A stretch of DNA of 64,000 nucleotides from Lactifluus volemus. Its lineage: Eukaryota; Basidiomycota; Agaricomycetes; Russulales; Russulaceae. The DNA is taken from positions 62,001 through 126,000 of the forward strand of contig WTXI01000001.1 in NCBI GenBank assembly GCA_022376515.1. The letters run 5' to 3'. Shown here in pieces: positions 1-64,000 of this stretch. The position numbers were made by a program, and so were the translations under genes. The notes beneath the pieces were generated by a model. It did no database searches, was not told the DNA's origin, and saw only the letters and a program-made list of their open reading frames with translations. Each line of letters starts with the position of its first letter. The first letter of the stretch is position 1.

Positions 1-656
1 GGACGCCCTAGTCGCATTCTTGTAGCATCTGCCAAACAATCTAGTGATCCTCTCCGTGTATTTCCCACAGAGATATCCCAGCGGATATTTGCTTTGCTTG
101 GGATACGTGACCTTGCTCGATGTGCACGAGTCTCCCGTAAATGGCGCAAGAGCCAGACCCTAAACTATGGTGTGCCATTTGTCTCAGGACGTGATTCTTT
201 CTTATCTATGTCACGTTCGTAATCAGTCTGGTTTCAACATTATAGAAAAGAGAATTTTTATGACATCAGCTTACCTCAAGGAAAATGGACAAAGCGAGAA
301 TCAAAGCAAAGCTGGGTATGTCACAATTTGGAACTTTCCGCCTTCAAATGTTAAGTATGCAGCCATCCCTGTATGCACAAATGATGTCAAATCGCTCGCC
401 ACCCCTCGGCCCAGTCCAGTCACGTTCTGGACATACGTCGCCACCTGCATCTGGATATCAGACCCCTCGGGAGGTCCGAGAGGAGCGTTGGCGTCTTGAA
501 GCCGAAGCCGTAGAAAAGCCGGGAAAGATCGAGATGCGGGAAATGTATAAAGAGCTCAATGGGCGAAAATCGAAGACTAAAGGCAAGCTAGGGGGTACAG
601 TAGGTATAAGAGACAAGGGTGGATGGACAGGAAGCTTGGAAGAAGGGTGGGATTGA
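1..656 (+). CDS. F-box protein, 3' part of gene (5' end outside window)
   Basis: Three exons join in frame: 1-169, 227-315 and 363-656 (183 visible residues, TGA stop). Introns at 170-226 (GTGTGC...ATCAG) and 316-362 (GTATGT...TGCAG) are 57 and 47 nt, typical of basidiomycetes, and only this splicing gives one continuous frame. Residues 20-49 form an F-box core (FPTEISQRIFALLGIRDLAR, then the RVSRKWR helix). Across the first splice comes NYVWF, followed by ENFYDISLPQGKWTKRESKQ, a stretch I recognise from fungal F-box proteins. The C-terminal part is basic and low in complexity (GRKSKTKGKLGG, RDKGGW). The general family role is an SCF ubiquitin-ligase adaptor that binds Skp1; the substrate is unknown. 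It appears intact where visible and is the only convincing live host gene in the window. Confidence 0.85.
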
Positions 657-723
657 CAGCTATGAGGTCTTTTGCTGTGGTGAAGGTGGATTGAATAGAG
701 ACTACTGGGTGAAAAGTGATTTC

Positions 724-729
724 AATAAA
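724..729 (+). promoter_or_regulatory. Candidate poly(A) signal AATAAA of the F-box gene
   Basis: AATAAA lies 68 nt after the F-box gene stop codon in an otherwise gene-free stretch, a plausible distance for a fungal 3' UTR. The assignment rests on position and motif only. Confidence 0.4.
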
Positions 730-774
730 TGCATACCTTGTGGTTAAATGACTTGAAAGTAGTGTTGGACATAA

Positions 775-890
775 CCCTTACCCCAGCAAAACCCTTACCC
801 TCAGTAGGGGTGGGGTAACCCTCAAGTTTGTGTGAGGGTATAAGAAAAAACCCTCACCCTTGGGTAAGGGTATGGGTTGGCTGTTAGGAA
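775..890. repeat. Motif patch of CCCTTACCC / GGGTAAGGG in both orientations
   Basis: The patch contains many copies of a telomere-like unit (AACCCTTACCC and GGGTAAGGGTA) in alternating orientation, with no tandem register. The same vocabulary forms the ends of the 1290-bp hAT-like elements. It is probably an end fragment of such an element rather than a telomere, because it is interstitial and irregular. Confidence 0.55.
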
Positions 891-1011
891 TGAGTGGTTC
901 CTATGCTCTGAAGTAGAGTCAGGTGGTTCAGGTAAACCTTAGTGATGTCACATCAGTAAATGGTGCAAAAACATTTTCACTTCTGCAAGTGGAAAAGTGT
1001 CACGGTTCGCT

Positions 1012-1166
1012 AGACTGGCCACGGTTCGGTCTGGTTTGGGTTTGGCCTGAAAATTTCCAAACCTGAACCTAACCTCAGGTTTGGCTCAGGTATTTCTCAG
1101 AACCTGAACCTAAAAATCAGGTTTGGTTCACACTGGGTTTGCACCAGGCTCTGAACCTGAACCTAA
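1012..1166. repeat. Motif patch of AACCTGAACC / GGTTCAGG in both orientations
   Basis: At least six copies of AACCTGAACCT or its complement-like form (CAGGTTTGG, CAGGT) alternate in orientation over 155 bp. The architecture resembles the GGGTA patches but with a different word. It directly precedes the retroposon target duplication at 1165-1178. Confidence 0.5.
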
Positions 1167-1221
1167 AGTCTTGTAGTCCAAGCCTTCTTGACTTCTTACC
1201 ACCACCATCGATTTTTCAATG

Positions 1222-3668
1222 ATGTTCTCCCCCCCTTAGTGATCAACAGGGGTATCTCAAACCCCTGGGGTTTGAGGGTAGGGTAACTGTAGGGTAAGGG
1301 TAAGGGTATGTCTTCACATACCCCAGCAGACCCCCAGACCCCAGAGGTACCCCAGATGCCATAGCAGGTGGAGACAATAGAAGAGTAACAGAGAAGATGT
1401 CTGAGGATGCAACAGGAGAAGATGTGTTGATAGGGGCCCAGGCATACTCAGAGAAGCAATGAGAGGAGCAGGGGGAGAGGTGGTGGTGAAAATGGATGCT
1501 GTGATAAGGTGCAGTGGTGTGCATATGGCAGGGAGGCAAGAAGAACAACAGGAGGGTGGGGGAGATGAGAATGGATGCTATGGCAATGCACAGCAGCACA
1601 TGCACAGCAAGGAGGCAAGGTGAATAACAGGGTGGCAGAGAAGGAGGGAGTGGATGCTATGGCAATGTATGGTAGTGCATGCATGACAGGGAGATGAGGG
1701 GAACAGCAGGAGGGCAGAGGCAGTGGGAGTACATGTTGTGGCAAGGCACAGCAGTGTGCATAGCAGGGAAGCGGTCAGATGAACAGGGTGATGAGGAGGC
1801 AGCAGAAATGGACACTTTTATGAGATGCAGTGGCACACATGCAGAAGAGAGGTGGGGGAGACAACAGCAGAGTGGACATGGCAGAAATGGATGCTGTGAA
1901 GAAGCTCAGTGGCCCACATGTGGCAGGGAAGTGAGAGGGGCAATAGAATGATAGATGAGGTGGAGTTGGACAATATGGCAAGGCACGGTGGCACACATGC
2001 AGCAGGGAGTCAATAAGAGAAGCAAGGAGAAAGGCAGAGGCAGAAATGGATGCTGTGATGAGGCATAGCAGTGCGCAGGCAGAATGGAGGTAAGATGAAC
2101 AACAGGAGGGTAGATAAGGTAACAATGGATGTTTTGGAAAAGTGCAGAAGTGTGCATGCAGCAGGGAAGCAAGAGAGCAGCAGGATGACAGATGAGGCAG
2201 GGTTGGATAATATGGCAAGGTGCAGTGGCATGCATGCAGCAGGGAGACAATAATGGAAGCAAGGAGACAGGCAGAGGTTGAAACAGATGCTTTAATTAGG
2301 TGTAGTGGGGTGGCAGTGGCAGCAGCAGTAGGTGGAGACAATGGCACACACAGTGACACACTTACCTCATAGGAGGCATGACCCCAACACTAACCTCTAG
2401 GTCAGGTCTGTGTACCCCTGCCTGTACCCCACAAAAACCCTAACCCCAGCCTTGGGGTAAGGGTTTGCTGGGGTAAGGGTAAGGGTATCAATAAAGATAC
2501 CCCAGGGTTACCCTTGTTGATCACTACCCCCCCTCCGTCTCCCTCCCCTCTCTCCCCTTCCCTTAAGCTTGGTAACCTTGGCTCTGCGCTATGGGCAGCC
2601 AGCCGGAAGCAGTTGGCAGAGTCGGCAGCTACGAGACCTTCCAACCCTCCCACTCCCTCTGTGGCACCTCCCCGGCCCTCGGGCTCGCAGGACGAGGCTG
2701 GCACCAATTCCCAGGATTTTTTACCACCGGTTTTTACTGGGACCCCCATTTCTCAGCCCTCTTCAACCCCCGAGTTGATACCCCCCCCAGTTGATACTGC
2801 TGGCGGGGGGGGCAAACCCTTGCAGGACCCCGTTTACTTCCCACCAAAGGAGAAACTCCCCCCACATAGGGCCCTTACTGCAAATGACGAGCTCTCTGTC
2901 TTCGACATTCACAACATCTTCTGTCGTCGCTGGTTCCTCTCTCAGGATCACCTCATGGCCAACGTCATCTCGGCCCAAAAGGCTGAGGATGGGAAAATTT
3001 CATGGGTCGAGTTTACTCCCCCGTACCACGCTCATCTGGTCAAGTGCGCTGTTGCGCTTGTGCCTCGCCCCCTCCAGAAGGTGAAAAAGGTGATGTTTGC
3101 GTACGTCTTAGAAACTTTAAACGGAGAGGCCCCCAAAGCCTTTTTCGACCTCACAAAGGGCCCCAGCCTCGCAGCCAAGGCCCAGAAGGAGAAGAAACGC
3201 CTTGCACGGAAAAGGAATCGTGCATCGAGGCGAGAATGCCGACGAGCGGCCGAAGAAGCTGCTGGAGGCCGACCACAACAGACCTGTGAGAAGTGCGGAC
3301 ACAAGTTCGGCTCCCGCAAGGCCCAGAAGCGACACCGATGCCCTATTTCCAAGGAGGCGAGCGGAAAGGGAGGAGAGGCTAAGGGTAAGGGTAAAGCCAA
3401 GCCCCCTGCCACCTCGAACAAGCCGAAGGCTCCTTCAAAAGCCCCTACCGCCCCCCCCACCTTCAAAGTCGACCCACCACCCACTACCCCCCTCGAGGCG
3501 GCCAAGAGGAGCGCACCCAAAGTTGGCATCGCTGCTGCGGGGCCAGCAACCTTCTTTGAGCAGTCGAACGTTGGGGCACCCCCTGCCCGTCACTCAAACC
3601 GGCTTAACACCGCGGCGAAGAGGGGCATGAGGGCACGGGTGATGGAATCAGTAATCAATAAACCTTGA
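1222..3668 (+). CDS. Retroposon-borne zinc-finger protein (about 382 aa), interrupted by hAT-like element
   Basis: The ORF reads 1222-1236 then 2535-3668, in frame once the inserted element and one target duplication are discounted. The ATG at 1222 matches the start position in copies 2-5. Order: a Pro/Ser-rich N-terminus with GTPISQPSSTP; a central domain of about 130 residues conserved in all copies (LSVFDIHNIF, WFLSQDHL, HLVKCAVALVP, VKKVMF, KAFFDLTKG); a Lys/Arg-rich linker; a C2HC-type finger CEKCGHKF...KRHRC (C-x2-C-x12-H-x-C); a Lys/Pro/Ala-rich tail. The finger and basic regions suggest nucleic-acid binding, comparable to a LINE ORF1 (inference). I do not recognise the central domain. 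There is no stop or frameshift in the portion downstream of the insertion. Confidence 0.65.
1237..2526 (+). mobile_element. hAT-like non-autonomous element, copy 1 (1290 bp)
   Basis: Termini are TAGTGATCAACAGGGGTA and the inverted form ending ACCCTTGTTGATCACTA. An exact 8-bp target duplication CCCCCCCT flanks it (1229-1236 and 2527-2534), which fits the hAT superfamily. Both ends hold 100-150 bp of GGGTA/TACCC words in both orientations; the middle is a degenerate tandem repeat of about 80 bp with roughly eleven units, each containing a CTGCATGCACAC-like block. No transposase is encoded; the open frames in the repeat core are compositional. Two further full-length copies, also 1290 bp, lie at 31276-32565 and 46836-48125. 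Confidence 0.85.
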
Positions 3669-3818
3669 GCCGTAGTTCTGTCAGGGTCTAGATGCAGCGT
3701 GTCTGGGTGACACTTTGGACCTTTTATGGTACCGACTCTCTTGTAGGAAGTACCTCGTTACATACACCCCAGCGCTATATAAATTTGATTCAAAAAAAAA
3801 AAAAAAAGTCTTGTAGTC

Positions 3819-4309
3819 AAAATTTTTGTGCTGTATTTCATACCCCAAGGCATGCAGACAAGTATTTAGGGCAAGAGAGTGACTATATTGGCAGTTCTTA
3901 AGGCTTGGTACCTTGGTGCAAGCTGTGTGAGTTGGTGACTGTTGGTATGACTGCATGGCACATGAGTCACATGACTCCATACTTAGCTACCTACCATGTG
4001 TGGTGCGTGGCAGCCATCTCTGGCCCATCTAGGGAGTTTGATATATCATAGCCTATCAAAGTCCATTGTCCATGCATTTAATATAGTACAGCAACTCAGT
4101 TCTCAATGTCTGATGCAAAACTTGGTGTTATGGTTGTGTGGACTTGTCATGGTCAGGTCACCATGTTGTTATTGGGTTCGTTCTGAGTCGTGTTGACTAA
4201 GTGAAATGACGAAGTGGTCACAGAGACTAAGATGTGCAGGTCTAGTCAAAGGTCTAGAGGTAGAAGACTTGGCTGTGGCGTGATCCACACAAGTCTTCAA
4301 AGGCTTCAC
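3819..4309. other. Stretch without recognisable gene
   Basis: I see no supported coding exon or repeat boundary here. The sequence is unique-looking and moderately AT-rich. Confidence 0.5.
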
Positions 4310-4433
4310 TAGGGTACAACATGGGTAACCCATGGGTATTTTTACATGTACCCTGACCCCAACCCACAAAAACCCATACCCACAGCCACAGGTGGTGGGT
4401 TACCCACATTTTTGGCTGCAGGTAACCCATTTA

Positions 4434-5902
4434 CATCAGGAAAATCCAGAAAAAACTTAGTCAGCTTAACTAGCTTATTTCATTTTTAAGCCTGTCAAGT
4501 TGCTCAAGCTGCTTATTTTTTACTTAGAAAATGAGTATGTAAAACAAGTAAGCAAATCAAGGCCAAAGATAAGCACATTAAGTAATTAAGATGTGTAAGA
4601 CACTTAAGACAAGCAAAACAGAAATAAAAAATTAATTTATGTAATTTAACTAAAGTCCGAAAAAAAATATGCTAAGTCGCAACTCGCGAAATTTTCGCTA
4701 AGTCGTTACAGTGGGTGTATTATTTACTACTGTTTGCACAATGTTGATTTTCGTGCCTCTCGAGTCTGCCACCCCTTTCCATCTCTCCCTCTATCCCGCT
4801 CCGTCGTTGTCTGCCTCGCCCCAACACGTCCCACCACTGCCTCCTCTGCGTCCCCTCCTTCTCTGCCCCTGCCTCTGCCTCCTTCTCTGCCTCCCTCTCT
4901 GCCTCCCTCTCTGGCTCTGGCTCTGGCTCTTGTTCTGGCTCTGCCTCTTCGCGTCGTCATGTGCCTCCTGTGCCCACGCCTCCCCCACCGCTTTTGTTTC
5001 CTCTTGGATTCACTGCCTCTGTGAGGCAGTCTACGTTGTCGCGCTGCCTGCGCTGACGTCCTGGTACGTTATCACGCTGCCTGCCCCGCCTCAACGCGAA
5101 CTGACTTTTTTTTTTCTTTTTTTTCATCGCCTCCTCCTCCTTGACTACCTCCTCCCGTGCTGCCGCCTCTGCTGCCTGGACCACCACCCCCTCTGCCTCC
5201 TCCTCCTATGTCTCGTGCCTCCTCTCGTGCCTCCTGTGCCTCCTTCCATGTCCCACGCCTTCTCCTGCACTTCCTCCTGCGCTTCCTTGCTCCCTCGTGC
5301 CCTGCGCCTCCTGTGCATCCCGTGCATTCTCTCGCGCCTCCCACGCACCTCGCCTCCTCCCACGCACCTCGCCTCCTCCTGCGTGTTCTCTCTCGCCTCC
5401 CATGCGCCTCGCCTCCACCCACGCGTTCTCTCGCGCCTCCCACACCCCATGCCCCCTCCCGCGCCCCCTCCCGCGCCTCCCGCGGCCTCCTCCCACACCT
5501 CCCACGGCCTCCTCCCACGCCTCCACCACCATTACCACCACCACCACCACCTCCCTGTGGCCCTGCAGCCCCCACCCCTGCCAGGGCTGTTCCACCAAGG
5601 CTGGTGGAACCATTGTCTCCTGTACATAGTCATGTTATAGTTTAGCTCAATATATGATTTTTATTGCCCTAAATCTGTGTGCTTGAAAACTTTTGGTAAG
5701 CACAGATCTAAGCTGCCATTTAAGTGAACTAAGCCCAAAATAAGCATCAATAAGCCCTGGCTAAGTCAAATTAAGGAGAAGACCTAGCTTAGCCTAAGCA
5801 TGGCCAGCTTAGAGACATTTTGCTTAAAAGTGCTTAGAAGTGTTGTTAAGTCATATTAAGCATGCTCAAGCGCTGTTAAGAAAAACTTGGATTTTCCTGA
5901 TG
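4434..5902 (+). mobile_element. TIR element with CATCAGGAAAA ends and CT-rich core
   Basis: The ends are CATCAGGAAAATCC and GGATTTTCCTGATG as inverted repeats. TA is present on both sides (4432-4433 and 5903-5904), a possible target duplication. Just inside, 200-250 bp on each side are filled with TTAAGC/GCTTAA words in both orientations. The core (about 4740-5620) is a CT-rich, CCTCC-type low-complexity sequence; long open frames on both strands of it are compositional and have no recognisable domain. Related cores occur at 19286-21142 (inverted), 26340-27951 and 43700-44300. The empty site can be inferred because the element splits the SINE-like repeat. Confidence 0.7.
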
Positions 5903-5964
5903 TACCCATACCCATTGGGTAAGGGGTATGGGTTTGCTCACATAATCAACTCACAGTAATTGCA

Positions 5965-6045
5965 CATCTCAGGATTTGAACTCTTGACTCGTGCATACAT
6001 AAACTAGGTTCAAAGTAATCTTTACCATTACACCAGGCTATTTAT
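5965..6045 (-). ncRNA. tRNA-like head (Pol III box A/box B), not a functional tRNA
   Basis: On the minus strand TGGTGTAATGG resembles box A and AGTTCAAATCC resembles box B, about 50 bp apart. The acceptor stem does not pair convincingly, so this is read as the head of a SINE-like repeat rather than a tRNA gene. The repeat at 57985 carries the same GGTGTAATGGTAAAG start. Confidence 0.45.
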
Positions 6046-6069
6046 GTTTTTCCTCCATAGCTTATCTTA

Positions 6070-8000
6070 ACCTGCTTTCTTGTTTCCTCACTGTCAAAAT
6101 GTTGAACTCCCGTGCTTACCTTGTCATCTGCTCCCTCACCCAGTGTCACTGTGCCTGTGCCCACTCTCATTTTCCACCATTGCCTCTATCTTCACCCTCT
6201 CTTCTCTCGCGCCTTCTGTCGCCGCCATCGCCCCATCTCACGCTTCGCATCCTCAGACTCTGTTGCCCTGCCCTCTGATGCTGCTGCCTTCTGCTGCCAT
6301 TATTGTGACACCTCCCCCTTGCTGCTGCTGCTGCTATGACCTGTTAGTATGGTCCATCAGTACATCGTGATTCTTTTTTTTTTGACTTTTCACACTGATC
6401 TTTTTGTATTTTGTTTTTGTTTCCCTTTCATCCCTGTGTCCCCTTTGAGGGATATCCTCGTATCCACCCATAGACAGTCCATTGGCATCACGGTCGTTTG
6501 GGCATTGCAGTTGTGACCGTCTGAGCCCCTGACACCAGTGACTTGTACTATGGTGTGTGCGGGTCCCCTCCACTCTGTGCTACACCTGCCATCTCCCCCC
6601 TCGCCTGCTGCTATTCCCAATGTGGCAGTTGCTGTCCCTGTCACGGTTCGCAGGGACCGTGGCTCGAAGTGAGCGTCGTTCTGGTTGGCTATTTGCTGTG
6701 GCGAGTCGGACAAGACTAGCAACACCAAATAGTCGATTCTAGCACACGCAGGCAAGGTCCCGCAGGGAGTAGACTTGACTGTGCGAACTCTGGGTGTCTG
6801 TATCGCGCGAGATGGGCTAGCGGACCGGCGCACGCAATGGTCAGAGTTACCGTTCCCAAAAGGGATAGACGGTGGCAGATGGGTTAATGACGATGTGTGG
6901 GTTCAACCGCAACACGGGCGCGAGTGTAATTGGAATGCAAGGGATGCTCGCCTTCCAAGGACACTCGTGAGAGGTTGAACTAAGGTTCAAGGGCGGACGC
7001 GGGGTGAGAAGTGGAGACTACTTCTCACAGCGCGTTCGTATTAGGGTTCAGGCATCTGGGGACTTGTTTCATGAAAATGGAACAAATTCACAGATGTCTG
7101 ATCGTGGCGCGAAGTACCTAGATCAAGGTACGAAGAGGGGATTCACAAGAAGAGAGGAGGAGATGCGATGCGAGTGTGAGCAGGAGACAATGAACTGCGA
7201 TTCTAGACGAAGCTGAAGCTGGGGCTTTAGCTCGTCTACAGGGCCCTATTTATGCATACAGAGGGCCAGCCAACTATCCTACAAAGGTCACAGTACAGTA
7301 GCAAAGTCAAGACTATTGACTAAGGACCTGAGTCAGTTCTGATGACTCAAGAACTGACTCAGTGCGTCTGACTCAAGATCTGAGTCAAGAACGCTGACTC
7401 AAGATTTGAGTCATGATCCCTGAGTCAAATACACGTCCAAAACGGCAACGCACAGCCCCAGAAGTCGCACAGAGGGGGCTGGCCAAGGAGAGAGATCCTA
7501 GGTCATAACACAAGACGAAAAATAGGGGGAAAACAGTAGCAAATGGGCCGGACGGCCCGCATAACCGTAACAGTCCCAATGCAGTGTGCCGCCCCTGCCA
7601 TCTTTCCCCTTGCCGCTGCTGTTCCCAATGCAGTTGTTGCTGTCCTGACGCAGCAATTGCTATCCCACTGCTGCAGTTCCAGATGCGACCGTTGCGGCCC
7701 CACAGCGGTTGCTGTCCTGACACTGCTGCCTAGATGCTGCCGTCGCTGTCCCTGCACTGTTCCCAATGCCACCTGTTCTGCACACCTGCAGCCCACCCCC
7801 CTCCCCGCCGCCACCCCACCCTGTTTAGGGTAGCCAGGGCAGGGCTACCCTGGTGCTGGCCCAGCCCCCAGACACTCTAGCACTGTTCTGACACCCCCAC
7901 TGTTCCCGACACCACCCATTCCACGTTGTGCATGCATGTGGCCTGGCCTGCCCCCACTGCCACAGCCCCTCCACCACCCTATCTGCAAGTTTGGTGCGGG
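6070..8000. repeat. CT/CTG-rich low-complexity region interrupted by a solo LTR
   Basis: Both sides of the solo LTR (6070-6638 and 7573-8000) are rich in TGCTG, CCCAATG and GCAGTTGCTGTCC-like words. A short (CTG)n run sits near 6320. The two flanks join as one sequence once the LTR is removed. I see no supported coding exon. Confidence 0.5.
6639..7572 (-). mobile_element. Solo LTR (934 bp), 5-bp target duplication GTCCC
   Basis: The unit starts TGTCACGG and ends CCGTAACA (TG...CA) and is flanked by GTCCC at 6634-6638 and 7573-7577. On the minus strand a TATA-like ATAAATAGGG occurs near 7245, with palindromic GAGTCAGTTC/GAACTGACTC blocks upstream (7320-7420), consistent with the promoter part of the U3 region. 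Decayed pieces of the same LTR lie at 16780-16905 and 35640-35870. No internal domain remains, so this is a product of LTR-LTR recombination. Confidence 0.85.
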
Positions 8001-8457
8001 TCCCTTTTCAAACCTTTAAACAAAACAATAAAAATGTGGGGCATTTTGACCACGTGGATTTGAATGCCACAACTTTAAGTACACACGATCATTGCACAGA
8101 GAAAGATGAGAAGACATTCAAAAAGGTGAAAAGAGCCATGGAAACATGACAGCATGAACAAACTATGCCAAAAAACAATATCTTATCACAACACAGCAGA
8201 AACCAACAGCCATCCATAAAATGACTTTTTTCACATGACACCCAAAAAGAAAACTTACATAACTCAAAAAAGCATTGTTAAAGAGAAACATCGCATCTCA
8301 AGACATTCAAGACATTAAACAAAACAGATCTTATTGCCATTTTCATAAATAATGACACTCGTCAAACAAAAAAAAAGTTTATGTAACCTGAGTCACATGC
8401 ATGCCCAAGTCTGCCTCGCCCTCCTTGTGCTCGAGTTGCACGCCTGTCCAACCAATA
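8001..8457. other. Stretch without recognisable gene before the Tc1/mariner relic
   Basis: AT-rich sequence with no supported exon. It may contain the 5' end of the mariner element, but I could not find matching terminal inverted repeats on the two sides. Confidence 0.4.
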
Positions 8458-9535
8458 ATGGGCAATCGTCGCATCAGTAACGACCTCAAAATGGCCACTC
8501 TCAGACTCAATGCTCATGGCCGTGATACAATCAGTGAAATCCTTGACATCGTTTGCTTTTCCCGCAGGACCTTCTATCGCATCCAGGAGAGATATCGTTG
8601 CTTCAACACTGTGTCAAAAGCACAAGCTATTGGTAGAGGATGACCTCGCAAAGCTGTGCCTGGGGACATCCAATACTTGATCCGACTTGCACACCACAAG
8701 CCAACCCTGTTCCTTGATGAGTATCAATCCTGACTCGACAGATACCGGCTTCTCTCATTATCAATGACCACAATTCATTGTGAACTTTGCAGGGTGGGAC
8801 TCAGCATCAAGAGGGTACAGAAACTTGCTTCTGAACGGGATCCAATCAAATGGGCCAACTTCATTCATAGAATATCTCAGTATCTGGCTTCCTACATCAT
8901 TGCACTGGATGAAGTATCAAAGGATGACTGCACTTATGCACGGTTATGGGGTCGTTCAGAGAAAGGGACACCTGTCAAGGTTAGCCAGCCATTTGTTCGC
9001 AAGCGCCACTTTTCGATGCTGGCTGGCATGGTGTTGGATGAAGGGATTGTTGTGGCTCAAGTTATTGAAGGATCTTTCAATTGGAACCTCTTCCTCAACT
9101 TCCTTCGGGAGGATCTGGTGAGTCCTTTCATTTGTAATGTGCTCATTCTGAGCTGTATGCTTTGCTATTAGCTGCCCCTTATGATGCCATATCCTGGACC
9201 GTGTAGTGTGATTATCATGGACAATGCCTGCATACACCACCATGACGACATCACGGAATTGGTTGAAAGTTATGGTACTAATTGTCATGGAATCTCTGTG
9301 TGTTCCTTTGCTGATGCCCGTATCCAGGCTGTCGTATTGAATATCTTCCACCATACTCGCCTGACTACAACCCAATCGAACCCGCTTTTTCAGCCATCAA
9401 AGCTCATCTGCGCCATCAGGGTCTCTCATTTTATCATGGGGATGGTCTTTATTCGGAACTTTATAAGGCATGTTCGTGCATTACTCCAGAGATGACGTGG
9501 GGTTACTTTCAACACGCTGGTTATTATGTAGGCTA
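8458..9535 (+). pseudogene. Tc1/mariner-type transposase (DDE_3), pseudogene with two introns
   Basis: From ATG 8458 (MGNRRIS) the frame runs through a helix-turn-helix region (FSRRTFYRIQERY, AQAIGRGxPR) and the first catalytic Asp (DEVSKDDCTYARLWG). Intron 1 is 9118-9171 (GTGAGT...ATTAG). The second Asp (IIMDNACIHH) follows. Intron 2 is 9275-9327 (GTACTAATTG...ATCCAG); splicing it restores the third acidic block YSPDYNPIEPAFSAIK and a clean C-terminus ending in TAA 9533-9535. Two TGA stops at 8641-8643 and 8731-8733 fall where CGA (Arg) is expected, so the copy is dead. The family cuts and pastes at TA sites. Typical length for the family is about 330 aa and this copy matches it. Confidence 0.85.
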
Positions 9536-9947
9536 AGCATCCTGTTGTAACAACATAATTACATCATGAGAGGACATGGACATGAGTCAAGGAATACACG
9601 TGCAAGAATTCTAGTAGCAAGCAGAGAAGCATGAGAGCAAAAGACCATGAGTGCAGCAATGAAATACAAGCTAGTCATCCCAAGTAAAATAGTTTTTCCA
9701 ACATTGTTCAGCATCATGCAGAGTTCCCAGTTCACCAAGTGCCAGGCCACCTTCCTGGCGAAGGTCATCATCACTGATCTAGCAAAGAGCATGCAGTCCT
9801 TGAATACAGAGCTTTTTTTTTTTTGAATCAAGTTTATATAGTGCAGGGGTGTATGTAACAAGGTACTTCCTACAAGAGAGTCGGTACCATAAAAAGTCCA
9901 AAGTGTCACCCAGACATGCTGTGTCTAGACCCTGACAGAACTACGGC

Positions 9948-11617
9948 TCAAGGTTTATCGATTACTGATTCCATCACCCGTGCCCTCGTGCCTCTCTTCA
10001 CCGTGGTGTTTAGCCGGTTTGAGTGACAGACTGGGGGAGCCCCAACATTTAACTGCTCAAAGAAGGTTGCTGGCCCCGCAGCGGTGATGCCAACTTTGGG
10101 TGCACACCTCTTGGCCGCCTTGAGGGGGGTAGTGGGTGGTGGGTCGACTTTAAATGTGGGGGGGGCAGTGGGGGCTTTTGATGGAGCCTTCGGCTTGTTC
10201 GAGGTGGCAGGGGGTTTGGCTTTACCCTTACCCTTAGTGTTACGGCTCGACTAGGGCCAGGTCCCAACAAGGGTTCAAGTGGTTCTGGTCTCTCCTAAGA
10301 CCTAGGCTCAGGGTTACTCAAGGTAATGACGCGCAGAGCCCTGTGGTGTTGTAGCACAACCACCAAGCTTCAGTAGCCTTATTAGGGCGTATAGGAGGGT
10401 AAGAGAAAAAGAGAGAAGGAGGAGAGGAGAGTTTGGTCTTTCAGGAGAGTAAAACAAGTCGATTGGAGTCAAAGCCAAAGCTGGGGTACGAGCTACCAGC
10501 TGAGGCCTACTTATACAATCTACGCTAATTGTTCTACCAAACTAGGGCGGACAATGAGCAAGATACCATGAACAATAGACAACAAGAACAATAGAGACTC
10601 GAGACAATAACACTGGACCAGAACGGGATGAACAATAGGACGTCGAGACAATAGATCAGTCAGCACAATAGGAGCAATGTGGAAGGGACGTCATCAGGAT
10701 GAGTAAGCGTGTTTAGGAAGCCTAAGGTCCAACTTGTCTGGCATTCCGTAACACTTAGCCTCTCCTCCCTTCCTGCTCGCCTCCTTGGAAATAGGGCATC
10801 GGTGTCACTTCTGGGCCTTGCGAGAGCCAAACTTACGTCTGCACTTCTCGCATGCCCGTTGTGATTGGCCTCCAGCGGCTTCTTTGGCCACTCGTCGGCG
10901 TTCTCGCCTCAATGCGTGATTCCTTTTCTGTGCAAGGCGTTTCTTCTCCTTCTGGGCCTTGGCTGCAAGGCTCGGGCCCTTTGTGAGGTCGAAAAAGGCT
11001 TTGGGGGCCTCTCCGTTAAGTGTTTCTAAGATGTATGCGAACATCACCTTTTTCACCTTCTGGAGGGGGTGAGGCACAAGCGCAACAGCGCACTTGACCA
11101 GGTGGGCGTGGTACAGGGGATTAAACTCTACCCAAAAAAATTTTCCATTCTCAGCTTTTTGAGCTGAGATGACATTGGCCATGAGGTGGTCCCGAGAGAG
11201 GAACCAGCGATGTCAGAAGATGTTGTGAATGTCAAAGACTGAAAGCTCATCATTCGCAGTAAGAGCCCTGTGTGGGGGAAGTTTCTCTTTTGGTGGGAAG
11301 TAAATGGGTTCCTGCGAGAGAGCACCCCCCCTACCAGCCGTATCCACTGGGGGGGGTATCAACTTGGGGGTTGAAGAGGGCTGAGAAATGGGGGTCCCAG
11401 TCAAAACTGGTGGTGAAAAATCCTGGGAATTAGTGCCAGCCTTGTCCTACGAGCCTGAAGGCCAGGGAGGTGCCACAGAGGGAGTGGGAGGATTGAAGGA
11501 TCTCATTGTCGCGGTCTCTACCAGCTGCTTCCAACTGGCTGCCCAGAGAGTGGAGCCCAGGTTGCCAAGCTTAAGGGAAGGGGAGAGAGGGGAGTGAGAC
11601 AAAGGGGGGGAGGACAT
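9948..11617 (-). pseudogene. Retroposon zinc-finger protein, copy 2 (broken)
   Basis: The start codon is 11617 and the stop near 9948 (ending ESVIDKP). The frame has an internal TGA near 11213 directly after LSVFDIHNIF and is interrupted by the solo LTR in the tail. The central domain (HLVKCAVALVP, VKKVMF, KAFFDLTKG) and finger CEKCRRKF...RKAQK are kept. This copy is dead but close to copy 1 in sequence. Confidence 0.7.
10238..10753 (-). mobile_element. Ty3/gypsy solo LTR (516 bp), TSD CTTAG
   Basis: The LTR begins TGTTACGGCTCGAC and ends CATTCCGTAACA in plus orientation. CTTAG occurs at 10233-10237 and 10754-10758. It matches the LTR at 58482-58996, in the opposite orientation. It is inserted in the Lys-rich tail region of the copy-2 retroposon ORF. 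Confidence 0.9.
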
Positions 11618-12944
11618 TGTCAAAAAATCGATGGTGGTGGTAAGAAGTCAAGAAGGCTTGAATACAGAGCTTTTGGAGTTTGTTGTGAAGCGAATCTGGA
11701 ACTTCATAGTCTCTGCAGAAGTCCTCGAGAGACATCTTCGGCCATTTCGAGGGGTTGACAGTCCTCCGAGTCTTCAGAGATTCTGGTACATGCGTGGCTG
11801 TACCAGGCTGCACCAGTGGACCACGAAGGAGTTTCACAAGGCCATTGAAGCTAACATAAACGTTCAAACCAGTACTCACAGTGCTAGCTGCAGCACGGCG
11901 CTTCACCATTGTGGTGATGTCAGCGGTCGCATTTGTCATCGCAGAATCGAAAATCTTCATATTTGGTGGGTTTTGTTCATCAATGCCTTCGAGACCAGAA
12001 TCCTATAGAATGATGCATCAAAAGAGCAATAGATGTATGGGGTACTCAGAATCTGACAATAGCAGCTGCCCTGGTTCAGAGATGAAGGTGAGTAAGGTGT
12101 ATATGTGTCAATTTGTCAGGCTGAACCCAACATGGGCCAGTGAAAGAGCACTTGCGGTCTTCACACATATGTACTTCTGTGAGGCGCTTGATGATCGTAT
12201 CTTGGTTTTTCTCCTCATCGGTTGGAACATGCTTTGCATATAGTTAGCAAGCGGTGGTAGGACCACAGGCAATGTTACATACCTTCTTCTTCTTCTTTCT
12301 CTTCTTCTTTGGTCTCTCATCCTCTTCATCTGAGGTCTCTGAGTTTGATTGATCTGGTAAAATCTCATCCTCAACCTTCTGTGTCAAGAATCAAAGTCAG
12401 CCTGCCATGCCTGTATCAGTGTGTTGGTTGGCTATGCTCACCTGCTTCTCCCTAATTACCAGTTTTCCCTGTGCTGTTGCTTTTTTACTTGCTTCCTCAA
12501 GGAAAGTTTTCCAATCATCTTTAGAGCAAAGCTGGACATCCTTCAGTTGGGTGCGTGGAATGGTGTACTCGAGTGAAACAGAGCAGTAGTTTCTTCTTCC
12601 ATACCCCCATGCTCATCTAGACCCCCTTTGCATAAGTCCCTCCAGTTCAAGGCTTGACCAATGATTCGAACGAGGCCGTCAATAAGTTTTGTGTTCTTGT
12701 GGATGTAGACCACTTGGGTGGTGATGGGTGGTTTTGCATTAGTGTGCCTCTTCTTTTCACCGGCTTTTGGAGGCTGAAGAATGCTAACAAGCGAGACACT
12801 GATCTGGATGCCTTTTCCATCGTTGTATGCACTCACTGATGGATGGTCGATATCAGTAGACATGTAGACTTGTATACAGATGAACAACTCACCATTGTCA
12901 TCCTCAGGTTCACTTTCAGAACTATTGTGATGCAAGTTGGACAT

Positions 12945-13175
12945 TGCGTTGGAGGGATAAGCAGTGTTGAGGTGCTGAGCTCAGGCATAATATGATGTGT
13001 TGCAGAGCTGAGGACAAACATTAAAGTTTTATTTTTATTTATTTACACGAGTGCCATTATTTACAAAAAGAGCAATAAATGAATCCCAATTTTAAAAGCA
13101 GTAATATCATAGTTGTTAAAATGAAACAGAGTTGTTATGCGAAAATATCCAAAAGATACATCTTGGTGGGTTCTC
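12945..13175. other. Stretch without recognisable gene
   Basis: AT-rich sequence upstream of the PB1/SAM-like gene start and beside retroposon copy 3. It presumably holds the relic promoter of that gene, but no motif stands out. Confidence 0.35.
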
Positions 13176-13189
13176 ATCCTGGGAAATTT

Positions 13190-14624
13190 GAGCATGAACT
13201 TTTCTCTTATTGAGATGGGTTTAGGGGATTGCCCTATGTACCGTGTCGTAACTATACAGTGTCCGCTATGTGTAGCTACTCTTGCAATTTGTCCAGTAAC
13301 CCTCTTCTTGTCCTGTGTTTCGTCTCAGTGTTGAGCCGGGCTGAGCGGCAGTCGGAGGTCTCCTCGTGTGGCTGGTCTGAGGCTAGCGCTCTGCTGTATG
13401 TGTGGTGGGGGAAGTGCGTCTCTGCACTCTGCCAGGGGCCAGAAGTAGACGTTGTCGGCTTCGGTTCTTGAGGCTTCAATGTTGAGCTTGTCTTTTTCTT
13501 CTTTTTCAATGGATGTTGGTCTTGCATCTTCTTAGCCTGAGGTGGAATGGTGGTCATGGTGCTGATGGGGGGGGCAGGGGGAGCATCTCGAGTATTGGGG
13601 ACCAGCTTGTTCAGCTTTGGGGCGGCTCTGGACTTGCCTTTGCTGCTCACCTCCCCACTCTCATTGCTTTCCCCCTTGGAGAAAGGGCATAGGTGTTGCT
13701 TGGCAGCCCTGCATGACGCAAACTCTTGCTTGCAGTACTTGCATGACTGTTGTGGTTTGCCATTGGCCACATCAACAGTGGCTTTCTGGCGTGCCTGCCT
13801 CGATGCGCGATTCCTTTTCCATGCAAGTCGCCTCTTCTCCTTCAGAGCCAGAGTTGCTACCCTCTGACCCTTGGTGAGGTCGAAAAAGGCTTGAGGGCCC
13901 TCTCCGTTCAGAAGCTCTAAAATAAATCCAAACATTACCTTTTTCACCTTGTTGAGGGGGCAAGGCACAAGCGCAACAGCGCACTTGACCAGGTGAGCAT
14001 GGAACTGGGGAGCGAACTCAACCTAAAATTTTTTTCCGTCTTTGGACTTTTGGGCTGAAATGATGTTAGCCACAAGGTGGTCCCGTGATAAGAACCAACA
14101 ATGGCGGAAGATGTTGTGGATGTCAAACACTGATAGCTCATTAGCCGCAGAAAGTGCCCTTTGGGTTAGGGTTTTGCCCTTTGCCCTAGGGGTCGTGCCC
14201 GCCTTGCCCTTCACCTGGGGAAATGCCGGTGGGTTCAGGGTGTGGAGAATTGGGCTGTGAAATGGGGGTCCCAGTGCAAAACAGCGTAAAAGGCATCTGG
14301 GAGTTTGATGTGCCAGCCTCGCCCAGTGAGCTGAGTGGCTTGGGGGGGGCTACAGAGGGAGTAGGAGGGGGGTCAACGGCTTGGGGGACAAAGGTGGCTC
14401 TAAGGGCCACCTCAACCACGTCTGAACCATCGTCAAGGCGATGTCCTCGCTGGATGTCGTCTGGGATGTTGCAGACAACCTCCAGGGCTGCTTTTATTGC
14501 CTCAGCAGCGCCGGGAGTACCTAAAGTGCAGTCGTCCTTGGCTTTGTTGAGAGACTGAATGTCGAGAATGGGAGGATAAGACATTGAGGAAAATCGATGA
14601 TGGTGGTAAGAAGTCAAGAGGCTT
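13190..14624 (-). mobile_element. Retroposon copy 3
   Basis: The target duplication ATCCTGGGAAATTT (14 bp) lies at 13176-13189 and 14625-14638. The 5' end again has the CTTCTTACCACCATCATCGA block. The A-tail has decayed. The 3' region (TGTCGTAACTATACAG, GTAGCTACTC) is shared with the nested copy at 16930-21713, defining a second subfamily. Confidence 0.8.
13276..14584 (-). pseudogene. Retroposon zinc-finger protein, copy 3 (frameshifted)
   Basis: The start is 14584 and the stop 13276. A frameshift separates the Pro-rich N-terminus from the central domain near 14200, and a TAA interrupts it near 14022. The finger reads CKYCKQEFASCRAAKQHLCP. The tail is longer than in copy 1 and Lys/Pro-rich, ending RRGLLDKLQE. 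Confidence 0.65.
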
Positions 14625-14639
14625 ATCCTGGGAAATTTC

Positions 14640-14921
14640 ATAAACACATATAATTTTATAGTACTTAGATAGTGTTTCTTTTCTCGCACTGAGCATTTTG
14701 TAACAAAAGACACACCTTTTAACATTGTCACGTTGTTGGTATTGGTGAGAGGTTCAACTGAATCAACTGAATCAGTGTTTGTGACTGTTGTCACAGCACT
14801 AAAAAGGAAAGCACTCTTAACAGAGTTACTGGCAGGGCCAAAGTAATTAACCCAGACCCACTTATAAAATACCTAACTTTGTTCTATCACTTGGTGGCCA
14901 TAGCAGATGACATAAGTACTC
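14640..14921. other. Spacer between retroposon copies 3 and 4, no gene seen
   Basis: The copies are separated by ordinary AT-rich sequence that belongs to the pre-insertion locus. No coding exon is supported. Confidence 0.4.
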
Positions 14922-14933
14922 ACTTTTTTTTTT

Positions 14934-16233
14934 TTTTTTTGGAATAACTTTTATTAAGCGGGTTCAGGTTACAAATATCCTATATACTGCGTTCAAGTCC
15001 TGACAGTAATACTACTCAAGTCCTGTCATATTACTGAGTCCATTAGCCCTCTCCTAGTCTTCTGCTTCTCATTGGTGTTGAGCCGGGTTGAGCGTCAGTT
15101 GGAAGTACCCTTGTAACGCTGGTCAGACGCAAACTCTCTGACTGTAGTGTGGGATGGGGTGAGACCAGATGATGCCACCTTGAAGGCACTGGATGGAGTG
15201 TTTGGCCTCTTGCAGGCATTTTGCTTCTTCTTTTTCTTTGAAGCTTTAGTCTTGAGCATCTTTGCAGTTTGCAGAGCAGTGGTGGCCAATGGAGTGACCA
15301 TGTTGGAGGGTGCGGTGGGGTTTGGGGGGGCCTGGCTTGTCCGGCCTTGCATGGGTGGTGGTTTTACCCTTGCCCTTTGCATCCCCACTCTTTCCGCTCT
15401 CCTCCATGGAAATAGGGTATCAGTGTCGCTTTGCAGCTTTGCGGGATGTGAACTTACATCCACATGTCGGGCATTGCCATTGTGGTCTGCTGTTAACAGC
15501 TTCTTCAGCCACTTTTTGGCGATCTCGCCTCGATGCGCAGTTCCTTTTCTGTGAGAGTCGCCTCTTCTCCTTTTGGGCCTGCATAGCTCTCTGCTGGCCT
15601 TTTGAGAGGTCGAAGAAGGTTTGCGGGCCTTCCTGTTAAGAAGCTCTAAGATATATCTGAACATCACCTTTTTCACCTTATCAATGGGGCGAGGCACAAG
15701 CGTGACAGCGCACTTGACCAGGTGAGCATGGAATTGGGGAACGTACTTAACCCAGAAAAATTTTCTGTCCTTGGCCTTTTGAGCTGAGAGGGCCTTGGCC
15801 CTGAGGTTGTCCACTGAGAGGAACCAGCGACAACGAAAAGGTGTTGAGGATGTTGAAAATGGAGAGTTCGGCATCCTCAGAAAGTGCCTTCTTCTTTACA
15901 AGCTTTTTCCTGGGAGAGAAGTAGTGAGGTTCAAGGGAGGGCTCTGCCCCGCTGGCCAAAGTATCCAAGGCGGGTGTTTGAGTGGGCTGAGAAATGGGAG
16001 TCTCAGTGAAAACCTGGGGAGGTAAAAAATCATGAGAAATGGAAGGGCCAGTCTTATCCTGCGGTCTTGACAGGGGCTCAAGCAGGAGCCGTGGTCCTAA
16101 GAGGGGCCAGGGAGGTGCCACAGAGGGAGAGGGAGGGGGAAACTGAAACCTAGAGGTTACAGCAGGTGTAACGGGGGGGAAGTCATCGTGAGAAAAATCA
16201 ATGGTGATGGTGGTAAGAGACCAAAGAGGAATA
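14934..16233 (-). mobile_element. Retroposon copy 4
   Basis: The target duplication ATAAGTACTCAC lies at 14922-14933 and 16234-16245, with an oligo(T) run of about 18 directly inside the left one. An AATAAAAG signal precedes the tail on the minus strand. The 5' leader has the shared CTTACCACCATCACCATTG block. Confidence 0.85.
15095..16186 (-). pseudogene. Retroposon zinc-finger protein, copy 4 (frameshifted)
   Basis: The start is 16186 and the last stop 15095. The central domain is present (WFLSVDNLRAKALSAQKAKD, HLVKCAVTLVP, VKKVMF), but the frame shifts both before and inside it. The finger (CPTCGCKFTSRKAAKRHR) is now read in another frame and has lost its last Cys (RYP instead of RCP). The tail retains the Lys cluster and ends near SNE-like residues. 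The copy is dead. Confidence 0.65.
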
Positions 16234-16415
16234 ATAAGTACTCACATTAAAGCAGATCAGAAGAGATATCAAGACTGGTACCTTACTTTAAAAAATGGTT
16301 TCAATGCTAAAGCAATAAAGCTGCAGCTGCAGAAGTAAACAAAAAATAGCTCCTTTAGAAGGCTAAACAACTTGAGACACTCATATACTAGCATGAGAAT
16401 AAGATAGTAGCCCAA

Positions 16416-16587
16416 CATCAGGAAAACCCATTTGGCCTTAAACTGTATTAGATGCTCCTTAAAGCTTACTTAAGATGTTGGTAATTAGATCCTCAACTTA
16501 CCAACATTGAGGATCTAATTACCAACATCTTAAGTAAGCTTTAAGGAGCATCTAATACAGTTTAAGGCCAAATGGGTTTTCCTGATG
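16416..16587. mobile_element. 172-bp foldback element with CATCAGGAAAA ends
   Basis: This is an almost perfect palindrome: CATCAGGAAAACCCATTTGG at the left is mirrored at the right, and the arms meet near 16500. Its termini match those of the CT-rich element at 4434-5902, so the two could use one transposase. Arm-truncated relatives lie at 30298-30412 and 46373-46512. Flanks are AA on both sides. Confidence 0.75.
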
Positions 16588-16779
16588 AAGTGAGAAGTCA
16601 AGGTATAGATTACTTTGTCACAACTGGGCAGAGGCTGTTACAGTTATGTGGACTTGTTCTTTGTAGGGCCATTCATTTTTTGACTGATACTTTTCTTGGT
16701 TTACTTTACTTTGATCTTAATCTCTACCTTTTTGGCCAGCCCCCTATTTCACTTCTAGGGGCTGTGTATTGATTCTTTT

Positions 16780-16905
16780 GGCTTAGTTGACTCATATACA
16801 TTGACTTAGTTCTTTAGTTAACATTACTAACTCAGTTCTTAAGTTATCAGAACTGAATCAGATACTTAGTCAATAGTCCTAACTATGTGTTTCCCCTATA
16901 GAATA
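16780..16905 (+). mobile_element. LTR fragment of the 6639-7572 family
   Basis: The palindromic CAGTTCTTAAGTTATCAGAACTG-type block followed by TAGTCAATAGTCC matches the U3 part of the solo LTR at 6639-7572. Only about 125 bp remain and no target duplication is seen. Confidence 0.5.
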
Positions 16906-17488
16906 CATCAGAAAAACTCATCTGGCTGTGGAGTCTATGTACTGTGTCGTAACTATACAGTATCTGCTATGTGTAGCTACTTATGCAATTTGTCCAGTAA
17001 CCCTCTTCTTGTCCTGTGTTTTGTCTCAGTGTTAAGTTAGGCTGAGCAGCAGTTGGAGGTCTCCTTGTATAACTGGTCAGAGGCTAGCACTCTGCCAGGG
17101 GCCTGGAGTAGATGTTGTTGGCATTGGTTCTTGAGGCTTTGATGTTAAGCTTGTCTTCTTTTTCTTTTTCAATGGATGTTGGTCTTGTATCTTCTTAGCC
17201 TGAGGTGGAGCAGTGGTTATGGTGCTGATGGGGGGGGGGGGGGGGGGGGTGGGGGGAGTGTCTCAAGTCTTGGGGGCTGGCTTGTTTAGCTTTGGGGCAG
17301 CTCTGAACTTGCCTTTGCTGCTCACCTCCCCACTCTCATCACTTTCCTCCTTGGAGAAAGGGCATTGGTGTCTCTTGGCAGCCCTGTGTGATGCAAACTC
17401 TTGCTTGCAGTACTTGCATGACCATTGTGGTTTGCCATTGGCCACATCAACTGTGGCTTTCCAGTGTGTCTGCCTTAATGTGCAGTTT

Positions 17489-19022
17489 TTTTTTTTTTTT
17501 GAAGCATTTTCTATTAACTAGACAGATTTCTGGGGAACGCCCACTATACCGTGTTAAAGTCCTAACAGAACTACTACTGTACCTAAGACTTATCACTTGT
17601 CATGTAAAGTGTCCATCAGCCCACGGCACATCTGGCGCTTCTTTGCAGTGTTCAACCATTCCGAACGCCTGTCCACGGTACTCTCATAGGGCTGGTCAGA
17701 AGCAAGCTCTCTGGCCATCATGTGTACAGGGGGTCGACTAAAAGCTGCTCTTATAGCACTGGAGGGGGCCTCAGGCACTTTTGGGGCAGCCTTCAGCTTC
17801 TTCTTTTTCGGGGGTGTTTTTGGCTTCGACGTCTTTGCAGCTTGCAGAGCCGTAGTGGCTGAGGGAGTGAGAGAGGGGGCAGAGGGTGCGGTAGTGGTGT
17901 TGGGGGCTGGCTTGTTCAGTTTAGGGGGGGCGTCAGCTTTACAGTACCTTTGCCCTTCCCATCCCCACCCTTCCCGCTCACCTCTTTGGATAAAGGGCAT
18001 CGGTGTCTCTTCGTGGCTTTGCGAGAGGTGAACTTGTGTCCGCACTGCTGGCATTGCTGTTATGGTCTGCCTTTGACTGCTTCTTCCGCGGTCTTCTGGC
18101 ATTCTCGCCTCAATGCACGATTTCTTTTCTGTGCAAGTCGCTTCTTCTCCTTTTGGGCACAGGTTTGATGCCGTTGACCTTTGGTGAGATCGAAAAAGGC
18201 CATTGGGCCTTCACCGTTGAGAAGCTCTAAAATGAAACCAAACATCACCTGTTTCACCTTTTTGATGGGGCGAGGCACAAGTGCAACAGTGCACTTGACC
18301 AGGTGAGCGTGGAACTGGGGAGTAAACTCGACCCAGGAAATTTTTCTGTCTTCGGCCTTTTGAGCCAAGAGGGCATTTGCCTTGAGGTGGTCCACAGAGA
18401 GGAACCAACAACGATGGAAGATATTGTAGATGTCGAAGACGGAGAGTTCTTCATCTACAGCAAGTGCCTTCTTCTTGGCAAGCCGCTTGCCCAGGGGAAA
18501 GTAGCAAGTCGAGGGAAGGGGCTCTGCCCCACCATCCAAAGTATCCATGGCGGGCGTTGAGGTGGGCTGAGAAATGGGAGTCCCAGTAAAAACCCTGGAA
18601 GGGTAAAATTCGTGGGAATTAGAAGGGCCAGACTCGTCCTGCTGTCCAGTAGGGGACAGGAGAGGGGCCTCCGAGAGAGAGGGAGGGGGAACACTGGCCA
18701 CCGCCAACAACCGAGCCAACCGGGTTGTTGCTTCCGAGGGGGTTGCAGTAGCCGGGGCAGGGAGGGGGGGCAGGGAGGGGGGGAAAGTTGCTGATGTGGC
18801 CGCTAGGAGAGCTGCCTTGAGGGCAGCCTCCGCCGCAGCGTCGTCCCTGATGGGCATGTTCTTCAGGACTGCGCGAGCAGTTTTCAGGGCTTCCCAGGCA
18901 CCTGGAATGCCAGACTCGGCGCCTGTGTGAGCTTGTTGATAGTCGACTTTGCAGAGGATGGGGGGGTAAGGCATCGTGGGAAAAACAACGATGATGGTGG
19001 TAAGAGACCAAGAAGGAATGTC
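17489..19022 (-). mobile_element. Retroposon copy 5, inserted in copy 3b
   Basis: The target duplication AATGTGCAGTTT lies at 17477-17488 and 19023-19034; the oligo(T) run continues from the left one. The leader has the shared CTTACCACCATCATCG block. The target is the basic-linker coding region of an older retroposon of the same superfamily. Confidence 0.85.
17593..18974 (-). pseudogene. Retroposon zinc-finger protein, copy 5 (best-preserved N-terminus)
   Basis: From ATG 18974 the frame is open for about 305 codons to a TAA near 18060, covering the whole Pro/Ala-rich N-terminus and the central domain (LSVFDIYNIFHRC, HLVKCTVALVP, VKQVMF, MAFFDLTKG). Just past that TAA, in the same frame, is the finger CQQCGHKFTS...KRHRCP, then a frameshift near 17945 into the Lys-rich tail ending MDTLHDK. 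One stop and one frameshift therefore separate it from a complete protein of about 460 aa. It gives the best view of the N-terminal half. Confidence 0.7.
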
Positions 19023-19285
19023 AATGTGCAGTTTCTTTTCCATGCAAGTCACCTCTTCTTCTTCAGAGCCAGAGTTGCCACCCTTGGTTCCTTGGTGAGA
19101 TTAAAGAAAGCTTGAGGGCCATCTCTGGTAAGAAGCTCTAAAATGAATCTAAACATCACCTTTTTCACCTTGTTGAGGGGGCAAGGCACAAGCACAATAG
19201 CACACTTGACCAGGTGAGCATAGAACTGGGGAGCAAACCCAACCCAAAATTTTTTTCTGTCTTCAGCCTTTTGGGCCAAAATGAT

Positions 19286-21142
19286 AAGTCCCCCTCCTCT
19301 CCCCCCGGATGACAACCAAACAACACCATGTGATTTCCATTTTTGGTGACGGGAATGACTTGACTTAGCCAAGTTTTCTGCTGTGACTTCGACTTAGCCA
19401 CAGCTCTTAGTTGACTTCAGCCACACAAATAAAAAATTTCCTTTTTTATTTTTTTTACCTCCTAAGTTGTACAATCATTATGTTTATCTTGGGCTGGGAG
19501 ATTCACTTAAATGGCAACTTAGATCTGTGCTTACCAAAAGTTTTCATGTTACAGCTCGACTGGGGCCGGGTCTCAACAAGGGTTCGAGTGGTTCTGGTCT
19601 CTTCTAAGACCTAGGCTCAGGGTTACTCTAGGTAATGACGCGCAGAGCCCTGTGGTGTTGTAGCACAACCACCAAGCTTCAGTAGCCTTATTAGGGCATG
19701 TAGGAGGATCAGAGAGAAAGGGAGAAGGAGGAGAGGAGAGTTCTGTTATCCAGGAGAGAGAAACAAGTCAATTGGAGTCAAAGCCGAAGCTGGGGTACAA
19801 GCTACCAGCTGAGGCCTACTTATACAATCTATGCTAATTGTTCTACCAAACTAGGGTGGACAATAAGCAAGAGGTCAAGAACAATAGGGAACAAAAACAA
19901 TAGGGACTCAGGACAATAACGCTGGACCAAATGGGACGGACAATAGGAAACCAAGACAATAGAACAGTCAGCACAATAGAAACAATGTGGAAGGGACATC
20001 ATCAGGATGAGTAAGTGGGTTAGGGAAGCATAAGGTCCAATGTGTTCTGCATTCCGTAACATTTTAAGCACACAAATTTAAGCAATAAAATTCATATATT
20101 TGAGGCTAAACTACAACATGAATCACTATCTAGGACTATGTACAGGAGGATCCAATGGTTTCACTGGCCTTGGTGGAACAGCTCTGGCAGGGGTGGGGGC
20201 TGCAGGGTCATGGGGAGGAGGTTGTGGTAGAGGCGCGGGAGAGGGCACAAGGCGTGGGAGCCACAAGAGAATGTGCTGGGTATGGGAGGAGGCACGCACC
20301 ATGGGAAGTGCAGAAGAAGGCACATAGCGTGGGAGGAGGTGTGGGAGGTGCGGGAAGTGTAGAAGGAGGAGACGCAAGCGGCATGAAAGATGTGAGAGGC
20401 GCAAGGCGCGCAGGAGGTGCATGTGGCATGAGATGTGCAGGAGGTGTGGAGGCAGTAGTTCAGGCGGCAGAGGCAGAGGCGCTGGAGAAGGTGGTCAAGG
20501 TAGCAGAGGCGGAAGGCAGCAGAGGCAGAGGAGGAGGAGGAGGAGGCAATGAAAAAAAGTCAGCATACATTGGGGCAGGGCAGGTGGCATAACAATGTAC
20601 TGGTGAGGAGATAGAGAAGGTGTTGGTGTAGGCAGCGTGACACCGTGGACCACCCTGTCCAGGAGGCACGCAATGTGGTGGAGGTGAAAGCAGGAGATAG
20701 CACAGGCGCAGGAGGCACAGGAGGATGCGGCAGAGGTAGAGATAGAGGAAGTGGAGGGGGATGCAGATGATGAAAGGGAGAGAAGGAAAATCAAAGAAAA
20801 AGAAATGTCAGTGTGAGAAGTCAAAAAAACAAAACACGCAACACACTGTTGACCATGCTTACAGAGGCATGGGAGGGTGACAGGCTGCCAAAGGGCAGTG
20901 ATTGCAGCAACAGAGAGGCAGGTGTGGCAAAGAGAGAGAGGACAGCGAGAAGGGGGGAAGCAGCAACAGTGAGAGTGAGAAGGGGGAACATAGCAACAGA
21001 GGGGGGAAAGCAAACACATTACTGGCTCTGGCTTTCATATTGACTTTGAGCTGGGCCGCCATAACACTAGCTACAAATGGTAATTGTAAGACATCACATG
21101 ACTTTGTTTGGCTGTCGTCCAGGGGGAGAGGTGGGCCAGCTC
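19286..21142. mobile_element. hAT-like TIR element with CT-rich core, carrying a solo LTR
   Basis: The 8-bp duplication AAAATGAT lies at 19278-19285 and 21143-21150. The ends are inverted repeats of about 45 bp (CTCTCCCCCCGGATGACAAC at the left against CTCTCCCCCTGGACGACAGC on the other strand). The core is the same CT-rich family as at 4740-5620, in reverse orientation, and keeps its flanking motif GATCTGTGCTTACCAAAAG. A gypsy solo LTR interrupts it at 19547-20061. No transposase is encoded. Confidence 0.75.
19547..20061 (-). mobile_element. Ty3/gypsy solo LTR (515 bp)
   Basis: It starts TGTTACAGCTCG and ends TTCCGTAACA. Flanks are TTTCA (19542-19546) and TTTTA (20062-20066), a duplication with one change. 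The uninterrupted relative at 5685-5700 shows the empty site CAAAAGTTTTCAAGC-like sequence, confirming the insertion point. Confidence 0.85.
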
Positions 21143-21713
21143 AAAATGATGTTAGCCGCAAGGTGGTCCCATGATAAGAACCAATAACAGTAGAAGATGT
21201 TATGGATGTCAAACACTGATAGCTCATTAGCTACAGAAAGTGCTCTTTGGGTTAGGGTTTTGCCCTTTGCTCTGGGGGTTGTGCCTGCCTGCCCTTCACC
21301 CAGGGAAATGCTGGTGGGTTCAGGGTGTGAAGTGTTGGGCTGTGAAATGGGGGTCCCAGTGTAAAATAGCATAAAAGGCATCTGGGAGTTTGATGTGCCA
21401 GCCTCACCCTGCAAGCTAAGTGGCTCAGGGGAGGGGGGCTACAGAGGGAGTAGGAGGGGGGTTAATGGCTTGGGGGACAAAGGCAGCTCTGAGGGCCATC
21501 TCAACCACATCTGTATCATCACCTAGGCGATATCCTCACTGAATGTCATTTGGGATGTTGCAGACAACTTCCAAGGCCACTTTTATTACTTCAGCAGCAC
21601 CAGGAGTACCTAGAGTGTGGTTGTCCTTGGCTTTGTTAAAGGACTGAATGTCGAGAATGAGGGAATAAGACATTGAGGAAAATTGATGATAGTGGTAAGA
21701 AGTCAAGAGGCTT

Positions 21714-21889
21714 GTTCCAAGTTCTCTTTAGAGAACGAGATTTTATGCCAATTTTTTGAGGGGGATTTTGACCCCCCCCCCCCATAGGAATGTCATCGAT
21801 ATCGTTACTGCATCTCAGCATCCTATGGAGTTTGCTGCTGCTTTATGTGATTATATGTAATGATACAGTTTCCTTATTTGAGTATGCAT
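21714..21889. other. Spacer with a C14 run, no gene seen
   Basis: A G5-ATTTTGA-C14 stretch near 21760-21783 is the only notable feature. Confidence 0.4.
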
Positions 21890-22430
21890 GCGTGTTGTGT
21901 TGAGATTGTGGGAAAATTCATTGCTATTGTTGCGGCTATTTCCGAGAGCATGTGAGTTTTTATTTGAGGCCACGTTTGGTGAGTCAAGTGTGGGAATTGT
22001 CATCACTATCATTGCAGCTATTTCCGAGAGTGTGTAAGTTTTTATTTGAGGCCACATTTGGTGAGTTGAGCATGGGAATGTCATCACTATTGTTGCAGCT
22101 ATTTCTGAGAGTGTGTGAGTTTTTATTTGAGGCTGCATTTGGTGAGTTGAGTGTGGGAATTGAATTGTCATTGATTTCATTGCAGCCATTGCTGAGAGCA
22201 TGTGAATTTATCTTGAGGCCACATTTTGGTTACCCACTGTGTGAATGTCATTGATTTCGTTGCAGCAATTGCCAAGAGTGTGTGAGTTTTCAATTGAGCC
22301 CATGTTTTGGTGAGTTGTGCATGGGAATTGTCACTGATTTCGTTGCAGCCATTGCCAGATTTGTTTCACATATGAGTGAGCCTGTGTTGGCTGTCATCAA
22401 TTTTGTTGTGGCTGTTGCCGGCCTTTTTCC
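21890..22430. repeat. Tandem repeat, period about 82 bp, six or more units
   Basis: The phrase GTTTTTATTTGAGGCC recurs at about 21956, 22038 and 22119, with degenerate forms at 22205 and 22285. Each unit also has GGTGAGTTGAG and TTGCAGC(T/C)ATT. Divergence grows to the right. It is not the same sequence as the 80-bp units in the 1290-bp elements despite the similar period. Confidence 0.7.
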
Positions 22431-25400
22431 ACACACAAGTGAGGTTGTGTGAATTTTGTACTCACAGCATGACTAGGAAAATGCTGATGTTGTCGTTGGC
22501 CACCTTGCTTGCAAACTATGCATGTTGCAAGTAGTGTGATATATTGACAGAACTTTACTATTTGTACATTAACATACACACTCTTTGGATTTGGTACAAA
22601 TACCCTGGTCATTCTCGTTGTCTGTACCGTGACAGTCTTTCTGCCCACCTTTACCTCCTTCACATACCAGGTGCATTCACCATTCCTGATGCCCTCTGCA
22701 ACATGTCAAAGCTTTGTTATGACACCAGGAGACTGCCCAGACAATTGCCTCTTTCCTGAGCCTGATGCTGCACCTCAATCCAGAAAAGCATGCTGGCGCT
22801 GGCAAGCTCGTGCACCATTGCTGGTTGGACAGGATCATCATCCAAGGTGAGATTGATATCATCTGGCGCACAGAAGAGGAGAAAGCCCGTCACCGCCTTC
22901 CATCATCCACTGTGCTCTCATTAGCTAATGTTGATGTGCTCAAACCAGTGGACAACAATTTGCCTGGGACCAATGACAAGTGACTGCCGACTGCTGGCCC
23001 TACTGTAAACACCCTGACACTGTAGATGCTGTGCCCAACTTCTGCAACAGCCAAGGAAAACTTGAAGCAGCCACAGCCAGAGTTAGGATCTCACAGTTGC
23101 AAATGCAGCTAGACATATCAATGTGCCACCTGTACATGCTAACAGTACCCTCCATGTTGGTAACACCCACTTCTTCTTTCAGGACACAACTACTATACAT
23201 TTCACGGGCAGCAAAGGATGGCGTACTGCAACAGTGGGTGTGAGCCTGATGGGTCATGCTAATGGTGTCAATCGAAATAACCTACAGAAACCCATGAGAG
23301 AAGAATGAAAAAACATTAGTAACAGTTCACAAAACATCTTGTCGATTGATGGGTGTAATGATGTGCCATTGGCCATGAGGAGAGGACAGCATGGAGAGGC
23401 TGCTGCACCACACATGTGAGGGGGAGGCACTGCAGTGCCATCAATGCTGAGAGTATGCATGCACATAGTGCGCTGTGATGGTATCAAGGGTGGGAATGTA
23501 TGTAAATCATTTTGTCTTCTTCGTTATCTGCTCTCAAGTATGAAGGTCTCCTGGGCAAGCTTCTCTCTGCATAGTACAAGCCAGATGTGGATATGGGTCC
23601 ACGCTTGCAAACATGCCTTGTAATGTCACACCACCCCCATGACTTGAGTGTGTCCCCATTGCTACCACTGACACTGTTGTTGTTGTGGTGGTGATGGTGG
23701 CAGGAGATGGGAGAGACCAGCATAAAGTGTGTCAAGAGAGTAGGTAAGTCCATTTGCTACCATTGGTTACTAGACTACATGTTGTGCTTGAGGTGCTTGT
23801 GCCTAAATAGAGCTCGACAGCTATGCCATCCAGTATGTTGGCATGTGGTACGAACATTAGTTTAAAGGTGCCTATTTAGAAGAAGAAGAACAGAATCTTC
23901 AGGAATGGGAGAGGGAGAGAGAGAGAGAAGGAAAGGGGCAGACCACCATGATCGGTTATGGAGAGATTGGTGTGGAAGATAAAGAACTTGGACTTGTAAT
24001 TGTGTTGCTACTATGGCTGTGAGTGATGCAGGGGGAGCTGCACCCGATTTGCTCGCGGAAGGATTGAAATGGTATTCTATCAGTGAAGCATCCATCTGGG
24101 GGGACAAAAGAGAGTGTTCTGATTGGGAGAAACAGTTTAGTCTACAAGCACACACTGTGTGGTCAGAGAAGTCACCTGCTCCATGGTAAGCATATTGCCT
24201 GGGCCCGCTGCAGCGATGCATCACCATTGACAGAGCTGTTGGTCAAGTTGGGCAGGGAGGTAGAGAGAGAGGTGGGAGAAGTAGAACATGTCAGAGAGAC
24301 ATTGACAGCAACAGATTCTGTGACCAATGTTGCAGTGGTAGTGGTGGTGGTGGCATAGGAGGCAGAGACAGAGGTAGAGAAAGCAGAGGGCAGAGGGAGA
24401 GGAGGGTAAGGAAGTGTCGTCAGAGTGTGTTGAGTCGGGTAAGTAGCATTACAAGGCGTTGGGGCAGGTGGATGCGAGAAATATGATGAATTAGATAAAA
24501 AGGTAGTGATAGAAGTGGAAAGAAAAAAAAAGTTGTGACACACCCAGGCCATGCTATAAACAATGGCATGGCAGTGGCAGGGGAACACGCTGCTGCTATT
24601 GCAGCAATGGCAACAGGGATGGGGTTCCTGAGGGTGACATATAGTGGTGACAGAAGGCAGAAGAGGCAACATAGGTAACAAAAGTGGTGACAAGTCGATG
24701 ATGTTAAGGCAACAAGAGGGAGGAGTGTTGAAAATGAGGCATGTCAACATTGTGCCAACAAGGAAGAATGTGCACATGATTCGTGTATTGGCACGACTTA
24801 GCAAAATTTTCATAAATCACAACAGGGGGCAGTTGCGGGCCCTGACAGTCACACCCTCAAATAAGCACTCTCATGTCATTACATGCTGTTTGCGAGATCA
24901 TTTTATACAACATAGCTTCACCCTCTTCACCTTTCTGACCACCCTGATACCACCTTTTTTGCCTATTGGCTGGAAGATGAAGTTTCACTATTCTGCCAAC
25001 CTTGAATGGGAGAGCAAAGTCAATGCATCACTCAAAGAAGTGCTCGCTCAGCAGGGCCTGAAACAGACATCCCTGCAGTAGCAGAACATTGTGTTGCAAG
25101 TATAGCTTGTCACTCTCAAATGACAGAACCACTGAGATGCTGTTGACACTCTAGCATGACTTTGAAGCAGTGTGATTCCACATCACTAATCTTGTTAGAT
25201 CTGCTTGTTTTGACAATGTGAGCATTGGAGAGATGGAAGGGTGCTTGGGAGATGCCTCCTGTCTGAGTGTCATCAGGTACTGAGGGAAACTGCTTACATG
25301 ACATTAATGTCCTTGGTGTTAGGATCACTCTGGCGCTGCATTTGCAGTTGTCTAAACTGCTGATGCCTGTAACCAGTTACCAGCAGGTCGTATGGCACCT

Positions 25401-25690
25401 GATTTGAGCTTTGTCTCATGTCTCTCGCTTCCCCAACTGCCTTCTTACCATCTCCATAATGCATTATCACCCCCAGCATTCCTAGAACTGGCCCTGGAAT
25501 GGGATATGACATCAGCAAAGGTAAGATGGGTATACCTGCCATCTGCGTGTTCATCATGTCCAAGAGATACACCTGTCTCTACACATTTTTGATTCCTCAA
25601 TCATTCTCATTGCTGGCAAAATGCATCAGTGCTGGTTGCGCAGATGTCACTGAAGATATCGCACAGAAGGTGGCTTGTGGTCAAGGAGAT
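22431..25690. other. Long stretch without recognisable gene
   Basis: Several frames of 70-145 codons are open (for example 24644-25081 plus and 24172-24813 minus) but show no domain I know and no convincing splice pattern. 24170-24800 has CT-rich composition on the minus strand. 25296-25335 repeats a monomer of the tandem array at 57060-57500. I would treat it as decayed transposon and intergenic sequence. Confidence 0.45.
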
Positions 25691-25699
25691 GTGTAAGAA

Positions 25700-26270
25700 G
25701 AAAGCTGAGGGCAAGACAACATCCATCTTATCTTTCACCACTTGCTTGTATCTTTCGTTAAAGTCCATGCCTGAGATCTCCGCCACTTTTGCCTTCCTAT
25801 ACTTATCCAGCACCCAATCTACTGTGTCCATCATGTCCTCATCCTCTTTGTCACTTGTCCAATCCTCATTGTCACCCTCAGTCTCACCCCCACCTTCCTG
25901 TTCTTCTTGAACCTCTTCAGGCATCCCTGGGGGACAAAATGTCACAAGGTTCTGGTCATATTCATCATATTCATCCCAAGTGAGCTCTAGATTCAAGTCC
26001 TCAGCAAGAGTGGTTATAAATTTGCAGTCTCTTACAGGGAAGTTATTCTGTAGGTTAAGTTGTTGTTGCTTTTCATTTGTGGCAACATCACGTTGCTACA
26101 ACACAAACTTCTGCACCTTCTCAAATATCTTGCTCTGCGACAATGTCAGCACCAGTGAATTCCGCTTCCTAGCACACTCCATTGATTTGAGATGTTTAGA
26201 CTGCTTGCCTTTGAACCTGTTCATGTCTCCATAGTCCTTCTTGAAAACTTCTTTATTCTACTCTACCATC
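25700..26270 (-). pseudogene. XRN1-like 5'-3' exoribonuclease relic
   Basis: Minus-strand frames read KIFEKVQKFVL, then NNFPVRDCKFITTLAEDL, ELTWDEYDEYDQNLVTFC, an acidic linker (EEQEGGGETEGDNEDW), VDWVLDKYRKAKV and MDFNERYKQVVKDKMD. This order (helical linker, RDxxFIxxLAxDL, WDEYDExxxNLVT, then FxxRYxxxVxxKMD just before the usual WKRxYY) is how I remember the region preceding the conserved C-terminal half of the Xrn1 nuclease domain. A TAG interrupts the frame near 26098, and downstream sequence no longer matches. XRN1 degrades decapped RNA in the cytoplasm; this piece cannot be active. Whether it is a captured gene fragment or a degraded duplicate is open. Confidence 0.55.
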
Positions 26271-26339
26271 TCGTCGAGGATAACTTATAACTGCTTCATG
26301 TCACCGTGTTGTCCTTCTTTTTTGCAGCAGGTACAGGTG

Positions 26340-27951
26340 GGGTAGACGTATGTTAAGGCAGGCTTAGGCAGCTTAGCACCATTAGACTAAGCAAATTGAA
26401 ATAATTTAAGCTAATTAAGCATCACTAAGCCAATCTAATAAAATTAAGGACATAAATCACCAGTCAAAGATGCTAAGTACACAAAAATTGTCTAAGTAAA
26501 TTAAGTAAGTTACGTAAGGTGTCTGAAATTTTTGTTAAATCATGAAAATTTCGCTAAGTCGTTACAGATCATGTGTTTTTTGTTTATTCTTATTTACATG
26601 ATGTTAATTTTTGTTGCCACCCCCACCTGACATTTCCTTAAAAGGAATCATTATGCTCCATTGTTTATTCTTGTTGGCACCATGTTGATTTTTGTGCCTC
26701 ATCTTTTCTTGCTGTGTCCTTTTGTCCACTCCCTCTGTCTGTCTGCTCTGTGGCCTCTGCCGTCACCACTACTGCTGCTCCCTGTCTGGTGATGCCTCCC
26801 TGCTGCCTTCTTGCCACCATGACTGCGTCCTCCTGGTTCATTGCTGTGCAATATGTCCCCTCCTGGTTTATTGTCATGCAACGTGTCCCACTGCTACCAC
26901 CTCCGCCTCTACCTCCTCTCCTTCTCTACCTCTGCCTCTGCCTCTGTCGTGTCATCATATGCCTCCTGTTCTTGCGCCTTCCCCACCACTTTTTCCTCTT
27001 GGATCCTTTGGCACTGCGAGGGCGCTGCCTGCACTGGTGCCTTCTGCACCTCTCCCCGGTACGTTGTCATGCTGCCTGCCCCACCCCAACACATCTGACT
27101 CTTTTTTCATCACCTTCGCCTGGACTTACTATCTCCTGTGCCACTTCCACCTCCCTGTGCTTCCTGTCTCTCATACCTCCCGTGCTGCTTACACCTTCTA
27201 CATTTTCCACACCTCCTCCCACACCTCCCCTGCCTGTGCGTTTGCGTGCACTTCCTGCACCCTGCGCCTTCATGTGCTCTTCCCATGCCCTGCACTTGTG
27301 CCTGCGCTTCCCACACCCTGTGCTTGTGCTTCCCGCACCCTGTGCCATCTCCTGCATTCCTCACCTCCTTCTGCACCCTGTGTCTCCTCATGTGTTCTCA
27401 CCTCCTCCCACACCCTGCGCATTCTCTTGTGCCTCCCACACCCCTCACCTCCTCCCGCACCTCCTCCTGCACCTCTTCCCATGCCTCCACTACTGCCACC
27501 ACCACTACTGCCACCTCCCCATAGCCCTGCAGCCCCACCCATGCCACAGTGTGCCACCTGCTGTTTGTGTGAGATTGAATGTGACTTAGGTAGTGGGTAG
27601 ATGTATGTTAGCACAGATTAGTTAGTTTTTGTACCCCTAGTTTAGATAATTTCAATAAACTTGCAGTTTGAATTTTTTTTTGACTTGTGTGAACTTGTCT
27701 GCTTGTGAACATAATTTATGCCCTGCTTAACAGGCTTAAATAGCTGCTAAAGCTCTGCTTAATATGCTTAGCCTAAGCAGGTCCAGCTTAACCAATTAGA
27801 TCCTCAATGTTGACAAGCAAACTACAGAATTTCAAGCAGCTTCTAAGCAAAACATTTTTTTTTAGTAGTTGCCTGAAATCTTTGTAAGAGTTATATAAGA
27901 AAATTAAGTAAATTTTAAGGAGCCTTTAAGCTGAAACAGGTTTTCCTGATG
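26340..27951 (+). mobile_element. CT-rich TIR-type element, right end TTTTCCTGATG
   Basis: 26340-26560 and 27705-27940 are dense in TTAAGC/GCTTAA words; GCTAAGTCGTTACAG at 26555 equals the same position in the 4434-5902 copy. The CT-rich core spans about 26690-27560. The right end ACAGGTTTTCCTGATG is kept, while the left terminus is missing or diverged. The long open frames in the core (about 300 codons on plus) are compositional. Confidence 0.6.
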
Positions 27952-27954
27952 TGT

Positions 27955-28080
27955 TAAGCACAGGTTTGGAATGGAACCCTGTATCGGACTACAGGTTTGG
28001 GCACAGGCTGTCATATTTTCACCCATAGTGATCCCACACCTGAACCAAAGGTTTGGGCCTTGGCCAACTTCCATGTTCCT
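27955..28080. repeat. Motif patch of GGTTTGGG / CCTGAACC words
   Basis: Repeated ACAGGTTTGGG, CCTGAACC and AAGGTTTGGGCC words occur in both orientations over 125 bp, directly after the CCTGATG end of the preceding element. It is another variant of the motif-patch theme. Confidence 0.4.
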
Positions 28081-29190
28081 TTTTTTTTTTTTCATGTAAA
28101 CCCTTTCTGCTGCCATCTTGTTTATTTCCCTCTCCTGCCCTTGATTCAGCTGTATATTTTCACATTTAAGCACTTGGCAGCATGAGAAAATGTTGATAAC
28201 ATGGCTAAGGATGAATACCCACTCTTCATCCTCAAAGAGCTTCAGACCCTGCCCTTCAACTTCTGTGTCACCCTTTTTTTGTCATTCTCACCACCACCAC
28301 TTCCCCTGCTGCTTTTAAAAGGGATCATTATGATCGTGTTTGAGGGTCTCAGTCTTGTCAGTTACACAAACACTAGAGGTATGTTGGGACATCTGGGAGG
28401 GGTTTCTTTTCAGGCATTGTCAGGTGGGTTACCCCTCACTTTTCTTTGTATTGGTAATATAACTTTGTTGCTTATAACTGGCTCAGAATCCTTCCTTCGT
28501 CATCAGTACTGAGAGGCCCATTCACATCACATCAAAGTCCATAGCATCAAGATCATGCTAACATCACACTGGCAGTTTTGACCGTCTGATGCCAGCAACC
28601 GACACTATCATGTAGTATCCCATAATCCCACCAGTGCAACTATGCAGCCAGACCGCACAACTTGAATTGATGATGTCAACGAGAGTGTTAATAACATGGA
28701 ACTACCGTTGAGCAAAACCAAAACGACAAACAAAAGCACACTGCATAGCTGAAACCAGTTCCCATATACTACCACCAAGGCTGATATCAGGCACAAGGAG
28801 TGTCAATTCCTCTGCAGATTATGGACTTGGCATATCTACATTGCATACTAGCATCCTCTTCTGGTGGTCACCATGTGCACCCCCTTGACGATTACATGAA
28901 AAGACATAGATTGTGCACAGGAGGTAGAAGTGTCAATGAGATGGACTGAAGAAGAAAATGCAACAGGTTAAAAGGTGCAGCCATTGAATGTTTATGATGA
29001 GAGCTTAGATTGGGTCTTGTTTATGTTGAATGTAATAGAGTTGACTATGTTGAAAATGTAATATGGTTGAATTTTTCTGATGGGGAAAGGAAAAAGAAAC
29101 CAATTTGGGTGCAGTCTAATGAATACACATATCTCATAAGGATGTACCTTAACATGTATAGACATCAAGATGTAAAGTAGTCACAAAACA
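28081..29190. other. Stretch without recognisable gene
   Basis: A 103-codon frame at 28201-28512 (plus) with hydrophobic content starts at an ATG but has no known domain. I regard it as unsupported. Confidence 0.4.
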
Positions 29191-29430
29191 TACCTGTTAA
29201 GGCAAGAGGTGTGACCAGAAGAAGTTACAAGACATACTTTTAAGGTGAGTGCACATAATTTTCATTGATTCAGAACACTCATAAATGGCAGGTTAACATA
29301 ACATCATTGGCCAGGACAAATTAAAAAGGTACAACAGATGACCAGCAAAGGAAAACAATCACGTGAAAACTGATGGGAAACCTTACGTGTACAGACGTGA
29401 TTATGCCTGCATTAATACCTTGCAAGTAAG
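29190..29430. repeat. Dispersed repeat ending in hairpin TACCTTGCAAGTAAGGTA
   Basis: The start CACAAAACATACCTGTTAA and the end GATTATGCCTGCAT...TACCTTGC recur at 46158-46370, so two copies of one roughly 230-bp repeat are present. The end forms an 8-bp stem with an AA loop. Confidence 0.55.
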
Positions 29431-29439
29431 GTAATTATG

Positions 29440-29613
29440 TAAATTATATTTTTTTGCTTAGCACAATTAAAAGCCCCTGAAATTTTCATTAGTTGCTTAA
29501 ATATGTTAGGTGTGCTTAAACAAAATTTTCATCAAGCAGAATTAAGTAAAAAAACAAATTTAAGACCATTAAGACCACTAAGCACCATTAAGTAGCCTTG
29601 GGTTTTCCTGATG
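29440..29613 (+). repeat. TTAAG-word array with TTTTCCTGATG end (element remnant)
   Basis: GCTTAA, TTAAG and ACTAAGC words fill 170 bp, and the segment stops at GGGTTTTCCTGATG (29600-29613). This is the right-end signature of the CATCAGGAAAA family; the left part cannot be delimited. Confidence 0.5.
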
Positions 29614-29616
29614 TCA

Positions 29617-29905
29617 CAGCTAGGGTTGTAAATTGTAATGGCATGGTTTGGTTTCATAATGGCATATTTACAGGTAAATGTTTAGTTTATAAGTTAACAA
29701 ATATGTCTTCAATTTCAATGAGTGATTCTATTTTAGCAATATATATCTGCAATGATTCCATGTAACATAATAACATAATAAATATGTAAATGGAATTGTA
29801 ACATCTGTACATGATATGCTAAGTACAATATGTAAAAGCCAATGTGAATGCATTCAATACTACAAGTTCTGGTTAATTAAATAGTGTTTGTTTGCATGTG
29901 GTCAA
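29617..29905. repeat. Dispersed repeat starting TAGGGTTGTAAAT, second copy at 58355-58481
   Basis: GCTAGGGTTGTAAAT and the 119-bp block AATTGTAACATCTGTACATG...TTTGCATGTGG are shared with 58355-58481, which lacks the middle 140 bp. The TAGGGTTG start resembles hAT-type MITE ends, but no target duplication was established. Confidence 0.5.
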
Positions 29906-30297
29906 CATTACTAGTACACTACTAAAGTAGTGAATTAGAATGAAACATGGTGGGAAGAAGATTATAATGACATGCAACAGATGGTTGGTTGGATCAAGAT
30001 GATCAAGATGCAGAAGGCAGAAAGGTGATGGTCATTCATATGGGTAGCTTGCTGAACTAAATGGTATAATGTAATTTATATTTCAACTTTTTGTGGTTAC
30101 TAGTCATAAACATTGCATAAAGTTTTACTATTTGATACTATTATGGTGTGCAAAATAGTTTCAATGTAGTTTTCATTGTGTTGCATTTATTCAGCAATGT
30201 GAGCAGAGGATTGCATTTATAGGTACATCTACAACATGGGAGTACAACATGGGAGAACTTGAACATGCCATACAAAGTAATGGCCCACTAGCTCAAG

Positions 30298-30412
30298 TTA
30301 CTTGAGTGTCTTATTGACATTGATAAGTAGATCCTTCTACTTAAAAATGTCAATAAGACACTCAAGTAAGCTTTAAGAAGTATACTTTACAGCCAGATGG
30401 GTTTTCCTGATA
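30298..30412 (+). mobile_element. Truncated foldback element with TTTTCCTGATA end
   Basis: Inverted arms TTGAGTGTCTTATTGACATT and its complement meet near 30340. The right arm continues to GCCAGATGGGTTTTCCTGAT, but the matching left arm is lost. It is a relative of the 172-bp element at 16416-16587. Confidence 0.6.
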
Positions 30413-30498
30413 TAGTTGGTTAACCCTTTAAGTATTACTATAGGAATTCTTAAAGGGGTTAATTGTTTTAGTGACATCATTAAAATATCTACATCATC

Positions 30499-31197
30499 TA
30501 CAGTACACTTTTTCATAATGCATAAGCTCGGGAGCCCCCCTCACCCTATGCATTATGAGGTATATGCATTAAGGAAAGTTGTGACATAATGTGACATCGG
30601 TGACATATGTGTGACGTTACTGTTCAGCTCGCTTGCCCGAGTTACCCCACAAGTCTTCCAACGTTGTCTGCTTCACATTCTGCAACTCCTCCCTTCTCAG
30701 CTGGGCCTGGAAGCAATGAAGGTTGTGCAACAACTCAAGGATGTGTTCCCCACCTGCCTCAAGACAGTAGTCCTCAAGTTGCTGGCAAATGTGGATGGCT
30801 CCTTGTCATCCCAGGTGAGTTCCTTTCTCCTCCCCACTGTCTGAATCTGACTTGTTGTTGTGATGGTATTGTGCAGGCAGAACAGGTGTGTACTATTTCG
30901 TAACTTCAGAGAGAGTCAGGCCATGTGGGCCATCCACAAGAGCAACAGACACAGCATGACGCGACATGGATTGACATTGCCATTGTTCGCTATTGTTTTC
31001 CCTTGTTTGGCCTTGTTGTTACTCACTCATGCCTATTGAGATTTTCATAATGCATAAATACTCCCTAGGGGCAATGCAATATGCAATATGCAAAATTTGA
31101 GCATTTTCCCTATGTCCCAAGTTGGGATCCCATGTAATGTCATGCAGTATGAGGGTTATGCATTATGAGGCCATGCATTATTAAAAAGTCTACTGTA
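30499..31197. mobile_element. TIR element with CAGTA ends and TA flanks (about 0.7 kb)
   Basis: The left end TACAGTACACTTTTTCATAA and the inverted right end TATTACAGTAGACTTTTTAA-like sequence share CAGTA(C/G)ACTTTTT(C/A)ATAATGCAT. TA flanks both ends, as for Tc1/mariner/pogo elements. Subterminal ATAATGCAT/ATGCATTAT words recur four or more times. The interior (about 30610-30900) includes an exon-like open stretch followed by a GTGAGT...TGTGCAG intron-like segment. Confidence 0.65.
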
Positions 31198-31275
31198 ATA
31201 TTAGATGTAGAGTAGGCAAAACCTGTAAAAAATGATACTATCAAGATTGACTAAAAGCCTCTAAAGGGAGTTTTA

Positions 31276-32565
31276 TAGTGATCAACAGGGGTATCTCAAA
31301 CCCCTGGGGTTTGAGGGTAGGGTAACTGTGGGGTAAGGGTAAGGGTATGTTTTCGCATACCCCAACAGACCCCTAGACCCCAGAGGTACCCCAGATGCCA
31401 TAGCAGGTGAAGACAATAGAAGAGTAACAGAGAAGATGTCTGAGGATGCAACAGGGGGGAATGTGTTGGTAGGGGCCCAGGCATACTCAGAGAAGCAATG
31501 AGAGGAGCAGGGGGAGAGGTGGTGGTGGAAATGGATGCTGTGATAAGGTGCAGTGGTGTGCATATGACAGGGAGGCAAGAAGAACAACAGAAGGGTGAAA
31601 GAGATGAGAATGGATGCTATGGCAATGTGCAGCTGCACATGCACAGCAAGAAGATGAGGTGAATAACAGGGTGGCAGAGAAGGAGGGAGTGGATGCTATG
31701 GCAATGTGTGGTAGTGTGTGCATGACAGGGAGATGAGGGGAACAGCAAGAGGGCAGAGGCAGTGGGAGTACATGTTGTGGCAAGGCACAGCAGTGTGCAT
31801 AGCAGGGAAGCGGTCAGATGAACAGGGTGATGAGGAGGCAGCAGAAATGGACACTCTTATGAGATGCAGTGGCGCACATGCAAAAGAGAGGTGGGGGAGA
31901 CAACAGCAGAGTGGACATGGCAGAAATGGACACTGTGGAGAAGCTTAGTGGCACACATGTGGCAGGGAAGTGAGAGGGGCAATAGGATGATAGATGAGGT
32001 GGGGTTGGACAATATGGCAAGACACAGTGGCACACATGCAGCAGGGAGTCAATAAGAGAAGTAAGGAGAAAGGCAGAGGCAGAAATGGATGCTATGATGA
32101 GGCATAGCAGTGCGCAGGCAGAATGGAGGTAAGATGAACAACAGGAGGGTAGATAAGGTAACAATGGATATTTTGGCAAAGTGCAGAAGTGTGCATGTAG
32201 CAGGGAAGCAAGAGAGCAGCAGGATGACAGATGAGGCAGGGTTGGATAATATGGCAAGGTGTAGTGGCATGCATGTAGCAGGGAGACAATAATGGAAGCA
32301 AGGAGACAGGCAGAGGTTGAAACAGATGCTTTAATTAGATGCAGTGGGGTGGCAGTGGCAGCAGCAGTAGGTGGAGACAATGGCACACACAGTGACACAC
32401 TTACCTCATAGAAGGCATGACCCCAACACTAACCTCCAGGTCAGGTCTGTGTACCCCTGCCTATACCTCACAAAAACCCCAACCCCAGCCTTGGGGTAAG
32501 GGTTTGCTGGGGTAAGGGTAAGGGTATCAATAAAGATACCCCAGGGTTACCCTTGTTGATCACTA
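31276..32565 (+). mobile_element. hAT-like element, copy 2 (1290 bp), left inversion junction
   Basis: The ends, GGGTA arrays and 80-bp repeat core match copy 1. It is nearly identical to copy 3 at 46836-48125 read in reverse (differences seen near 31374 and 31748). Flanks are GAGTTTTA on the left (31268-31275) and GGTGTTGG on the right (32566-32573), which is not a duplication. Each flank instead equals the reverse complement of a flank of copy 3. Confidence 0.9.
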
Positions 32566-32868
32566 GGTGTTGGTGACAGAGGCATTGATGCCAGAGATCC
32601 CAGTCCATAGGGAGAGTGGTAGATGATGAGAGGAACACAAATTGCTCTACTAGAAGTGTTTCTCCAGCCAGAAATGCAGCGTTTGAAGGAGTGTCCCACC
32701 TTTGCCTGAATGACAGTGTGTCCATCCCTGATGAAGTTGAGGGTGACCCTCACAATAGAGATAGTGAAAGAGTGATGCATTGTGATATATAGGACAGAGA
32801 ACAGATTACTGGAGAGGAAGGGAACATGGAATCAGCAATTCCATGGAGTTCTTATTGGGCTCAGATTT
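32566..32868 (-). pseudogene. Ty1/copia pol fragment (protease-integrase linker), half of a split element
   Basis: The minus strand encodes the segment around HHSFTISIV, NFIRDGHTVIQAKV, SNAAFLAGET, LPMDWDLWH and CLCHQH, matching 55540-55790 of the copia element at 52341-56307. It ends exactly at the hAT-like element; the next residues (GVKKLLSG) are found at 48140, 15.6 kb away and on the other strand. On its 5' side it joins an LTR through about 35 bp plus an internal deletion that removed gag and protease. Confidence 0.8.
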
Positions 32869-33020
32869 TGTTTTAACTGGAACTGTAAAGGGCCCTTGAG
32901 TCACAGAGGACTAAGGGGACTGCAGTGGAGAGAATGAGACTGAAGGCCCAAAACTCTGTCCACTGCAGTAAAGGCAAACTTGACTAAGCATATACTAAAT
33001 AATGAAGGCAAACAGTCACA
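32869..33020 (-). mobile_element. Ty1/copia LTR fragment
   Basis: From TGTTTTAACTGG (the LTR 3' end) to TTCTGTGACTG this matches the LTR at 52341-52583, lacking the first 35 or so bases where it abuts the Helitron relic. It is the 5' LTR of the split copia element. Confidence 0.8.
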
Positions 33021-34835
33021 GAACCATTGGCTTCACATGTAAACTCTTGAAAGAGCTTGCCAGAAAGAAAGAGGTGATTTGACTCCACCTCTATGGGGTG
33101 AATGTGAAGGCAATAGTGTATGTACTTAGCAGGAGATATGTGCCCTCTGCGTGTAGTCCCTGTGTCTGGATTAGGCTAATAATAAGGTAGGCCTAGATGC
33201 CAGCCAAGTTGGCCAGTGGGAAAAAGAAGAATGTAGTGCAAGGAAGGGTAAAGGGGGTTGGTATCATAAATGTGTAATGGAGGCTGGCCATCCCTACAGT
33301 AGAGCACAATGTCTTGAGAGTCAGTGGGCTGATCCTCAGAACCTATCAAGAGAACTGCAATCTCATTGACAGAAACATAAGGGGTCTGATAGCGGCACCA
33401 GTCAGAGGCAGGATCAAAATGAAGGGCAATTCTACATTGCTGCTCAGGTGGTAAATTTCTGGTCAATTCATATGCCTGCTTGTAGAGCTCTAACGCCATA
33501 ATGTGAGCAATAGAGCATGTCTTGAAGTGTGGATAAAGTTGTACGATCCAATTCAGTATTCCATCTGCTGGCCATATGGTGATTAAGTGCGACAGCAGGG
33601 TCGTAGATATATAGCTGAGCATAGGTAAGGGTATGAGCATTAGCACCTTCTGCAGGTAAAAGGAATTCAGCTCTGTGAATAAGCTTGCCATGAAGCCTAA
33701 AAGTGTATGGTCCTCCACCACACTAATTGATAGTATGATCTATCCTTTGACCCACAGAAGTCATGGCCAGTGCACTGTTGTAGGTGCAAATATGATGGTG
33801 AAAGGCCTTTCCAATGTCATCTTGGCTGGTTAAAAGTCAATAAAGCTCCCAAGGAGGAGTTTGACTATGCCCTGATAACAGCACATTCCAAACCTGGGAT
33901 TGGTTGCAGAAGATTTGGTTAGAGCTTCTGCCTTCCAATGTAAAGCTTTACAAAAGGGACATTGAATTGACATATCACCAAGGTCACAAACTTGTCACAC
34001 ACGATCAAAGGGTTGGCATGTAATGGGAAGAGGGTCTAGTGCAGGCATAGGTGCCATTATAGGTGGTGGGGATAGAGGAGGTGATGGTGGTGGAGGAATA
34101 ATTTATATATAAAAATGTAGATTTAGTATAAACCAACAAATTTTAAAAATTAATAAACTTACATGAAACACTTCATCAGCAAATGTTAGAGCAGGAGCAA
34201 CAGTAGGGGCAGCAGGGGCAAGAGCAGGGGCAGGGGCAAGGATAGGAGCAGGAGCAAGAACAGGAGCAGGGGCAAGAACAGGAGCAAGAGCAGGGGCAGG
34301 GGCAAGAGCAGGAAAAGGAGCAGGAGCTATCTTAATAAATATTATATTTAGTTTATGTATCAAAGAACATAAAGATGTAAAAACTCACAGGAGCAAGAGC
34401 AGGGTGTTGTGAGCATCTAGTCACTGAGAGAATGGGAGGAGCAGTTGCAAGTCAAGCAGCCAAATCAGTGGGCAAATGACGATATGTTTGGCCATCAAAG
34501 GTAATAGGGTGAGGAGGTGCAGAGGGGACTCTACATTGTTCAGGAGAACCTATAATATGTTAATTCTGTTCTTCAATATGTGCAGCTTGTTGAGAATGCT
34601 GAGGAGAGGTAAGAGGTGTTGATGGAAGAGCCAAAGGAGGGGTAGAGGGTGGTTTAGCAGCAGATTTGGGTTCTGCACTGACTGGAGGAGGGGTAGAGAA
34701 GGGATTTGGGGGCATGCTTGCTCCTGATAGAAGGAAAAGGGGGAGGGGGGAAAAGAGAAAGGGGGAAGAGCCAGAAAACCAAAGGAAAAAACCAAAAGTG
34801 GACAATCAAATCCTTACAAAAATAAGAGAAATCAG
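33020..34835 (-). pseudogene. Helitron Rep/helicase gene, N-terminal part, multi-exon relic
   Basis: Reading on the minus strand: a Pro-rich start near 34830 (PNPFSTPPPVSAEP), then PHPITFDGQTYRHLPTDLAA, an Ala-Pro repeat (34330-34190), then a Cys block (IQCPFCKALHW ... FGMCC, 33990-33860), GPYTFRLHGKLIHRAEF, AQLYIYDPAVALNHH, ELDRTTL, and the domain QCRIALHFDPASDWCRY ... VNEIAVLLIG ... DIVLYCRDGQPL ... THPLY-like NPLYPSLHYILLFPTGQLGWH. It finishes with FLSGKLFQEFTCEA, where a copia LTR cuts it. This matches the N-terminal half of fungal Helitron proteins, which replicate by rolling circle. Rep HUH and helicase motifs are missing. Introns and several frameshifts are evident. Confidence 0.75.
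34190..34330 (-). repeat. Hexamer array coding (Ala-Pro)n within the Helitron relic
   Basis: AGGGGC/AGGAGC/AAGAGC hexamers repeat over about 140 bp; the minus strand reads ALAPAPxLAPAP. It sits just upstream of a GTAAGT splice donor near 34165. Confidence 0.65.
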
Positions 34836-34849
34836 AGATAACAGCAGCA

Positions 34850-35640
34850 GTTGATAGTGGAGCATATATGAGAGGTAACTGAGTTGTGATATGAAATCAC
34901 AACTGTGGTATAAAACCACCCCACCAACTTAATCTCCCTGCACCCTGTACCCAAAAAGAGATCTGCTCCTTTCCAAGAGACTTAACAACCAGCAGACAAC
35001 CTGTGCTGAGCAGGAAAGTCAGAGAAGTAGGACTTTTCAGGGTATCACCTTGATCACCAAATTTTTTAAGAACCCAAAAGCCCACTGAAAAAAAAACCAC
35101 AGGAAGGACCACCTAAGTACCAAAAATGAGTGTTGGTAAGCAAGCAAAGTCACAGGGTAAGACACATACCTGAAATGAGGCCCCAAAAACATGTAGAGGG
35201 AAGAGGTGAGAGAAGTGGTGAAAGCAGTAAAAGCTAAGGAAATAAGATAAGATTACAATTTTTACACAGTGAAAGGAATAAAACATGCCTTTGTACAATT
35301 GGAATATGATAGCTTTGAAGAGTGAAAGGGGAACAAAAATGGTTAAGGGAGCAGAGAAAGGGGAGGGAGATGTAGAGATGAAGTTGAAGAGTTTGTGGGC
35401 TGTGTATGTGGAAAAACTTTATTGAACAACGTTGAGGACAATGCTTAGTCACATCCTCCTTCCTTTTTTGAAGAATGGAGTGGCTGGATGGCCACAGTGC
35501 ATAAGAGTTCTGGCTTACTCAGATTCTCCTTCCTTTTTCAGCTGCTAAAGCAGGAAGGGTCACTAATTAACTGCTAACCAATATACCTTTTTTGGAAATT
35601 GACTTCCTTTTTTGGCAATGGTTGTGTTTTATATTATGGA
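34850..35640. other. Stretch without recognisable gene
   Basis: No domain-bearing frame or repeat boundary was found. It lies inside the inverted block. Confidence 0.4.
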
Positions 35641-35870
35641 TTGACTAATGCACACTAAGTCAGTTCTTGAGTCATCAGAACTGACTTAGATAATTAGTGA
35701 GTAGTCTTGATTACATGTTTCTCTTGTAAGATAGTTGGCTAGCCCTCTGTACACATAAATAGGGCTCTGTGAACAAGCTAAAGCCCTAGCTTTAGCTTCA
35801 TCCAGAATCACAGATAGTTGTTATCTCACTCAGATTTCTCTCTACTGGTTTATTATTACTTCATGCCTTG
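35640..35870 (+). mobile_element. LTR fragment of the 6639-7572 family
   Basis: AAGTCAGTTCTTGAGTCATC, ATAGTTGGCTAGCCCTCTGT and ATAAATAGGGCTCTG match the minus-strand sequence of the 934-bp solo LTR, including its TATA-like box. The LTR ends are not preserved. Confidence 0.6.
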
Positions 35871-36054
35871 AACCAGGACATCTTCATGCTATCATCAGAT
35901 GTCTGTTCGCAGGTTTACAACACAATACCAGATTGGTGGTCAAAACCCATACATTTGAATCGATTATATAATCACAATTTTCAAACTGAGTGCCTGAGTG
36001 ATATAGCAAAAGTGATCTCCAACATGACAATTCTTTTTATTTCTCTAAAAAGGG

Positions 36055-36350
36055 GTTTACAGATCCTACAGGACCAGGACCAAGCCCAGAAATCACAGAT
36101 TGAGGCAGACCTCAAAGCAAACAAGCTACTGACTCAAAGTGATGAGGAATGGCTGGATGGGGAAGGCAAGCTTGTTGATAAAGAGCATGTGGTGCAAGAA
36201 CTCAAAAATGCCTCTGATTACAAATGGGCATTACAGGAACTGAACATAAGGGATCAAAGCATTGTGGAGAGGTTGCAAGTCCTTGGACTTAAAGAGGCCA
36301 AGCCATGCATGTTTGCTATCATATTTTTTTCCTTTTTCAAAGCTCACTGA
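36055..36350 (+). pseudogene. Unidentified coding fragment (acidic/helical)
   Basis: The open frame reads LQILQDQDQAQKSQIEADLK, LTQSDEEWLDGEGKLVDKEH and ALQELNIRDQSIVERL. Composition is protein-like and helical, unlike surrounding DNA. I do not recognise the family with confidence; it may be part of a transposase gene. A copia LTR begins shortly after it. Confidence 0.35.
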
Positions 36351-36372
36351 GCTATCAAACAGGTCCAGAGAT

Positions 36373-36592
36373 GTTATTTGGGCTACTGTAGTGTCAGCCC
36401 AACGCTTCTGTGACTATTTACCTTCCTTATTTAGTATATGCTTAGTCAGGTTTGCCTTTACTGCAGTGGACGGAGTTTTGGGGCCTTCAGTCTTATTCTT
36501 TCTTTATTTAGTATATGCTTAGGCAGGTTTGCCTTTACTACAGTGGACGGAGTGTTGGGGCCTTCAGGCTCATTCTCTCCACTGCAGGTCAT
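36373..36592 (+). mobile_element. Ty1/copia LTR with internal duplication
   Basis: It begins TGTTATTTGGGCTACTGTAG as in the other copia LTRs, then repeats a segment of about 80 bp (TTTAGTATATGCTTAG...GGGGCCTTCAG) twice. It ends at CTGCAGGTCA without the usual 3' part. Confidence 0.7.
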
Positions 36593-36599
36593 AACAATC

Positions 36600-38605
36600 T
36601 TGCCAAAACCAGGAGCCCCTAGTAATAGTGTGGGGGTTCTGTAATAAAATCAAGATTGAGGTCCTCCCAAATGTGGTATCAATCCTGATCATGAGCCAGA
36701 GCTCTCCAGAAGCTCCACAACACTGTCTGTCATCAAAGGTTTCTGGAATGGTATTTCCTGTGACTGCCACTCCCACCAATGTAATTCCTTCTCTATTTTC
36801 TTGCTCCCACCTCCACATTGACAATGTGTGCAGAATTCTTCAGTTCTTCAACCTCTCTTTTCACTGTTACTTCAGATATATTATCTGCAAAGAGAAATTG
36901 GGCTTCATCCCCCTTGCACACCTCAAGACTCATCTTTTCCATTTGGGCAGCTCCAAAAAGGCAAATGCTGGCCAGAGAAATGTGAAGTTATTTAATACTG
37001 TTATAGACCACATCAGTTCAACCTTCCAAATCCCAAAGAATCAAACAGCTAACATATCATCCATTGATACCAGATAATGGCTGTCACAATGTACCATTTG
37101 GTGTGCCTATACCATTACTGGGCTTGGGTATGGATGCTCATAGAGGCCACCAAGAATACCTCTCTTTAGCATTCTACAAGACTAATATCAGCTTGCACAC
37201 AATGCTTGTTGCATCAGTGTGCTTCTGGTCCTTAAACCTTGTTAACCAGCCCTCACTTAGACTGAGCCACTTATCCATCAGAATTTCTGTCAAGTCCACA
37301 AATTTCATCCACTTTTGCTGCAAGACTTTACCTATAAGAATAATGCTATCAAGCAATGCTTTTGAGAATAAGGCAACTTTGACAAGCCATGGGTGATCTT
37401 TTTGTTTGAACTGAAGCTGTGAAGGGCCCTTGAGTCACAGAGGACCAAGGGGACTGCAGTGGAGAGAATGAGACTGTATTGACCAAAGACAATGATAACA
37501 ACTGACCTGCAGTGGAGAGAATGAGACTGAAGTCCCCAGAACTCCGTCCACTGCAGTAAAGGCAAGCCTGACTAAGCATATACTAAATAAGGGAGGCAAA
37601 CAGTCAAAGAAGCGTTGGACTGACACTACAGTAGCCCAAATAACACTTTTAGCACCTGCAAAGATGTCATGGATAGTTTCTCATTGCTTGATGTAATTCC
37701 CTTTGGGCTTGATTGCACTTGTGATTTCATGAGCACTATGTGTTTCAGGCTGGGGTTCTCACTAATCGTGAGCAAAGAGGGATTCCATGTTGGAGGGAGG
37801 GCCATGTGCACTAAGTGCAGTGAAGGAGAATAGAAAAGCGCCATAATGAGGAGAGAGGGCTGTTCTTGTGTCATGGGAGACAACAGACCATGAGCAACAT
37901 TGAACACAGAGAGGTGGGCAGCATGGGCATCCATGCCACATGTCATCAGTGAGGTGTGGAATTCTTGGTTGAGATGGGCAGCATTGCAGTCATTGAGGCA
38001 TCGCATACAGAGGGCTCAGTCTTCTGGGTGGGAAAGGTGTCGATGGCCTTGAGGGGGTGTGTGGAGAAGGGATACTTGGGGTCATAGGTGGTGAGTGAGC
38101 ATTGGAGGCCACCATGGATTTGGAGGATGAGGGTTGCAGTGGTGTGAAGCCAGATGGGGCAGGGGATTCTTTCTTGGGAAGGAGTAGAGAATCTGTGGCT
38201 AAAGAACTCTCTGAGGCATTCGACAGCAGCTTGTGTGACTCTACCATTCAATATGGGGTTGAAGAATTCAGGAGGAGGGGTGGGTAGGAGGTCTATATTG
38301 TGGAAGGTTGAAGGATCCCTGGTAATGAGGTTGATGAGTTGAAGGCTGGGAGGGGGGCAGGAACGGGGATGGTTGGGATGTTGGGGATGTAGGCCCCAGG
38401 AAGAGGGGGGGTCCTGAGGGAGAGGGAGAATGGACTGCATTGTCCATTTGAGCAGAGGTGGGAGTAACTCGGAACTGGGATGGGGGGGCAGACAAGAGCA
38501 GGAGAGAAGGGAATTGTTGTCAGTAGAGGTTGAAAGGGGCAAGAGTGAAGTTGGGTCGCAAGAATACCAGGCAGGTTCTAACTAGGGATGGTGGTGGTAA
38601 GAGGT
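36600..38605 (-). pseudogene. Unidentified retroposon-like element, coding relics, split by a copia solo LTR
   Basis: On the minus strand the element opens with CTTGACCTCTTACCACCACC, the same leader as the zinc-finger retroposons, followed by a Pro/Ser-rich frame of about 198 codons (38542-37946; VTQAAVECLREFFSHRF, TYDPKYPFSTHPLKAID). Beyond the solo LTR a readable stretch (DHPWLVKVALFSKALLDS, GKVLQQKWMKFVDLTEILM) continues to about 37174. Neither part matches a domain I know. The shared leader suggests a sister retroposon family with a different protein. Confidence 0.4.
37403..37645 (-). mobile_element. Ty1/copia solo LTR (243 bp), TSD CTTTT
   Basis: Minus-strand TGTTATTTGGGC...TTCAAACA is flanked by CTTTT at 37398-37402 and 37646-37650. 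Its length equals the 3' LTR at 52341-52583. Confidence 0.85.
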
Positions 38606-38892
38606 CAAGGAGCTGTGTGTCTCATGTCTTTGGCCTCTTCAAGAACCTCACCACAGTCTTTTCCAATAATCAATTAGTGATTGCCCTCACACATGACCAC
38701 CAATACCATGCCTGCACCAAGCACATCAATGTGCACTACCACTGGGTCCAGTGAGTGGTTGAGCAAGGCACTATCAAGCTTGTTTATTGTCTAACTGACA
38801 ACATAGTTGCTAATGCACTGACAAAAGCACTTCTATCACCCAAGGTCAAGCATTTTACTACAGGCCTAGGGCTATGTGCAAAATGAGGAGAA
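38606..38892 (+). pseudogene. Ty1/copia family 2, RNase H C-terminus
   Basis: The frame reads VFSNNQLVIALTHDHQYHA, TKHINVHYHWV, GTIKLVYC and NALTKALLSPKVKHF, the standard end of copia pol. A TGA at 38752-38754 breaks it where Trp/Arg is expected. It is followed by an AATGAGGAGAAG purine tract and the LTR start, as expected for a 3' end. The upstream part of pol is absent. Confidence 0.75.
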
Positions 38893-39235
38893 GTGTTGAG
38901 ATTGGGATTGGAAGATGACAATCACAATATGTTTATTACCTTTAGAATTTGGACTATTTTAGCACATTGGCTAGCTAGGCACTAGTGTAGCATTCTTGTA
39001 TCCACAGATGGACTATCCTGCCATTATCCCCTTTAGTACATTTGTTTGTCTGGCTATTAGGGCCTTATATACCTTCTTTAGTAGTCCATAGGCCCCTCAG
39101 TTCTCGTGCTGACAGCACACAAGTGATACTGAGGTAAGATAATCATTATTATCTAGTTATACACATACTTACCTAAAGTAGATACTATTATTGTCCTTTA
39201 GGACAATCCCACTCACTATTTTAACTATAATGAGT
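38893..39235 (+). mobile_element. Ty1/copia family 2, 3' LTR (end uncertain)
   Basis: TGTTGAGATTGGGATTGG follows the purine tract. It holds a TATATA-like box near 39068 and a CTCAGTTCTCGTGCTGAC block. The 3' boundary cannot be fixed, and the sequence runs into TTTTCCTGATG at 39235-39245. Confidence 0.5.
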
Positions 39236-39248
39236 TTTCCTGATGTGA

Positions 39249-39680
39249 CTGATTTAGAGGCCCAAACAGCAAAGCTACAGGAGCATATTGTAGAGATTAT
39301 GGCCCAACATGATGCTGCAGAGGTTCATGCAGTATTCATGTAGCATAAAAATGCTGTTTTGAAGTATCAATTGAATCACTAAGCATAGAAGAAAGATAGA
39401 CATGGCTGTCAAATCCAAACATCTTCACAGGTTTTTTAGTTTCAAAGAACAAGACCAAACTTCAAGACCTTGCAACTGCACTCAATTTGTTAATAGAGAG
39501 GATAAAGATAGATCTGACTTCAAGGATCAATGCCTATTTTGATGAGAATCTGGATCTAAAAGTCTACAAGTGCTTTATTGGTTTGTTTGGCTGACATGGG
39601 CAGAAACAACCAGCACCAATTGATAATAATGTCATGTCAACATTATCTGACACCATTGCACCTTCTTCACGACACTGATG
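39249..39680 (+). pseudogene. pogo-like transposase C-terminus: coiled coil plus SAP-like tail
   Basis: The first exon reads DLEAQTAKLQEHIVEIMAQ and HKNAVLKYQLN (coiled coil, with stops). After an intron-like ...TTTTTTAG boundary at 39439 comes SKNKTKLQDLATALNL, RINAYFDENLDLK and FIGLFG, a SAP-like helix-turn-helix signature. The same tail type follows the pogo DDE domain at 51185-51598, so this is interpreted as the C-terminal exons of such a gene. No DDE part is present here. Confidence 0.5.
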
Positions 39681-39689
39681 ACTTGACAC

Positions 39690-40395
39690 TGTTACTAATG
39701 CCCCTCTCTTAACATCCCAGGCACTGAATACACTAGATCCTCTCAGAGAAATGACCTACACCCTTTTTAGATAGTTTTACTGTATTTCTAAGGCCTCTTA
39801 TGTGTTTCACAAGGGTGCAGTCTCATTTGAGAACTGAGCATGTCCACTTATATGGTTTCTCATATTCTCTGTCATTTTACTTTACTCCACTCAAATATAG
39901 TTACCTCTGGGCAATAAAGTCTGGCTGCATAAAAAGAAGTTGCTGGCAGAAGCAGTTGAAGTGATCTGGAGGGCACCCAGGCTTGGGGTATTATACAAGG
40001 AGCCCGTTCAGGGGCCAGAGGCCACGCTTCTTGATTATTACCTTCATGCCTTTGAACCACCCAGGCATGGTGGTGAAATTACTCCCCAGAGTACTGGTGA
40101 GTTTGAGAGACAGAGAGTGCCAGAAGAAATAAAAGGGATGAGATATTTGCTTGGGAGCAACCCAAGCTTTCTGCTGGGGATTTCTCCCCTACATTCTGTG
40201 TCCTTAAGTACATGAGTGGCAGTAACTACCTATGGAACTAAAAAAAAACAATTTAAAACTGGAATAGTACCCAATATGTCCAATTGGCCAACATTGGTCA
40301 AATTCAAGGCTAGCCACAATGCCAACCTTACAGTAGGATGGTCATCTGAAAAATAAAATGATTGCACATTGCCATTGCCTATCATACCAGAGCAC
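39690..40395. other. Stretch without recognisable gene
   Basis: A 91-codon frame at 39940-40215 has no domain that I recognise. It is otherwise AT-rich relic sequence. Confidence 0.4.
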
Positions 40396-40397
40396 AT

Positions 40398-40661
40398 TCA
40401 TGGCCTACCTGGGTGATAAGTCCAGCCTCTTTTAGATTCTAGAAAACAAATGAGCCATGCATGTGAAAAATCAATGGGATACACACCTTTGATTATTAGC
40501 CATGCAGATAATGTATCTGGGGCTTGTTTCTGGTGAGATGGTGCATTGTCAAAAAGAAACAAACCCTGTGTGTTTCCATTTGTCTTGCAATCAAAAATGT
40601 TGATGGCGAGAAAGATTGCTGAAAGTAAGCAATCATCTCCTGCTTGCACATGATTGGACAC
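40398..40661 (-). pseudogene. DDE-type transposase fragment
   Basis: GLFLFDNAPSHQKQAPDTLSA carries the second catalytic Asp block (FDNAPSH) seen in a repetitive agaricomycete transposase-like protein family. The remainder is missing. About 85 codons are open. The superfamily is not determined. Confidence 0.45.
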
Positions 40662-41075
40662 CTAGAACAAATTCTAGGTACAGGAACGAAATTGTTTCAA
40701 TTTGAACAAGGAAATACGTTGATCTTCTATCTCCCAGGGGATCACTTTGCCTTTCATTCACAAGGCTGGACAGGAATAACGCATGGGTCTTTGATTATAA
40801 TCTGGGGCACAGAACAAGATGACCAAGATATAAAGGTCATTCCCAGAGAAGAAGACAACCTCACACCAGAACAAAAAGGAAAAATCAGATTCCTGAATGA
40901 CAGAAGACAGAGTCATCAACTCTACCAGAAACCAACCATCTACCAATACTACAGGCAGGAGATAAACCCAAAGAGCAGGGTCTTATGTGAAATTATCAAC
41001 CACCAGTGGCATGAAATTTACTGGGCAAACAGTGAGTACTGGTCAGACCCCATAAGGGACATGGGAAGTGTATGA
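40640..41075 (+). pseudogene. Ty3/gypsy gag fragment
   Basis: The frame IGHLEQILGTGTKLFQFEQG, YLPGDHFAFHSQGWTGI, RRQSHQLYQKP and HEIYWANSEYWSDP is collinear with 59170-59570 of the gypsy element. It keeps open the segment around 40800-40890 that is frameshifted in that element. It is a 5' gag piece only. Confidence 0.75.
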
Positions 41076-41099
41076 TATACAAGAAGTATAGTGCTGGGG

Positions 41100-42330
41100 T
41101 GGTCTGTTTGTATTACCTGTGTTATGTGGGAAAATGGCCCAGAACTAGGGTAGGGAGGATCTATTTGCACACACTTTCTATTGTAATGTAACAGAATTTA
41201 CATCAGAAAAGCTTGCAATGAGGGCACTGAAGGATTTAATAAAGTAAGAGCATATGGGGTGCCATTGAATCACATGTACCTTCTGTGCCTGAGTATGATC
41301 CTGCTGCCTACTTAATCTTCTCAATCTCTATGACCTCTAGGGTAATGGCTGCAGCTTACTTCTACCAATAAACCTAAATAAAACATGGTAACCCAGAATT
41401 TTATTGATCTTATTAGGGGGGGCATGAATTGGATTGAACCTGTTACTGCAACCCCTTCTAGAGGGAAGACTTGTGACTGGCATTGGCTAGGATGGCTACC
41501 AGCAGGGACTGAGTGAGATACAAGTGTATATATGTGGGTGTGTTGTTTTTGAGTGAACAGTATACATGGTTAGTAACCTTCTCACACATATGTTCTAGAT
41601 AGAATTTCACTGTGTTATCACACATGCACAATATCTATCACTTAATTCTACTAAGTTGCAATGCATTCATGTAAAGTGGCCTTAGTGCATGTCTTATGAT
41701 AAATAAAACTACTTTACACTTAAGATAAATATATTTGAGTAAAGTAATAAGTAACTAATCCTAAGCAGTCTAAATTAACAGGCTAGCTCAAGGCTATGTC
41801 AGATATTACCTGATATGTTAATAAGTGTCAGACATCCATGAGCAGTCTCTCAGACCAGCTCAAGCCTGAATTGGGCAAGAGCCAGTAAAAACATAGACAT
41901 GAGGGCATGGCCAGTCTGATTTTGAGTTATCCTTATCACAATCAATAGTTCTGCACCACAGCCTAAGAAAGAGGTTTGGTAGATTGAGCAAAATAAGGTG
42001 TATAATGTTGATCACAAAACACCTAAGAGGTGCCAGAGACCAATATACTTGGTTTACAAATCCCAGTCTCCCTGCACTTTCATTTGTAATGTGTGTCATT
42101 ACAGCTCTGCAGCAATCTACACAAACTATCCTGGTACAGATTAGGCAAGGGTCCTGTAAGCCCATAAATATTGGTGTCATCATGATTGCAACCCAGAGAC
42201 ATTATAGTCCAGTAGTTTTAGCATTACAGGGTTGTAGTATGGTCTATTGTCCTTATTTTTAAGATTACAATAGAGATAATAGCCAAAAGCTCTGTGATGT
42301 CTAACTTGTCTATAAAGCTAGAATGGTCCT
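41100..42330. other. Stretch without recognisable gene
   Basis: No supported exon or repeat; AT-rich. Confidence 0.4.
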
Positions 42331-42334
42331 GGGT

Positions 42335-42510
42335 AGTATTTTAAGGTTCAGTTTGGTTCAGTTTTTTAACCTCTAAGAGAGTTAACTAGAACTGTAACTG
42401 GTCTAGACCAATATCCCAAGTCGGTTGAACTGTAACTAAACTGATTAGAACTGGTTCTAATCAGTTTAGTCTACTGGTTTAGACCAGTTTCAACCAGTTT
42501 TTAGCTCTAA
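42335..42510. repeat. Motif patch of AACTGGTT / GAACCAGTT words
   Basis: GGTTCAGTTTGG, GAACTGTAACTGG, GAACTGGTTCTAATCAGTTT and ACCAGTTTCAACCAGTTTTT alternate in orientation over 175 bp. Architecture is like the GGGTA and AACCTGAACC patches but with a third word. Confidence 0.5.
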
Positions 42511-42519
42511 ATAATTATA

Positions 42520-43075
42520 TTATATAGTAGATAACATTATTTACATTCACACCTTGCAAGCAAGGGCTTACAGCAGTGGCTCAGAATGGAGTGTGACAAT
42601 ATATACAGATAAGTTCCAACTTGGAAGCTTTTTAAGGTACTTTGAAATTATTTTTTCTCATGTCAAGCTTGATAGGGCCTGAGTGCTAAGCCATCACCTG
42701 CTGACCCACCAAAACAGGTAATATTAAATAGAAACAAGCCATATTTGGCATGGTGCCCCCTGACACAAATTGAAATACTATTGCAGCTATGTCACAGTTC
42801 CTGAGTGCACCACAGTGCAGTGATTGGAACTTGCACATAAAAGGTCCAATAATGTCATTGGTGAGAATCAATGTCTCACTTCAAACCATATTGCTTCTCA
42901 ACAATTTGCCAGTATCCCTATGGTAGCCACCACAACTGTCAGGTTAATCTTCATGACAGCCCCCTAGAGTTGACAACATCTGAAGAATCAGTGTTCCCAC
43001 CTTGTCTTAAAACACCATTGACACCTAAGGCAAATACACTATCCCCTAAAGCTCCTAAACCCCTTTCTCCCTATT
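42520..43075. other. Stretch without recognisable gene
   Basis: The hairpin CCTTGCAAGCAAGG at 42552-42565 resembles the repeat end at 29405 and 46360. Nothing else is supported. Confidence 0.35.
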
Positions 43076-43078
43076 ATT

Positions 43079-43513
43079 TGTTATTTGGGCTACTGTAGTG
43101 TCAGCCCAACGCTTCTGTGACTGTTTGCCTTCTTTATTTAGTATATGCTTAGTCAGGTTTGCCTTTACTGTAGTGGATGGAGTTTTGGGGCCTTCAGTCT
43201 CATTCTCTTCACTGTAGGTCAGTTATTATCATTGTTTTTGGTCAATATAGTCTTATTAGGGCATTTCACAGTAGCCATTATTTAGCTCATTAATTTGGCC
43301 ATTCTCATGATTCCCACCAGTTTTCTTTACTTTTTTCCTCCATTCTCATCTTTCTATTGCCATCATTAATGATAATCAAAGAAAAAGGTGAGAAAAACTG
43401 GTAGAAATCATGAGAATGGCCAAATTAATGAGCTAAATAATGGCTACTGTGAACGACCCTATTCTCTCCACTGCAGTTCCCTTGGTCCTCTGTGACTCAA
43501 GAGCCCTTCACAG
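43079..43513 (+). mobile_element. Ty1/copia LTR carrying a foldback MITE
   Basis: TGTTATTTGGGCTACTGTAG to CCCTTCACAGTTCC matches the copia LTR in order, interrupted at 43257-43461. The last 12 or so bases of the LTR are lost. Confidence 0.8.
43257..43461. mobile_element. 205-bp foldback MITE inside a copia LTR
   Basis: Inverted arms of about 65 bp (CACAGTAGCCATTATTTAGC, TCATTAATTTGGCCATTCTC) face each other around a short centre. Terminal TAGGG/CCCTA. The interrupted LTR gives the empty site AGTCTCATTCTCTCC; the target duplication is at most 1-3 bp and not resolved. Confidence 0.75.
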
Positions 43514-43519
43514 TTCCTG

Positions 43520-44660
43520 CATTCTAGCTAGAGAATAGCTGGCTATTTGATTAGCTTGGCTCAGTGCTTTGTGACATGTGTCCTATGGCATAGCTCAGCT
43601 AATAGCTTGGCCAGGCTACATGGGCTACCACAATACTACTGTAGTTTAGGTTGACACTTGTTATGGGCAGAGTTACAGTTCCTAAATAGTGCTTTTTCAT
43701 TACTACTGGATGATCATTTGATGTAAGTTATCCTCCCCTTACTAACCAGCTGTTCCTAATTGCTTTGCAGTGACAAAAATGGTCACTCTATCCCTGCCCC
43801 TGGTCACAGTGTGTTGGATGCAGACCATGGCATCATGCTGTCTGCCCCAACGCCTCCTGCTCCTCCGCTGGATCCACTGGCACTGCGGGGCAGTCTACAG
43901 TATCACGCTGATGCCTTCTGCGCCTCTTCTTGGTACGTTGTCACACTGCCACCCTGCCCCAACGTGTCCTAACTTTTTTTTTGCCTTCTCCACTGCCTGG
44001 ACCACCACCTCCTGTGCCACTTCTGCCTCCTGTGCTTCCGTGCCCCTTGCACCACCTGCGCACCTTGCACCTCCTGCACGCCTTGCACCTCCTGCGTGCC
44101 TTGCACCTCTCACACCTCCTCCTATGCTTCCTGCGCCCCATGCCTCCTGCGTCCCTTGCCCCACAGTGGGTATTGGGTTGATGCTTAGCAGACCCCAGAG
44201 GCTAGCCCAGAGGTGCTACGATTTTTTTAGCACCTCCGTCGTCGCCTCGCATCCACCCACTGGGACAGAGGAGACCCCAACTGGTTTGTGATCTCTGTGC
44301 CTTGCTTCCTGTGATGGACAGTGCACGCTCCTCACTTTCAGTTGTGTCAGTGCATTAGCACTTTGAGAAATGCCTTGAGGTGCTTTTAGATTGCCATGTC
44401 TTGTGCTTGCAGATGAGAGAGGATAATAAATGACCCAGAGTGGCTAGAGGAGTGTCCTTGCCTGGATTCAGTGAGCTGCAAGGGCACACCAACATTACAT
44501 AATGAGTTTGAGTTTGAGACTAAGCTGACAAGCTGAATGCTCTAAGCTGCGGCTTAGCCTTGGCTTAAGGTTCTGGCTAAGGTGGCTCGGCTAAATCTGG
44601 TAAGCCGATGCCACAGCTAAATGCAGCTCAGCTCTGGCTAGCTCTGGCTCGTTGAGCCCC
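43520..44660 (+). repeat. CT-rich element relative with GCTAAG/AGCTTGG flanks
   Basis: The core 43760-44170 (CCCCAACGCCTCCTGCTCC, GGATCCACTGGCACTGC, TTGGTACGTTGTCACACTGC) matches the cores at 4800-5600 and 26930-27500. Both flanks (43525-43620 and 44510-44655) are full of GGCTAAG/AGCTCAGCT words. Terminal repeats were not identified. The open frames in the core are compositional. Confidence 0.55.
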
Positions 44661-44757
44661 ACAACACTATGTGTATACACTCCCTTATACAGGTGAACAA
44701 TAAAAAAGCACAAGACATAATAACTGGTAAGAACCCTTGCTGAAATGATAAAACGAC

Positions 44758-45303
44758 TTGACTGACATTGATTATTTCCCTAGCCCGCTCACTTCAACTC
44801 ATAATAACGTCTGCTTTGCTTTAACTCTTTTGTTGCTCATGGATCCATCCATCTCCTCGAATGCTTCTTCTTCCCATTCACTTACTCTTGATCACATCTC
44901 TGTTTCTTGCCCCAAAACCGAAGACTTGTCAATTTGTGCCATTGATCTTGTAAACACTCTGAGGGAAAACTCTCTTGACCTTGCCAACAATGAAATATTG
45001 TCACAGCTTGACTGGGTCCAGTTGGGCCAATTGCCTACATTCATGTTGGTCATCAATGACAGAGATGATGAAGATGAACTGTACAAACCCGCAATATTAG
45101 AATTTGTTGGCAAAATCAGTCCTGCAAATTTCTGGCTATATGCCTGTGGAGGATGGAATGGAGATAGAGGACTGATGAATTCTTGGTCAAAACCATGCCC
45201 CTTTAAAAAGGCCAGGTCAAGAGCTCATGTTTATCACTCATTCTTCCCATTCTATGCCAGATTCTGGACCTCAACCATCGATAATCTCAAGAAGATTGTC
45301 TAG
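44758..45303 (+). pseudogene. Unidentified coding fragment
   Basis: The frame of 181 codons includes MDPSISSNASSSHS, LDWVQLGQLPTFMLVI, EFVGKISPANFWLYACGGWN and FYARFWTSTIDNLKKI. It reads like genuine protein and continues past the stop in frame (LAVACVNSSREKTIDYNVVY), suggesting a decayed gene, likely of transposon origin. I do not recognise the family. Confidence 0.35.
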
Positions 45304-45309
45304 CTGGCA

Positions 45310-46120
45310 GTTGCCTGTGTGAACAGCTCACGTGAAAAGACAATTGATTACAATGTTGTTTATGGCAACAAAGTTAGGATCCAACACTCTGTTTTCTTTG
45401 TGAGTAAAACTTTATCTCATAAAGACTATGAGAAACTAATAAATAAACTGCTGCGCTAAACAGAAAAACAAAGATTCAATCCTGACATCTGCTAAAACAG
45501 GTGGTGATTTGGACAACAACAACAACAAATTGAGCTCAATGCAACCCAATACAGGTACATTGTAAAACCATTGTTGTGTACTATGTTCTCACAAACTAAC
45601 TCAGAAATGGAAACCATCCTGGACCCCCATTTTGCAACTGAAAATATGCCCTGCAAATACGAGGTCGCTGCAAGAGAACTTGAATGCATTGTTGAAGAGG
45701 GCAAATACTCTTTCAACCCTCTTGTCGCATTAGACAACAGATGAAGACTAATTTTGCCCACAATGTACAAACACAAGTTGTCCAGTGCGACGGTCACCAT
45801 TCAGGCGTGGCCGCCACTGTCTCGTTGATGGCCTATTGATGGCCTTGCAATTGGTACAAACATGGCATTGACATGATAGCTGATGATAATAGGTTGACTT
45901 TACAAAGGAAGGTGTGGCTTTAGCAGCTGTGATGTGTATGCAAAAAAGACACAGGTCAATGAGATAATGAGATAACGGAGTAACAATTGATCAGGCCCAG
46001 TAAGTGCTGAAGCATCAAGCTACAACGAGTAGGGCGTGACCCATTAGGGTTATGCCCCACTGTGACAGTGTGGTCCTGTCAGGACACACTGTTGGAAAAA
46101 AACATAAAGACTCATTTGCA
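45310..46120. other. Stretch without recognisable gene
   Basis: Short readable frames (45580-45740) may be the tail of the previous fragment. Nothing else is supported. Confidence 0.35.
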
Positions 46121-46129
46121 TAAAGGAGA

Positions 46130-46370
46130 AAAACATACCAGAGTGACACTAACACATCACAAAACATACCTGTTAAAGTCAACACAAATGTTTTTTTCTG
46201 CACAGAACGAGCAGGAAAGGCAGGATAACAGTCACAAGAAAAGCCGGAAAGAGCAAAAAGAGCCATCTGGTGGCCAAAAAAGGCAAAAAAATTATGTAAA
46301 GTGATTACAAATAACAGTAAGCAGCGGGCATGATTACGCCTGCATAGATACCTTGCAAGCAAGGTAACGA
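46130..46370. repeat. Dispersed repeat ending in hairpin TACCTTGCAAGCAAGGTA
   Basis: Shares CACAAAACATACCTGTTAA and GATTACGCCTGCAT...TACCTTGCAAGCAAGGTA with 29190-29430. The hairpin is a perfect 8-bp stem with an AA loop. It is fused to a truncated foldback element at 46371. Confidence 0.55.
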
Positions 46371-46372
46371 TA

Positions 46373-46512
46373 TTAGATGCTCTTTAAAGCTTACTTGAGT
46401 GTCTTATTAACATTGGTAAGTAGATTTTTCTACTTACCAATGTTAATAAGACACTCAAGTAAGCTTTAAAGAGTATCTAATACAATTTAGGGCCAGATGG
46501 GTTTTCCTGATG
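46373..46512 (+). mobile_element. Truncated foldback element with TTTTCCTGATG end
   Basis: Arms TTAGATGCTCTTTAAAGCTT and its complement pair through ACTTGAGTGTCTTATTAACA. The right end goes on to GGGCCAGATGGGTTTTCCTG, but the left 32 bp are missing. Confidence 0.65.
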
Positions 46513-46835
46513 CAAAGGACCTCAAGCTAGAGGATATAGCTAACCTCTGGTGCTATATTTAAGAAAGATACCAAGGTGGCCAACTTGTTGGTTTTTCTTT
46601 TAAAGTAACATTTTTAAAAGTTAATCAAAGGACCTAATGCTAAGCTTTCAAAGTATGTCAGTGCCAAAGGTAATGTCATTAATATTTCTTATCCTTACTA
46701 CCTTATATGAGTTTACAGATAAAAGAACATTTATATCTCTCTCTTTACTAGGTGTACTACACTGGCTCATGGTCATGTGTAAGGTACATAGTGAGATGCT
46801 TGTTCTCAAATAGATGTTTTTTAGTGCTAAAACTC

Positions 46836-48125
46836 TAGTGATCAACAAGGGTAACCCTGGGGTATCTTTATTGATACCCTTACCCTTACCCCAGCAAACC
46901 CTTACCCCAAGGCTGGGGTTGGGGTTTTTGTGAGGTATAGGCAGGGGTACACAGACCTGACCTGGAGGTTAGTGTTGGGGTCATGCCTTCTATGAGGTAA
47001 GTGTGTCACTGTGTGTGCCATTGTCTCCACCTACTGCTGCTGCCACTGCCACCCCACTGCATCTAATTAAAGCATCTGTTTCAACCTCTGCCTGTCTCCT
47101 TGCTTCCATTATTGTCTCCCTGCTACATGCATGCCACTACACCTTGCCATATTATCCAACCCTGCCTCATCTGTCATCCTGCTGCTCTCTTGCTTCCCTG
47201 CTACATGCACACTTCTGCACTTTGCCAAAATATCCATTGTTACCTTATCTACCCTCCTGTTGTTCATCTTACCTCCATTCTGCCTGCGCACTGCTATGCC
47301 TCATCATAGCATCCATTTCTGCCTCTGCCTTTCTCCTTACTTCTCTTATTGACTCCCTGCTGCATGTGTGCCACTGTGTCTTGCCATATTGTCCAACCCC
47401 ACCTCATCTATCATCCTATTGCCCCTCTCACTTCCCTGCCACATGTGTGCCACTAAGCTTCTCCACAGTGTCCATTTCTGCCATGTCCACTCTGCTGTTG
47501 TCTCCCCCACCTCTCTTTTGCATGTGCGCCACTGCATCTCATAAGAGTGTCCATTTCTGCTGCCTCCTCATCACCCTGTTCATCTGACCGCTTCCCTGCT
47601 ATGCACACTGCTGTGCCTTGCCACAACATGTACTCCCACTGCCTCTGCCCTCCTGCTGTTCCCCTCATCTCCCTGTCATGCACACACTACCACACATTGC
47701 CATAGCATCCACTCCCTCCTTCTCTGCCACCCTGTTATTCACCTCATCTTCTTGCTGTGCATGTGCAGCTGCACATTGCCATAGCATCCATTCTCATCTC
47801 TTTCACCCTTCTGTTGTTCTTCTTGCCTCCCTGTCATATGCACACCACTGCACCTTATCACAGCATCCATTTCCACCACCACCTCTCCCCCTGCTCCTCT
47901 CATTGCTTCTCTGAGTATGCCTGGGCCCCTACCAACACATTCCCCCCTGTTGCATCCTCAGACATCTTCTCTGTTACTCTTCTATTGTCTTCACCTGCTA
48001 TGGCATCTGGGGTACCTCTGGGGTCTGGGGGTCTGTTGGGGTATGCGAAAACATACCCTTACCCTTACCCCACAGTTACCCTACCCTCAAACCCCAGGGG
48101 TTTGAGATACCCCTGTTGATCACTA
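46836..48125 (-). mobile_element. hAT-like element, copy 3 (1290 bp), right inversion junction
   Basis: Same length, ends and core as copies 1 and 2, reversed relative to them. Flanks are TAAAACTC (46828-46835) and CCAACACC (48126-48133), again not a duplication. TAAAACTC is the reverse complement of the left flank of copy 2, and CCAACACC that of its right flank. Confidence 0.9.
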
Positions 48126-48690
48126 CCAACACCTTGTTGGGGTCAAGAAGCTGCTCTCAGGTGACCTGGTGACTGGATTCAAGCTTGATTCTCAGGCTGA
48201 TCCTGATCTGGTATGTGAAGCCTGTAAAGCTGGCAAGATGCACTCAGATCCATTCCCTCCATTCACCTCTAGAGCATCTAGACCCCTCCAACTTGTCCAC
48301 AGTGATCTCCATGGGCCTGTGAAGGTGTCAACTCATCGGGAATTTCACTACTGGGTTGCTTTCATTGATGACTTCTCTCGCTTTAAGGCTGTCTATCTGT
48401 TGAAGTGCAAATCTGAGACATTCTCTGCCTTCAAATAGTTCAAAGCATGGGCAGAGAACATCACAGGACAGAGGATTGGGACGCTTAGAGATGACAAGGG
48501 AGGGGAGTACATGTCTAAGGAGTTTGACAACTTCTGCATTGATCATGGCATCCAGAGGCAGCACACACCTAGGAATCGTCCACAGCAGAATGGGGTCACT
48601 GAGAGGGCTAATAGGACGATGGAGGAGAGCATCATCTGTATGCTTCATGAGTCTGGCATGCCACCATCTTTCTGGGGATCTCCCTTTAAT
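48126..48690 (+). pseudogene. Ty1/copia integrase fragment, other half of the split element
   Basis: The frame resumes with GVKKLLSGDLVTGFKLDSQ, the CEACKAGK zinc-binding pair, HSDLHGPV, FIDDFSRFKAVYLLKCKSE, a TAG near 48438, DDKGGEYMS and RPQQNGVTERANRTM, so the integrase HHCC and DDE landmarks are in order. It breaks off at MPPSFWG. It continues the sequence left off at 32566 on the minus strand. Confidence 0.85.
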
Positions 48691-48699
48691 GGTCTCTGC

Positions 48700-51051
48700 T
48701 CATTCTGGATCACCAGGGTCAGTCAGTCATGACAAGGGAATAACTACACCCCATGGACACCACTCACACCAGTGCTCACACAACATACAGCCCATTCAAC
48801 AAAACCATTTCAGAACATTCATCTTTGATCTGAGTTGGCCAAGTGACTCAATCCTTGACCCAGACATAAGCAACTGGTGTGCTTGGAGTCTCAAGATCAA
48901 ATTGGTTGCTGACAAGACAGGCATGCGTCATTGGTTGGATGGTACCCTCCCACGCCTCAACCTGCTCTTGTACTCCAAAGCAGCCCAGATCTGGGAGACA
49001 ACAAACCTCTCCCTGCACACATTTATCATAGAACACATCATACCCTCAGAAGTTGACAATGCACTGGCTTTTAAGACAGTGTTTGAAGTCTATGAACACC
49101 TACAGAAGCATCATGGATGACAGGGTCTCTATACCCAGCTCCTACTCCTCAAGAAAGCCCTCAAGATCTAGTTCGATCCCAATGTTTCACTTATGGTCAC
49201 ACTCAACAACTTGAAGCACGCCTACAACAACATTATTAGCATGGGAGACATTGACAATGAGAAGATCTACTCCATACTCATCATCAATCCCTTGGGTGAT
49301 CGCTTCAGCACACTCCAATCAGCCATTCAGGCCATGATGGAAGAACCTGGGTACATGCCCAACAAACTTATTTGCTGCATCAAGAGAGAACAAACCCTCA
49401 ATCGTAACAGGGCATGTGCTGCTGGCCTGAACACTATGGGAGCCACAGCCCTCACTGCAACCACATCTTTCGCCTTGTGTGAAAAGAACATGGTCATCTG
49501 CACCAATTGTAAAAGTGTCAACCACACAGTGAACTTCTGCATACAACCTGAGGGAAAAATGGCTGGACACACCATTAACAAAGCATGGGCAGCACAACAT
49601 GCTGCAGTAAATAATGTTACGGAATCAGGACACATTGCACCCTATGCTTCCATAACCCACTGACTCACTTAGATAACATCCCTTTCACACCTTTGTCTAT
49701 TGTGATGACTGATCTATTGTTTCATTCCTATTGTTCTACCTTTCTCATCCAGTGTTATTGTCCTCATGTCCTATTGTTTCAGAGATTCTATTGTTTGACC
49801 TCTTTTGGTAGAACAATCAACTGTACTTGTATAAGTAGGCCTCAGCTGGTAGCTTGTACCCCAGCTTTGGCTTTAACCTGAATCTACTGTCTTTACTCTT
49901 CTAGAGCACCTAAGAACTCCTCTTCTCTTATCCTCTTATATGCCCTACCAAGGCTGTCAAAGCTTGGTGATTGTGCTACAACACTACAAGGCTCTGCACA
50001 TCGTCATCTTGAGTGACCCTGAGACTAGATCTTAGGAGAGACCAGGACTATTGAACCCTAGTTGGGACCTGGCCCTAGTAAAGCCATAACAAATAAACCT
50101 TCATGCTTGAACACGAGTGGTCAACCCCAAATGCAAACACAGACTGCGCTTGTTGTCACTACCAATCAATTCTCTCCAGCTATAGCCACTCCACCTGCAA
50201 CATCCCAGCCCCAGCCTCTGAAGCAAATCATGCTAAATGGTGTCTCTTATGTGTTGTCCACCCAGACTGCTACTATGTCAACTACGCTCCCTCCAGCAGT
50301 TGACCTATCGGTCAATACACCAATGCCTGATTATGACTATCACGTATATCTGGCTTGTGTTGATGGCCCTGCCACTGCATCCATTGATTGGGCATATCAT
50401 ACCTCCCCTGACATTATCGACATCACCTGTGCCCTGCTCACCTTCTCTGCCACACAAAGTCCTGTAAATGACATTACCAACCACCCCTTCATTTTTGATA
50501 CAGGTGTCACTTGTCACATCTTGTCAGACCGCTCAGACTTCAAGCAATTCTGCTCTATCCCCCCCTTCGCCATCAAAGGCCTCAGGGGCAGCTGCATTTA
50601 TGCTGTCAGGATTGGTGATGTTGATATCACAGTTGGCAAAGGTTGCAAATTAACTCTCCATGATGTTCTCTTTATACCTATCTCAACCATCTGCCTCATT
50701 TCCATTCAGGTGTTGAACAAATCTGGGTGTTATGTCACCCATTTCAATTCATTTTCATGCTGGGTTACCAACCCCAGCAACACCGTTATTGCACGTGGCT
50801 CTGTCTCTCAAGACTGTTCCCTCTACATTTTTTCCACTGTCTCTGCCCTGCTTATCTCACACTCGCCAACATCTGCAACATATTCACAGGCCTTTTATGC
50901 CTCTCATGTGCCTGACCTCACTACCTGGCACCACAGGTTAGGTCACTGCGGTGTTCAGACTACTATGGTGTATCGTACACTTGGCGGTACACTCACTCAG
51001 CGGTCACACTTTGTCACAGCTTACCATAGCAGATGTTTTGATCTCTGCTGA
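48700..51051 (+). pseudogene. Ty1/copia family 2, gag-protease-integrase start
   Basis: Gag (ILDPDISNWCAWSLKIKLV, GTLPRLNLLLYSKAAQIWE) runs with stops near 49118 and 49170 to a CCHC knuckle CTNCKSVNHTVNFC. A gypsy solo LTR is inserted at 49615-50091; after it the frame resumes (TALVVTTNQFSPAIATPPA) to the protease block PFIFDTGVTCHILSD and the integrase start TWHHRLGHCG. It ends at 51051 without RT. This may be the same family whose RNase H end is at 38606-38892. Confidence 0.75.
49615..50091 (+). mobile_element. Ty3/gypsy solo LTR (477 bp), TSD AATAA
   Basis: TGTTACGGAATCAGG...GCCATAACA is flanked by AATAA at 49610-49614 and 50092-50096. It is in the same orientation as the gypsy element at 58482 and about 38 bp shorter than its LTR. 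Confidence 0.9.
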
Positions 51052-51184
51052 ACTGTGTGGAGGCCCAAGTGAGCATGCGGGGGTGATTGCCACTGAGCAG
51101 GTAGTAACGAGATTACAAAATGTGTGGTTAGAACTATGGGTAATAGAGTTATAATGTTAAAGAAAGTTGAAAAAATGTGATTTA

Positions 51185-52339
51185 TCAATTAAGGAGGGAA
51201 TTGGGTTTGAGTTCCAAGTCAGGGGGAGGTGCGTTAGCTTCATATGACAGAGGCATGGCTACCACTTGTCTAGCCCATGTTTTTGAGGGTCCACCAAATA
51301 GGGAATTAAAGTGTGGGTGGTGCGCAAGAGCACTTCTTGTTTCATCTAGATTAAGATAGGCCTTGATTCGCTCTTGGAGGGATGCAATGGTTCCACCCTG
51401 TTCCAACCCAAGGGCCCCAGCAAGGATCACAAAATTCCTCATGGTGTTTGTATATCGAAAGGGGTCTGAAAACATTTGTTTTGATACCTTGTGCAATTTG
51501 GGCTGTGTGTGTGTCATCTTCAGCCTTCTTCTCAGCCTTCTTCCAGGCATCTGCTTGTTCCTTTTTGGCCTTCTTGGCCTGCTCTGCAACAAAGACATCT
51601 CAGAGCTCTGGCAAAGTTACAAACTGGCCATCGACCTTCTTCATTAATGTCACCTTCTTCCCCTTGTTGGCCAATTTCTCTGCAAAATGAGCAACCTTTC
51701 GCTCTGCAATGGTACAATGAGTGTTAGCGGCCTCAAGCTGCCAGGTTTGATCCTGATACATCTCCAGCAGTGCCTTGTTCTGAGCATGATGAAACTGGAG
51801 CTGCTTCCATAGATCATCTGGGGAAGACTGGACCATCGAGTTGTAGGACAGAATAGGGGGTAGAGTAAGCCAGGAAAGGCTTGGTGCCAATGAGCGCATG
51901 ATGCAAGATGTTGAGAGGATTGGCTCCATGTTATCCTTGGCCACTGAGTCAGAGTCTGAAAGGAGCTCAAAATCGGAGTTGGAGTCATTGCTGCTCAGGC
52001 CATGATTGGTGAAGTTAAAACCTCACTGGGGTATGAGAATGGGAGATGAGACTGGGCCACTATTGATGAGACAAAACTTGGGGCAAAATCCTGCTCACTA
52101 AAGAGGTCTATTCTAAGCCCCCTTGCAAGGCAGTTGTTGGCATGGACATACCACTTCTTTTGAAGACAGCCAAAGACACCAACATCAAGGGGCTGCAATT
52201 TGTGGGTTGTTTTTGAGGGGAATGCGATGATAATTATTGATGCACCGTAGGCCATGGATTTGATTTCGTCTGTCTCATGTGAGTTGTGATCATTGAGCAT
52301 GAGAACAATTGGCATGTCATTTTTACAAAGGGTGTCCAC
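51185..52339 (-). pseudogene. pogo-like DDE transposase relic with coiled-coil and SAP-like tail
   Basis: Minus strand: MLNDHNSHETDEIKSMAYG, FPSKTTHKLQPLDVGVFGCL and KKWYVHANNCLARG are the last part of a DDE_1 (pogo/Tigger type) catalytic core. A frameshifted linker, then a helical segment (QLQFHHAQNKALLEMYQDQ, AERKVAHFAEKLANKGKKV) and finally a SAP-like tail (FVILAGALGLEQGGTIASLQ, ERIKAYLNLDETRSALAHH, FNSLFGG) follow. The N-terminal CENP-B-like and first DDE parts are cut off by the copia LTR at 52341. SAP domains generally bind AT-rich DNA; a role in targeting here would be inference. Confidence 0.75.
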
Positions 52340-52340
52340 C

Positions 52341-52583
52341 TGTTTTAACTGGAGCTGTGAAGGGCCCTTGAGTCACAGAGGACCAAGGGGACTGCAGTGG
52401 AGAGAATGAGACTGTATTGACCAAAGACAATGATAACAACTGACCTGTAGTGGAGAGAATGAGACTGAAGGCCCCAAAACTCCGTCCACTGCAGTAAAGG
52501 CAAACCTGACTAAGCATATACTAAATAAGGAAGGCAAATAGTCACAGAAGCGTTGGGCTGACACTACAGTAGCCCAAATAACA
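52341..52583 (-). mobile_element. Ty1/copia 3' LTR (243 bp)
   Basis: On the minus strand the purine tract TGGGGGAG is followed directly by TGTTATTTGGGC; the LTR ends CCAGTTAAAACA at 52341. The outer flank is CCACC (52336-52340). Confidence 0.85.
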
Positions 52584-52608
52584 CTCCCCCATGTCAGTAC
52601 AACAGGTT

Positions 52609-55600
52609 CTAATGTGAATCAGAAGTCAATCCAAGCATTGAAATGCACCTATGTACTTTGAACCGATCTAAGGCCTTTGTGAAGATATCAGTAGCCATGT
52701 CAGAAGTAGAAACAAATGTAGGTGTAATAAAACCGTCCTGAACAGCATCTCTCAACCAAAATAAGCGAAGAGAAAGATGCTTCATCTTGCTGTGATGCTC
52801 TGGGTTCTTGCTCACAGCAATGGCGCTCTGATTGTCCATCCTGAGCAATGATGGTCCAGAGATCAAGTATCCAAGCTCCCCCATGAACTGACGCATCCAA
52901 AGGATCTCCTTTCCGGCCTCAACAGCAGCAATGTGCTCTGCTTCAGTGGTGGACAGAGCAACAAGTGCCTGAAGCTTAGAGCTCCAGGAGACTGCACCAG
53001 TGCCAATCTTGACCACAAACCCTCCAGTGGACTTCCCATTGTCAGAATTGCCTCCATGGTCCGAATCAGAGTAAGTGATGAAGGGCTCTGGACTGTCAGA
53101 AGGCTGATAGACGAGCTTGTAGTCCATTGTGCCCTTGAGATAGCGCAAAACATGCTTGACTGCTTGCCAGTGCTGAAGACCAGGATTGGAGTTGAATCTG
53201 GCAAGAACTCCGGCAGAGTAGGCAATGTCTGGCCTTGTGGTCACAGCCAGATACATGAGGGACCCAACAATGGAGATATAGGGAAGTTGGCGCATCTCAG
53301 CAGCTTCTGCATCGCTCTGAGGGACATGGAGGTGGAAAGGCGTGATCCAGGGTTGAGAGGAGTGGAGACAGGCTTACAATCATGCAGACCATGCTCCTGG
53401 AGGAGGTTGGCAATGAACTGGCTCTGAGAGAGGGAAAGGGAATGTTTGGAGCGGTCTCTGTGAATCTCCATGCCCAGGAGTTGAGTAGTGGCTCCAAGAT
53501 CACGGAGTTTGAAGTGAGAAGACAGCTCCTGAATCACTGAGTCAATCTGGGCACCATCTTTGCAAGCCAGGGTGATATCATCCACAAAAACAGGCATTAG
53601 GATGCGCACATCGCCTCTGAGGTAGATATACAGTCCATGGTCAGACTGGACGCGTTGGAAGCCCATAGACTTGGGCACAGAGTAGAGGGTCTGGTTCCAA
53701 ACTCGACCAGCTTGCTTCAACCCATACAATGACTTCCTCAACCTACACACATGGTCTGGTCCACCAACCTCAAATCCCTCAGGCTGCTGCATGTAGATCT
53801 CCTCCTCAAGAGTGCCATTCAGATAGGCATGAGAGATGTCCACAGAACGGAGCTCAAGGTCCTCCAAGGCAGCAATGGCAAGGATGATTCTGATGGTGGA
53901 ATAGCGAACAGTAGGGGCAAATGTCTCCTTGAAGTCAAAGGCAGGGCGCTGGGAGTAGCCTTTTGCGACCAATCTCGCCTTGTAGCGTTCAAGGGAGCCA
54001 TCAGCATTGTACTTGACCTTGAAGAACCATCTGGAGCCTATTGCACGCTTCCCAGGGGGCAACTTGACAACTTCCCAAGTGCCATTGACACTGTGGGCCT
54101 CCATCTCTTCTTCACAAGCTTTGTGCCACAGATCTGCATCAGAGCGTCGCTGAGAGAGCTTATAGGAAGGGGCTCAGCTACAGAGGCTCCATGGGCGTTC
54201 AGGAGGTCAAGGGGATCATCAGATGATTCCTCCTCTTCATCACTAGATGGAATGGTCGGAGTAGGCTCTCTGTGCTGTCTGTAGCGCTGTGGGACAGTCC
54301 ATTGCTCAGCTAACCACTCCTCCCTAGGACATCTGAGGCACTGAGGGCGTGAGGGAAGAGTGTCTGAAGGTGCTGGTGAAGCAGATGGACTGATTGGAAG
54401 TGAGATGGATGAGAAAGGAGTGCTAGGAGATGGATGGTGTGATGAGGAAGGTGAAGGATCGGAGTCTGGCTCAGCAGTGTAGAAGGGAGCAGATGGAGGT
54501 GTCTGAGGGCGAACTGAAGGCAGATCAGATGAAGTAGACCCATCTCCCCCATGAGCTGGCGTCTGTGAGAGCTCAGAATCACTAGGGGCGTCAGGGAGCA
54601 GCTCAGGAAGCGCAACAAGAGGGGTAGGAGCCTCCAGAAGGGAATTAAGGCGAGGGGGTGGGATGAAAGGAGTAGAGTGCTTCTGAAGCATGAAAAAGCG
54701 TTCATCAAAGTCAGCTCTCTCTGAGATGATCACCTTCTTGGTCACTGGATTGTAGAACTTCCAAGCCTTGTAGCCATCAGGGTATCCAATGAAGACACAC
54801 TTCTCCATGTGCACTCCAAGGCTGCCAAGTGGACGCTTGTCCTTCTGAATGAGAACATAAGCAGTGCAGCCCCAAACTCGGAGCCTAGAGACGTCTGGCT
54901 TGGACCCAAGGAATGCCTGGTGAGGTGTAGAATCAGAGAGAGTAGAAGTGGTGATCCTGTTGCTGATATGAATGAATGAAGCCAAGGCCTCTCCCCAGAA
55001 AGATGGTGGCATGCCAGACTCATGAAGCATAGAGATAATGCCCTCCTCCATCGTCCTATTAGCCCTCTCAGCGACCCCATTCTGCTGTGGACGATTCCTA
55101 GCTGTGTGCTGCCTCTGGATGCCATGATCAATGCAGAAGTTCTCAAACTCCTTAGACATGTACTCCCCTCCCTTGTCATCTCTAAGTGTCCCAATCCTCT
55201 GTCCTGTGACGTTCTCTGCCCATGCCTTGAACTGTTTGAAGGCAGAGAATGTCTCAGATTTGCGCTTCAACAGATAGACAGCCTTAAAGCGAGAGAAGTC
55301 ATCAATGAAGGCAACCCAGTAGTGAAATCCCTGATGAGTTGACACCTTCACAGGCCCATGGAGATCACTGTGGACGAGTTGGAGGGGTCTAGATGCTCTA
55401 GAGGTGGATGGAGGGAATGGATCTGCGTGCATCTTGCCAGCTTTACAGGCTTCACATACCAGATCAGGATCAGCTTGAGAATCAAGCTTGAATCCAGTCA
55501 CCAGGTTACCTGAGAGCAGCTTCTTGACCCCAGCAACGTGTTGGTGACAGAGGCGTCGATGCCAGAGGTCCCAGTCCATAGGGAGAGTGGTAGAAGCTGA

Positions 55601-56227
55601 GAGGGACGCAAATTGCTCTACTGGAAGTGTTTCCCCAGCCAGAAATGCAGCATTTGAAGGAGTGTCCACCTTTGCCTGAATGACAGTGTGTCCATCCCTG
55701 ATGAAGTTGAGGGTGTCCCTCACAATAGAGATAGTGAAAGAGTGATGCATTGTGAGATATAGGACAGAGAACAGAATCCTGGAGAGGGAGGGAACATATA
55801 GCACATTTGTGAACTCTAGAGGTGCCATCTCCTGCCCATCCACCACAGGATTGAAGCGAACCGACCCAACACCTTCAGAATACAGCACAGATCCATCAGC
55901 TAGGCAAATGGGGATCCTGTGGGGCACCAAATTTTGCAGCCAATGATGGTTGAATGTCATATGAGCTGAGGCGCCAGTGTCTGCATTCCAGGAGGTGTGA
56001 GAATGAGGAATAGGTGTGGCAGAGAAGAGAGCACTTGCAGAGGCAATGGAAGCATTCTGAGGCGCAGCAGGAGCAGACTGAGAGTCAGTGGAAGCAGGGG
56101 CAGCAGTAGAGGGCAAGGGAGAGCCAAATTGACGAGTCAACTTCTCCTTGAGGAAGATAACAACTAACCTGCAGTGGAGAGAATGAGACTGAAGTCCCCA
56201 AAACTCCGTCCACTGCAGTAAAGGCAA
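52609..56227 (-). pseudogene. Ty1/copia pol (protease, integrase, RT, RNase H), frameshifted, gag deleted
   Basis: In order on the minus strand: protease NADTGASAHMT; integrase zinc region HRRLCHQH and CEACKAGK; catalytic HSDLHGPV, DDKGGEY, QQNGVAERANRT; a Ser/Pro-rich linker; RT with GSRWFFKVK, VDISHAYLNG, SLYGLKQAGRVW and FVDDITLA; RNase H with SDHGGNSD, ALSTTEAEHIAAVEAGKE and a DMATDIFTKAL end. Frameshifts lie near 54168 (before the RT) and 53312 (between RT and RNase H). About 1200 codons remain. Upstream the frame runs straight into the truncated 5' LTR, so gag and the primer-binding site are gone. It is otherwise well preserved, hence fairly young. Confidence 0.9.
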
Positions 56228-56307
56228 ACCTGACTAAGCATATACTAAATAAGGAAGGCAAATAGTCACAGAACCGTTGGGCTGACACTACAGTAGCCCA
56301 AATAACA
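56160..56307 (-). mobile_element. Ty1/copia 5' LTR, truncated and fused to pol
   Basis: Minus-strand TGTTATTTGGGC...CACTGCAGGTTAGTTGTTATC stops in mid-LTR and continues into LKEKLTRQFG of the protease-proximal coding region. The outer flank is GTTAT, which does not match CCACC at the other end. Confidence 0.8.
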
Positions 56308-56312
56308 GTTAT

Positions 56313-56755
56313 GAATCAATTGTTGGTATCTTCATCTCCAGTTATGAGATCTTTTTATCATTGTTGTATTAACCACACAGTGGACACTAACAAAAGGATG
56401 ACTGATTCATGTGAAATTATGACACTGGCTGCTCCCACACACTATACCATGTAACAATACATAGAAAACTTTACTGCCCCATCATCATCTCTGTGTTATG
56501 AATGTGGAATGAATGGCCCGAATGGGCTTGATTTGCTCATTTTCATTTGTGTGACATCCTCCTTTAATTAGTGTTTGACATGGGTCGTGTTAGTGTTATA
56601 ATTCTGACATCAGCTGAGTTTCAACCTTAGCTCATCATCCACATTGTTCACATTTCATCCACCCTTATTGTATCATAGACTAGCCAAACTACGTAGACAA
56701 TTTGTACCTACACTACAAGTACATACAGTCTCACACACTAGCCTTGGGTGTATAA
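56313..56755. other. Stretch without recognisable gene
   Basis: AT-rich; nothing supported. Confidence 0.4.
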
Positions 56756-56759
56756 ATAG

Positions 56760-56990
56760 TTGTTGTGTAGCAGACCAATAGATTAAGCTCTCTTACCCAT
56801 TTTGTGTCCAAGCGTCTGAGTTTGAATTTCCTGCAAGAGGTTGGGGTATACCCGCTGGGTTTGCAGGTAGGGTATCCTTGGGTCAGGGTCTCGGGTATGA
56901 ATTTGCTGACCCAAGCCAAACCTGTACCCCATAGCATGGGATTCATACCCACAGCTTGGGTATTTCTCACTGGGGGTGCCTTATTTAGAT
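56760..56990 (+). repeat. Possible second SINE-like type: tRNA-like head plus GGGTA body
   Basis: TAGCAGACCAATAG could be a box A and GAGTTTGAATTTC a box B, about 50 bp apart. A body of GGGTA, GACCC and TACCC words follows from 56845. The head differs from that at 57985, so it would be a separate lineage. Confidence 0.35.
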
Positions 56991-57059
56991 TGTCATCTAC
57001 ATTACTACATCTGTATTATTTATAATTATCTCTTTGTGTCACTAAACAATGCCGCAACC

Positions 57060-57500
57060 CTGGTGGAGGCAAGTCTGAGTCTGGAAGCGGCGGGGAAAGT
57101 GTTAGAAGGGAGGAGGCTGTGCCACATGCCAGTCGCAGGTGTCAAGTGCACAGATGGTCGCAACAGTGCTGTCAGCATGATCCTGATGCCAAGGATGTCG
57201 ACATGGTGAGACTCTAAGTTTAGAAGAGGTAGGGGAAGTGGTAGAGGGGAGGCAGCCATCCACAAGCTGGTCACAAGCATAAGGTGCTCGGGCAGTTGCA
57301 ATGGTGCCGCCAGTGTGATCCTAGCATGATCCCAACACCAAGGACATTGATACAGTGTGGCTCCGAGTCTGGAAGGGGCAGGGGAAGTGGTGGAGAAGAG
57401 GAGGCTGTCTACAAGCTGGTCCCAGGTGTAGGGCACTCTGGTGGTTGCAATGGTACCACCAGCACGATCCTGATGCCAAGGACATTAATGTGGAGCGATG
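57060..57500. repeat. Tandem repeat, period 141-149 bp, three units
   Basis: GTCTGGAAG(C/G)GGC(G/A)GGGGAA recurs at about 57078, 57219 and 57368, and GATCCTGATGCCAAGGA(C/T)(A/G)T near each unit end. A single related monomer lies at 25296-25335. Confidence 0.65.
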
Positions 57501-57509
57501 GGAACCATC

Positions 57510-57980
57510 CCTCATCAAAGGGACCAAAGGGGAACAAAGGGAGGGCAAGAAAGTTAGAAACCAATAAAAGAAAACTACAGAAAGGTTAGAAAAATTAGTG
57601 AGGTGGAAGAGCAGAGGTAACATACCTAGCAACACCTGATAGAGAAGCACCCTTCAGGCATCCCAAGATCCCTCCAACATGATCATAATATAAGAGGCAG
57701 AGGCAAAGCAGGAGCAGGAGGAGAGAGAGCACCAGAAGAGAGGCGCTTTAGCCTCTGATAGATAATACACTGGAAAACCACTGGAAAATGAGGGGTGTTG
57801 TTGACAGCAGAGGCAGTGGCAAGGTGACAGCCTGAGAGCAAGGGGACAAAAAATCACACAGGTGTGACAGGCAAGGCCAGCGGGGGAAGACAATGCTGTG
57901 ACAGTGATGACATAACAAAGGGGACAAAAAAAAAAGACTGAAGCAAGTGGCTATTGAAGTAAGCCATAAGAGTGCAGGCA
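57510..57980. other. Stretch without recognisable gene
   Basis: No supported exon or repeat boundary. Confidence 0.4.
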
Positions 57981-57984
57981 GTTC

Positions 57985-58235
57985 CAGCCTTGATGGTGTA
58001 ATGGTAAAGTAGTAATTTGCTTAAGTCACTGTGTGTACAGGTCGAGGGTTTGATTCTGTAAATGTGCAATTACGTTATTACTGATCTGCAGCTAAGCCTG
58101 TGGGATTGTGGGAAACCCATAACCAAACCTGCAGGAAACCTATACCCGTGCCTGGGGTACAGGTTTTTCCAGGGTATGGGTACGGGTACCTCTAGAGATA
58201 CCCCAGGGTTACTCTTGTCAATTACAACCTTTAAT
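57985..58235 (+). repeat. tRNA-headed SINE-like repeat, plus copy
   Basis: TGATGGTGTAATGG (box A) at 57991 and GGGTTTGATTCT (box B) at 58046 are followed by GTGCAATTACG, then GGGTA/TACCC words. The end GATACCCCAGGGTTACTC is very close to the end of the 1290-bp hAT-like element, linking the two repeat classes. Confidence 0.5.
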
Positions 58236-58354
58236 AAGTGTCAAATTGTGGAAAGGACTACATATGTTAGAACCTATTCTACATATCAACACCAATGGCT
58301 CATGTCGCCTGTATAATCTGTGTGGTATAATATATTTTTTGTGTGAACATTTCA

Positions 58355-58481
58355 TAGCTAGGGTTGTAAATAGAATTGTAACATCTGTACATGATATGCT
58401 AAGTACAATATGCAAAAGCCAATGTGAATGCATTCAACACTACAAGTTCTGGTTAATTGAATAGTGTTTGTTTGCATGTGG
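58355..58481. repeat. Dispersed repeat shared with 29617-29905, cut by the gypsy LTR
   Basis: GCTAGGGTTGTAAAT then AATTGTAACATCTGTACATG to TTTGCATGTGG, where the gypsy LTR starts; the other copy continues TCAACATTACTAG. Confidence 0.55.
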
Positions 58482-58996
58482 TGTTACAGAATGCAGGACA
58501 CGTTGGACCCTATGCTTCCCTAACCGCTTACTCATCTCTGATGATGTCCCTTTCCATGCATTCCTATTGTGCTGACTGTTCTATTGTTGTATGTTCCTAT
58601 TGTTTGTCTTGTTTCGTCCAGTGTTATTGTCTCAAGTCCCTATTGTCTTTCGATTGCTATTGTTCTTGCTCCTTGCTTATTGTCTATCCCAATTTGGTAC
58701 AACAATTAGCATAACTTGTATAAGTAGGCCTCAGCTGGTAGCTTGTACCCCAGCTTTGGCTTTAACCTGAATCCACTAGCTTCACTCTCCTCTGAACCAG
58801 AATGGTCCTCTCCTCATTCCCCTCTTCTCTCTTATCCTCCTAAATGCCCTAATAAGGCCTTTGAAGCTTGGTGGGTGTGCTATAACACCCCAGGACTCTG
58901 CATGTTGTTGCCTTGGTGCAACCCTGAGTCCAGGTTTTCGGAGAGACCAGAACAACCGAACCCTTGTTGGGACCCGGCCCCAGTGGAGCTGTAACA
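58482..58996 (+). mobile_element. Ty3/gypsy 5' LTR (515 bp)
   Basis: TGTTACAGAATGCAGG...GGAGCTGTAACA. A TATAAGTAGG-like promoter is at 58718. Three solo LTRs in the window (10238, 19547, 49615) belong to this family. The expected right-hand partner LTR is not in the window as such. Confidence 0.85.
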
Positions 58997-59023
58997 AAAG
59001 CCAAAGCTCTTACCCACCAGTGT

Positions 59024-60953
59024 ATGTCCACCTGGGACTACCTATAACGACCAGACTACATCCGGATCAAGGAATTGTTGATCGACGCACACCTAAACAA
59101 GAACACTGCTGTACGAGGGTACTATCAGTCAAGAGGAATAGAAAGGTGGTGCTGGAAAGAAGCACTCATCTCCTGTTCGCACACGATCGAGCACCTGGAA
59201 CAAATAATAGGTGCAGGAACAGAGTTGTTCCAATCTGAACAAGGAAACACATTGATCCTCTACCTACCAGGGGATCACATCACCTTCCATACGCAAGGCT
59301 GGACAGGAATAATGACAGGTCTTTAATTGTCATCTGGGATACCAACGAAGGGTCATCCCCAGAGAGGACGACGACCTAACATGCAAACAGAAAGGAAGCA
59401 TCAGATTCTTGGAAGATAGGAGACAGACACACCAACTGTACCAGAAACCAACAGCCTACCATTCCTATCACGAGGAAGAAGGATCAAGAACCAAGTACAG
59501 ATCTCCCTGTGAATTCATCAATAACCGTTGGTACAACATCTATTGGGCAAACAGCGATTATTGGACCGACCCCACCATGAAGTTCACCAAATATGACTAC
59601 ATCCTCAATGAACTAGCCCTCTCCCCCTCACTACAACCATCAGAAGCAAGCGAGGATGAGAGTGAAGATGAAGGTGGAGCAACATCACCTCAACAAGACT
59701 CAGCGGAAGCAAACTCCTCCTCTGAAGACAACCAGACCAGAGAGCCCCCACCTACACAGGAAAATGAAGAACCCAGAATAATTACTCCAGTCACCCCCAT
59801 AGACCATGCCATGAGCACCCTTAGCATCACCTCGCCAACACCTATGTTCACTCACTCAGTGACCTTGACCCAGCCAGTGCAAACCACGGTGGCAGCGGGA
59901 CCAAGCCAGAGTGGTGGTGGTGGAGGCGGTGGTGGTGGAGGGGGAGGCGCAGCAGCTGCAGCAGCTGGAGCCCAACCAGTTGCCCCTCTAAGGAATGGCC
60001 TGAAAGGAATACTGCCCACACCATTCAAAGGAGATAAAAGCCTATATGACGTCTTTAAAACAGAATGGAGAATGTACAAAGCCATCAACCGAAACCACGA
60101 TGACATGCTTATTCCCTACAATTGCATCATGACAATGTTGGGAATGGTCAAAGGGCCTCTGGTGTTGGCATGGGTACAAGACTACTTGGACACAATCGAA
60201 CAAGAAGTGGTCCAACATGGAGAAAATGCAGAAATCCTATGGGTAAACTTTGAGGATGCCCTAGACAACACCTTCAAGGATACCAATGAAGAAGATGATG
60301 TGATCATGAAGTTAGAACACCTGGAGATGAAGAAAGGAAACTTGACCCAGTATACCGCCGACTTTAACCGCCTCAGGAAAAAGGCAGGATGGGACACCGA
60401 CAGCAATGGCACCATCAGAATATACAAAAGGGGGCTAGACCTGGGGCTCCTCACCAGCATGCTCAAACAAGTAGGTGTAAACCCAACAACTCTGCGAGGG
60501 TGGCAAGAGCTGGCCACTAAACATCACGATGCCTACCAACAGCTAAAATACAAAATCAGTTTCAGGAAAGACATCCCTAGGTGGGCCAGCCAACTCATGG
60601 CAAAGAAGAAGGAAACTGTCCCCCAGAAAGACCTCTGGGCCATGGACATTGATGTCACTAGAACTGACTCCACAAAAGTGGATAAAAAGCAAAGGCTGAG
60701 AAGGGAAGGGCGGTGCTTCTTCTGTAAAGAACAAGGCCACCTCTCCAGGGACTGTCCTAAAAAGAAAGGACAAAACAATCCCAAACCACCACAGCAACCC
60801 AGGGCCAGAGCCAGCAAGAAGGAGGATGATGAAACCACACAAGTCAGGGACGACGATGACCCTATCCAGATGCTCAGGAGCATCAGAGCCAAAATTGAAA
60901 AGGGAGCCTTCAACAGAGCCTTGGATGGACTGGTAGAAGAAGAGGATTTTTGA
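59024..60953 (+). pseudogene. Ty3/gypsy gag (about 640 codons, broken near the start)
   Basis: From ATG 59024 a TAA comes after seven codons, then the frame DYIRIKELLIDAHLNKN ... YLPGDHITFHTQGWTGI runs to a frameshift/stop near 59322. From 59409 the frame is open for 514 codons: RRQTHQLYQKP, an acidic Ser-rich region, a Gly run (59927-59955, about 12 Gly) followed by Ala, the capsid-like domain (PFKGDKSLYDVFKTEWRMY, FEDALDNTF, LTQYTADFNRLRKKAGW) and the CCHC knuckle CFFCKEQGHLSRDC. The stop is TGA 60951-60953. Gag would form the particle that packages the RNA. The fragment at 40640-41075 keeps the damaged part open. Confidence 0.85.
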
Positions 60954-63625
60954 ATGGCTCAACCCGTGCAGCCTGGGTTCGAGCCCGTCTTACTCAAATA
61001 TGTCGTGTCTCGAGAACCAATACACTGGACGTTCCCCTATCGTTCACAAGTGCAACTAAGATGGCTGCCGAAAAGGCACTACTTGACAGTGGTGCCACCG
61101 AGAATTTCATTGACTCAAGAATGGTGGAAAAATTAGGCCTAGGATCAATAGACCTCTAAGAGCCATGAACTGTGTTTAACGTAGATGGAACAGAAAATCA
61201 AGATGGCAAGATCATGAGCTACTGCCTCCTCAACATCTTGAAGGGAAGGAAGGAGGCAGCACAAACCTTCTTTATCACAAACTTAGGTGAAGACCGAATT
61301 ATCTTAGGATACTCCTGGCTACGAGAGTTCAACCCCCAAATCAATTGGAAAGAAGGAAAGATTTGGGAACCACCTATCAAACTCTCCACCACAGGGCGAA
61401 GCTGGAAGCTAAAGTGGGCCGTGTGCAAAATAAAGGCATGCAAGACAAGTTTCAGCCAACAGTGGGCACAACGAGAGGGAAAGGGACAAGGCAAGGTGAC
61501 AGTTCCAGAAATACACCAAAGTTTCTCAGAAGAAGAGGCAAAGCGTTTCCCCCTTCATGCCCAGAAGACCTTGTTATCACGCTTCTACCAGATGCCCCAA
61601 AAACCATCAATTGCAAGACGTACAAGTTAATGGCAGAAGAGACCAAGTCCATGAGGACGTTCCTCACAGAACAGCAGGCCAAAGGCTACATCACAAGGTC
61701 AAAGTCCGCATGGTCCAGCCCCTTCTTCTACATCAAGAAGCAGGATAGGAAATTAAAACCCATCTATGACTACAGAAAAGTGAATGAATGGACAGTGAAG
61801 GATGTGTACCCCCTCCCCCGTATCAACACCATCTTTGATCAGATGGGAGACACTAAACTAATGTCCAAATTTGACATTAGAGATGGGTACTACAACATTC
61901 GAATCCACCCAGACAGCCAATGGATCATGGCGGTAAAAACAGATGAAGGGCTGTTTGAAGCTAAAGTCATGCCCTTTGGACTGTGTAATGCACCAGCTGC
62001 CTTCCAGAGAATGGTGGACCGCATCTTCGCCAATCTAAAAAAGAAATACCCCTGCTGGGTCCACCGGTACCTGGATGACTTCCTCATCATGACCCCTGAC
62101 GACCCAGAACTGCACGATCAAATCACCAGAGAGTACCTAGAGATCCTGGAGAAGGAATCACTCTTCTTGAAACCAGAAAAATGCCAGTTCGCCAGGAAAG
62201 AGATGAGTTTCTGGGATATGTTATCAACCAAGGTACCATCCGCATCACCCTAGCAAGAAGCATGGGCTAGCAGACTGGCCATGTCAGCTAAAATCAGTGC
62301 AGGAGGTCCGCAGCACACTTGGGGTCTTGGGCTACCAGCGGCAGTTCATCCCTGGGTTTGCAAACATTGCTAGACCTCTGACCAACCTATTGAAGAAAAT
62401 GACCAAGTTCGAATGGATAGAAGAATGCACTAGAGCCGTGGATCAGCTAATCAATGCAGTTACCAGTGATCCTGTTCTGCAGAGACCTAACCTGGCTAAG
62501 CCATTTGTTCAAGAAGTCGACGCCTCGCAATATGCTAGTGGAGCAATCCTCTACCAACCAGATGAAGATCAGAAGCTGCGCCCAGTAGGGTACTACTCCC
62601 GAACGTTCAACCAAGCTGAAAGAAACTACGATATCCATGATCGGGAGCTGTTAGCAATGATTTAAGGACTAGAACATTGGCGACACCTCCTGTTGAGCTC
62701 CCCACATGTCATCACAGTTGTCAGTGACCATGCCAATCTCCAGTACTACCAAGAGGCCCACAAAATCAGCAGAAGGGTGGCACACTACATTCCAAAGATG
62801 GCAGAGTACAACATGAAAATCATACACCAGCCAGGAAAGACTAACAAAGCCGACCCATTGTCATGATGACCTGGGTGCAACCAGGGGGAGAGCGATCATG
62901 AAGATGTGCTAGTTCTACCCCCAGAACTCTTTGTACACCTCTTCACCGAAGAACAGTCGTTGGAACAAGAAGTGGAGTGTGCCCAAGAAAAACACCAGCA
63001 ACAGTTGGAGGAATGGACAAAAACAGAGGGAGTGCAAAAGTACCAAATGCACTTTGGGACCAAGTGGTATCACCATGACCGACTAGTGGTCCCAGAAGAC
63101 CCTGCAGTGCAGCGAAGCATCTTACAAATGTATCATGATCACAAAACAGCTGGGCACCCTGGGATTCTAAGGACCTGGTCCATGATTGCCAAAGATTACT
63201 GGTGGCCCACTATGAGGACCCAGATATGTGCAAGGGTGTGCCACCTGTCAAAGCACCAAGAGCGGCACTACCAGACCCAAGGTCCCACTAGTAACCATTC
63301 CCCCAAAACAGAACCATGCATCTTACTCGACGATTGCACTAGACCTGATCACAGACCTTCCAGAGTCACAGGGTTATGACAGCATCCTGACGATCACAGA
63401 CCACGACTGTAGCAAAGCAACATTCTTTATCCCCTGCAACAAGACCATTGACAGTGAGGGAATTGCGAAATGCTACACCAAGGAAGTATTCCCCCATTAC
63501 AGCCCTCCAAAGCGGGTGATCTCAGATCGCGACCCACACTTTGCCTTGAAATGGACTAAGGAGCTATGCCGGCAGTTGGGCATTGACCAGAATATCAGTA
63601 CGGTGTATCACCCTCAAACCAATGG
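60954..63625 (+). pseudogene. Ty3/gypsy pol (protease, RT, RNase H, integrase), broken and truncated
   Basis: The protease block ALLDSGATENFIDSRMVEK is followed by stops at 61157 and 61166 and by ILGYSWLREFNPQINW. A frameshift near 61550 leads to the RT: KLKPIYDYRKVNEWT, KFDIRDGYYNIRI, MPFGLCNAPAAFQ and YLDDFLI. A one-base loss near 62212 (GYVINQG expected) leads to RNase H (VQEVDASQYASGAIL, YDIHDRELLAMI, then TAA 62662). Two adjacent TGA codons at 62864-62869 replace CGA CGA. Integrase has HHDRLVVP and GHPGILRTW, a frameshift near 63222 before CATCQSTKSG, then DLITDLPESQG, ISDRDPHF and YHPQTNG, where an LTR begins; the catalytic Glu is lost. No chromodomain is visible. Confidence 0.88.
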
Positions 63626-64000
63626 TGTTATGGAATGCAGGACATGTTGGACCTTATGCTTCCCTAACTGACTTACTCATCTTGATGACATCCCTTCCAC
63701 ATCGCTTCTATTGTGCTGACTGATTCTATTGTCTTGACTCCCTATTGTCTGTCCTGTTTTGTCCAGTGTTATTGTCCCGAGTCCCTATTGTTTGCGTTCC
63801 CTATTGTTCTTAACCTTGTGCTTATTGTCCACCCCAGTTTGGTAGAACAATTAGCATAGACTGTAAGGTAGGCTTCATCAGGTTCCCGCATGGTTTATGT
63901 AAGCATCGAGACCACTGTTGAGCATCACGAGCTCCTCAGCCACAACTCAAAAAAATAACAATCTAGCAAATAGGATAGAAAGTATAGTTCAGTAGCTTTG
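63626..64000 (+). mobile_element. Ty3/gypsy LTR inserted in the integrase, runs to window end
   Basis: TGTTATGGAATGCAGGACATG begins directly after the integrase YHPQTNG codons. It follows the LTR at 58482 to about 63868, then differs (GCTTCATCAGGTTCCCGC), so it is either a divergent LTR subtype or a recombinant. The left flank is AATGG; its partner would be outside the window. Confidence 0.65.

Follow-up and report, generated by a model that had tools for sequence, protein, structure and literature searches.

The window analysed here, 64,000 nucleotides of a Lactifluus volemus contig (contig C1, 62001-126000, in the 62.4-Mb, 628-contig assembly that we also searched), contains three copies of one 1,290-bp element. 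Copy 1 (1237-2526) and copy 2 (31276-32565) lie on the plus strand and copy 3 (46836-48125) lies on the minus strand. Between copy 2 and the reverse complement of copy 3 there are only 2 differences in 1,290 positions; copy 1 has 54 relative to copy 2 and 52 relative to copy 3. The element ends in 18-bp terminal inverted repeats (94%) that start with TAGTG, and its interior consists of about ten degenerate repeats of approximately 79 bp with no long coding frame. The longest frame, 204 amino acids, runs across these degenerate tandem repeats, and no transposase was recognised from frame lengths.

Terminal inverted repeats of hAT transposons are short and begin with the consensus C/TAGNG. The element has short ends of this type (TAGTG...) and is flanked by 8-bp duplications; 8 of 20 complete copies have these in exact form, in addition to the exchanged pair described below. 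Both features agree with the label 'hAT-like' given to it in the preliminary description, and, as judged from sequence, it fits a non-autonomous hAT-like member. A possible autonomous relative lies on another contig (L085, G000:C13:471500-475650). This stretch carries hAT transposase-like frames with a PF05699 hAT dimerisation domain about 550 bp inside an end, TAGTGAACAACACGGGTA, that has 20 of 22 terminal bases in common with the element, which makes it a candidate on sequence similarity; a second end was not found within the 4.15 kb fetched. PF05699 has at least 103 matches in the genome.

The flanks of copies 2 and 3 match each other rather than forming duplications around each element. 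Copy 1, which serves as a control, has a normal CCCCCCCT/CCCCCCCT duplication on its two sides. Reading the plus strand, copy 2 is preceded by GAGTTTTA (31268-31275) and followed by GGTGTTGG (32566-32573), and copy 3 is preceded by TAAAACTC (46828-46835) and followed by CCAACACC (48126-48133). The two left flanks are exact reverse complements, as are the two right flanks (8/8 in both pairs); the mate of 31268-31275 is therefore at 46828-46835, and that of 32566-32573 is at 48126-48133. Flipping the 14,270-bp block between the elements (32566-46835) gives each of them a perfect duplication. The block is thus marked by exchanged duplications at both ends, and at one end by a paralogous empty site as well. 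On re-reading, all three 1,290-bp copies were found where the preliminary description had placed them; the flanks of the three copies, their reverse complementarity across copies 2 and 3, the near-identity and inverted orientation of these two copies (2/1,290 differences) and the normal duplication around copy 1 were likewise exact, which confirms the sequence pattern that it had reported.

Among 52 distinct family ends (18-mer ends with at most one mismatch, one hAT-coding relative's end being left out), nine pairs of exact 8-bp mates were found. Seven of them fall within single elements, and the only two pairs that link different elements are those of the copy 2/copy 3 exchange. Random 8-mers drawn from the window matched by chance in 8 of 200,000 draws. 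From this rate, a double match for the named pair would be expected by chance with a probability of about 1e-9, and over all pairs of 20 copies with a probability below 1e-6. Homologous, oppositely oriented copies are present at both breakpoints, as expected for an inversion mediated by transposable elements, and their duplications are exchanged between the copies, as expected if that inversion arose by ectopic recombination.

The sequence on either side of the right-hand join belongs to a copia-like fragment. Its upstream part (32566-32827, minus strand) lies inside the inverted block, and its downstream part (48126-48678, plus strand) lies outside it. An uninterrupted copia paralog at 54992-55797 (minus strand) provides an empty-site control for the right-hand target. 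Its site at 55537-55544 reads CGTGTTGG, with one change relative to GGTGTTGG; on the minus strand it reads CCAACACG, where the duplication has CCAACACC. We restored the right-hand site in silico by reversing the first bases of the block and joining them to the sequence from 48134. The restored join aligned continuously to the paralog, from 55797 to 54992, over 807 nt at 95.4% identity with one gap. When the two copia halves were aligned separately, they shared 8 nt of the paralog (55538-55545), one base off 55537-55544. Across the genome, 20 of the 34 matches listed crossed the restored join, including 16 that extend more than 150 nt to each side; the in-window paralog is one of these 16. The other 14 comprised two matches to the window's own flanks and 12 that stop before the join.

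Translation of the two copia flanks, each on its own, gave the same order. The block-side flank corresponds to residues 146-232 of the paralog frame, spread over two frames and thus frameshifted; the outside flank corresponds to residues 231-414 and contains one stop, so that the halves overlap at residues 231-232. The earlier statement that the copia sequence is collinear only after the flip therefore held (residues 146-232, then 231-414). What was interrupted is a truncated copia piece, roughly 0.8 kb long, rather than a whole element.

Unlike the right-hand target, which is present once in paralogs, the left-hand target has no spanning paralog. A search of the assembly with the restored left-hand flanks joined returned seven matches: two to the window itself, three to repeats at 97% and two weak ones. 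The three repeats, which contain the left side of the site, stop 78 bp before the insertion. The two weak matches (82%, 83 nt) start 4 nt past the duplication, and the sequence upstream of them is unrelated. None of the seven matches spans the restored join, and none is a second, allelic copy of the joined flanks. The left-hand join rests on its 8 bp, together with the fact that one inversion needs both ends. The sequence preceding this site, 30499-31197, is a repeat of 699 bp whose inverted ends are 25 bp long (92%) and which stops 78 bp before copy 2; it is also found at three other loci (L063-L065), where it is 91-98% alike over the aligned parts.

The rest of the window is rich in other repeats. 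Inside the inverted block, 33176-33739 (minus strand) encodes a Helitron-like protein fragment. Its 37 matches include relatives named as Lactarius, Galerina and Pholiota, which, as far as a mobile element can indicate, points to an agaricomycete fungus; some of its relatives carry PF14214. Among 10 frames from the block, none had a Pfam domain that scored above the cut-off. A repeat of approximately 90-245 bp occurs six times across the window in both orientations (32866-33037, 36372-36591, 37400-37647, 43079-43257, 52341-52585 and 56156-56310), its copies being about 87-98% alike over the parts that they share. Related palindromic, hairpin-like repeats are found at 16416-16587, 30298-30383 and 46371-46482, and one of them has perfectly complementary arms of 81 nt that are 10 nt apart.

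One sequence of events could have produced this arrangement. A non-autonomous hAT-like element would first have inserted twice, at sites 14.3 kb from each other and facing opposite ways, with one insertion falling in the truncated copia-like fragment and an 8-bp target duplication arising at each. The inverted copies would then have undergone a homologous crossover, whether within a single chromatid or between sister chromatids, which would have reversed the intervening block and swapped the inner halves of both duplications. We put the probability that such a crossover is the origin of the exchanged flanks at roughly 85%. It explains all of the features with no leftover, and a true inversion is the most likely state of the locus; the crossover itself, its timing and its biological (rather than assembly) origin are what we infer. 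Inversion by ectopic recombination, as the preliminary description had proposed, is supported by the exchanged duplications at both ends and by two intact, near-identical, inverted elements. The continuity after the flip that ectopic recombination predicts was found at one end, the right-hand one.

Copies 2 and 3 differ from each other by 0.2%, and each differs by at least 4.0% (nearest, 4.0-4.3%) from the other 18 copies compared. At a spacing of 14 kb, a difference of 0.2% could reflect recent local transposition, or else gene conversion acting on the two copies. At both positions that differ between copies 2 and 3, copies 1 and 4 (the latter described below) agree with copy 3; at the second position, copy 2 shares its base with L014 and L015, both of them distant copies. 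With only two substitutions, and with copies 1 and 4 like copy 3 at both, the crossover point cannot be placed and chimerism cannot be scored.

Four other explanations can be weighed against a crossover. The first is a mis-orientation of the block by the assembler between the near-identical inverted repeats, which would make the exchanged duplications an artefact. Inverted repeats 1,290 bp long and only two mismatches apart are well known to confuse assembly, and such an artefact would be expected to yield identical letters. Two observations argue the other way. There is no N in the 64-kb window or in the 281,067 bases fetched (from overlapping loci), which counts mildly against a mis-assembly. 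The contig is 2.3 Mb long and resolves four copies that are 96-100% alike within 74 kb; together with the absence of N, this weakly suggests that the reads were longer than the element. We regard a mis-oriented block as unlikely.

Transposases can also rearrange DNA by using the ends of two elements, an aberrant process (alternative-ends transposition) known from maize Ac/Ds. The ends of the elements here are intact, and the part of a study of Atlantic cod that was available (PMC12368964) names hAT elements among the drivers of inversions, with maize as one example. Alternative-ends transposition predicts a hybrid element at a new site with that site's own duplication, according to the available text of a Drosophila study (PMC2775673), whereas both old duplications here are fully accounted for with no remainder; we consider this process very improbable. 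Mobilisation of the two elements and the block together as a single composite transposon would explain why the block is bracketed by two inverted copies, but GAGTTTTA and CCAACACC, the flanks furthest out, are not a match, and the copia fragment continued by the inner edge of the block has its other half beyond the block, which leaves this explanation with almost no credibility. Both kinds of transposition were rejected on the flank pattern. Breakage with end joining would not be expected to respect the element ends.

To place the exchange in the context of its family, we compared the flanks of 20 complete copies, a minimum for the genome; both ends of each were found in the 30 loci fetched for 58 matches (40 of 77 candidates scored). 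Eight of the 20 have exact duplications, one has a duplication with one mismatch and one has a duplication with two; two are the exchanged pair, and the remaining eight have unrelated flanks (copy 4, also called L004, and L006, L010, L012, L014, L015, L017 and L019). The flanks of L017 share TACTTCA out of register and, judging by these letters, this copy may represent an insertion whose ends slipped. L014 and L015 have flanks in common and were therefore counted as one event. Thus, the eight unmatched copies represent at most seven independent events, and perhaps six. A further locus, L008/L086 (G000:C334:1450307-1453915), has 3.6 kb between the element's two ends and unmatched flanks, TTGGGTGT and CTATACCA; this stretch was left out of the 20 complete copies.

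The copies with exact duplications served as controls. For five of the eight (copy 1, L007, L009, L013 and L018), a paralog of the insertion site was present in the fetched sequence, and all five sites were continuous with an overlap approximating the duplication. The paralog of L013 has only about 70% identity, and the empty-site paralog of copy 1 (approximately 11599-11660) has a left side of just about 60 nt. L009 is an independent insertion into the copia family to which the right-hand site belongs. No paralog near the insertion was found for L005, L011 and L016 in a filtered comparison with the fetched sequence.

For the unmatched copies, the flanks of copy 4 and L006 were searched genome-wide, and the other six were compared with fetched sequence. 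Copy 4 (G000:C1:135696-136985) lies outside the window, about 26 kb beyond copy 3, differs from copy 1 at 10 of 1,290 positions and is flanked by GCGGTGAA and GTCCCCTC. On its left side, 39 of the 40 matches listed (40 of 154 candidates scored) were paralogs that reach within 2-3 bases of the element, and the two left-flank paralogs that were fetched (on contigs C390 and C598) continue into one common sequence. Two fetched right-flank paralogs (C622 and C24) have another common sequence upstream, which is also present in the window at 26417-26826. Neither continuation was found across copy 4, and two different repeats are thus interrupted there. On this sequence evidence, copy 4 looks like the product of another crossover. 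No convincing partner ends for copy 4 were found, with 5 and 2 matches at up to three mismatches versus 3 and 1 for reversed controls. The nearest, C168:94088 (2 mismatches), is the left end of L010, and by eye its further flank does not resemble the continuation that a partner should have. The left side of L006 is also an interrupted repeat, shown with one paralog, and its right side is uninformative. Interrupted repeats were therefore shown on both sides only for copy 4 and on one side for L006.

It is conceivable, although we would not favour it, that the family is a recurrent substrate for recombination, in which case about half of the complete copies would be crossover products, the pair in the window would be the one recoverable reciprocal exchange and copy 4 would record a second event whose partner has been lost. 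Frequent recombination of this family is a reading of the flanks, not a result.

The inversion resembles several known systems. For inversion 2z3 of Drosophila buzzatii, exchanged duplications of the transposon Galileo were taken as marks of ectopic recombination, and the portion of that report consulted (PMC2775673) describes the same arrangement as here: opposite copies at both breakpoints, with short duplications exchanged. Galileo belongs to the P superfamily and makes 7-bp duplications, whereas the element here is hAT-like with 8-bp duplications and the block is 14.27 kb. For 2z3, again in that portion, non-inverted chromosomes were sequenced and each target was found once, whereas we have paralogous empty sites only; Galileo copies were also reported to be chimeric, a property that cannot be scored in copies 2 and 3. 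Similarly, target duplications exchanged between BuT5 copies were presented as evidence of ectopic recombination for inversion 2s of Drosophila mojavensis, which differs from the present case, according to the sections of the report at hand, in being a fixed chromosomal inversion with 9-bp duplications rather than 8-bp ones (PMC3355041).

Other parallels come from hAT elements. The basidiomycete Marasmius oreades has active autonomous and non-autonomous hAT families, and one inversion has been reported there at two MarorhAT-10 copies, in which one copy was turned around and the DNA separating them was lost; the accessible part of the report does not mention exchanged duplications (PMC9674265). 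In Atlantic cod, hAT-derived MITEs at inversion breakpoints have been proposed as a substrate for ectopic recombination, in the extract seen (PMC12368964), a role like that of the non-autonomous hAT-like elements here; the cod MITEs differ in forming tandem accumulations in a vertebrate, and neither 'TSD' nor 'target site duplication' occurs in the text (PMC12368964). No fungal inversion with exchanged duplications was found in the literature searched by titles and abstract openings, and we claim no priority.

The locus is most likely a new and clear instance of a process already known: inversion by ectopic recombination between transposon copies. Comparison of strains is the usual way to infer small inversions in repeat-rich DNA. 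This one is legible in a single sequence because the 8-bp duplications act as bar codes. Applied over one family, the same 8-bp flank test would be an inexpensive way to gauge the frequency of recombination between transposon copies, with no relative's genome required.
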